A program made the translations under genes and the position numbers. A stretch of DNA of 39,457 nt from positions 1 to 39,457 of the IMG/VR virus record IMGVR_UViG_3300017917_003502; one strand, given 5' to 3'. Of the stretch, positions 1-39,457 are shown in pieces; position 1 is the stretch's first letter; every line of letters starts with the position of its first letter. This DNA comes from a virus. The notes below the pieces were generated by a model, which was not told the DNA's origin, searched no databases, and saw only the letters and a program-made list of their open reading frames with translations.

Positions 1-1
1 T

Positions 2-2929
2 CCAGGCACATACACAGAAGTATTTCCTATCACTGTGCCAGTGGGAGTGAGTATCAGAGGAGAATCATTGAGATCAGTATTCATTCAACCCACAGTGGGT
101 ACCATTGATCAAAACGCTTTCATATTGAACGGTGAAACCACCATTGAGGATTTAACTGTGGGCAATTTCCGATTCAACGCTGGATTAAACAGAGGCTATG
201 CTTTTAGATATGCCAGTTCTTACACAGTGACCACACGTTCACCTTATATTAGAAACGTGAGTGTGATCACTCAAGGTTCTGTGACGTCACTGTCAGATCC
301 TAGAGGATTTGATGCTGGCGATGCTGGCAAAGGTGCTTATTTGGATGGCAGTCTAGCCACAGCAGGCAGCAATGAAGCCAGTTGTTTGTTTCAAAATTGT
401 ACATTCATAACTCCAGGTGTGGATGCCATCACTATGACCAATGGAGTGAGAGTGGAGTGGTTGAATTCATTCACTTATTTTGCCAATAGAAGTTTGTACG
501 CTGTGGATGGTGTGTCTGGATTGAAAGGCACAGGTAAAACAAGATTAAAAGTGTCAGGATTATCAGGTCCTGCTGTGATTGCTGGTCAAACCATCACTTA
601 CAAAGATGTAGACAACACAACTGTGCTGGCCACTGGCACAATATCTGCTGTGAACGGCAGTGAATTTGAGTTGAACGGCAAGGTCACAGGATTTGAAAAT
701 GCCACAGACAGACCTGGTAAAACTGTCACAGCCAACGGCAATGCACAATTAAATCAAACCACAAAAAAATACGGCACTGCAAGTTTAGCATTGGATGGCG
801 TGGGAGATTATGCATCAATCAATAGTCAAGCAGATTTAGAATTTGGAACAGGAAATTTCTGTTTGGAAGGTTGGGTGTATAGAACAACCAGTGGATCATA
901 CACTACAATTTTTGATATGAGAACTGTTGCCACTGATGTTGCAATCTTTTTGGGTATCAGTAATCTTAACACTTTGTATTGTTATATCAATGGTTCTATA
1001 GTGATGTCAGGTGCCACCACAGTGCCATTGAACACTTGGGCACACGTGGCAATATCAAGATCAGGCACAAATTTAAAAATGTTTTTGAATGGAGCACAAC
1101 AAGGGTCCACATACGTTGATTCAAACAATTATGCAGCTAAACCTTTGAGAATAGGAGCTGATTGGAGTGGACTGTATGGTTTTACTGGTTATGTGGATGA
1201 TGTGAGAGTTGTCAAAGGAGCTGCCATATACACAGGTGCGTTTGTGGCACCCACCACACAGTTGACCACCACTCCCAACACTGTGTTGTTGTTGAATTTT
1301 AATGGAGCCAATGGATCTACCACATTCGAAGACACCACCGATGGGGCACAATATATCAGTTTCTCTGGAGGAGCCACTGCCACAGCATTTGTGAATGTGG
1401 ATTACAATGACTTTGGTGCTGAAGTGAGAAGCATAGCATCAGCCAGTATCTATGGCAACTATGGTGCTTATGGATCTGGTGTGGGTGTGTTGATGTATTT
1501 GATTGGACACAATTTTGCCTACATTGGTTTGGGCAAAGAAGTGGACAATGATGCTTCATCAGCCTATCAACCCAACGAAGTGATAGAATTATCCAATGCT
1601 AGAATATTTTACAGTTCAGTGGATCACAAAGGTGATTTTAGAGTGGGAGATTTGTTCTATGTGAATCAAGAAGATGGTACCATAACATTTACTTCTGCTT
1701 TCACCAACATTGCTTCCACCAGCACATTGACTTTTACCTCAGGTGGTAATACCACAATCATTGATGGATCTTATATTCAACAAAACAATGTAAAAATCAG
1801 TGGTAACACCATTGAAAGCACCACAGGAGCATTGAATCTAGATGCTGACAATGGACAAATTAATTTATTAGATAATGTTAATATTTCTGGCAACTTGGAT
1901 GTCACAGGCAATGTGACCATTGGTGGAAATATTACCATTGGTGATCAAACCACTGACACGTTGAGCATTGTGGCAGCAATCACCAGTGATATTATTCCAC
2001 AAACCACCAACTTGTACAATTTGGGAAGTTCATTGAAAAATTGGAACACTGTGTACAGTTCAACCATCAATGTGGATGGCAATATCAAAATTGAAAACAA
2101 TTTAATCACCACACAAACCACCAACTCAAACTTGCAATTGAGTGGAGCTGGCACAGGCAGTGTGGAAATAGAAAACTTTAGAATCAATGACAACACCATC
2201 ACCAACACCACTGGTGATATGACCTTTACTCCAGCCACAGGAGTCACTGTGTTCACTGGCACAGGCAGTGTGAGATTGCCAGCAGGTGGCAATGCTGCCA
2301 GACCTTTGACACCCACTGTGGGCATGATCAGATACAACACAGACACGAATCTTTTTGAAGGATATGATGGCAGTTGGGTGGTATTACAAGGTGTGTATGA
2401 TTTGGATCGTAACACTTATATCACTCCTGAATTAACTCCAGGAGCCAATGACAACACCATAAGATTCTACAGTAATTCTGCACTGGTGGCAGATGTCAAC
2501 AGCACTCGTTTTGATGTGAACACATTACAAGTGGACAGTATCACCATATCAGGCAACACATTAACCACCACAGGTGTAAATCAGGATTTGATATTGAATG
2601 CCAATGGCACTGGTATCATACGCATAGAAAATCTTAATTTTCAAAATAACACCATAACCAACTATGTGAACAATGCTCCCATCATATTTGAAACCACAGG
2701 TGATGGTTATGTGGATGTTTCACAAGCAGGAGGTTTTAGAATTCCCTATGGTAATTCCAGTCTTAGACCTTCAGTACCTGTGATTGGTATCACCAGATAC
2801 AATTCACAAGATTCAAGGGTGGAAATTTATGATGGATCCGGTTGGGTTTCTGTGGCAGGATCTTCAGGAGGAGTGAGTTTGTTGGATGCTGAGGAATTAT
2901 CCATAGCATTTGCACTAACATTGGGTTAA
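2..2929 (+). CDS. Beta-helix/LamG tail-fibre-like adhesin (5' truncated)
   Basis: The frame is open from base 2, and the residues before the first GTG (position 35) still match the beta-helix of the two large paralogues downstream (a GTYTEVFPI..VP segment against G.YEE.LPI), so the gene really begins left of the window. Visible order: the end of a right-handed beta-helix (about 2-690); a LamG/concanavalin-like lectin domain (about 700-1300, with FCLEGWVYR, NTWAHVAISR and GYVDDVRVV motifs); the marine T4-like fibre segment with a DHKGDFRVGDLF motif (about 1600-1680); then beta-rich repeats with two copies of a RP..P..G..RYN....FEGYDGSW-type motif, ending in a hydrophobic tail. Likely a virion surface protein that binds host glycans. 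The family is inferred from these motifs; the exact position in the virion is unknown. Confidence 0.8.
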   Translation, partial: PGTYTEVFPITVPVGVSIRGESLRSVFIQPTVGTIDQNAFILNGETTIEDLTVGNFRFNAGLNRGYAFRYASSYTVTTRSPYIRNVSVITQGSVTSLSDPRGFDAGDAGKGAYLDGSLATAGSNEASCLFQNCTFITPGVDAITMTNGVRVEWLNSFTYFANRSLYAVDGVSGLKGTGKTRLKVSGLSGPAVIAGQTITYKDVDNTTVLATGTISAVNGSEFELNGKVTGFENATDRPGKTVTANGNAQLNQTTKKYGTASLALDGVGDYASINSQADLEFGTGNFCLEGWVYRTTSGSYTTIFDMRTVATDVAIFLGISNLNTLYCYINGSIVMSGATTVPLNTWAHVAISRSGTNLKMFLNGAQQGSTYVDSNNYAAKPLRIGADWSGLYGFTGYVDDVRVVKGAAIYTGAFVAPTTQLTTTPNTVLLLNFNGANGSTTFEDTTDGAQYISFSGGATATAFVNVDYNDFGAEVRSIASASIYGNYGAYGSGVGVLMYLIGHNFAYIGLGKEVDNDASSAYQPNEVIELSNARIFYSSVDHKGDFRVGDLFYVNQEDGTITFTSAFTNIASTSTLTFTSGGNTTIIDGSYIQQNNVKISGNTIESTTGALNLDADNGQINLLDNVNISGNLDVTGNVTIGGNITIGDQTTDTLSIVAAITSDIIPQTTNLYNLGSSLKNWNTVYSSTINVDGNIKIENNLITTQTTNSNLQLSGAGTGSVEIENFRINDNTITNTTGDMTFTPATGVTVFTGTGSVRLPAGGNAARPLTPTVGMIRYNTDTNLFEGYDGSWVVLQGVYDLDRNTYITPELTPGANDNTIRFYSNSALVADVNSTRFDVNTLQVDSITISGNTLTTTGVNQDLILNANGTGIIRIENLNFQNNTITNYVNNAPIIFETTGDGYVDVSQAGGFRIPYGNSSLRPSVPVIGITRYNSQDSRVEIYDGSGWVSVAGSSGGVSLLDAEELSIAFALTLG

Positions 2930-2946
2930 AACATATGATAAAAACG

Positions 2947-2954
2947 GTTAAATA
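2947..2954 (+). promoter_or_regulatory. Candidate T4-type late promoter octamer
   Basis: The octamer GTTAAATA resembles the T4 late promoter TATAAATA. It lies in the 50-base gap before the gene at 2980, and an AGGA ribosome site (2967-2970) follows 9 bases before that ATG. Confidence 0.45.
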
Positions 2955-2979
2955 CTCAGTAATATTAGGAATATAACAG

Positions 2980-3312
2980 ATGGCAACAGCATTCAAAAAC
3001 AAGATTTTAAACGCTATAGGAACCAGTCCTGTAAAAATATACGAAGGACCAACCATTAGCACTGAAACCACAGTGATAGGTCTCAGCTTGGCCAACACCA
3101 CCACAGGTTTGGTGGAAGCCAGTGTGTATGTACAGGATGACACCAGTGCTCAAGCATTTTATATAAAAAATGTTCAGATAGCAGCAGGATCTGCACTGAG
3201 AGTTGTGACCAGTGGAGAAAAATTGATTATACCTTATGAGTACGATTTGTTTGTGGTGAGCAATACACCAGCAAGCATAGATGTGGTCATGAGCTACGTG
3301 GAGATATCATAA
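2980..3312 (+). CDS. Small virion-type protein, 110 aa
   Basis: A 110-residue beta-rich protein with no signal peptide, membrane segment or catalytic motif. It starts MATAFKNKIL and has alternating hydrophobic residues throughout. Its general pattern (small beta-sandwich, similar length) recalls the 106-residue product at 16963-17283; both follow a giant adhesin gene. Proteins of this kind sit beside fibre genes in marine T4-like phages and are usually taken as virion components. The ATG at 2980 is supported by AGGA 9 bases upstream and a late-promoter-like octamer. Function is not recognised beyond this context. Confidence 0.7.
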   Translation: MATAFKNKILNAIGTSPVKIYEGPTISTETTVIGLSLANTTTGLVEASVYVQDDTSAQAFYIKNVQIAAGSALRVVTSGEKLIIPYEYDLFVVSNTPASIDVVMSYVEIS

Positions 3313-3313
3313 T

Positions 3314-3772
3314 ATGTTGAGAAGTGTTGGTCAAAGTGTTTTGAATGTGACTAAAAATCACAAAGATAGATATTTCTATGGTTTGAGAAGAACCGATGAA
3401 GGAGAATTATGGTTGGGCAAAGTGGATCAACTGACTCCAGGAGATTCTGTCACTATCAACACACCCGGAGCCATCACAGAAAATTTTGACGGTTGGAGTG
3501 AAGGTCAAGATTTTTTTGATGGTAGAGATGTGAATCATGCTAGATTGTATACCAATTTAAAATATGAACAATTCAAATGGGACAGTATAAATGTTGTCTA
3601 CTATATCAATGCTGAAGGAGAATTGGTAATGAGAATCAATCATCCCATTGATGGTACCAATTATACCTATCCAAATCTTAGTGAATTGCCCATCAGCACG
3701 GGTCCTTCTGTGAAATGGGATCAAGACACTTTGACTTTTGACAGCAATGAAATTTCATGGGATAAAACATAA
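3314..3772 (+). CDS. Small fibre-associated paralogue A, 152 aa
   Basis: It starts 2 bases after the previous stop, so it is probably translated with it; a GGAG site lies 10 bases upstream. The core (RYFYGLRRTDEGELWLGKVD, then a DFF.GRDV..... Y.NL.YEQF.WD segment and a YYI...GELV.R.N stretch) is clearly the same family as the 119-residue product at 5131-5490. This copy has an extra C-terminal part of about 35 residues with a KWD and SWD ending. No known enzymatic motif is present. The two copies flank the cupredoxin-ended fibre gene, so a structural or fibre-joining role is the best guess. Confidence 0.7.
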   Translation: MLRSVGQSVLNVTKNHKDRYFYGLRRTDEGELWLGKVDQLTPGDSVTINTPGAITENFDGWSEGQDFFDGRDVNHARLYTNLKYEQFKWDSINVVYYINAEGELVMRINHPIDGTNYTYPNLSELPISTGPSVKWDQDTLTFDSNEISWDKT

Positions 3773-3789
3773 AAATATAAGGATATATT

Positions 3790-3831
3790 ATGGTAAATAT
3801 TAACAAACTCAATCAAGGACACACATGGTAA
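3790..3831 (+). other. Possible 13-codon leader ORF overlapping the next start
   Basis: An ATG at 3790 with AAGGA 6 bases upstream opens a 13-codon frame. Its stop lies inside an ATGGTAA sequence that also holds the ATG (3825) of the long fibre gene. The long gene has its own AAGGA at 3815-3819. This could be a coupling leader or simply chance. Confidence 0.25.
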
Positions 3832-5126
3832 AACAGATAATCAATGATGGCGTACTGCCCAATGACGGCCAAGGGGATAATCTTAGAGCAGGAGCAATCA
3901 AAATCAATTCAAATTTTGACGAAATATACACAGCTTTAGGCAATGGTATCAGTTTAACTGTGATCAACAACAATTTAATCACAGCCACAGGTGCCAATAA
4001 AATCACATTCAAATATTCTTCGCTGTCTGGATTACCAGATGCCACTGCCTATAGTGGTATGTTTGCATTTGTGAGTGACACTGACAAAGCATACGTGGCA
4101 ACAGATGGCACTTGGAGAGAAATTTTAAAAAGCAACAACAGCATCAACGATTTGTCAGATGTGGATACTTCAGCTGCACCAACCAACGGTCAAGCATTAC
4201 TTTGGGATTCAACCACTTCCAATTGGAAACCAGGCACAGTGTCTGGTGGTGGTGGTGGTGGTGGTTCAACCACATTTTTATCTCTCACTGACACTCCTTC
4301 AAGTTTTACTGGAGCTGCCAATCGATATGTGAAAGTCAACAGTGGTTCCAATGCTCTTGAATTTGTGAATGGTGTACAAGCCAGTGATTTAGCTTCTATT
4401 TCAATCAATGCTCTATCGGATGTGGACACTGTCACAGTGGCTCCAATATCAGGTCAAGTTTTAAAATGGAACGGAACCAACTGGGTTCCTGGTACAGATG
4501 CCACATCAGGTGGTGGTGCCACAGATGCCGACACTTTGGATGGTTTGGATGGCACTTATTATTTGAACTACAATAACTTAACCAATACTCCTACAATTTA
4601 CAGCACATTCACGTCATTGACTGATACTCCGGCTTCATACACTGGTTCAGGCAGCAGATTTGTGAAAGTGAATGCAGGTGGCACAGCATTAGAATTTGTA
4701 TCCACCACTATACCTAGCACTTTGGATGATTTGAGCGATGTGGCCATAGTGAGTCCAGCAGTGGGAGATGTATTGTATTACAATGGAACCACTTGGGTCA
4801 AACAAAATGGTCCTATCATGAGATGGAGTTTGACCAACAATGCCACCACTGATTACACATTCACTGGTCCAGGATTTCCCACAGCTTCCAATGATCCAGT
4901 ATTGTATTTGAACAGAGGTGAAACATATATTTTCAGCAACACAGCTCACTCAACACATCCTTTGGAACTGAGAGTCAGCAATGGTGGTGCAGCTTACACC
5001 AGTGGAGTAAGTGGAGCAGGTACTGCCACAATTGTTTTCACAGTGCCAATGGATGCTCCCAACACATTGTATTATCAATGCACTGTACACAGTGGTATGG
5101 GTAACACTATGAACATAGTAACATAA
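3825..5126 (+). CDS. Repeat fibre protein with cupredoxin-like C-terminus
   Basis: A 433-residue protein. The N-terminus carries the NDG.GD.LR...KIN.NF.E motif common at the head of phage fibre proteins. Two alternating repeats follow: an LSDV...G..L.W....W.PG unit at about residues 107-137, 193-224 and 299-330, and an F.SLTDTP.S(F/Y)TG...R.VKVN unit at about 150-185 and 262-295. A seven-glycine linker lies between them. The last 100 residues form a cupredoxin-like domain whose sequence supplies all four type I copper ligands: a His in AHSTHPLEL (H378, or H375), then Cys419, His422 and Met425 in YYQCTVHSGM. The C-x2-H-x2-M spacing is that of amicyanin. Start chosen by AAGGA 5 bases upstream. 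Probably virion-exposed; copper binding is an inference. Confidence 0.75.
   Translation: MVKQIINDGVLPNDGQGDNLRAGAIKINSNFDEIYTALGNGISLTVINNNLITATGANKITFKYSSLSGLPDATAYSGMFAFVSDTDKAYVATDGTWREILKSNNSINDLSDVDTSAAPTNGQALLWDSTTSNWKPGTVSGGGGGGGSTTFLSLTDTPSSFTGAANRYVKVNSGSNALEFVNGVQASDLASISINALSDVDTVTVAPISGQVLKWNGTNWVPGTDATSGGGATDADTLDGLDGTYYLNYNNLTNTPTIYSTFTSLTDTPASYTGSGSRFVKVNAGGTALEFVSTTIPSTLDDLSDVAIVSPAVGDVLYYNGTTWVKQNGPIMRWSLTNNATTDYTFTGPGFPTASNDPVLYLNRGETYIFSNTAHSTHPLELRVSNGGAAYTSGVSGAGTATIVFTVPMDAPNTLYYQCTVHSGMGNTMNIVT
4245..4265 (+). repeat. (GGT)7 trinucleotide repeat
   Basis: Seven perfect GGT units encode a polyglycine linker in the fibre protein. Being a multiple of three, gain or loss of units would change linker length without a frameshift. 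Confidence 0.9.
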
Positions 5127-5130
5127 AATT

Positions 5131-5490
5131 ATGATAGACAACAACAGTGAATACATTGAACAACTGACAGATATACTGGGTTCATCTAGATATTTCTACG
5201 GATTGAGAAGAACTGACGCTGGCGAATTATATCTAGGCAAAGTGGATCTCATGAGCACTGCTGATGCTCTTCAAATTAATAAACCAGGAAATCCCACAGA
5301 AAATTATTCAAATTTTACTAGAGGAGTTGATTTTTTTGAAGGAAGAGATGTGCAACACACAAAAGTTTATGATAATTTAAATTATGAACAATTTAGATGG
5401 GACGGTAGAAATATTTTGTATTACATAGACTCTGATGGACAATTGGTTCTTAGAGTGAACGAACCATACACATACCCTGTAGGAATATAA
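5131..5490 (+). CDS. Small fibre-associated paralogue B, 119 aa
   Basis: Shares the RYFYGLRRTD.GEL.LGKVD core, the DFFEGRDVQHTKVY segment, the NYEQFRWDGRN segment and the YYID..GQLVLRVN ending with the 152-residue product at 3314-3772, but stops soon after that core. It lies 4 bases after the cupredoxin fibre gene and 4 bases before the first complete giant adhesin, so the set is probably one transcript. No clear Shine-Dalgarno site precedes the ATG, which suggests coupling to the upstream gene. Function unrecognised; structural role inferred from context. Confidence 0.7.
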   Translation: MIDNNSEYIEQLTDILGSSRYFYGLRRTDAGELYLGKVDLMSTADALQINKPGNPTENYSNFTRGVDFFEGRDVQHTKVYDNLNYEQFRWDGRNILYYIDSDGQLVLRVNEPYTYPVGI

Positions 5491-5494
5491 ACAA

Positions 5495-8400
5495 ATGGCA
5501 GAATTTAAAATAGATCGCATACGTTTTAGATGGAGAGATAGTTGGTCCGCAGGTGTGGTCTATGTCAAAGACGACATTGTTAGATACGGAGCAAAAGTCT
5601 ATGTGTGTTTGATTGCTCACACTGCCAATACTAATTTTTACGCTGATTTAGATGCTGCTGAATCCAAATGGACTCAGATGATGGACGGTCAAAGTTGGAC
5701 CGGAGATTGGACACCTGATACTTTTTACAAAGTAAATGATCTAGCAAAATTAGGATCGGTAGTATGGAAATGTTTGGAAGGACACACTTCTAACGTTGAT
5801 CCAGAAGATGGATTATCTGGCGATGAGAACAAATGGACAGTGTTTGCTCAAGGTGAAAACTGGAGAGGCGTTTGGCAAACTGACACAGCTTATGAAAAAG
5901 GTGATTTGGTGGTTTATGGAGGAAAATTATATCTTTGTGACATATATCATGTGAGCTCAGGTGCAGTTGACGGACTAGAATTGGATCTGCCCAACTGGCA
6001 TGTGTACACAAGAAGTTTAGATTATAGAATTGAGTGGACCAGTGCTACCAGATACAAACCAGATGATTTGGTCAAATATGGTGGCATAATCTACAGAGTA
6101 GTTACAGGACACACCAGTGCAGAATCCAACACTTTCAGCAATCCTCTTTACACCACTGACAGCAACACAGGCATGGGTGTTAATTTTGTTGTGTACAGAG
6201 AAGGCACCAACTATTATGCTAAATTCACCAACAGAGGAATGGATTTTTCTGCCAGCGAAACCATCACTGTTTCTGGAGCATTGCTGGGTGGAATCACACC
6301 AGACAATGATGCATTGATCACTATCATCAGTGTGGAATCAGATGGAGCAGTGGATGAATATGCTGTGTCAGGAGTGGCAGCAGAAAATCAAGATGGATTG
6401 GAAGCTGACATTGAAAAATTTGAACCAGTCATCAAAGGTATTGAATACCGAGGTGACTACGCACAATACACAAGATACAAAAAAAATGACATTGTAAAAT
6501 ATGGTGGATCCAGTCTTTGGATTTGCATAGACAGCACAGACGAAGGAGTTTTTGCCAACAGTGTTGTGATGGATGAAAGCAAATTTGATATCTGGTTGCC
6601 AGGATTGGGTTACGAAGCTTTGTGGGATGAAAACACTTATTACCAACAAGGTGATGTGGTCATGTATGGCGGATACAGCTATGTGTGTACAGTGTCCAAT
6701 TTAAATATTTTACCCACTGTGGCCAATGACAGCAGCAGTGCTTGGCAATTGATAGTGCCAGGTTATAAATTACGAGGTGATTGGATTGATGATGACAGCA
6801 CAGCAGCTTCTCAATACAAAACAGGAGACGTGGTACGCAGTGGAGGACATCTTTACATTGCGGTGAGAGACAATGCTGGAGTAATTCCATTGGAAACTAC
6901 TCCTTATGATCCAGGCACAGATTCTCCGTATCCATGGCAATTATTGGTCACAGGTACACGTTGGAGAGGACCTTGGTACGAAATTGATCCCATAACAGTA
7001 CAAAATAGATTTTACTATCCTGGTGACGTGGTCACTGTGGCAGGAACCACTTTTGCCTGTGTGGAATATCACGAAGCTGACATATCAGCTGCCAAACCCA
7101 CTTTGGATTTGGAGAGTGAAGCTGTAGGACCTTTATGGGTAAAACTGGCTCAAGGCGGCAATGCCAATGTGTTGGAACATCCAGGAGATATCAAAACTAT
7201 AGGTAATGACAGCGTAACATTTGCTGTTAAAATAGGAACTCCAGGAGAATCTTTACAGATTACCAACAGCATACCTGATTGGAAAGTTTTAGAAAAAACT
7301 AATAAAGTATTCTATGTGTCCCTTGAAGGAATAGATTTGTTAACCAGAGGAACTACTCTACAAACAGCTTTTAGAACTGTCAAGTATGCCTGTGACTTTG
7401 TTAACGCAGACAAACTGAACAGAACACCAGCCACAATTTTTGTTAAAACAGGAATTTACGAAGAAATTTTACCTATCAATGTGCCTTATGACACAGCATT
7501 GGTGGGAGACGAATTACGAAGTACCATCATAAGACCCGCAGAAGGTTATGAAGGATCTGACATGTTCTATGTAAACAACGGCACAGGCATAAGAAACATG
7601 ACTTTGCAAGGACTGTATGGCACCCTTGGACCACTCAATCAATATTTGACCAAAAGACCCACTGGCGGAGCATTTGTTTCATTGAATCCTGGAAACTCTC
7701 CTTCAGATAATACTGCTTGGATCACTACCAAATCTCCATACATTCAAAACGTGACCACATTTGGTGATGGATGTATAGGATTGAAAGTGGATGGAGATCT
7801 ACACAACGGTGGTAACAAATCAGTGGTGGCTAACGATTTCACTCAGGTACTTTCAGATGGTATTGGATTTTGGGTTAACGGTGAAGGAAAATCAGAGTTG
7901 GTTTCAGTGTTCACTTATTACTGTCACATAGGATATTTGGCCACAGATGGTGGTAAAGTACGTGCTACCAATGGTAACAACTCCTATGGAGATTATGGAT
8001 CAGTGGCTGAAGGATTCTCATTGGTAGAATCACCAATCACTGCTCAAATTGATAACCGCACAGGTGAAGCCACAGTTAATTCAGTGTACAATGACGAAAA
8101 CCAAATCTATTGTTTTGGATATTCTCACACAGGTCAAGATTATACCAGTGCCACAGTGAGTATCTCAGGATCAGGAGCAGGAGCTGCAGCATACATAGGA
8201 TATGATAATACTAGATATCAATCCATCAGTGAAGTTAGATTGATAGATCCATTTGACAGTGGATTTGTTGGAGGATTAGCATACACTGCCATTGAAGGAA
8301 ACTCCAGAGGTGGAAATACCACATCATTGCTATTGGCCAACCAATATGAACCAGAATATGAAAAAACATTCACAGGTACCACAGCGACCACCAATGTGTT

Positions 8401-10873
8401 GAGCATTCAAAATGCCACAAGCATGCAGGTCAATGACAGAATTATTTTTGTGGGCACTACTTTTGGAAACATATTGCCTGACACAGTGTACTATGTGAAA
8501 GAAATAGTCACACAAAACACCATTAGAGTGAGTTTATCATTGGGTGGACCCACAGTTTCATTGACCACAGCCACTGGCTCAGCATATTTTGTATCAGCTG
8601 AATTGATTGGTCAAAGAATTCAAATATTAGAAGGAACTGGCCGAGGACAATTTGCTGTGATAGATTATTATGACCATGTGCTGAAACAAGTGAACGTGAT
8701 TAGACAGTTTGATGGATTGCCTGGATGGGAACATCTATTGGGAGGATTTGCCATAGAATCTGTGTTGGATGAATCAACCAAATACATCATTGAACCTTTG
8801 GTAACTTTCAGTGATCCACCATATTCTGTCAGCACAGTAACTTTGGGATCCAGTGCCATTTGGTCTGTGGTTGGATCAGCTCGATTGAGTGGTCAGAACA
8901 TCACAGTGGTTTTGAGCAGTTCAGGTGGCTATTACACCACTGATGGAACTTTGTGGACTCCATGCACAGGATTAGCCGCTGTAAACTATTTTGCCACAGC
9001 CAGAAGCAGCACAGCAATATTGGCCATTTCAGGCAGTGCTATATCCAGAACCACCACAGGTGCAGTTTGGACAGGTTTGGCTTCACCGTCATTGTATGGC
9101 ACTTATACTTCTATTGCTTGTGAACAGGATGTTTTTATCATCACCACCAATCAAGGATATGTGTTGAGATCTTCAGACAACGGCTCATCTTGGACTGCAG
9201 TGTCTGTGGTTCCATATGATGGTTCCACTGTGGCTCTTTCACATTCAGCTGGAGGTTCAGGTTTATTCATAGTGTGCAACAATGCTGGTCAAACCTATGA
9301 AAGTTCTAGTTTGGGTTCAACATGGTATCAAGGACCAGACATTGGAGGTCCAGGTTTTAATGTACAAGATTTAGTGTATGGTAATAATAGATTTGTGGCG
9401 GCCTGCAACGATGCTCCTGGAGATTCCAGCACCTTAGCAAATAGATTTTACTACACACTGGCCAATCAAGCCACTGTGGATTCTTCAGCAACCACAGTGT
9501 GGCAAGCCAGTGAATTACCCCCAGACTCAGAACAATATTTCTTAGGTTATACACAAGGAGTTTTTGTGGCTATCACTCCCAGCGGCGACATGGCTGAAAG
9601 TATTGATGGTAAACACTGGAAAGTATTAGGCACACAACTTCCCACAGGTGGTGGTAATTACACACAAATTTCTGGAGGTTCCATCAATGGTCCATTGTTC
9701 ATACCATTATTAGACATATCTACCAATCAATTGAGAGTGATAAGATATGGAGCTAGAGCATTGGGTAGAGCAAGAAGTGCCAGCGGAAGATTAAGTTTAA
9801 TCGAATTGATTGAACCAGGCAGTGGATATTCTGTAGCACCATCCATAACCATAGTGGATAATTCCAACACTGTAGATGCAATATTTGATGTGAGAACCAA
9901 CAATGGCACAGTGTCTCAGCCCACATTTACCAACAGAGGTACAGGTTTCTTGAACGTGGCAGCCACCATATCAGGCGATGGTTTGAAAGATCAGTATCAA
10001 ACAGGAAAATATTTAAGAATTAAAAATTTAAGCAGATTGCCAGGACCTGGAGATAACGTTTATTTTGATAATATACCTGATGAAATATTCAAATTGGCCA
10101 ATTTCACACAATTGGGTGGCACTGAACCTAATTTGTATGGAACTTTAAGAATAGCTCCAGGATTGGACACATATTTCTCACCAGACCACGAAGAGAACAT
10201 CACCATAAGACAAAATTACAGTCAGGTTCGATTGACTGGTCACGATTTCTTAGACATAGGCACTGGTAATAAAACCACAACCAATTATCCAGATTTATAT
10301 AAATTTGGATTCACAGCAGGCTACGAACCACAACAATTCAACGAAGTGGTAGAGTCTGGCGGTGGTAGAGTATTCTACACCAGCACTGACCAAGATGGTA
10401 ACTTCCGAGTGGGAGAACAATTCAAAGTGGAACAAAGCACTGGTATTGTGACACTGAGCGCCGACTTTTTCCAATTGGAAGGTTTGACTGAATTAAGATT
10501 GGGCGGTGTGGTATTGGGAGGATCAGGAGCCGTTATTAGAGAATTCAGCACAGATGTTACCATGGCAGCCAACAGCGATAATGTGGTGCCTACTCAAAAA
10601 GCCGTTGTGGCGTATGTGGCCAGCAGGATATCTGGTGGTGGAGCCAATCTTAACGTTTCAGTTTTACGAGCAGGTGCTGTACAAATAGCCAATGACACCA
10701 TAATAAATGTGGGAGATGAGACCATACAGTTCAAATCAACCGCTAATTTTAAACAAGGAGTCAAAGGATCCATGGCTGCTTTGAGTTATTTTTTGGGTGG
10801 TGTGGCTTCCACAGAGCTTAACGAAGGCGATGCTGTGAGTGTAATAGACCTCAGCAATGGATATGGTAGTTAG
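5495..10873 (+). CDS. Giant adhesin: CBM-like repeats, beta-helix, beta-propeller
   Basis: 1792 residues. Residues about 1-558 hold eight repeats of the type W...W...Y..GD.V.YGG..Y.C...HTS....W, resembling small chitin/cellulose-binding modules (CBM5/12-like); the fourth is interrupted by a Gly-rich insert. Residues about 600-855 are a pectate-lyase-like beta-helix (TVKYACDF, KTGIYEE, GDELRSTIIRP, VANDFTQ.LSDGIGFW, VRATNGNNSYGD). A dispersed beta module follows (about 957-1034), then repeats of the YGNNRFVAACND and S.DG..W type that suggest a beta-propeller (about 1109-1390). The C-terminus has GHDFLDIGTGN and STDQDGNFRVG motifs shared with the next giant gene. No lyase active site was identified. 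Probably a host-receptor-binding fibre or spike. The start MAEFK..RIRF matches its paralogue. Confidence 0.85.
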   Translation: MAEFKIDRIRFRWRDSWSAGVVYVKDDIVRYGAKVYVCLIAHTANTNFYADLDAAESKWTQMMDGQSWTGDWTPDTFYKVNDLAKLGSVVWKCLEGHTSNVDPEDGLSGDENKWTVFAQGENWRGVWQTDTAYEKGDLVVYGGKLYLCDIYHVSSGAVDGLELDLPNWHVYTRSLDYRIEWTSATRYKPDDLVKYGGIIYRVVTGHTSAESNTFSNPLYTTDSNTGMGVNFVVYREGTNYYAKFTNRGMDFSASETITVSGALLGGITPDNDALITIISVESDGAVDEYAVSGVAAENQDGLEADIEKFEPVIKGIEYRGDYAQYTRYKKNDIVKYGGSSLWICIDSTDEGVFANSVVMDESKFDIWLPGLGYEALWDENTYYQQGDVVMYGGYSYVCTVSNLNILPTVANDSSSAWQLIVPGYKLRGDWIDDDSTAASQYKTGDVVRSGGHLYIAVRDNAGVIPLETTPYDPGTDSPYPWQLLVTGTRWRGPWYEIDPITVQNRFYYPGDVVTVAGTTFACVEYHEADISAAKPTLDLESEAVGPLWVKLAQGGNANVLEHPGDIKTIGNDSVTFAVKIGTPGESLQITNSIPDWKVLEKTNKVFYVSLEGIDLLTRGTTLQTAFRTVKYACDFVNADKLNRTPATIFVKTGIYEEILPINVPYDTALVGDELRSTIIRPAEGYEGSDMFYVNNGTGIRNMTLQGLYGTLGPLNQYLTKRPTGGAFVSLNPGNSPSDNTAWITTKSPYIQNVTTFGDGCIGLKVDGDLHNGGNKSVVANDFTQVLSDGIGFWVNGEGKSELVSVFTYYCHIGYLATDGGKVRATNGNNSYGDYGSVAEGFSLVESPITAQIDNRTGEATVNSVYNDENQIYCFGYSHTGQDYTSATVSISGSGAGAAAYIGYDNTRYQSISEVRLIDPFDSGFVGGLAYTAIEGNSRGGNTTSLLLANQYEPEYEKTFTGTTATTNVLSIQNATSMQVNDRIIFVGTTFGNILPDTVYYVKEIVTQNTIRVSLSLGGPTVSLTTATGSAYFVSAELIGQRIQILEGTGRGQFAVIDYYDHVLKQVNVIRQFDGLPGWEHLLGGFAIESVLDESTKYIIEPLVTFSDPPYSVSTVTLGSSAIWSVVGSARLSGQNITVVLSSSGGYYTTDGTLWTPCTGLAAVNYFATARSSTAILAISGSAISRTTTGAVWTGLASPSLYGTYTSIACEQDVFIITTNQGYVLRSSDNGSSWTAVSVVPYDGSTVALSHSAGGSGLFIVCNNAGQTYESSSLGSTWYQGPDIGGPGFNVQDLVYGNNRFVAACNDAPGDSSTLANRFYYTLANQATVDSSATTVWQASELPPDSEQYFLGYTQGVFVAITPSGDMAESIDGKHWKVLGTQLPTGGGNYTQISGGSINGPLFIPLLDISTNQLRVIRYGARALGRARSASGRLSLIELIEPGSGYSVAPSITIVDNSNTVDAIFDVRTNNGTVSQPTFTNRGTGFLNVAATISGDGLKDQYQTGKYLRIKNLSRLPGPGDNVYFDNIPDEIFKLANFTQLGGTEPNLYGTLRIAPGLDTYFSPDHEENITIRQNYSQVRLTGHDFLDIGTGNKTTTNYPDLYKFGFTAGYEPQQFNEVVESGGGRVFYTSTDQDGNFRVGEQFKVEQSTGIVTLSADFFQLEGLTELRLGGVVLGGSGAVIREFSTDVTMAANSDNVVPTQKAVVAYVASRISGGGANLNVSVLRAGAVQIANDTIINVGDETIQFKSTANFKQGVKGSMAALSYFLGGVASTELNEGDAVSVIDLSNGYGS

Positions 10874-10876
10874 TAT

Positions 10877-10884
10877 GATAAATA
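10877..10884 (+). promoter_or_regulatory. Candidate T4-type late promoter octamer
   Basis: GATAAATA differs from the T4 late consensus TATAAATA at one position. It falls in the 36-base gap between the two giant adhesin genes; AAGGA at 10895-10899 then lies 10 bases before the ATG at 10910. Confidence 0.6.
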
Positions 10885-10909
10885 ACAACACAACAAGGAA
10901 ATCATAAAA

Positions 10910-13900
10910 ATGGCAGAGTTTAAATTAGGTAGGATTAGGTTTATTTGGAAGGGAGCCTGGCTTACCGCGATTGAATATTTGATTGATGATGTGATCAGAT
11001 ATGGTGGTCGTACCTATATTTGTGTAGTAGCTCATACCAGCGGCACTTTCCAAACAGATTTAGATGCTTCAAAATGGAACCTGATGAGTGATGGTCAGGA
11101 ATGGAAAGACAACTGGCAAACCAACACAACTTACAAACCCAATGACATTGTCAAGTATGGAGGATATTTGTATATCTGCAACGAAGGTCACACGTCAGCT
11201 GCCACAGTCACAGATGGTTTGGAAGATGATCAAAGCAAATGGGATTTATTTTCAGAAGGATTCGATTACAAATCAGATTGGACAATATCTACCAGATATA
11301 AAATAAATGATCTTGTAAAATACGGAGCATACATTTACACTTGTATAGCTCCTCATACTTCAGCTGCCACTTTGGCATTGGGATTAGAAGACAATCTTGC
11401 AGATTGGGAAATTTTTTCCAAAGGATTCAATTGGTTGAATGCTTGGACTGTGTCGACCAGATATGTTCGAGGAGATGTGGTTCGTTATGGTGGTCAACTG
11501 TATGTTTGTAACACCGGACACACTTCCAATGCTTCTGCAACTACACTAGGTGGTGGACTGGAAGCAGATCAAGGCAAATGGGATTACTTACACAAAGGTA
11601 TTGAATACAAAAATGATTGGACCGGTTCTACCAGATACAAAGTCAATGACGTTGTAAAATGGGGACCAAGTTTATGGATTTGTACCACCTATCACGTTTC
11701 CACAACCACTCTCACAGCAGATCAAGCCAACTGGTCAATATTTTTACCAGGTTTAGAATTTGAAGATTCATGGAGTTCAGTGACCAATTATCAAATTGGT
11801 GATTTTGTCACTTATGGTGGATACGGTTATGTGGCCAAAACCAACAACACAAATAAAAATCCTAACACTTACGTAGGAACTGATTGGGATTTATTCATCA
11901 CAGGATTCAATCTTCAAGGTGACTACAACAATGCCACTGCTTACAAAACAGGCGATGTGGTACGTGTGGGAGGTTTCACTTATATTTGTATAGATGACAG
12001 CACCGGCAATCGTCCACCCAATGCTACCTACTGGGATAAACTCAACGAAGGAATTTATTGGAAAGGCAACTGGGCCAATGCCACTCTGTATGACAAAGGT
12101 GATGTGGTTCGAGGAACTATCAATGCCAACAACACATATATTTGTATTTTAGGTCACACTTCAAACAATATTGGACCTGCCACAATCACACAACCAGATT
12201 ATCCACCAGGTCCTGGTGTTGATACAGGCACATACTGGCAATTGTTGTCTGGTGGAGCTGAAAGCACAGCACTAAGTACTCAAGGAGATCTTTTAATCTA
12301 CGGACCTTCTGGACCAGTAAGATTGCCCATTGGACTTTCAGGACAAACACTTTTAGTAAATTCAGCAGGTACTTTACCAGAATGGGGTTACTTTGGAAAA
12401 ATTAACAACGTATGGTACGTAGCTCCATCAGGAGTGGATGCTCCTGCTCCAGACTACGGAGCCACTTTGAATCAACCTTGGAAAACCATTCAATACGCTT
12501 GTCGTCAGATTGAAAACGGTCCATTGTATCCAAAATCTAGAAATTTATTGTTGAGAAACAAAGCATTCATTCAGAGAGAAACCATAGCATACATCAATGC
12601 CACTTTCCAAACCACTTGTACCAACACAACCATCACAACAAATGTGATCACTTGCACCAGCACTGCTAATCTTCGCACAGGAATGAAAGTAGAATTCACA
12701 GGAACCACATTTGGCAATATCAACACTGGAACCACTTATTATGTGTTGCCAGGAAAAACTGCCACCACTTTCAAAGTGAGTTTGACTCCAAACGGATCAC
12801 AAGTGGTGCTTAACACAGCTTCAGGCACAATGACAGTGAAATTATTGTACAATCAAACCAAATGTCAAAGAGATTTGGGTCAAATTATTGATGCAGTGCA
12901 TTGGGATTTGGGTCACGGCGGCAATGAAAAAACTAGATTGGCAGCTGTCAGCTATTACACTGGCAGTGGCTTGTACATTCCTGGAGAAGAATCAGAAACC
13001 AGTGCTGCTATAGAATTTTCAAAAACTGTGATAGATGCTGCTATTTCCAATGACACTGGATATGTGGCATTGCAAGGCACAGTACCTCAAGTGATTGATG
13101 CCACAATAGTGGAAGAACTCACAGCTCAAACTTTAATAGAAAGTTTGATGGACATAGTGATTGATGCTATAAATGCAGGTGATATTGATGATGTGCCACG
13201 TGAAATTATTGCCAACAATTGCGTTTTTGTTAAAACAGGAATCTACGAAGAATTTTTACCAATCAGCGTGAGAGAAAACACAGCAATTGTGGGAGATGAA
13301 TTGAGAAGCACCAATATTAGACCTGCTCCGCAAATTGTGGATCCATCAGACACTCCTTACACATTGTACTCTATTAATAGATTAAAAAATATCATCAGCA
13401 ATGTGATACGAAACATTGCTATCACACCTACACCTGCTGGATATGTTACTGGAACAACTTTACCACCACAAGATACCAACAGAACAGCAGGCACATACAC
13501 CAATGTGGCTACCACTACCAGTGGAGCTGGCACAGGTGCGACCTTCAATGCCACAGTGAATGCCACAGGATTTGTGACTGTGTTGACAGTTAATTCATCA
13601 GGATCAGGTTATGCAGTGGGTAACACAATCACTATAGGTGCAGGCCTATTGGGTGGATCCAGTTTAGCAGCAACTTTCACAGTGACATCTGTGGGAGCTG
13701 GCACAGTGGCTCTGGCAGGAGCTCAAGATACCAATGCTCCAGCAGGTTCAGCACCAGCTGGCACAGCAGCACAAAACATAGTGGAAGACATTTATGATTA
13801 TATCAATTACACCGTGATAGGTGACAGTTCTAGTCCATTGCCTACCATGAGTGGTAGTAACACACCAGAAACAGCAGTGGGTTACACAGATGCTGTGTTG

Positions 13901-16900
13901 AGATTGATTGAAAACAAAGAATTTTTAACACAAGAAGTTGTTGAATACACCAGAAAAAATAATCCTGGAGCATTTATCACTTACTTCACAGACACATTAA
14001 GAGCGTTTTGTGAAAGAGATGTGAGAGAATATATTGATGCTGTGTGTTGGGACTTGATATACACTGGAAACTACAAATCATTGGTAGCAGCCAAATATTA
14101 TGTGGTGGCAGTGACAGGCAGCGAAGAATCAGACATGTTCTACATGAGAAATGGAACAGGATTGAGAAACTGCACACTGCAAGGGTTGAATGGTACATTG
14201 GGCACACCAAATGGCTACGGAACAAGAAGACCGTCAGCAGGAGCCTATGTGTCATTGGATCCAGGTTGGGGACCAGCACACGAAGCTGTTTGGATTGAAA
14301 ACAAATCACCTTATGTGCAGAACGTTTCAACATTTGGAACAGGATGCGTGGGACTAAAAGTGGACGGTGCATTACACAATGGTGGAAATGACTCCGTTGT
14401 GGCCAACGATTTCACACAAATTTTATCAGACGGTATTGGATTCTGGGTGACCAATTTGGGAAGATCAGAGTTGGTTTCGGTGTTCACGTACTACAACCAC
14501 ATTGGATATCTGGCAGAAAACGGCGGTAAAGTAAGAGCCACCAATGGTAACAACTCATATGGAGATTTTGGATCAGTGTCTGAAGGTGGAGATGTTGCTG
14601 AAACGCCAATCACTGCCACAGTGGACAACAAGAGCACAGATGCCACTGTGGGATTCACATTCACAGATGGCGACAGAATTTTAGCTCTGGAATACACCAA
14701 TGCTGGTACTGATTACAGTGCCAATGCAGTGTTCACAATATCTGGAGACGGATTTGGCATCACTGGTGTTACTCCTACTATTCGCACTGGTGGAGTGAGT
14801 GAAATAAGATTGAATGAAACTGTAACATCTCCTGAGAGCAACTATGGTGGTGATGGATACAGTTCAGCCAGCAACGTGGCACAGAATGGAACAGATAAAA
14901 CCATAACTATTTCCAACACTGACACAGCATTGGCCAGTTCATTGACAGGATTAGCGATATGGATCACTGAAGGATTGGGTGCTGGTCAATATGGCTATGT
15001 GGTAGGATTCAACGCAGGTACCAAAGCTACCAAAGTGGCCAGACCTTCGTTCACATCATTCACAGTCACAGCTGCCACAGCATCAAATGATAGATTCACT
15101 TGTGCTGACAGCAGCACATTGGATGTCAACATGCCAATCATGTTCAGTGGCACAGCATTTGGTGGAGTAACCACCACAGCCACCAATCCAACCATCTACT
15201 ATGTGTTGAGCAAACCCACTGCAACTACATTTACCATATCCACATCACCAGGTGGAGCCACATTTGATATTTCAGCTAATGACACAGGCACGATGACGCT
15301 GCACAAAGCTGGTTGGGATCATTTGGTCAATACCACTTGTACTGCTACCACTGTTACCACAGATGAAATCACTTGTGCTTCCACTTCAGGACTTTACAGT
15401 GGAGCAGCAGTGCAATTTGATGGCACCACATTTGGTAACATCAACAGATACACTCAATATTATGTGTTGAGTTCAGGACTTACAGCAACCAAATTTAAAG
15501 TCAGCACTTCACCAGGTGGATCTCCAGTGACATTGAGCACAGCCACAGGCACCATGACTGTGAGAGTGTGTGAAGCACTGTTGGATGGCACAACCAAATA
15601 TGAATATGCTCCACGTATTATTGTGGATGCTCCACCTTCAGGCATCAGAGCTATTGCTAGAGCAGTGGTCACCACTGAAAAAATATCTTCTATCAGAATT
15701 ATTGAACCAGGTTCAGGCTATGTGTCTGCTCCCAACATTACCATAGTGGATCCAAGCAACACAGTGGAAGCACCATATGAAACATTTATAGCCAACGGAG
15801 TTTTGGGTCAACCTACATTTACCAACAGAGGTTTGGCGTTTGTGACAGCAGTGACCACAGTGGCTGAAACAGGAACTCAAGCCACAATAAGTGGTATAAC
15901 AAATGCTTCACCAGGAGTGGTAACCACTTCGGGAGCTCACTTGTTGAGCAGTGGTGACAAGGTAACATTCGCCAGCGTGGGTGGCATGTTCGAATTGAAC
16001 AATGGTATATGGTATTACATCACAGTGCTTTCTCCAAACACATTTTCTATCTATATAGATTCAGCAAGAACTATTCCATTGGACACAACTGATTTTGGAA
16101 CTTGGATACCATCAGCAGGCACAGTCACAGAATTTGGTGGATTTAGAAACAGCAAGCAGAGCGGAAAATACATTCAAGTGGAAGGATTAACAGATATTCC
16201 TCAAGCAGGAGCCAATGTGGAATTCAGTGCATTGCCAGGCAATTATTACAAACTGGTATCAGTGCAAAATTTCTTAGGCAATGGATATCCTTATTCAGCA
16301 TTATTACAAGTGAGCCCAGAAATAGGAGTGGGAGAAGCTCCTGCTCACGGTGGCACAGTCACAATAAAAATAAGATATTCACAGATTAGATTGACAGGTC
16401 ATGATTTCTTGGACATTGGTACCGGTAGTTTCACTGAAACCAATTACCCAGGCATACCTTTACAAAATCCAGATCCAGACAACGAAACAGTGGAATCAGG
16501 TGGAGGACGTGTGTTCTTTACCAGCACCGACCAAGATGGTAACTTCCGAGTGGGAGATTTATTCTCGGTGGAACAAAGCACGGGTGTGGCCACATTGAAT
16601 GCTGATGCGTTCAACATTTCAGGATTACAAGAACTTCAGTTGGGAGAATTAGTATTGGGAGGCACCAGTGCTTCTATCAATGAATTCTCAACAGATGGTA
16701 CAATGGCAGCCAACAGTGACCAAATTGTGCCCACCCAAAGAGCGATTAGAACATATATAGCTAGTCAGATCGGTGGTGGAGCCAGCAGTTTGAACGTGAA
16801 CCAGATCACTGCAGGTTTAATTACAATATATGCTTCGACCATTGAAACCACCACTGGAGTAACAATAAACTTTGATGCCCCTGTGAATTTCACAAGAGGT

Positions 16901-16945
16901 GTTAACGGAGGCCCATTAGCATTAGGGTACTTCCTACAAGGTTAA
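10910..16945 (+). CDS. Giant adhesin: CBM-like repeats and beta-helix with inserts
   Basis: 2011 residues, paralogue of the 1792-residue gene directly upstream. Eight CBM5/12-like repeats (about residues 5-450) precede a beta-helix (from VWYVAPSGVD, about residue 500). Relative to the paralogue, the helix is broken by two large inserts, between IENG and NNCVFVKTGIYEE (about 12520-13210) and between IRPAP and EESDMFYM (about 13335-14120). Both carry a CERDV..YIDAV.WDL-type module. Three copies of a TTFGNI..YYVL..TATTFKVS-type module follow (residues about 563-646, 1383-1469 and 1474-1554). The C-terminus has GHDFLDIGTG and STDQDGNFRVGDLF. There is no propeller here, unlike the paralogue. Likely a second receptor-binding virion protein. 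AAGGA lies upstream of the ATG. Confidence 0.85.
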   Translation: MAEFKLGRIRFIWKGAWLTAIEYLIDDVIRYGGRTYICVVAHTSGTFQTDLDASKWNLMSDGQEWKDNWQTNTTYKPNDIVKYGGYLYICNEGHTSAATVTDGLEDDQSKWDLFSEGFDYKSDWTISTRYKINDLVKYGAYIYTCIAPHTSAATLALGLEDNLADWEIFSKGFNWLNAWTVSTRYVRGDVVRYGGQLYVCNTGHTSNASATTLGGGLEADQGKWDYLHKGIEYKNDWTGSTRYKVNDVVKWGPSLWICTTYHVSTTTLTADQANWSIFLPGLEFEDSWSSVTNYQIGDFVTYGGYGYVAKTNNTNKNPNTYVGTDWDLFITGFNLQGDYNNATAYKTGDVVRVGGFTYICIDDSTGNRPPNATYWDKLNEGIYWKGNWANATLYDKGDVVRGTINANNTYICILGHTSNNIGPATITQPDYPPGPGVDTGTYWQLLSGGAESTALSTQGDLLIYGPSGPVRLPIGLSGQTLLVNSAGTLPEWGYFGKINNVWYVAPSGVDAPAPDYGATLNQPWKTIQYACRQIENGPLYPKSRNLLLRNKAFIQRETIAYINATFQTTCTNTTITTNVITCTSTANLRTGMKVEFTGTTFGNINTGTTYYVLPGKTATTFKVSLTPNGSQVVLNTASGTMTVKLLYNQTKCQRDLGQIIDAVHWDLGHGGNEKTRLAAVSYYTGSGLYIPGEESETSAAIEFSKTVIDAAISNDTGYVALQGTVPQVIDATIVEELTAQTLIESLMDIVIDAINAGDIDDVPREIIANNCVFVKTGIYEEFLPISVRENTAIVGDELRSTNIRPAPQIVDPSDTPYTLYSINRLKNIISNVIRNIAITPTPAGYVTGTTLPPQDTNRTAGTYTNVATTTSGAGTGATFNATVNATGFVTVLTVNSSGSGYAVGNTITIGAGLLGGSSLAATFTVTSVGAGTVALAGAQDTNAPAGSAPAGTAAQNIVEDIYDYINYTVIGDSSSPLPTMSGSNTPETAVGYTDAVLRLIENKEFLTQEVVEYTRKNNPGAFITYFTDTLRAFCERDVREYIDAVCWDLIYTGNYKSLVAAKYYVVAVTGSEESDMFYMRNGTGLRNCTLQGLNGTLGTPNGYGTRRPSAGAYVSLDPGWGPAHEAVWIENKSPYVQNVSTFGTGCVGLKVDGALHNGGNDSVVANDFTQILSDGIGFWVTNLGRSELVSVFTYYNHIGYLAENGGKVRATNGNNSYGDFGSVSEGGDVAETPITATVDNKSTDATVGFTFTDGDRILALEYTNAGTDYSANAVFTISGDGFGITGVTPTIRTGGVSEIRLNETVTSPESNYGGDGYSSASNVAQNGTDKTITISNTDTALASSLTGLAIWITEGLGAGQYGYVVGFNAGTKATKVARPSFTSFTVTAATASNDRFTCADSSTLDVNMPIMFSGTAFGGVTTTATNPTIYYVLSKPTATTFTISTSPGGATFDISANDTGTMTLHKAGWDHLVNTTCTATTVTTDEITCASTSGLYSGAAVQFDGTTFGNINRYTQYYVLSSGLTATKFKVSTSPGGSPVTLSTATGTMTVRVCEALLDGTTKYEYAPRIIVDAPPSGIRAIARAVVTTEKISSIRIIEPGSGYVSAPNITIVDPSNTVEAPYETFIANGVLGQPTFTNRGLAFVTAVTTVAETGTQATISGITNASPGVVTTSGAHLLSSGDKVTFASVGGMFELNNGIWYYITVLSPNTFSIYIDSARTIPLDTTDFGTWIPSAGTVTEFGGFRNSKQSGKYIQVEGLTDIPQAGANVEFSALPGNYYKLVSVQNFLGNGYPYSALLQVSPEIGVGEAPAHGGTVTIKIRYSQIRLTGHDFLDIGTGSFTETNYPGIPLQNPDPDNETVESGGGRVFFTSTDQDGNFRVGDLFSVEQSTGVATLNADAFNISGLQELQLGELVLGGTSASINEFSTDGTMAANSDQIVPTQRAIRTYIASQIGGGASSLNVNQITAGLITIYASTIETTTGVTINFDAPVNFTRGVNGGPLALGYFLQG

Positions 16946-16962
16946 AAAAAGGAGAACAGTAA

Positions 16963-17283
16963 ATGGCAACAGGAAGATTGGGCACTTCAAATTTAACAGC
17001 AGGTGCCAACACAAGTGTATACACTTGTCCTTCAGATACGTTTGCAGTAGTTGCTGTGAACTTCCTTAATCGAGGCAATCAAGCTCAAACTTTTAGATTG
17101 GCTATAGCAACCACAGCTTCTCCAGGTTTGGATGAATGGATTGAATACGATGTGGAAGTACTATCCAAAGGAGTTCTAGAAAGAACTGGTTTGGTATTAG
17201 CAGCAGGCCAAAGAATAGTGGCATACGCATCAGGGGGTAACGCTAGTGTAGTGGTTTACGGTATTGAGACATCAACACTGTAA
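16963..17283 (+). CDS. Small virion-type protein, 106 aa
   Basis: Begins MATGRLGTSNLTAG. It is a beta-rich protein with a hydrophobic-aromatic pattern and no enzymatic motif, preceded by a strong AAAGGAG site (16948-16954), 8 bases before the ATG. It follows the giant adhesin by 17 bases and is probably on the same transcript. Similar small products follow fibre genes in marine T4-like phages; this one resembles the 110-residue product at 2980 in size and general pattern. Probably a virion decoration or fibre-base component, inferred from position only. Confidence 0.7.
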   Translation: MATGRLGTSNLTAGANTSVYTCPSDTFAVVAVNFLNRGNQAQTFRLAIATTASPGLDEWIEYDVEVLSKGVLERTGLVLAAGQRIVAYASGGNASVVVYGIETSTL

Positions 17284-17298
17284 TAATCATTGGATTAG

Positions 17299-17306
17299 CA
17301 TAAATA
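17299..17306 (+). promoter_or_regulatory. Candidate T4-type late promoter octamer
   Basis: CATAAATA is one base from the T4 late consensus. It sits 24 bases before the ATG at 17330, with AAGGA (17318-17322) in between. It could serve the small gene at 17330 and the cysteine-rich trio beyond it, for which no octamer was seen nearer. Confidence 0.6.
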
Positions 17307-17329
17307 CAAGCAAACATAAGGACTAAAAC

Positions 17330-17662
17330 ATGGGAAGATACATATCAACAACCGGTACCGCTGGTGTAGTCATAAGAGACGTTAGCACTACATATCAAGC
17401 AGTTGTAAATGATAGGATTTTGGCAAACTCCACCGCTGGAGCTTTCACAATCACATTACCGCTCAGCACCAGTTTATTGAACAATGATACCATTCAAATC
17501 ATAGATGTTGGATTTCTTGCAGCAACCAACAACATCACTGTGGCTAGAAATGGTGCATTAATCAATGGAGCAGCTGACAATCTTACAATTGACTTGAATG
17601 GAGCAATTGTAACTTTGATTTACACAGGTGTATCATACGGTTGGGTAGTTGCCGCAGTGTAA
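17330..17662 (+). CDS. Small beta-structured fibre-like protein, 110 aa
   Basis: MGRYISTTGTAG opens a protein with a TYQAVVNDRILANSTAGAFT segment, then ITLPLSTSLLNNDTIQIID and a series of NNITVARNG-type strands. This pattern (VNDRI..N...G.F.ITLP, N..I...D....... N.ITV.RNG..I.G) is widespread in phage fibre C-terminal domains, where it caps a trimeric beta-structure. The ATG is supported by AAGGA 7 bases upstream. A short structural protein, perhaps a fibre tip, is likely; trimer formation is inference. Confidence 0.7.
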   Translation: MGRYISTTGTAGVVIRDVSTTYQAVVNDRILANSTAGAFTITLPLSTSLLNNDTIQIIDVGFLAATNNITVARNGALINGAADNLTIDLNGAIVTLIYTGVSYGWVVAAV

Positions 17663-17711
17663 TTAAAAAATTATACTCAGCAATTATCGAAACATTGATG
17701 GATTTGAAAGT

Positions 17712-18695
17712 ATGGCAAGTTTAAAAAGTCTTATACCAACAAAAAACAATAACTTTCCACAAGTTACAGAGACCAATATTGAGTCTGGACAAATTTACAT
17801 GTATCAGAGTGGTCCTAACTTTGATGCTTTCTATCACGGTATCTGTTTTAAACCTTGCAGATCAGGCACAGCCATAGTAGAAATTTGGGGTGCTGGTGGT
17901 TCATCAGCACAGATGTGTTGCTGTGGATTTGGTACTCCAGGCAATCCAGGAGCTTATTCAAGAAGAACTGTGTCATTAACTTGTTGCGGATACATCTGTG
18001 GCCAGATAGGTATGGCCTGCAACAACTCTTCAGCACTGTGTTTCAGAGGTTGTTCAGATCCCACAGGTGTAACTTACTATCCCAATGGAACAGCCACTGG
18101 TCAAGGATGTATGTGTGCTCAAGGTGGTAGAGGTGGAATTTCTTATTGCAGCACAGGTACCAATGCTTACTGTTGTTTTGTGGCAGGTGGATTTTATCAC
18201 ACTTTGGGTGTGAATGGTAACTGCGGAATTATTTGTAACAAATGTTGTTCAGGTGGATGGTGTGCTCAAGCATACGGTGGAACAATCAACTGTGCAGGTG
18301 GATTCAGTTGTGTGAGTTTTTTAGGAGATTCAGGATCATCTTGTCCTTGTTCAACGCATTTTCACATGCAAGGTCCTCCAGGATATTTTTCCAAATGTGG
18401 TGTGGTCGCCAGCTTCAATCATGATGACAGTAATGGTTTTGCCAACTGGTCAGGTCAAGGCCGAGGTCAGTATGTGAATGCATTGGCAGCAGCCAGTAGA
18501 TGGCCACAGATGGGAATTCAATTTGCCACTTGTTGGGGATTTTCAGGCAACTGCGGATGTTATGAAAATGAAGGTTGTCAAATGTTATATCCACCAGGAT
18601 TTCCAGCACCAGGACCACATCCATGTCCAGGAGTGAGAGATCATGCCAGCAGAGGTGGTAACGGAGCAATCAGAATCAAATGGATACAGGATTAA
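17712..18695 (+). CDS. Cys/Gly-rich tail-fibre-like protein 1 (327 aa)
   Basis: 327 residues with 31 cysteines by my count, about one in ten. The frame is set by the EIWGAGGS motif, which resembles the glycine-rich domain of phage fibres and adhesins, but many places where glycine would be expected hold cysteine (MCCCGFG, GCMCAQGG, YCCF, NCGIIC, CPC, NCGCYE.EGC). It ends PCPGVRDHASRGGNGAIRIK. No signal peptide or membrane segment was seen. No strong ribosome site precedes the ATG; GAAAG is the best candidate. Likely a virion adhesin or tip in which Cys forms disulfides or binds metal; neither can be shown from sequence. First of three tandem paralogues. Confidence 0.75.
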   Translation: MASLKSLIPTKNNNFPQVTETNIESGQIYMYQSGPNFDAFYHGICFKPCRSGTAIVEIWGAGGSSAQMCCCGFGTPGNPGAYSRRTVSLTCCGYICGQIGMACNNSSALCFRGCSDPTGVTYYPNGTATGQGCMCAQGGRGGISYCSTGTNAYCCFVAGGFYHTLGVNGNCGIICNKCCSGGWCAQAYGGTINCAGGFSCVSFLGDSGSSCPCSTHFHMQGPPGYFSKCGVVASFNHDDSNGFANWSGQGRGQYVNALAAASRWPQMGIQFATCWGFSGNCGCYENEGCQMLYPPGFPAPGPHPCPGVRDHASRGGNGAIRIKWIQD

Positions 18696-18698
18696 AAT

Positions 18699-19697
18699 AT
18701 GCCAACACTTAGATCAGTATTAGAAACAAGATTAGATTTTCAATTGTCAGGATTAGAACAAAATCTTGAAGAAGGACGTATTTGGGTATACAATCCAGGC
18801 ACTGGAGTTGGAACCAACTTCTGTTGCGGAGTTTGTTGGAGATCACCAGGCACAGGCACAGCAGTGATTGAAATTTGGGGTGCTGGTGGATCTGGAGCAA
18901 AAATGTGCTGTTGTGGATACGGATTACCAGGCAATCCAGGAGCTTATTCAAGCAAAACAGTTTCAGTCACAGTGGGTTGTTGTATCAGAGGCAACGTGGG
19001 ACTATCCTGCGGTAACTCAGACGATTTATGTTACAGAGGCAGATCAGAAAGCACAGGAATCTGTTGGCAAGGCAATGGTACCACAGGTTGTATGTGTGCT
19101 GAAGGAGGTCAAGGCGGATTCAGTTATTGTTCAACCACACCTTCTGCTTACTGTTGTTTTTTAGCCAATGGTTTTTGTACCACCAGATGTGCTGGCGACA
19201 ACTGCGGTATAGTGTGCAATTACAGAGGACCAGGTTGTGCCATTCACCAAGCTCAAGCGTTTGGTGGAGACTGCAACATAGCTGGAGGATTCAGCTGTGT
19301 GAGTTTCTTTGGTTGCCTCCCAAGTTGTCCTTGTGCATTCTGGTATCACATGAGAACTCCACCCAAACAATATGCAGATTGTGGAGCATGGATCACTTAT
19401 ACCAATGACACAGACAATGGAGCTTACAACTGGAGCGGTGGATCAGTTTATGGATATATTCATACTTTGGGATTGGCCAGTAGAAATCCCACACACGGCG
19501 GACACTACAGTGCTTGTTGGACTGGAAACAGATATTGCGGATGTTACAACATGAACGGATGTTTGACATTTGTGCCACCAGCTCATGGTGGACCACCTCC
19601 GCATCCATGTCCGGATGTGAGAGATCATGCTTATCGTGGAGGTCACGGTATCATAAGGATTAAATACACAGGAACAGGAATATTGGGGTTAAACTAA
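18699..19697 (+). CDS. Cys/Gly-rich tail-fibre-like protein 2 (332 aa)
   Basis: 332 residues, 32 cysteines. It keeps the same cysteine grid as its neighbours: KMCCCGYGLPGN, TTGCMCAEGG, YCCF, DNCGIVCN, SCPC, YCGCYNMNGC, and the ending CPDVRDH..RGG.G.IRIK. Sequence between the cysteines differs much more, so the scaffold is conserved while loops vary. The gap from the preceding gene is 3 bases, and its AGGA (18688-18691) lies within that gene's last codons, so translation is probably coupled. Function as for the first copy: probable host-contact virion protein. Confidence 0.75.
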   Translation: MPTLRSVLETRLDFQLSGLEQNLEEGRIWVYNPGTGVGTNFCCGVCWRSPGTGTAVIEIWGAGGSGAKMCCCGYGLPGNPGAYSSKTVSVTVGCCIRGNVGLSCGNSDDLCYRGRSESTGICWQGNGTTGCMCAEGGQGGFSYCSTTPSAYCCFLANGFCTTRCAGDNCGIVCNYRGPGCAIHQAQAFGGDCNIAGGFSCVSFFGCLPSCPCAFWYHMRTPPKQYADCGAWITYTNDTDNGAYNWSGGSVYGYIHTLGLASRNPTHGGHYSACWTGNRYCGCYNMNGCLTFVPPAHGGPPPHPCPDVRDHAYRGGHGIIRIKYTGTGILGLN

Positions 19698-20659
19698 TGC
19701 CAGGATTAAAAAGTATATTAAGCAGCAAAGTGACCTATGAGATCACTGAGAATAATTTAGAACAAGGCGTGATTTACGCTTTTAGCCCAGGAACATTTTA
19801 CACTCAATTCTGTAATGGTTTCTGTTGGAAACCACCTGCCAATGGTTGTGCCATCATAGAAATATGGGGTGCAGGAGGTCCAGGTGCTCGTATGTGTTGT
19901 TGCGGTTCAGGACTGCCAGGCAATGCTGGAGGATATTCTAGAAAATCTATCAGTGTGACCACAGCCAACTTTGTGTGTGGTTGTGTGGGATTCCCTCCTT
20001 ATTCTCACAGTTTATGTTTTCAAGGTTGCGGTGATCCCAGCACAGTGTGTTGGACCAGCAGTACTTCTAATGGATGTATGTGTGCTAGAGGCGGCAAAGG
20101 TGGTATATCTATGTGCAGTACCGGCACCAGCATGTTCTGTTGCTTTGTTAACCAAGGATTTTGTTACTTTGGACCTATCAATGACAACTGCGGTATAATT
20201 TGTAATCATTGTTCAGGCGCTTGGGAAGCATTGGCCTATGGAGGAGACATCAACTGTTGCGGTATTATTGGATGCTCTTCATTCTTGGGCTGTCAACCCA
20301 CATGTCCATGTCAATTCTATCATCATGCTCCACTGCCTGCTTATATGTTTTCAGAAAGAGGTTCAAGAGTCACATTCAACACCACTGACGGTGGAATACA
20401 CACATCAGGCATGTCAGGATCGCAATTGCCTCCATATTTTTCAGCATTGGCTGGGATGAACAAACAACCTATCAGAGGTTCATTCAACAGTTATTGTTGG
20501 AGATCAGACAGAAGCTGCGGATGTTATGAAATGCAAGGATGTTCACCATTCTTACCCATTGGTGCTGGCGGATTACCTCCACAAGCATGTCCAGATGTGA
20601 GAGATCACGGAATCAGAGGCGGTTGGGGTGGCATGCGTATCAGATTTATAGCAAGTTAA
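19697..20659 (+). CDS. Cys/Gly-rich tail-fibre-like protein 3 (320 aa)
   Basis: 320 residues, 31 cysteines. The ATG overlaps the previous stop by one base (TAATG). It has the shared blocks IIEIWGAGGPGARMCCCGSG, NGCMCARGGKGG, FCCF, DNCGIICN, TCPC, SCGCYEMQGC and CPDVRDHGIRGGWGGMRI. Variable stretches sit between residues about 225-280, where the three copies align poorly. It is the last gene of the trio; a late-promoter-like octamer follows for the next gene. Role inferred as a virion surface protein. Confidence 0.75.
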   Translation: MPGLKSILSSKVTYEITENNLEQGVIYAFSPGTFYTQFCNGFCWKPPANGCAIIEIWGAGGPGARMCCCGSGLPGNAGGYSRKSISVTTANFVCGCVGFPPYSHSLCFQGCGDPSTVCWTSSTSNGCMCARGGKGGISMCSTGTSMFCCFVNQGFCYFGPINDNCGIICNHCSGAWEALAYGGDINCCGIIGCSSFLGCQPTCPCQFYHHAPLPAYMFSERGSRVTFNTTDGGIHTSGMSGSQLPPYFSALAGMNKQPIRGSFNSYCWRSDRSCGCYEMQGCSPFLPIGAGGLPPQACPDVRDHGIRGGWGGMRIRFIAS

Positions 20660-20670
20660 TAAAATATTAT

Positions 20671-20687
20671 GATAAATATACTAAATA
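20671..20687 (+). promoter_or_regulatory. Two overlapping-type late promoter octamers
   Basis: GATAAATA (20671-20678) and ACTAAATA (20680-20687) lie in tandem before the gene at 20707, followed by a GAGGAA ribosome site (20693-20698). Confidence 0.6.
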
Positions 20688-20706
20688 GCATTGAGGAACA
20701 AAAAAT

Positions 20707-21363
20707 ATGATAACCAAAAATTTTAATATTGTATTGGCAGATGAACCCTACGTGGATACCACTGCATTGAACAAAACACATCCGGCCACTTACACTGGAC
20801 CAAAATACATCAAAGTACAGATTGATACTGCAACTGGTTATGCTGAAAAAGTGGTGTTTGGCACAGATGATCTCAATGAGATGACCTCTTTTGAAGGTTA
20901 TGCCAAAGAACCAGGAAAAACATACACAGTGATAGACGGCACAGTGAACCCATTTGAAGCAGCATACATGACAGGCATGTATGACACAGGTGTGGTGGAA
21001 GATTATTCTGAAGATTTGGGCACCGTGGATGATAACGGAGATCCAGAAACTTGGAACTATGTATGGGAAGATAATCGAGGCATGATTGGTCAACAGTACA
21101 TGGGATTGGATTTAAAATTTGTGAGCGGAGCATGGGTTAGACCAAGATTTAGAGTGCATGCTTTAACCAGAGAAAGTTTTTTAGCCAGTTTGAATGTTCA
21201 AATCAATGCAATCACAAATGCTTTGGCCAACAATACAAACTTGACTGATGCCAACAAAGCTAAACTAGAAACTTACAAAACTTGGTTGCAGAATGTTCCT
21301 ACCAAATATGCCAATGTTAAACATTGGAAAATTCCATTCAAACACGAAGTACCACAATACTAA
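20707..21363 (+). CDS. Fibre-associated protein, possible assembly chaperone
   Basis: 218 residues, acidic and aromatic in the first two thirds (YTGPKYIKVQI, GDPETWNYVWEDNRGMIGQQYMG). A helical C-terminal part runs from about residue 158 (SLNVQINAITNALANNTNLTDANKAKLETYKTWL in part), ending in a KHWKIPFKHEVPQY tail. The helical region with its Y/W-containing repeat recalls phage tail-fibre assembly chaperones, but no family-defining motif is complete. It has a strong GAGGAA site 8 bases upstream. It could equally be a structural protein; the assembly role is a weak inference from position after fibre genes. Confidence 0.55.
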   Translation: MITKNFNIVLADEPYVDTTALNKTHPATYTGPKYIKVQIDTATGYAEKVVFGTDDLNEMTSFEGYAKEPGKTYTVIDGTVNPFEAAYMTGMYDTGVVEDYSEDLGTVDDNGDPETWNYVWEDNRGMIGQQYMGLDLKFVSGAWVRPRFRVHALTRESFLASLNVQINAITNALANNTNLTDANKAKLETYKTWLQNVPTKYANVKHWKIPFKHEVPQY

Positions 21364-21400
21364 CAATCAAGAATAATTCATTCAAAAAAAACTGTTGATA

Positions 21401-21427
21401 TATAATACTGTGTGACAGACAGTATTA
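21401..21427 (+). promoter_or_regulatory. TATAAT -10 box overlapping a 9-bp palindrome
   Basis: TATAAT at 21401-21406 overlaps an inverted repeat: TAATACTGT (21403-21411) and ACAGTATTA (21419-21427), spaced by 7 bases. The repeat ends 4 bases before the ATG at 21432 and no Shine-Dalgarno site is present. No convincing -35 hexamer was found. It could be an operator over a host-type promoter, or an RNA hairpin at the start codon. Confidence 0.5.
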
Positions 21428-21431
21428 ATAT

Positions 21432-22373
21432 ATGAATAGATCCAAAGCATTTTTTTTAAACGGCGGCATTGGCAGAATACTCTGTGCTATTCCAGCATTG
21501 GAAAAATATGCTGAAGAATCTGGAGACAAAGATTTTTTGGTAATCTGCGAAGGTGCAGTGGATATCCTAAAAGGTCATCCTATATTGGATCAAAAAACTT
21601 TTGATATTTTTCATAAAAATTTATTTCATTCCAAATTACAATCCAGAGACATTGTCAGTTTAGAACCTTATAGAGTGTGGGAATATTACAATCAAAAGTG
21701 CAATCTATCTCAAGCGTTTGATATTTTAATCAACAACAAAGGAGTTAGAAAATTATCCAAACCCACAGTGATTTTAAGCAAAGAAGAAATTATTCAAGGT
21801 AAAAAAATAATCGATGATATTAAATCAAAAATTAAAAAAGAAAAGACCATTATTTTTCAACCATTTGGCAGAGGCATAGAACACATTGACAATACATTTA
21901 TAGATAAAACAGGTCGCAGTATAGAATACAAAAGCATTAAAAATTTCATAAGAAAATTACAAAAAGAAAATTTTGCTGTAATTTTAATGTCTGAGTTTGG
22001 TTTAGATTTAAAAGATCAAAAATACACTGACGAAGTGGCATTTCCTGAGGGATTAAATCTAAGACAATGGGCTTCAGTGATCAAACACGCTGATCATTTC
22101 TTTGGTTGTGACAGTGTGGGACAACACTTGGCTTATGCCATGGAAACTCCCACCACTGTGGTATTGGGTCCTACATATCCCATCAATACCAGTTATCCTG
22201 ATTGTGAATATTTTAACATAATGGACATGGGTGAAATTGATAGAGAATATGATCCCATAAGGATTACTATGGATGAAAGAATCACTAGAAAAAACGAATT
22301 ACTGATGACTATGAATGAACAAATTGAAGATTTTATTGTGAATGGTATCATGGGAAGAAATAAAAATGACTAA
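21432..22373 (+). CDS. GT9-like glycosyltransferase 1 (313 aa)
   Basis: A GT-B-type enzyme of the glycosyltransferase 9 (LPS heptosyltransferase) kind. The N-terminus has FFLNGGIGRILCAIPALEKYA, the position of the family's nucleotide-binding-loop/LPAL motif. The C-terminal half has ADHFFGCDSVGQHLAYAM....VVLGPTYP, the donor-binding D-S..HLA.A...P.V.LFG pattern. By eye, the catalytic Asp of WaaC-type enzymes (GD in MGDVLHTLPAL) is Arg here. Residues 300-313 overlap the next gene. No Shine-Dalgarno; a palindrome precedes the ATG. Likely transfers a sugar, possibly heptose, to LPS or virion protein. A near-length paralogue lies after the carbamoyltransferase. Confidence 0.75.
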   Translation: MNRSKAFFLNGGIGRILCAIPALEKYAEESGDKDFLVICEGAVDILKGHPILDQKTFDIFHKNLFHSKLQSRDIVSLEPYRVWEYYNQKCNLSQAFDILINNKGVRKLSKPTVILSKEEIIQGKKIIDDIKSKIKKEKTIIFQPFGRGIEHIDNTFIDKTGRSIEYKSIKNFIRKLQKENFAVILMSEFGLDLKDQKYTDEVAFPEGLNLRQWASVIKHADHFFGCDSVGQHLAYAMETPTTVVLGPTYPINTSYPDCEYFNIMDMGEIDREYDPIRITMDERITRKNELLMTMNEQIEDFIVNGIMGRNKND

Positions 22374-24171
22374 AAAACTTTCAGGATACATAGCTGCTAT
22401 CGCTAGAGGACACAATGCAGGAGTGTGTTTATTAAAAGATGGAAAAATTATTTTTTCCATTGAAGAAGAAAGATTAAGCAGGCAAAAATATGATGGCGGG
22501 CCTTTTGCCAGCATGGTAGAAATACTCAAACACACTGATAAGATAGATTATCTAGTGGTTGCTCACACACAAAAACTCAAAGATACTGCAGGCAAAGTGG
22601 ATTTTTCAGGAGATGATGTATATACAGGATTGGCTAGAAAACTAGGATTGATTGATAGACAAGCTGATTCACACAATCATCCTCAGGTGATTGATTTCAG
22701 TCACATACATCACAAATTGCATGCTGCTTGTGCATTTTATCGCAGCGGCTTTGACAGTGCTGTGAGTTTGATAGTGGATGGCGCTGGTACTTTTATTGGA
22801 ATCAACAATAACGTGCAAGGACCTACCACAGTATGGGAAGTGGAATCCATAATTGATTGTGCTTATCCAGCAGATTTTAAATCATTGTACAAACATTACG
22901 GCACCAGAGATCCTGTGCTTGGTGCTGTGTTAAAAAATTTTCCATCAGAGATCACAGACGAAGCCGGCAAGACTCATGAAGCTGTGTTCAGTGATAGAGC
23001 TGGCATTGTGAAAGTTTATGAAGCAGTGACTCAATACTGTGGATTCATGCCCATTGAAGCAGGCAAGACCATGGGATTATTTCCTTATGGCAAACCCAAC
23101 GACAAAATTCCTAAACTGTTTGAAAACAACAGTTTGGTTCCATTGTCCAATAGAAATTTATTTTTACCAACCTATCCTAATGCTGCTTTGGTGAACGCAC
23201 AACTGTTTGAATTTTTAGAAGATCCCATAGACAGTCATTATGATGATGTGACCAAATTACAAAATCGTAGAGATATGGCATACGCTTGTCAGATGGAAAC
23301 ACAAGCACAAGTTTTAAAATTAATTTACAAAGCTGTGGAAATGAGCAAAAAGAAAAAAGTGGTTATATCTGGAGGATATGGCTTAAACTGTGTGGCCAAT
23401 TATTCATATTTGGAACATTTACACAAAGATGGAATAGAATTGTATGTGGAACCAGTGTCCAATGATGCTGGCACAGCTATGGGAGCAGCACTGTTGTTCT
23501 ATCATCAAATATCTGCCAACAAAAATCCTCAAACACAAAATACTCTTTATCTAGGACCAGATAGAAAATACAGCATCAAAGAAATAGAATCTTTGTGTGA
23601 TGATAAATCCATCACATTGAAAGATGCCAACGATATTGAAATCACTGAACTACTGACCAAAAAAAATATTGTGGCTGTGTTCCAAGGCAGATCTGAAAAT
23701 GGTCCAAGAGCTTTGGGAAACAGATCATTATTGTTTGATCCAACTTTTAAAGATGGCAAAGATTTTGTTAACACAGTTAAAAATAGAGAATATTTCAGAC
23801 CTTTTGCTGGAACAATACTCAAAGAACACGTGCATGATTGGTTTGATTTGAGAGGCATGGATGAATCACCACACATGATGTATGCTGTGAACTGTAAAGA
23901 AGGTGTGCATGAAAAAATTCCAGCCATAATTCATGTGGATGGTACTTGCAGAATACAAACAGTTACCAAAGAACAAAATGAAAATTATTACAATTTAATA
24001 AAAACGTTCTACAAAAAAACTGGTATCCCAATAATTTTTAATACTTCCTTCAATCTTGGTGGTGAACCTTTGGTAGAAACTTTAGAAGATGCTGTGCGAA
24101 CTCTTAAAAATTCTAAAATAGAATATCTTTATCTACCCGAATACAAAAAATTAATACACGTTCCTAATTAA
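22366..24171 (+). CDS. NodU/CmcH-family O-carbamoyltransferase (601 aa)
   Basis: Transfers the carbamoyl group from carbamoyl phosphate, with ATP, to a hydroxyl group of a sugar or antibiotic. Visible domains: an N-terminal Kae1-like domain (GHNAG, EEERLSRQK, a HHKLHAA metal-binding His pair, SLIVDGAGT), then VISGGYGLNCVANY and PVSNDAGTAMGAALL, and a C-terminal YrdC/TobZ-like domain (FQGRSENGPRALGNRSLL, REYFRPFAG, HVDGTCRIQTV, IIFNTSFNLGGEPLV). All core motifs are intact. An ATG at 22342 is possible, but 22366 has GGAAG 8 bases upstream and puts the start, MTKKLSGY, at the family N-terminus, overlapping the previous gene by 8 bases. Its place between two GT9-like genes suggests that it carbamoylates the sugar they handle. 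Confidence 0.88.
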   Translation: MTKKLSGYIAAIARGHNAGVCLLKDGKIIFSIEEERLSRQKYDGGPFASMVEILKHTDKIDYLVVAHTQKLKDTAGKVDFSGDDVYTGLARKLGLIDRQADSHNHPQVIDFSHIHHKLHAACAFYRSGFDSAVSLIVDGAGTFIGINNNVQGPTTVWEVESIIDCAYPADFKSLYKHYGTRDPVLGAVLKNFPSEITDEAGKTHEAVFSDRAGIVKVYEAVTQYCGFMPIEAGKTMGLFPYGKPNDKIPKLFENNSLVPLSNRNLFLPTYPNAALVNAQLFEFLEDPIDSHYDDVTKLQNRRDMAYACQMETQAQVLKLIYKAVEMSKKKKVVISGGYGLNCVANYSYLEHLHKDGIELYVEPVSNDAGTAMGAALLFYHQISANKNPQTQNTLYLGPDRKYSIKEIESLCDDKSITLKDANDIEITELLTKKNIVAVFQGRSENGPRALGNRSLLFDPTFKDGKDFVNTVKNREYFRPFAGTILKEHVHDWFDLRGMDESPHMMYAVNCKEGVHEKIPAIIHVDGTCRIQTVTKEQNENYYNLIKTFYKKTGIPIIFNTSFNLGGEPLVETLEDAVRTLKNSKIEYLYLPEYKKLIHVPN

Positions 24172-24172
24172 T

Positions 24173-25123
24173 ATGAACAAAGCATTTTTTATCAACGGTG
24201 GGGCAGGAAGAACGCTGTGTTCTGTGCCAGCACTGGAAAATTACGCCAATGATAATCCCAATGATGATTTTATCATTGTGTGTGAAGGCGGCACTGATTT
24301 TTACAAAGGTCATCCTAAACTACACTTTAGAGCTTATGATGTTTGGCATAAAAATTTATTCAATGAATACTTAAAAGATAGACAGTTGGTAACTCCTGAA
24401 CCATACAGAGTATGGGAATATTACAATCAAAAATGTAATATTGCTCAAGCATATGATATAGAAATCAATAACAAAGGCTTGCGTACTTTGGAAAAACCTA
24501 AAATTTATCTTTCCAAAGAAGAACTCATAATGGCAAGACAGATGATAAAAGAAATCAAAGAAACCACCAAAAAAGAAAAACTGGTTGTGTTTCAACCTTT
24601 TGGAAGAGTATCTAAAAAAGACAATGATAGTTTTGTGGATGTGAGCGGTAGAAGTTTTGAATTAGAAAATATTATGAATTTAATCAGACAGTTGGGCAAA
24701 CAACATGCTGTGATGTTGATGTCAGAATTTCCCATAGATCTCAACAAACATCAGATAAATTTTCCAGTGGCAGTGCCTCAAAACATACATATAAGAATAT
24801 GGTCTGCTGTGATCAAAATGTGTGATCATTTTTTAGGTTGTGATAGTTTGGGACAACATCTGGCCAATGCCTTTGACAAAACAGCCACAGTGGTGTTTGG
24901 TTCCACTTTTCCCATGAATGTTTCTTATCCAGACAATAATAAATTTGATATCATTGACATGAACAAAGACAGCAGAATCTACAGTCCCATTCGTATCACC
25001 ATGGATGAATATGCTGACAGAGCCAATGAAGACGCTATGAAAATGGAAAAAGATGTGGAGAATAGAATTGTGCAGAGTGTGAACAGCATGATCAAAAACG
25101 GCTACAAAAAGAATAAAAAATAA
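24173..25123 (+). CDS. GT9-like glycosyltransferase 2 (316 aa)
   Basis: A full-length paralogue of the product at 21432: NGGAGRTLCSVPALENYA, EPYRVWEYYNQKCNIAQAY, VVFQPFGR, CDHFLGCDSLGQHLANAF and RITMDE all align. Here too the expected catalytic Asp position is Arg. It begins 1 base after the carbamoyltransferase stop without a Shine-Dalgarno site, so it is probably translated by coupling. Conserved blocks outside the GT9 core (Y.VWEYYNQKC, I.NKGLR/VRKL) mark a common subfamily. Donor and acceptor are unknown; heptose is the leading inference from hldE/hldD in the same genome. Confidence 0.75.
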   Translation: MNKAFFINGGAGRTLCSVPALENYANDNPNDDFIIVCEGGTDFYKGHPKLHFRAYDVWHKNLFNEYLKDRQLVTPEPYRVWEYYNQKCNIAQAYDIEINNKGLRTLEKPKIYLSKEELIMARQMIKEIKETTKKEKLVVFQPFGRVSKKDNDSFVDVSGRSFELENIMNLIRQLGKQHAVMLMSEFPIDLNKHQINFPVAVPQNIHIRIWSAVIKMCDHFLGCDSLGQHLANAFDKTATVVFGSTFPMNVSYPDNNKFDIIDMNKDSRIYSPIRITMDEYADRANEDAMKMEKDVENRIVQSVNSMIKNGYKKNKK

Positions 25124-25125
25124 CA

Positions 25126-25133
25126 GGTAAATA
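25126..25133 (+). promoter_or_regulatory. Candidate late promoter octamer abutting the start codon
   Basis: GGTAAATA ends 5 bases before the ATG at 25139, with no ribosome site between. A T4-type start point would fall at about the ATG itself. Confidence 0.45.
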
Positions 25134-25138
25134 CACGC

Positions 25139-25543
25139 ATGTTCGACGTGAATCAATTGTTTGGTAAAGGTGTTAAAAATACCCTACTTTTAAAAAATGG
25201 GTTAAATTTTTCTGTGGGATCACAGTTCACTGTGATTCAAACCAACACCTTGATTGATAGATGGCAGTTCACTTCAATTTCAGCTGCTGAATACACTATT
25301 TTTGTTGACTTCGACACTGACAACAAAGAAATTTTAAGATGTTTGTTGGTGGGTGGTCCTAGTTTGGCCACAGTGACCATATACGGCAGAGCCAATCTAG
25401 GCAATCCTTTGGTGGATTTATCTGCTGTTGTTAATGATTCTTATATTGATTTCAAAGCATCTGTGTCTTCTTCCACATATCAAAATTCAAAATTAACTTT
25501 TCAAGCCACTTATTTTGAATCTATAAATCCTGTCACTCGCTAA
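25139..25543 (+). CDS. Small structural protein, 134 aa
   Basis: MFDVNQLFGKGVKN opens a beta-rich protein with alternating hydrophobic residues (YTIFVDFDTDNKEILRCLLVGG, ATVTIYGRANLGN). No domain or active site recognised. It begins the second structural block after the glycan cassette. A late octamer sits 6 bases from the ATG, while the only ribosome-site candidate (ACAGG) is 11 bases away. Structural role inferred from neighbours. Confidence 0.65.
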   Translation: MFDVNQLFGKGVKNTLLLKNGLNFSVGSQFTVIQTNTLIDRWQFTSISAAEYTIFVDFDTDNKEILRCLLVGGPSLATVTIYGRANLGNPLVDLSAVVNDSYIDFKASVSSSTYQNSKLTFQATYFESINPVTR

Positions 25544-25560
25544 ATTAATACCATAGCACA

Positions 25561-25568
25561 GATAAATA
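25561..25568 (+). promoter_or_regulatory. Candidate T4-type late promoter octamer
   Basis: GATAAATA, followed by a GAGGG ribosome site (25579-25583) 3 bases before the ATG at 25587. Confidence 0.6.
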
Positions 25569-25586
25569 CACTAGAATTGAGGGTAT

Positions 25587-26315
25587 ATGCCAGTCACAAA
25601 TAATCCACTTGTATCTTTATATGGTTTTCAAAGCCCAGCTTTCAGTGTGGATGCTTTGGGAAATACTCAAGTAAATTCATTAATCAGTGGCAATACCACA
25701 GTATCCAATATCATAATCACAGGAACATTAAGCATAGACGGTGAAAGTGTGTTCAATAACACAATTGCTATCACTGATTCCACAGCAGCAACTAATTCCA
25801 GTTTGGCAGCATTGACAGTTGCTGGTGGAGTAGGCATTGAAAAAAATTTAATAGTGGATGAAAATGCATCAATAGGACAAAATTTAAATGTGTACGGAGA
25901 TTTAAATGTTAATCAAAATTTGTCTTCTTCTGGCAGTTTATTGGTGCAAAGTGATATTCAGACCAATGCCACATTAATCACATCTTTTATAACCACTGTG
26001 AATGATGGCAGTACCATCACAAATCTTGAAATAGAACCTTTGGGTGATGTGATTTTTAAAACACAAGGTCAAAGCACAGAAGTAGGAAGAATTGATGCTA
26101 CTGGTTCAAATGTGCCCGTGCAGAACACCACAATCAATAATACCACCATAGGAGCTACCACTCCCAGCTCAGCTGCTTTTACTTCAACATCTGCCTCTTC
26201 GGCTTCTTTTGTTGCGGCCACTGTGGCAAATACCCCCACTGTAGCAGCAGATATCACTAGAAAAGACTATGTGGATCGAACTGCCATAGCGTTGGCTGTG
26301 GCTTTTGGAGCATAG
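25587..26315 (+). CDS. Beta-structured short fibre-like protein, 242 aa
   Basis: Composed of the TNSSLAALTVAGGVGIEKNL and NASIGQNLNVYGDLNVNQN repeats found in marine T4-like fibres, where they form beta-solenoid or triple-stranded shafts, then a Ser/Thr/Ala-rich stretch (SSAAFTSTSASSASF). The C-terminus, TRKDYVDRTAIALAVAFGA, parallels the hydrophobic end of the first adhesin. No receptor-binding motif is evident. A late octamer and GAGGG site precede the ATG, and a second late octamer overlaps its stop. Probably a fibre shaft or spacer. Confidence 0.7.
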   Translation: MPVTNNPLVSLYGFQSPAFSVDALGNTQVNSLISGNTTVSNIIITGTLSIDGESVFNNTIAITDSTAATNSSLAALTVAGGVGIEKNLIVDENASIGQNLNVYGDLNVNQNLSSSGSLLVQSDIQTNATLITSFITTVNDGSTITNLEIEPLGDVIFKTQGQSTEVGRIDATGSNVPVQNTTINNTTIGATTPSSAAFTSTSASSASFVAATVANTPTVAADITRKDYVDRTAIALAVAFGA

Positions 26316-26322
26316 GTAAATA
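26315..26322 (+). promoter_or_regulatory. Candidate late promoter octamer over the upstream stop
   Basis: GGTAAATA overlaps the stop codon of the 242-residue gene by one base. An ATG at 26325 opens only a 9-codon frame; the giant gene starts at 26347, with no Shine-Dalgarno site between. Confidence 0.5.
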
Positions 26323-26346
26323 CAATGTCTAACTACAAAATAAACA

Positions 26347-29300
26347 ATGGCTAAAAAGCAGATTAAAAAATACATATTTGAACCAGGCATCAGCAAGGAT
26401 GATGGCCTATATCCTTTTGCATCACAGCTATTGTTGCTGAACAAAAATCATTTACAAAATCAAGTTGTAGCATTTATAAATTACAGTATATCAGTGGGAT
26501 CAATCACCACCACAGCAGCAGCTGGTAATGGAACCACAGCCACTCTTACTTTTGCTACCAAAACATATCCACCATACATAGTGGGACAAACCATCACAGT
26601 TTCAGGTGTTTCACCATCAGGTTATAACGGCACAAAAACTGTGACTGCCTGCACCACTACCACTGTGAGTTTTGCCAGCACACAGACTGGATCTCAAACA
26701 GTGGCAGGATCAATTTCATCAGCGTACACAGGATACACTTATGCTTCACAAAAATGTACCAGAGACGTGGGTTACTTTATTGATGCTGTGGTGCATGATG
26801 TGAAATATGGAGGCAATGTCAAAAGTAGACAGGTGGCAGATTATTTTTGGATTGACGGTGAACCTCAAATCAGAGGAGACGTCACACCAGAAATCACTGG
26901 TCAGGCATATTTGAGAGACATCATTAATGATTATATTTTTGAAAATGTTCAAAATCCGGTCACATACGGCAACACCACACCTCAAGTAATAAACACAAGT
27001 ATCATTGCAGAAAGTGATGCTGCTTCACAGAATACCACATTGTGGAACATATTCAGATCAGTGATTTCTTCAGGCATTTCAGCCATGCCTACAAAAATAC
27101 CAGGAGTCAGTTCTTTAAGATTGTTGGGTCAATACGATGTGTCAGACATATTGTTGATAACAGACACAGACAATGGAGTGGTATTGTACAACTTTGCTGA
27201 TCCGGCCAACACAATTTCAATCAGTTACAAACAAGGACGCAGCAGTGGAGACGGAAATTTATTGACTGATGTGGATTTTAAAACTTGGTCACAAAAAACC
27301 GACACAATCACCACAATAGATTTGAGTGCTGATACCAGCACACTCACCAGCACATCTAGCATTCAGATATTCATAGAAGTAGAAAGTCAAACTATCAGAC
27401 CATGGGACTTTGGCACAGACGCCATTGAAAGAATGAGAGTGGCAGCTCCTCAAGCCATGTTGGACGCTGACTTTGAATACGGATTACAGCCAACCAAATG
27501 GCAGGCATTGGGTATGATCAGAATGTATCCATCCACATATGAAATTCCAGGCAGTGATCTGTCTGTGATATCTGTGACCACAGATGCTTCAGTGAATACT
27601 GGTTCTTTTGGAAGTTCTTTGATCACTGTGACCACCAACGGTACTCATGGATTTTCAGCAGGTACTCCTATCACAGTGAAAGGTTTAGCTTCAACTGTGT
27701 CTGGATTTGCCAGAGCAGAAGGATCATTCTTGGTTTATAGTGTACCCAGTGCAGTGTCTTTTACCTACTATGCCAGTGCAAGAGTGGGAACAAGCAATGG
27801 GCAAAGTCTATTCACTTCATTTGTGCAAATACGTCAAGCAGGATTTTTCACTGGAGCTTCCATAGGACAACCAAGTTTTTCATTGTTCAGTAACGGTACA
27901 TCAATACCAGTACAATTGACTTTGGGTGCTTCTTCAGGTGCCACATCACTGGCTTATACTGGCACAACTCCCGCAGTAGGTTCACCCATCACGGGATCTT
28001 CTTCCATAGCTGCTGGTACATCAATAGCAGGTGTTATTGGCAGTGGCACAGTCAGCGCCACAGTATTAAACAACGCATTGTCTGGTGATACCTCAATAGA
28101 CGTGGTGAGTTTGGTAGGCATACAATCAGGAATGGCCATAGACTCTGGTGGATCGGCCAATGCTATTGTTACAATAGTGGGCAACACTTTAAGCATGTCT
28201 TCAACATTGGGCACTGCCTACAAAGGTCGTGACAATACCAACAGCAGTGTATCAGGCACATTGGTAGCGCCAGCTGGATCAGCAGCAAGTTTTGATGTGT
28301 CTCGATCAGCAGGCACTTATACCGTGACATTGGCAGGTGGTGGTGCAGGTACAGGTTATTTTCAAGGTGACAAAATTAAAATATTAGGTACAAATTTAGG
28401 TGGTGCTTCACCGCTCAATGATGTGACTGTACTGATCACTTCGGTGTCAGGCAGTGCAATCAATTCTTTCTCATACACAGGTACTTCAATAACAGGTGGA
28501 GCCACATACACAGGTGTGCTTCAAAGTGCAACCACTGGTGGTGGAAGTGGTTTCAGTCTTGATGTAGTGAGACAAGGAGGCACAGGTGCATACACCAGCA
28601 TAGTTAAAAACGCCATCGGATCAGGTTACATAGTCACAGAACAGGTCACATTTCCAGGCACAAGTTTTGGTGGTGCTTCACCTGCCAACGACATTGTGGT
28701 TATCATACAATCGGTGGATGTGGGGGGAGAAGTTTTAACTTTCACAGTGAGTGGCACTCCTGTTGGAGTCACTGGTAATGCCACATACAATGGTGTATCA
28801 ACCACCAACATTGCTCATGCAGGTGCTGGTGCTACATTTGATGTGACTAGAACCAATGGCACATATTCATTCACAACAATTATTCCAGGATCCAATTATG
28901 AAATTGGAAACAGAATCACTGTGGCAGGCACAGCTCTAGATGGAGTTGCCCCCACCAACAATGCCACAATCACTGTCACATCTATCAGCGGATCTGGAGC
29001 TATCACTTCAGGCACCATTGCAGGCACACCTATCTCTGGTGATACCTTAACTGTTTATAGTACTCTTGGTTTGAGTGATGCTTTGATAGGTTCTATTCCA
29101 GCACTTACATTTTTAAATGCTGGTGCCATAGCCACTTTCCAAGTGGATTTTTCTTCAGCACACGGTTTAATGCCTGGCACAACAATTCTTACGCAAGTAA
29201 CATCATTGCCTGCTCCCACATTGGCATCCACAAATAGAACGCTCACAGGCAGCGGTAACTGGGACGTGAAAGGATTCAATGGAGTATTTGTTGCTGTGAG

Positions 29301-32300
29301 AGCCAGTGCCACAGCCACTCAACGTTCTACCACAGGTCAAACTTGGTCAGCTGGTGGAGCACTGCCTAGCTCTGCTGCATGGAGTTCTATCACAGCAGGA
29401 ACAGTGGGTGCCACTGACACATGGGTAGTAGTCAGCACTTCAGGTTCTGATGTTGCTGCTTATTCCACCAATGGTGGAGTCACTTGGACTGCAGCTACAC
29501 TGCCCTCATCAGCCAACTGGATAGATGTGACCTTTGGTAATGGAGTTTTTATAGCAATAGCCAGTGGAGGAACTGCTACAGCTTATTCTACAAATGGAAC
29601 AACTTGGGTAGCTGGAGGTGCATTGCCCACCAGCACCACTTGGACCAAAATAGCATCAGGTTTGGTTGGAACCAGCACTTATTTTGTGGCAATCGCCAGC
29701 GGTGGAACCAACAATGCATATTCAGCAGACAATGGATTGAGCTGGATAGCAGGAGGAGCTTTGCCTGCATCAGTAAACTGGAGCGGTATAGCCTATGGTA
29801 ATAATAGATTTTTTGCGGTGGCGTCAGGCAGTACCAGTGCTGCTGTATCCACCAGCGGAGTTACATGGACTGCAATCACTCTACCTTCTGGTGACAACTG
29901 GTGTGATGTGGAATATGGAGATGATGTTTTCTTAGTGGTGGCAGATGGTTCTACCAATGCTCTTACTACATTCACTGCAGAAACTGGATCATTCACAACT
30001 AGAACACTAGCTGCCAGCTCAGCTTATAGAGATTTGACTTACACCTATTTTACGGGTCAAGGTTTTGGAAGATTTGTATTGGTGGACAATTCTACCAATG
30101 CTTTAGAAATTAATTTGACATCAGCCAATCATCAATTGGGCACAGGACCTCATGTGATAGCTTCAGTGCCTTCTCCTACCTCTATAAGATTCACAGCTAG
30201 AACCACAGGTTCTGTGGACACATCAACTTCGGCCATCACAGGTGTTGTGTATGCCAGACCAGATTCATTCTTTGTACACAGACCATTTGACGGTGGGGTA
30301 CAATTGGGCACAGGAAATCCAAGTCATGGTGCACAAGCCATACGTCAAAGTAAAAAATATATCAGATATCAATCAGGAAAAGGTATCATGTATACCACAG
30401 GGGGTTTATTTGCACCAAGTTACAACTTGGCATCAGCCACTGCCACAGATACCACAGTGAACAGTATTATCACATTTACCACTGATGATACAGATCATGG
30501 ATTACAAGCAGGAGCCGTGGTGGAAATAATTGGTTGTGTATCATTTGAATACAACGGTGAGTATACCGTTGAAACAATTGTTGATGCTCGTAGTTTTAGA
30601 GTAAGAAACGCAGTAGTTTTAACAACACTATCAGCTGAATTAGGCAATGACTGCAAAGTTATCATAAAAAGATGGCACGGTTCAACTGTGAGAATAGGTG
30701 CATTTGATGAACAGAATGGATTATTTTATCAGTATGATGGTCAAGAGATGGCTGTGGTTCGTAGAAGCAGCACAAATCAATTAGCTGGTACAGCATCTGT
30801 TAACACTGACAGTAATTTGATTTCAGGTACTGGCACAAGATTTTTAGATCAATTAAAAGTAGGAGATAAAATTGTAATTAGAGGAATGAGTCACATTGTG
30901 ACCGGTTTAAATTCTCAAACTTCTATGACAGTTGCTCCAGACTGGAGAGGTGCCAGCAACATCACAGGAGCAAGAATTTGTGTGACAGAAGAATTATACA
31001 TTCCTCAAAGAGATTGGAATCTTGACACATTGGATGGTCAAGGTCCTAGCGGATATGACATTCTGCCTTGGCGAATGCAGATGTTAGGTATGCAGTATTC
31101 ATGGTATGCAGCGGGATTTGTAGAATGGATGTTGCGAGGAGCTGATGGTAGATTTGTGTTCTTACACAAAGTGAGAAACTCAAACGTCAACACCGAAGCA
31201 TATATGAGAACTGCAAACTTGCCTGTGCGTTACGAAGTTGAAAACAGAAGCGCCATAAGCAAATTATCAGCAGCCATGGATTCAACTCAAACCACAATAT
31301 CATTAACTGATGCCAGTAGATTTCCTACCAACGGCACAGTGTACATTGATAATGAAGTCATAAGTTATAATGGTAAGTCTGGAAATACTTTGACGGACTG
31401 TACTAGAGCAGCCACATACAGTGCTTTCACTGCAGGAACTAACAGATTGTTCACAGGTAGTTCTGCATCAACTCACAGTGTTAATGCTGGAGTTGTGCTG
31501 ATGAGTTGTACAGCTACTCCAACAATTAGTCACTGGGGATCAGCGTTGTTAACGGATGGAATGTTTGATGAAGACCGAGGATATATTTTTAACTATGCTT
31601 CCACAGGATTAAGCATAACCACAGCCAAACAAACTGCATTTATGATAAGATTAGCTCCATCAGTGTCCAATGCTTTGGTAGGTGATTTAGGAGAAAGAGA
31701 TCTATTGAATAGAGCACAATTATTACTGAATGAGATTGCAATCACTACCGACACAGGCACAGGCACTGTGGTTATCGAAGGAGTGTTGAATCCTAAAAAT
31801 TATCCCACCAATCCAGCCAGCATCACTTGGACCACACTGAACAGTTCAGCAGCAGGAGGACAACCAAGTTTTGCACAGATAGCACTGGGAGGTTCTATCA
31901 ACTGGGGTACAGGTGCTTTTACCACCACTGCTACTGTGCAGGGTGCATTGACTGCCACAATTTTAGCAAGAGGATTTACCACAGTGAATCAAAACCTTAC
32001 TGCTATTGCAATACCCACTGGTATTTCTGGAAGAACCAGTGCCTTCTTAAGCACCACCAATGATTTTTACATAACCAACACACAATACGACAGTTTGACT
32101 TCTACACCATTGAGAGTGGGTGATACCATCAGTGCAGCTCCGTATGTGTCTGGACGCAGTATTTCCACAATCACTAGAGCTTATTTGGGAACAATCTACA
32201 CAAGAATAGTGATGAGTGCGAATGCTAATTCAAGCAGTCCTGCCAGCAGCAACATAACCACCACCATCAGCAACAGTATATCAATTGGTTATGCCAGTGC

Positions 32301-33003
32301 CTTCCAAAGTGGAAGAACAGATTTCTTAGTGACCAATGCAGACAATACCAGTGTAAATCTTGCAGTGGGAGATGTACTCAGCGTGGCAAGTTTTGTAACA
32401 GGTAGTCAAACAATTCAAAGCATAACCACCAATTATGCCACAGTGGGTGGTGTAGCTTACACACGTGTGATTATGAGTTCAGGAGCCAATGCCACTCAGG
32501 CCGTGAACACTAACACTTCAACCACAGTGACAGCAGCTGGTACAGCAGCAAACTATGCAGGTAACTTTTTATTTTTTACACAGGCCACTTGGAATAACTC
32601 AGGATCCACTGTGGGCACACGTGTGGCCACCAGCTTTACACAGTTTCCTGCAGGATCAGCAGTCAGTGCAGTGACCACTAGAAGATTGAGCACCACCACT
32701 GTGATCAGAGCCACATTCACTCAAACTTTGACTTCTTCTGTGGCAGCTGCCGCCACAGTTACTTTCCAATTTGGAGCAGAACAATATGCAATACCAGGCG
32801 AACAGGTGTTCTCATTCTTGTGTCAACCAGGTTCATTGAACGCATTGAATCTATCACAATTAAAAGAATTAACCACCACTGCAATTGGTGGTAGAGGTAC
32901 TTTCCCCAATGGTCCAGACGTGTTGGCCATCAATATTTACAAAGTCACTGGCGCAGCAGTGACAGGTTCTGTGATATTGCGTTGGGGTGAAGCTCAGGCT
33001 TAA
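26347..33003 (+). CDS. Giant virion structural protein, 2218 aa
   Basis: The N-terminus (KKQIKKYIFEPGISKDDGLYPFASQLLLLN) leads to a CTRDVGYFIDAVVHDVKYGGN module shared with the 2011-residue adhesin. Next come three consecutive Gly-rich modules of the type F.V.R..G.Y......GSGY..GD.I...GT.LGGA.P.ND (residues about 644-732, 733-824 and 825-898). Repeats of the YSTNG.TW..ggaLP....W..ia(y/f)GN..F.aia(s)G type then suggest a beta-propeller (about 962-1252). A conserved-looking tail block follows, with GTGNPSHGAQAIRQSKKYIRYQSGK, WRMQMLGMQYSWYAAGF and a long Thr/Ser-rich beta region. It ends directly against the convergent cupin gene. The middle block (31015-31740) resembles the large structural proteins of marine T4-like phages; exact virion site unknown. 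No Shine-Dalgarno upstream of the ATG. Confidence 0.8.
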   Translation: MAKKQIKKYIFEPGISKDDGLYPFASQLLLLNKNHLQNQVVAFINYSISVGSITTTAAAGNGTTATLTFATKTYPPYIVGQTITVSGVSPSGYNGTKTVTACTTTTVSFASTQTGSQTVAGSISSAYTGYTYASQKCTRDVGYFIDAVVHDVKYGGNVKSRQVADYFWIDGEPQIRGDVTPEITGQAYLRDIINDYIFENVQNPVTYGNTTPQVINTSIIAESDAASQNTTLWNIFRSVISSGISAMPTKIPGVSSLRLLGQYDVSDILLITDTDNGVVLYNFADPANTISISYKQGRSSGDGNLLTDVDFKTWSQKTDTITTIDLSADTSTLTSTSSIQIFIEVESQTIRPWDFGTDAIERMRVAAPQAMLDADFEYGLQPTKWQALGMIRMYPSTYEIPGSDLSVISVTTDASVNTGSFGSSLITVTTNGTHGFSAGTPITVKGLASTVSGFARAEGSFLVYSVPSAVSFTYYASARVGTSNGQSLFTSFVQIRQAGFFTGASIGQPSFSLFSNGTSIPVQLTLGASSGATSLAYTGTTPAVGSPITGSSSIAAGTSIAGVIGSGTVSATVLNNALSGDTSIDVVSLVGIQSGMAIDSGGSANAIVTIVGNTLSMSSTLGTAYKGRDNTNSSVSGTLVAPAGSAASFDVSRSAGTYTVTLAGGGAGTGYFQGDKIKILGTNLGGASPLNDVTVLITSVSGSAINSFSYTGTSITGGATYTGVLQSATTGGGSGFSLDVVRQGGTGAYTSIVKNAIGSGYIVTEQVTFPGTSFGGASPANDIVVIIQSVDVGGEVLTFTVSGTPVGVTGNATYNGVSTTNIAHAGAGATFDVTRTNGTYSFTTIIPGSNYEIGNRITVAGTALDGVAPTNNATITVTSISGSGAITSGTIAGTPISGDTLTVYSTLGLSDALIGSIPALTFLNAGAIATFQVDFSSAHGLMPGTTILTQVTSLPAPTLASTNRTLTGSGNWDVKGFNGVFVAVRASATATQRSTTGQTWSAGGALPSSAAWSSITAGTVGATDTWVVVSTSGSDVAAYSTNGGVTWTAATLPSSANWIDVTFGNGVFIAIASGGTATAYSTNGTTWVAGGALPTSTTWTKIASGLVGTSTYFVAIASGGTNNAYSADNGLSWIAGGALPASVNWSGIAYGNNRFFAVASGSTSAAVSTSGVTWTAITLPSGDNWCDVEYGDDVFLVVADGSTNALTTFTAETGSFTTRTLAASSAYRDLTYTYFTGQGFGRFVLVDNSTNALEINLTSANHQLGTGPHVIASVPSPTSIRFTARTTGSVDTSTSAITGVVYARPDSFFVHRPFDGGVQLGTGNPSHGAQAIRQSKKYIRYQSGKGIMYTTGGLFAPSYNLASATATDTTVNSIITFTTDDTDHGLQAGAVVEIIGCVSFEYNGEYTVETIVDARSFRVRNAVVLTTLSAELGNDCKVIIKRWHGSTVRIGAFDEQNGLFYQYDGQEMAVVRRSSTNQLAGTASVNTDSNLISGTGTRFLDQLKVGDKIVIRGMSHIVTGLNSQTSMTVAPDWRGASNITGARICVTEELYIPQRDWNLDTLDGQGPSGYDILPWRMQMLGMQYSWYAAGFVEWMLRGADGRFVFLHKVRNSNVNTEAYMRTANLPVRYEVENRSAISKLSAAMDSTQTTISLTDASRFPTNGTVYIDNEVISYNGKSGNTLTDCTRAATYSAFTAGTNRLFTGSSASTHSVNAGVVLMSCTATPTISHWGSALLTDGMFDEDRGYIFNYASTGLSITTAKQTAFMIRLAPSVSNALVGDLGERDLLNRAQLLLNEIAITTDTGTGTVVIEGVLNPKNYPTNPASITWTTLNSSAAGGQPSFAQIALGGSINWGTGAFTTTATVQGALTATILARGFTTVNQNLTAIAIPTGISGRTSAFLSTTNDFYITNTQYDSLTSTPLRVGDTISAAPYVSGRSISTITRAYLGTIYTRIVMSANANSSSPASSNITTTISNSISIGYASAFQSGRTDFLVTNADNTSVNLAVGDVLSVASFVTGSQTIQSITTNYATVGGVAYTRVIMSSGANATQAVNTNTSTTVTAAGTAANYAGNFLFFTQATWNNSGSTVGTRVATSFTQFPAGSAVSAVTTRRLSTTTVIRATFTQTLTSSVAAAATVTFQFGAEQYAIPGEQVFSFLCQPGSLNALNLSQLKELTTTAIGGRGTFPNGPDVLAINIYKVTGAAVTGSVILRWGEAQA

Positions 33004-33402
33004 TTATTTTTCAACAGTTTTTGGTGGGATTATTTCTTTGGATTGACTGTCACCTCTGATTATTCTGTAATTATCATTGGGATCATCAGCTGTGCTGACT
33101 TCGGTCACACTGCCAAAATCACTGAGACACTCCAATTGATGCGGAGTTAAAGGAGGATTTCTCCAAGTGTCGCCTACTTTTAAATCTTTTTCCAACAGTG
33201 TGGCAGTTTGTGTGTCCAACCAACGCAATCTAAATGTGCCTTCATTCACAAACCAACTTTCATCTTTGTTTTTGTGAAAATGCATGCTGAATTTGGCTCC
33301 TTTGCGTGTGAAACACATGATCTTGCCACAATACAATTCATTGCTGGCCCAAATAATTTCGTAGCCCCAACCTTTGTCTACTTTACCTTCTTTGTTAATC
33401 AT
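33004..33402 (-). CDS. Cupin, sugar-phosphate isomerase-like (132 aa)
   Basis: A single-domain cupin. The metal site is visible as H-x-H-x5-E in SMHFHKNKDESW and a later His in TPHQLE; the W-G-Y-E and VNEGTFRLRW segments resemble the C-terminal cupin of mannose-6-phosphate isomerases. It probably isomerises or epimerises a sugar in the same pathway as the hldE/hldD genes upstream, whose stop it overlaps by 8 bases. Substrate not predictable; a purely structural cupin is also possible. It is the last gene of the minus-strand operon, and its stop touches the stop of the convergent gene. Confidence 0.75.
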   Translation of the reverse strand: MINKEGKVDKGWGYEIIWASNELYCGKIMCFTRKGAKFSMHFHKNKDESWFVNEGTFRLRWLDTQTATLLEKDLKVGDTWRNPPLTPHQLECLSDFGSVTEVSTADDPNDNYRIIRGDSQSKEIIPPKTVEK

Positions 33403-34213
33403 TTATGCTGCTCAAATAATCTTTTATGGTTTTGAATTTGATTGTTACACAACTATTTAAAAGATTATTGTTCGAACAGGTGTAACTTTGATATTGAGTT
33501 TTTAATTGATCTGGCATGGGTATTAATTGAATGTCAGCTTTGTATTTTTTGGCTATCATTTCTGCCACTGCAGCAAAACTTGTGGGTGTTCCTGTGCCCA
33601 CATTAAAAATACCACTGATATTTTTGGCAAGCATTTGTTCATGCACTTTGCAAACATCCGTAACACACACAAAATCTCTAAGATAATTTTCACTGTTTTT
33701 AAATATTTTGATTATGCCTGTTTTTTTAGCTTGTTGAATAAATTTTGTCACAGGAGATGCTTGATCACCTTTGTGATCTTCATGAGTTCCATACACATTA
33801 AAATATCTAAAACCCTGCACTGTAATTTTATATGTGTTGGATTTTATTACTCTATCAAATAAAAATTTGCTCCAAGCATAAGCACTTTGTGGAGACATAG
33901 CAGCATCTTCTTTAAAATTTTTAGTGTTACCATACACACTGGCAGAACTGGCATATTGAAAATTAACTCCCATATTTTCACACAAATATAATAGTTTACA
34001 ACTAAATTCAAAATTTTGAGTCATTATTTTTTCCACATCCGTTTCAGTGGTGCTGCTGATAGCACCCAAATGTATTACTTGATCATAATTGGATGGATCT
34101 GGCAACACATTATGAATATAATCATATCCTTCCACTGTGTGTCCTTTGTTCACAAGATATTTGAACAGATTTTGACCTATGAATCCTTTGTGTCCTGTGA
34201 TTAATATTTTCAT
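33395..34213 (-). CDS. hldD: ADP-L-glycero-D-manno-heptose 6-epimerase
   Basis: Short-chain dehydrogenase-type epimerase converting ADP-D-glycero- to ADP-L-glycero-D-manno-heptose, the form used by most heptosyltransferases. The NADP-binding loop is GHKGFIG (7-13). Motifs specific to HldD: SSTTE (53-57), YASSASVYG (87-95), catalytic Tyr112/Lys116 in AYAWSK, GFRYFNVYG (134-142), HKG with Lys148 at the position of the second catalytic residue, SENYLRDFV (174-182), FNVGTG and IP.PD.LK..YQ..T. 272 residues, about 40 shorter than E. coli HldD, mostly between the nucleotide loop and SSTTE. Start ATG overlaps hldE by 4 bases (ATGA). Confidence 0.9.
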   Translation of the reverse strand: MKILITGHKGFIGQNLFKYLVNKGHTVEGYDYIHNVLPDPSNYDQVIHLGAISSTTETDVEKIMTQNFEFSCKLLYLCENMGVNFQYASSASVYGNTKNFKEDAAMSPQSAYAWSKFLFDRVIKSNTYKITVQGFRYFNVYGTHEDHKGDQASPVTKFIQQAKKTGIIKIFKNSENYLRDFVCVTDVCKVHEQMLAKNISGIFNVGTGTPTSFAAVAEMIAKKYKADIQLIPMPDQLKTQYQSYTCSNNNLLNSCVTIKFKTIKDYLSSIND

Positions 34214-35460
34214 GATTGTAATCTATCTATAATTTTTGTGGTGGAAAATCCTTCCACTGTGGGAAATATGATTACTTGTGCTAACTCATTGCCCACAGTA
34301 GTAGCCACTGTGTAATCTCCACCTTTAACAATAATGTCTGGTTTGATTTCTTCTATGATTCTTTGCGGAGTATCTTCTGTGAAAACTACCACTTCGTCCA
34401 CCCAAGGCAACATTTCTAATTGACGTTTTCTTGTGGCATAATCATTAACCGGTCTGCCTTCACCTTTTAATCTACGCACACTGGCATCATCATTGATGCC
34501 CACTATTAATTTTTTACCTTGATTTCTAGCAAACTTTAATAATTCCAAATGTCCCGTGTGTAATATATCAAACACTCCATTGGTCCACACTATGCCTTTG
34601 TTTAAATCTTCTTTGGAAACAGGCACTACTCCAAATTTTTCCACATTTCTTGCTGCAGCATAGCATGCCAATTCACAAGCACGTGGCACAGTCATGCCTC
34701 GTTTGATACCATATGCTATCACGGCCAACACAGTGTCGCCTGCTCCGGTAACATCTGCCACTTCTCTCACAGGTTCTTTCACATGTGAGTATGATCCTTC
34801 TTTAGAAATAATATGGATACCTTTGGCCCCATCGGTGATCACCAGCCATTGCCAAGCATGTATTTGAGCAAATTTCATAGCCGAATCTTTATCAAACACG
34901 CCATTCCATGATTCATATTCTTTCATGTTGGGTTTAACTAAAAATGCTCCATCATAATAATCAGCACTTTGTTTGGGATCTACCAATACCCATTTGGTTT
35001 TTTCTAAAATGTTTTTTACTGTGTGCGATTTGATAACTCCTTTGGCATAATCACTCACCAATACCATACTTTTTTCTGTGAGAGAGAACAATAGTTGAGA
35101 CAAACAACTATCTTTGGTGTATTGTTTTTCTCTATCCCAACGCAATATATGTTGACCTCTTTGTTCAACCAATCTTATTTTTGTTGTGGTAATAGCAGCA
35201 TCTTCTGCTATGGATAAAAATACATTACTATTTTTTAATAAATTAACCAGTCCATATCCATCATTGTCTTTGCCCACTGCTCCATACAATTGTACATCAT
35301 TGTAAATGGATGCCACATTCACTGCTAAATTAGCAGCACCTCCTGGAGAAACTTTTTGATTTTGTTCTAATAAAATAGGAATAGGTGCTTCAGGCGACAT
35401 GCGATCAGCAGTGCCCACGATCCAACGATCCAGCATTATGTCACCTATTATTTTGATCAT
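34210..35460 (-). CDS. hldE: Bifunctional heptose-7-P kinase / heptose-1-P adenylyltransferase
   Basis: 416 residues against about 477 in E. coli. The N-terminal ribokinase-like half begins at the GDIMLDRW segment, has GGAANLAVNVAS (40-51) for sugar binding and DVTGAGDTV (236-244) with the catalytic Asp242. The C-terminal nucleotidyltransferase half has the HIGH-type HTGH (301-304), VGINDDASVRRLKGEGRP, and IVKGGDY. It makes D-glycero-D-manno-heptose 1,7-bisphosphate and later ADP-heptose. Shortening is at the N-terminus and in the linker; both active sites look intact. Its ATG overlaps the Nudix stop (TAATG). The intervening 1,7-bisphosphate phosphatase (GmhB) is not in the window. Confidence 0.92.
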   Translation of the reverse strand: MIKIIGDIMLDRWIVGTADRMSPEAPIPILLEQNQKVSPGGAANLAVNVASIYNDVQLYGAVGKDNDGYGLVNLLKNSNVFLSIAEDAAITTTKIRLVEQRGQHILRWDREKQYTKDSCLSQLLFSLTEKSMVLVSDYAKGVIKSHTVKNILEKTKWVLVDPKQSADYYDGAFLVKPNMKEYESWNGVFDKDSAMKFAQIHAWQWLVITDGAKGIHIISKEGSYSHVKEPVREVADVTGAGDTVLAVIAYGIKRGMTVPRACELACYAAARNVEKFGVVPVSKEDLNKGIVWTNGVFDILHTGHLELLKFARNQGKKLIVGINDDASVRRLKGEGRPVNDYATRKRQLEMLPWVDEVVVFTEDTPQRIIEEIKPDIIVKGGDYTVATTVGNELAQVIIFPTVEGFSTTKIIDRLQS

Positions 35461-35894
35461 TATAGAAATTTCAACATCTTAAAAACTGTTTCCAGTTTCA
35501 TTTGATTGATTTTGTTTTGAAGTGTGTTTCTCAACCCTTGATGCAAAGGTTTAGGCCATTTGCCAAACTGCACCCAAGCATAGCCATCATGTTCTTCATT
35601 GAGTTTGGGAATAAACTCATTTTTTACCACACACAGATAGGTATGATATAAAAAGTTTTCATCATTGCTGACAAACGTTTCCAAAGGTATAGTTTTAACA
35701 ATATTTACGGTGCCAATTTCTTCACTGATTTCTCTTTTGAGAGATTCCCATGGAGTTTCACTTTCAATATTTTTTCCTCCCACCAATCCCCACACATTGG
35801 ATTGTTTGCTTTGTGTTCTATGCAAAAATAAAAATCTTTGTGTATCCAAATTATAGAACAAGGCTCCGCAGCCAATTATTTTCTTATTGGTCAT
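35460..35894 (-). CDS. Nudix hydrolase (144 aa)
   Basis: Carries a full Nudix box GX5EX7REUXEEXGU at residues 40-62 (G40, E46, R54-E55, E58-E59, G61). Such enzymes hydrolyse NDP linked to another group, for example nucleoside diphosphate sugars; the surrounding sequence (FLFLHRTQSKQSNVWGLVGG) is of the NTP/sugar-nucleotide clean-up type. First gene of the hldE operon, 13 bases after the gp15 stop, so it may be expressed late with gp14-gp15. A role in trimming nucleotide sugars or protecting the ADP-heptose pool is inference. Confidence 0.85.
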   Translation of the reverse strand: MTNKKIIGCGALFYNLDTQRFLFLHRTQSKQSNVWGLVGGKNIESETPWESLKREISEEIGTVNIVKTIPLETFVSNDENFLYHTYLCVVKNEFIPKLNEEHDGYAWVQFGKWPKPLHQGLRNTLQNKINQMKLETVFKMLKFL

Positions 35895-35907
35895 ACAAAT
35901 AATTATG

Positions 35908-37368
35908 CTATAGACTTAGGTTCCAGGTTCCTTTGCGATATTCGCCTTCAAAGCTCAATAACCATGCTGCACCATCCCATTTGTATTGAACACCTGTGTT
36001 AAGATTGGTAATGTAAGTCAATTGAACTGCTGAATCTTCGGTATTAGAATTGGCACTGGCATCAAACAATATATTCCATTGAGTACCATTCCATTCTATG
36101 ATATCATTAGCTTCTGCAACGAAATCAGTGCTGTTTGAATTTTTCCATGCATCAGCACCATCGATGTTGGTGGCTGATCCTATGTTACTTAAAATTAATA
36201 ATCTTAATCCAGAAACTTTTGCTGCTGTGGGATTATATGTCAATGGATCCACGATGTAATCCACTGTGCCTCTGTTGGTTACTCCATTGATCAATGTGTT
36301 GGTTGGAATAGTATCGGTATCCCAGTTTACTATTATTTGATTTTCATTAAGACTGTTCAAAGCAAACGTTCCTGAAATAGTTGTGTTCATATCAGATCTT
36401 TCCAATAATATTCTACTGATACCTGCTTGATAAATTCCTGGATATGCATCTAATACTTTTCTCCAATTGGTTGTGCCCACAACTCCTTTATCCACTATCT
36501 GAACAATACTGTTCAATACCACAATATCCCAATCACTGATTGTGGTTCCTATCACAGCATCAGCATCAGTTCTAACAACTTTGCTGGTGTCTACACTACC
36601 ATCAGCAGTGGTGTTGATATCTGCTCTAGCAGTGTCAGTGGGTTCATCTGAATATGCTTTCATTTCAGGCATACTCAAACCCAAATCAATATTGCCAGTC
36701 TGTTCATTAAAAATACTGGTGATAATTTTTGTGATCACTCCTAATTTTTTTACTTTGGTTGGTGGACTGATAAAGATTGGAGTGGTAAATTGTAATGTGG
36801 CAATATCTATTTCACTCTCGGTGCCTGTGGGAATTCCTCTTGAACTGAAAGTTATACCCTGAAGATCCAACACTGTTAAACTGGTCCAATCAATATAATT
36901 GTCTGTGGTTTGTATTTCAAGACTGGGATTGAATAACATTAATATTTGTTCTAATATTTGTAATTTTTGATCTGTATTGGTTGACCATATGTCCACATTA
37001 ATGCCCAATGTGTAAGGAGTAGGCATTAATCTTTCCACAGTGTAATTGGCTCCTTGAATATTGAGATATTCTTGATTATTTTCATCAAAAGCTCTTTCTT
37101 TCACATGTAATTTACTTACAAATGTGGCATCGGCTGTGCGACTACGATCCATTTCTAATGAAGTCACATACACTGCCATTCTAGGAGCACTGGGAATTTT
37201 ATTTTCACTATTGTCTCTAATAATGTGTGCCACTTGTCTAGTGATATCACCATACATTACTGGTATTGTTTTCAATTGACCTTTGCCATCTTTGTAAGAA
37301 AAATTACTCATTAATCTCACAATTTGAGTGATGTATCTACGTATTTGTCCGTCGTAAAAAAACTGCAT
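35908..37368 (-). CDS. gp15: Tail completion / sheath stabiliser, gp15-like
   Basis: Matches T4 gp15, which caps the tail and joins it to the neck: FFYDGQIRRYITQIVRLMSNF aligns with the start of T4 gp15, followed by an IPV.Y.....H segment and LEMDRSRT. T4 gp15 has 272 residues; this product has 486. The extra C-terminal part (about residues 280-486) holds two WNGT.WN- or YKWDGAAWLL-type fibre motifs, ending RKGTWNLSL. Starts 2 bases after gp14. In T4 gp13-14-15 are in one direction; here gp15 and gp14 run opposite to gp13. Confidence 0.85.
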   Translation of the reverse strand: MQFFYDGQIRRYITQIVRLMSNFSYKDGKGQLKTIPVMYGDITRQVAHIIRDNSENKIPSAPRMAVYVTSLEMDRSRTADATFVSKLHVKERAFDENNQEYLNIQGANYTVERLMPTPYTLGINVDIWSTNTDQKLQILEQILMLFNPSLEIQTTDNYIDWTSLTVLDLQGITFSSRGIPTGTESEIDIATLQFTTPIFISPPTKVKKLGVITKIITSIFNEQTGNIDLGLSMPEMKAYSDEPTDTARADINTTADGSVDTSKVVRTDADAVIGTTISDWDIVVLNSIVQIVDKGVVGTTNWRKVLDAYPGIYQAGISRILLERSDMNTTISGTFALNSLNENQIIVNWDTDTIPTNTLINGVTNRGTVDYIVDPLTYNPTAAKVSGLRLLILSNIGSATNIDGADAWKNSNSTDFVAEANDIIEWNGTQWNILFDASANSNTEDSAVQLTYITNLNTGVQYKWDGAAWLLSFEGEYRKGTWNLSL

Positions 37369-37370
37369 TT

Positions 37371-38528
37371 TTAATTGTCCGCTTTAGGTTTCAGTGCTTG
37401 TGATAAACTTTGTCTTTGATCTATGGTTTGTCCTGCCACTGTGGTTGTGTTTGTGTTGTTAATAAATCCTGTTTTTTGTGTGTTTCTAGTGTCAGTGTTG
37501 GTCAACGTCATACGCACAGCGTCTTCCATTTTAACCCAACGTGTGCCATCATATCTAAACAATCTATTGGGTAAAAAATCTGTTCTTAAAAAATAATCAC
37601 CTTTGGCAGCGCCTATGGGAAATCCTATACCGTGACCAAACACTTCACCATTGGGTGCAAATCCATCGCCTAATAGATAACCGTCATAACCATTTCTATC
37701 TGGTGTTTGATTGATTCTATCTGCCATTTCATTGGCAGTGCTGGCATCTAATGTGTTGATATCTGTGGTAACCAATTCAGGTTTACCTTTGTCATCCACT
37801 TGTAATGTGTATAAATGTTTGGTGTTGTATCCGCTTTTGTTTGAATCTGCTTCTGCTTGTGCCACCACAGCATTGTTGATTTGCATTTCTTTTTCATATG
37901 TGCTCAACACATCTCGTAAGGTATTTTCACTGCCTTCTTCTGCAGGTAAATCTAATATTTCTTTGAATTCTTGACTGTCTACTATTTGTTTAAGTTTTAA
38001 TCTGTATAAATGAGGATACCAAGTGGGTGAAAATCCTTCTGCTGCTCTGTTTATATCCTGTATCACATAAAATCTTTTCAATGCTACTTTGTAATCATTC
38101 AATGCAAATTGATCCTTTAAATGTGGTAATTCTATCACGTCTCCAGCCATTAATTTTCTACCAATGGTTTTAACAGAAGCATTGATGTGTACAGTTAAAA
38201 ATATGGTGTCATTTTGTAAAAACAATCCAAATTGACTCATGTCAAAGTCAATATCATTCACATTGTAAATTCCTCTGATTTGATAGATATTGGGATCGTA
38301 TTTTCTATCTCTGTTTTCTAAAAACAATAGATCTTGAATATTGGTTTCTTTCACAGCATCATATCTGGGTTGAGTGGCTGTGGCATCTTCTTCGTCAGGA
38401 TTCACAGGCCCAAGGTATTTGTGTACAAACACATCAGTACCACCCACCGTAAACATTTCTGCAATGGTTTGATCTAAAAATGTGTAATCTTCGCCCTTTT
38501 CTGGCTTGTATAAACTGATTCTTGGCAT
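37371..38528 (-). CDS. gp14: Neck protein, gp14-like
   Basis: Resembles the T4 gp14 neck protein that with gp13 forms the collar joining head to tail: ARQ-like central motifs VHKYLGPVNP, FLENRDRKYDPNIYQIRGIYNVNDIDFDMSQFGLF and GDVIELPHLKDQFALNDYKV, all on the gp14 pattern of 'GDLIYFP..' in T4. It is 385 residues (T4: 256); the added end carries LPNRLFRYDGTRWVKMEDAVR, a motif seen in other marine T4-like gp14 proteins. Probable late gene; AATAAATA lies 5 bases upstream of the ATG. Confidence 0.85.
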   Translation of the reverse strand: MPRISLYKPEKGEDYTFLDQTIAEMFTVGGTDVFVHKYLGPVNPDEEDATATQPRYDAVKETNIQDLLFLENRDRKYDPNIYQIRGIYNVNDIDFDMSQFGLFLQNDTIFLTVHINASVKTIGRKLMAGDVIELPHLKDQFALNDYKVALKRFYVIQDINRAAEGFSPTWYPHLYRLKLKQIVDSQEFKEILDLPAEEGSENTLRDVLSTYEKEMQINNAVVAQAEADSNKSGYNTKHLYTLQVDDKGKPELVTTDINTLDASTANEMADRINQTPDRNGYDGYLLGDGFAPNGEVFGHGIGFPIGAAKGDYFLRTDFLPNRLFRYDGTRWVKMEDAVRMTLTNTDTRNTQKTGFINNTNTTTVAGQTIDQRQSLSQALKPKADN

Positions 38529-38533
38529 GTGTA

Positions 38534-38541
38534 TATTTATT
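38534..38541 (-). promoter_or_regulatory. Candidate late promoter for gp14-gp15 and the sugar operon
   Basis: On the minus strand AATAAATA ends 5 bases before the gp14 ATG (38528). No ribosome site lies between. The spacing equals that at 25126-25139. It would drive gp14, gp15 and probably the Nudix-hldE-hldD-cupin genes. Confidence 0.5.
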
Positions 38542-38556
38542 CATGCCTTGGCTAGT

Positions 38557-38564
38557 GCTAAATA
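38557..38564 (+). promoter_or_regulatory. Candidate late promoter for gp13
   Basis: GCTAAATA on the plus strand, then AGGAA (38571-38575) 7 bases before the gp13 ATG. It is back to back with the gp14 octamer within 54 bases. Confidence 0.5.
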
Positions 38565-38582
38565 TGTTATAGGAACCCATAG

Positions 38583-39341
38583 ATGAGCGAACTACAAACA
38601 CAAAGACAAGAGATATACGATTTCGTCAAAAACATGCTGGGCGGTGGCATGGTAGAGGTAGAATTAGACCCCAGTCATTATGAGACAGCTTTAGTGAGAG
38701 CTTTGGGCAGATATCGTCAAAGATCAGACAATTCAGTGGAAGAAAGTTATCTATTTTTGACCACAATATTGGATCAAAACAGCTATACTTTACCCAGCGA
38801 AGTAATGGAAGTCAAACAATTATTTAGAAGATCTGTAGGATCACGTTCTGGTGGAGGAGATGGCGGCACATTGTTTGAACCTTTCAATTTAGCCTACACC
38901 AACACTTATCTACTATCCAGCACCAATCTTGGCGGAGTGGCCACTTATAACATGTTTGCTCAATACCAAGAACTAGTGGGCAGAATGTTTGGAAGTTTTA
39001 TTGAATTCAAATGGAATCCAACTACAAAAGTATTGACACTGTTGCAAAGACCCAGAGCAGATGAAACACTGTTGATCAGTGCTTACAATTACAAACCAGA
39101 AAGTCAACTATTAGTAGATTACAAAGCTAGAGAATGGATCAAAAGCTATACATTGGCCAACTGCAAATACATGTTGGGAGAAGCTAGATCTAAATTCAAC
39201 ACTGTGGCTGGTCCACAGGGCGGAACTTCACTGAATGGTGACAGTTTGAAATCGGAAGCACAAGCAGAAATGGATAGATTAGATCAAGAATTGGCAACTC
39301 AAATGGCTGGTGGTGTGGGCTATCATTTCACAATCGGTTAA
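38583..39341 (+). CDS. gp13: Neck protein, gp13-like
   Basis: Matches T4 gp13, the neck/collar ring. V.ELDPSHYETALVRALGRYRQR aligns with T4 [21 protein letters not shown]; the tail GEARSKF......PQGGTSLNGDSLKSEAQAEMDRLDQEL aligns with T4 L.GQILARH...LPGGVTIDGQ.LIEEA..EKE.L.EEL. 252 residues (T4: 309), so a shorter middle. ATG chosen for AGGAA 7 bases upstream. It is divergent from gp14-gp15, and the next gene is gp1. Confidence 0.9.
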   Translation: MSELQTQRQEIYDFVKNMLGGGMVEVELDPSHYETALVRALGRYRQRSDNSVEESYLFLTTILDQNSYTLPSEVMEVKQLFRRSVGSRSGGGDGGTLFEPFNLAYTNTYLLSSTNLGGVATYNMFAQYQELVGRMFGSFIEFKWNPTTKVLTLLQRPRADETLLISAYNYKPESQLLVDYKAREWIKSYTLANCKYMLGEARSKFNTVAGPQGGTSLNGDSLKSEAQAEMDRLDQELATQMAGGVGYHFTIG

Positions 39342-39348
39342 TATTTCA

Positions 39349-39377
39349 TTGACATTGGCATAAACTTAAAGTACAAT
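39349..39377 (+). promoter_or_regulatory. Sigma70-type promoter before gp1
   Basis: TTGACA (39349-39354), 17-base spacer, TACAAT (39372-39377): a perfect -35 and near-perfect -10 at optimal spacing. A start at about 39384 would lie about 5 bases before the gp1 ATG (39389), so the mRNA would be nearly leaderless. No Shine-Dalgarno site is seen. Confidence 0.7.
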
Positions 39378-39388
39378 AGTGCTTTAAT

Positions 39389-39457
39389 ATGATTATCGGA
39401 ATTTGCGGATTAATAGGCAGTGGCAAAGACACCATTGCTGATTGTTTGGTTGAACAA
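39389..39457 (+). CDS. gp1: Start of dNMP kinase, gp1-like (3' truncated)
   Basis: The open frame to the window end gives 23 residues, with the P-loop-like GLIGSGKDTIAD near residues 7-18. This matches the N-terminus of T4 gp1 deoxynucleoside monophosphate kinase (SGVKRSGKDTTADF). In T4 it phosphorylates dTMP, dGMP and hydroxymethyl-dCMP for DNA synthesis. The short visible length limits certainty; another P-loop kinase is possible. Confidence 0.6.
   Translation, partial: MIIGICGLIGSGKDTIADCLVEQ

Follow-up and report, generated by a model that had tools for sequence, protein, structure and literature searches.

The window analysed here, a 39,457-nucleotide stretch of viral DNA (positions 1 to 39,457 of IMG/VR record IMGVR_UViG_3300017917_003502), contains three tandem genes for cysteine- and glycine-rich proteins, paralogs A, B and C (Table 1). 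What would these proteins do, and why are there three of them? We approached both questions by computing the composition, conservation, predicted fold, synteny and copy number of the trio and its relatives.

Results

The paralogs are rich in conserved cysteines

An earlier note, made from the sequence without database searches, had described about 31-32 cysteines in about 325 residues for each protein, CCC, CMC, CPC and CGC clusters, and structural neighbours nearly free of cysteine. Our counts bear out this description (Table 1): cysteine makes up 9.5-9.7% of paralogs A, B and C, each of the four clusters was located in the trio, and the products of the flanking structural genes contain 0-1% cysteine. 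Across the other 23 window genes examined, the share was 0.70% (84 of 11,934 residues); the Poisson probability of the cysteine numbers seen in the trio is about 1e-24 per protein. Glycine accounts for 15.6-17.5% of the three proteins, with no run beyond GG and no GGGG.

The paralogs are 46-49% identical in pairwise comparison and have 20 invariant cysteine columns in common. In a 74-row alignment of diverse relatives of the trio proteins, cysteine was the most conserved residue type (mean of 0.71, versus 0.65 for glycine and 0.61 for tryptophan). The claim that cysteines stay fixed while loops vary was confirmed among 9-11 close relatives, in which 81-94% of cysteine positions were invariant, compared to 32-45% of residues other than cysteine and glycine. 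The proposal of a 'conserved cysteine grid' stood only in part: among the 145 sequences of the window's lineage, about 15 cysteine columns are near-invariant, whereas about 43 more come and go. Three CxC motifs and one CCC motif are near-invariant in this lineage (paralog B C131/C133, C210/C212, C280/C282 and C70-72). Paralog B residues C72, C104, C133, C153, C212 and C273 were found again in most of the distant lineages, and C133 aligned to a cysteine of Syn9 gp38, in a cross-lineage alignment of cysteines that is uncertain within loops. The number of cysteines per full-length family protein ranges from 24 to 46.

Table 1. Cysteine-rich trio and neighbouring features of the window.
Feature	Position	Strand	Details
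Second giant fibre	5495..10873		Same tail-fibre PHROG as the fibre at 10910..16945
Giant tail fibre, 2011 aa, probable tip carrier	10910..16945	+	phrog_9851 tail fiber, 1.7e-213; same place in related cassettes
Conserved small fibre protein, 106 aa	16963..17283	+	phrog_11338 tail fiber protein, 2.2e-7; cassette-conserved
Small fibre protein, 110 aa	17330..17662	+	Homologous sequence is the large-fibre end in S-SSM7 and Sf-FS3
Cys/Gly-rich paralog A	17712..18695	+	327 aa, 31 Cys; ortholog clade in tree
Cys/Gly-rich paralog B	18699..19697	+	332 aa, 32 Cys; used for AlphaFold2 model
Cys/Gly-rich paralog C	19697..20659	+	320 aa, 31 Cys; 65 IMG/VR relatives
Probable tail-fibre assembly chaperone, 218 aa	20707..21363	+	Homologs match PF16778; iterated HMM link
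GT9 (heptosyltransferase)-like protein	21432..22373	+	PF01075, 1.2e-5; phrog_8954; homologs in S-CAM1, S-CAM3, S-SSM7 and P-SSM2
Nol-like carbamoyltransferase, conserved cassette neighbour	22342..24171	+	phrog_1601, 2.4e-169

Sequence matches link the trio's family to glycine-rich fibre domains

All three window proteins match phrog_4205 (E = 1.3e-6, 4.7e-9 and 1.7e-9, in a collection without curated cut-offs), which is annotated as 'unknown function' and has no function or structure assigned to it. A Pfam search of the window proteins gave no match at E values up to 1, PF21722 included; PDB sequence searches with them gave none either, and paralog A, used as a tblastn query on the phage isolates, matched nothing at 1e-5. 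A relaxed tblastn search with paralog C matched the third protein of Synechococcus phage S-CAM1 (3e-4 over 53 residues). S-CAM1 has the same gene order, with three Cys/Gly-rich proteins of 36, 31 and 25 cysteines, and the third of these matches PF21722 (Gly_rich_2) over its full length (5.4e-10; 40.1 bits versus a cut-off of 24.3). The S-CAM1 match thus ties the family, 9 of 74 members of which match PF21722, to phage glycine-rich fibre domains. The S-CAM1 homolog, encoded in the same gene neighbourhood, qualifies for PF21722, whereas the window proteins do not: in them, cysteine-bearing loops replace the glycine runs.

The same arrangement is present in S-CAM3 and, with only two copies, in both P-SSM2 (36 cysteines each) and a single-cell virus contig, while S-SSM7 and Sf-FS3 carry three copies with 25-30 cysteines each. 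In total, the family extends over hundreds of IMG/VR loci with full-length open frames. Annotated copies are all named 'hypothetical protein', and our literature search found neither a description of these proteins nor virion evidence for them. The earlier note knew of no characterised family with such a grid; this holds insofar as members are known only as 'hypothetical' or as phrog_4205, but the proteins lie close to a known fold and a Pfam family. A defence or toxin role was also considered and rejected, given the lack of matches (PADLOC found nothing, nor did Rfam on the window) and the structural gene neighbourhood.

The predicted fold resembles that of a cyanophage fibre

The AlphaFold2 model of paralog B, built with 74 relatives, reached a pLDDT of 78.8 and a pTM of 0.79; residues 1-30 and about 261-290 are less certain. 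The predicted structure has a TNF-like beta-sandwich with distal glycine-rich loops. Its top PDB match, which depends on this one predicted model, was the cyanophage Pam3 fibre gp24 (7YPX), both by Foldseek (E = 2.5e-6, probability 1.00, modest TM scores of 0.41/0.53) and by VIA-align (Z = 15.0, 3.0 Å over 196 aligned residues). Ranked after it were the tail tip of Bxb1 (Z = 11.4) and the ALK/LTK TG domains (Z = 7.5-8.7), with unrelated chains at about 4; S16 gp38 (6F45) was not among the matches listed in this PDB comparison. In the BFVD library of predicted viral structures, the top matches were proteins of S-CAM3, Syn9 (gp38) and P-SSM2. The polyglycine lattice motif of TNF-like/glycine-rich (TG) adhesins, GGGGxGG, is absent from the three window proteins. 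The trio would thus be a variant with the TG fold, not a typical member of the class, and probably works as that class does.

The Pam3 gp24 fibre is trimeric and combines a TNF-like domain with a tip rich in glycine; it is the proposed receptor binder, is reported to resemble S16 gp38, and is folded by the chaperone gp25 (PMC9608196).

A chaperone-like gene follows the trio in a conserved cassette

The gene order giant fibre, 106-aa protein, 110-aa protein, paralogs A, B and C, 218-aa protein, GT9-like protein and carbamoyltransferase is kept in the window's lineage and, for the most part, in that of S-CAM. In the window and many relatives, a single chaperone-like gene, that for the 218-aa protein, lies 3' of the trio. 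A Pfam search with the window's 218-aa protein found no match. An iterated HMM search, however, placed it in a family of which 19 of 85 members match PF16778 (Phage_tail_APC), and the S-SSM7 and Sf-FS3 homologs exceeded the curated cut-off. The AlphaFold2 model of the 218-aa protein (pLDDT 97) consists of a beta domain followed by a C-terminal helical hairpin and had no convincing fold match in the PDB (best Z = 7.0; Foldseek E = 0.28); its assignment as a probable tail-fibre assembly chaperone therefore rests on sequence profiles. The suggestion in the earlier note of a gp38-type, glycine-rich fibre tip is backed by the predicted gp24-like fold, the gene order and this chaperone-like downstream gene.

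Three diverged copies are kept, even when apart

We found three copies at all 65 of the first-found loci (in two, the first copy is clipped by the contig end), at 16 of 17 S-CAM-like loci (the remaining one is clipped) and at 78 of 79 S-SSM7-like loci (the remaining one is a short fragment); not all of these loci are independent, since the record sets partly overlap and some contigs nearly duplicate others. A split sublineage, with one or two copies per locus, follows the same pattern: each of its seven long-enough contigs holds a pair and a single copy about 22-23 kb apart, and contigs with fewer copies either are short or stop ahead of where the partner would lie. Each of the three, the single copy and the two of the pair, falls into an ortholog clade of its own. 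P-SSM2-type phages carry two copies and one contig carries four, and thus the number three is not absolute.

In a tree of 179 members, which has long branches and an uncertain deep order, the A, B and C positions form ortholog clades inside lineages, and the paralogs of a given lineage lie closer to one another than to those of other lineages. Either repeated triplication that halted at three, or early gene conversion that kept the paralogs alike, would account for this pattern. The near-fixed presence of three diverged paralogs per genome, on which the earlier note was silent, is the strongest feature of the family.

Cysteine counts argue against fixed intrachain disulfides at every cysteine

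The cysteine count per protein is even in 91 cases and odd in 88, and in about half of the trios the three counts add up to an odd number. Paired loss of cysteines is rare: only five column pairs showed two or more co-changes, and no disulfide pairing could be assigned from paired loss among the window-lineage columns. Because parity is random and paired loss rare, it is unlikely, judging from these sequences, that all the cysteines are tied up in invariable intrachain disulfides. They may form disulfides between chains, be paired only in part, make up metal sites or stay as free thiols. The disulfide-locked or metal-bound tips suggested in the earlier note are candidate readings. Assembly takes place in the cytoplasm, and disulfides would therefore have to form after lysis.

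The window most likely derives from a jumbo myovirus

A cyanophage (Kyanoviridae, T4-like) origin of the window is unlikely. None of the 12 tested contigs from the window's lineage, which reaches 364 kb, carries the gene psbA, against all six cyanophage-type records; the major capsid protein of one lineage contig is nearest to those of Sinorhizobium phage Phosso, Vibrio phage 2.275.O and Pseudomonas PA5oct, and the window's own tail-sheath-type gene points the same way. From the lack of psbA and these affinities, we conclude that the window most likely belongs to a jumbo myovirus lineage that has the fibre-tip module in common with cyanophages.

Discussion

Our results indicate that the trio are quite likely cysteine-rich TG adhesins of the tail-fibre tip, as modelled from paralog B. 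Computation gives good support to both the fold and the role at the tip. Virion location and receptor binding are what we infer from it, as are the assembly and the cysteine chemistry discussed below, which we put forward as hypotheses. The trio proteins would cap the giant fibre encoded immediately upstream of the two small fibre genes, each docking on the fibre end through a short conserved N-terminal segment. Beyond this segment would come the TNF-like beta-sandwich, whose long distal glycine-rich loops, with their many built-in cysteines, may contact the host surface; the 218-aa protein may assist folding.

As to assembly, one A:B:C heterotrimer per tip is our leading idea, and we give it about an even chance. 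TG/TNF-like modules work as trimers, and the three paralogs are kept even when apart; together, these points favour a mixed trimer. The C1q head, which is built of three different chains, offers an analogy. In a more specific and more tentative version, the A:B:C tip would be an obligate receptor-binding unit that a cysteine lattice holds together, through inter-chain disulfides or metal, and that cyanophages and jumbo phages exchange as a module. If so, the rule of three genes would reflect assembly stoichiometry, as in the C1q head.

Alternatively, each paralog may form its own homotrimeric adhesin, on the same or different fibres, giving three receptor specificities. We regard this as a serious, if somewhat improbable, competitor: Pam3 gp24 is a homotrimer, the loops differ between paralogs, and the window encodes two giant fibres of the same tail-fibre PHROG (Table 1). 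Separate homotrimers predict, however, that copy number should vary freely, whereas three copies are kept across several lineages, even where the genes are split; in addition, the window and many of its relatives have a single chaperone-like gene after the trio.

We think it slightly short of an even bet that the cysteines, through intra- or interchain disulfides, stiffen the lattice of loops once the particle has been released into oxic water. That they bind metal is unlikely. Tips loaded with Zn, Cu or Fe at their CCC/CxC clusters, whether for the fold or for iron delivery to the host surface, are correspondingly unlikely; the 'Ferrojan horse' idea holds that phages carry iron to the host surface in this way. 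The near-invariance of the three CxC motifs and the CCC in the window's lineage suits such a role, and rare paired loss suits multi-ligand sites better than one-to-one disulfides. A Pfam metal-binding domain turned up in neither the window proteins nor the 74 family proteins, however, and a cysteine number that shifts between 24 and 46 also speaks against metal loading.

A still less probable reading is that the trio are structural or decoration proteins of the baseplate or fibre that bind no receptor and use cysteine for cohesion only. The similar fold of the Bxb1 tail tip would agree with this, but the order of giant fibre, trio and chaperone-like gene mirrors that of Pam3 gp24-gp25, and the variable part of the proteins is the loops. 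Finally, a pseudogene or a composition artefact, caused by drift in tandem repeats, is refuted by conservation: nothing that we found speaks for it, and it has almost no chance given hundreds of loci with full-length open frames, cysteine as the most conserved residue type and ortholog clades that stay separate.

Fibre tips are usually taken as homotrimers. A three-faced, mixed tip would change how the evolution of host range is viewed, as one face could be free to change, with the structure held by the other two. The roughly 95 cysteines of each presumed trimer, moving from a reducing cytoplasm into oxic water, would represent an unusual strategy of stabilisation or metal use. Since the family is found, under the name 'hypothetical' only, in the isolated cyanophages S-CAM1, S-CAM3, S-SSM7 and P-SSM2, these proposals can be tested directly.

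Comparison with known systems

The closest likeness is to Pam3 gp24/gp25, which offers both the best predicted fold match and the succession, probable for the window too, of a fibre-tip gene and a chaperone-type gene. Pam3 has a single gene, a homotrimer and 39% glycine in its glycine-rich domain, whereas the window has three paralogs with 16-17% glycine overall and 9-10% cysteine. The beta domain and helical hairpin modelled for the 218-aa protein are laid out broadly as gp25 is reported to be, although its predicted fold gave no match to gp25. S16 gp38 offers a further comparison as a glycine-rich tip on a T4-like long fibre; it differs from the trio in its polyglycine lattice and single gene. 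The animal receptors ALK/LTK are alike in fold only, with a TNF-like and glycine-rich structure (Z about 8). Syn9 gp36, gp38 and gp39 are also glycine-rich and encoded in a tail-fibre gene cluster, but contain just 8, 2 and 7 cysteines. These glycine-rich yet cysteine-poor proteins indicate that cysteine-richness belongs to some lineages and not to the fold.

Copy number of the Cys-rich paralogs

We found four consecutive Cys-rich paralogs, with 27, 31, 27 and 24 cysteines, in a single related contig (L240). This contig departs from the rule of three, by which nearly all complete loci carry exactly three diverged copies, and is also a natural test of that rule. The gene doubled after the trio in some loci (L015, L021, L026) is the 218-aa chaperone-like gene. 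Three Cys-rich copies were also present in each of two MAG contigs labelled marine Euryarchaeota (L108 and L109), one copy in L108 being cut by the contig end. The simplest reading is that both are phage contigs binned into MAGs; alternatively, they may indicate a link to a host.

Fibre, sugar and oxygenase genes

Features of the window outside the trio
Feature	Position (strand)	Remark
W...Y...D.V.YGG..Y.C-like module, about 8 repeats	10910-12100	In the 2011-aa fibre, towards its N-terminus
Two small proteins, both phrog_8997	3314-3772, 5131-5490	Larger fibre gene directly after each
Two GT9 (heptosyltransferase)-like genes, Nol-like carbamoyltransferase	21432-25123	After the trio
Heptose kinase/adenylyltransferase, nucleotide-sugar epimerase, cupin	33004-35460	Farther on from the trio
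Small cupin	33007-33402 (-)	PHROGs 'cysteine dioxygenase', 5.6e-30

Judged by eye, the N-terminal repeats of the 2011-aa fibre look like carbohydrate-binding repeats. The phrog_8997 pair are possibly further accessory proteins specific to fibres.

Related cassettes also contain an ADP-heptose-type set similar to that of the window; such a set might serve to decorate the fibre tip or the host surface. Because the small cupin lies within the sugar cluster in related cassettes, its PHROGs label may mislead. The cupin so labelled and the extremely Cys-rich proteins belong to the same phage.

In P-SSM2, S-SSM7, Sf-FS3 and Syn9 (related loci L089, L090, L091 and L094), the fibre-tip cassette is clustered with 2OG-Fe(II) oxygenase/prolyl-4-hydroxylase-type genes, whose products could possibly hydroxylate the fibre proteins.
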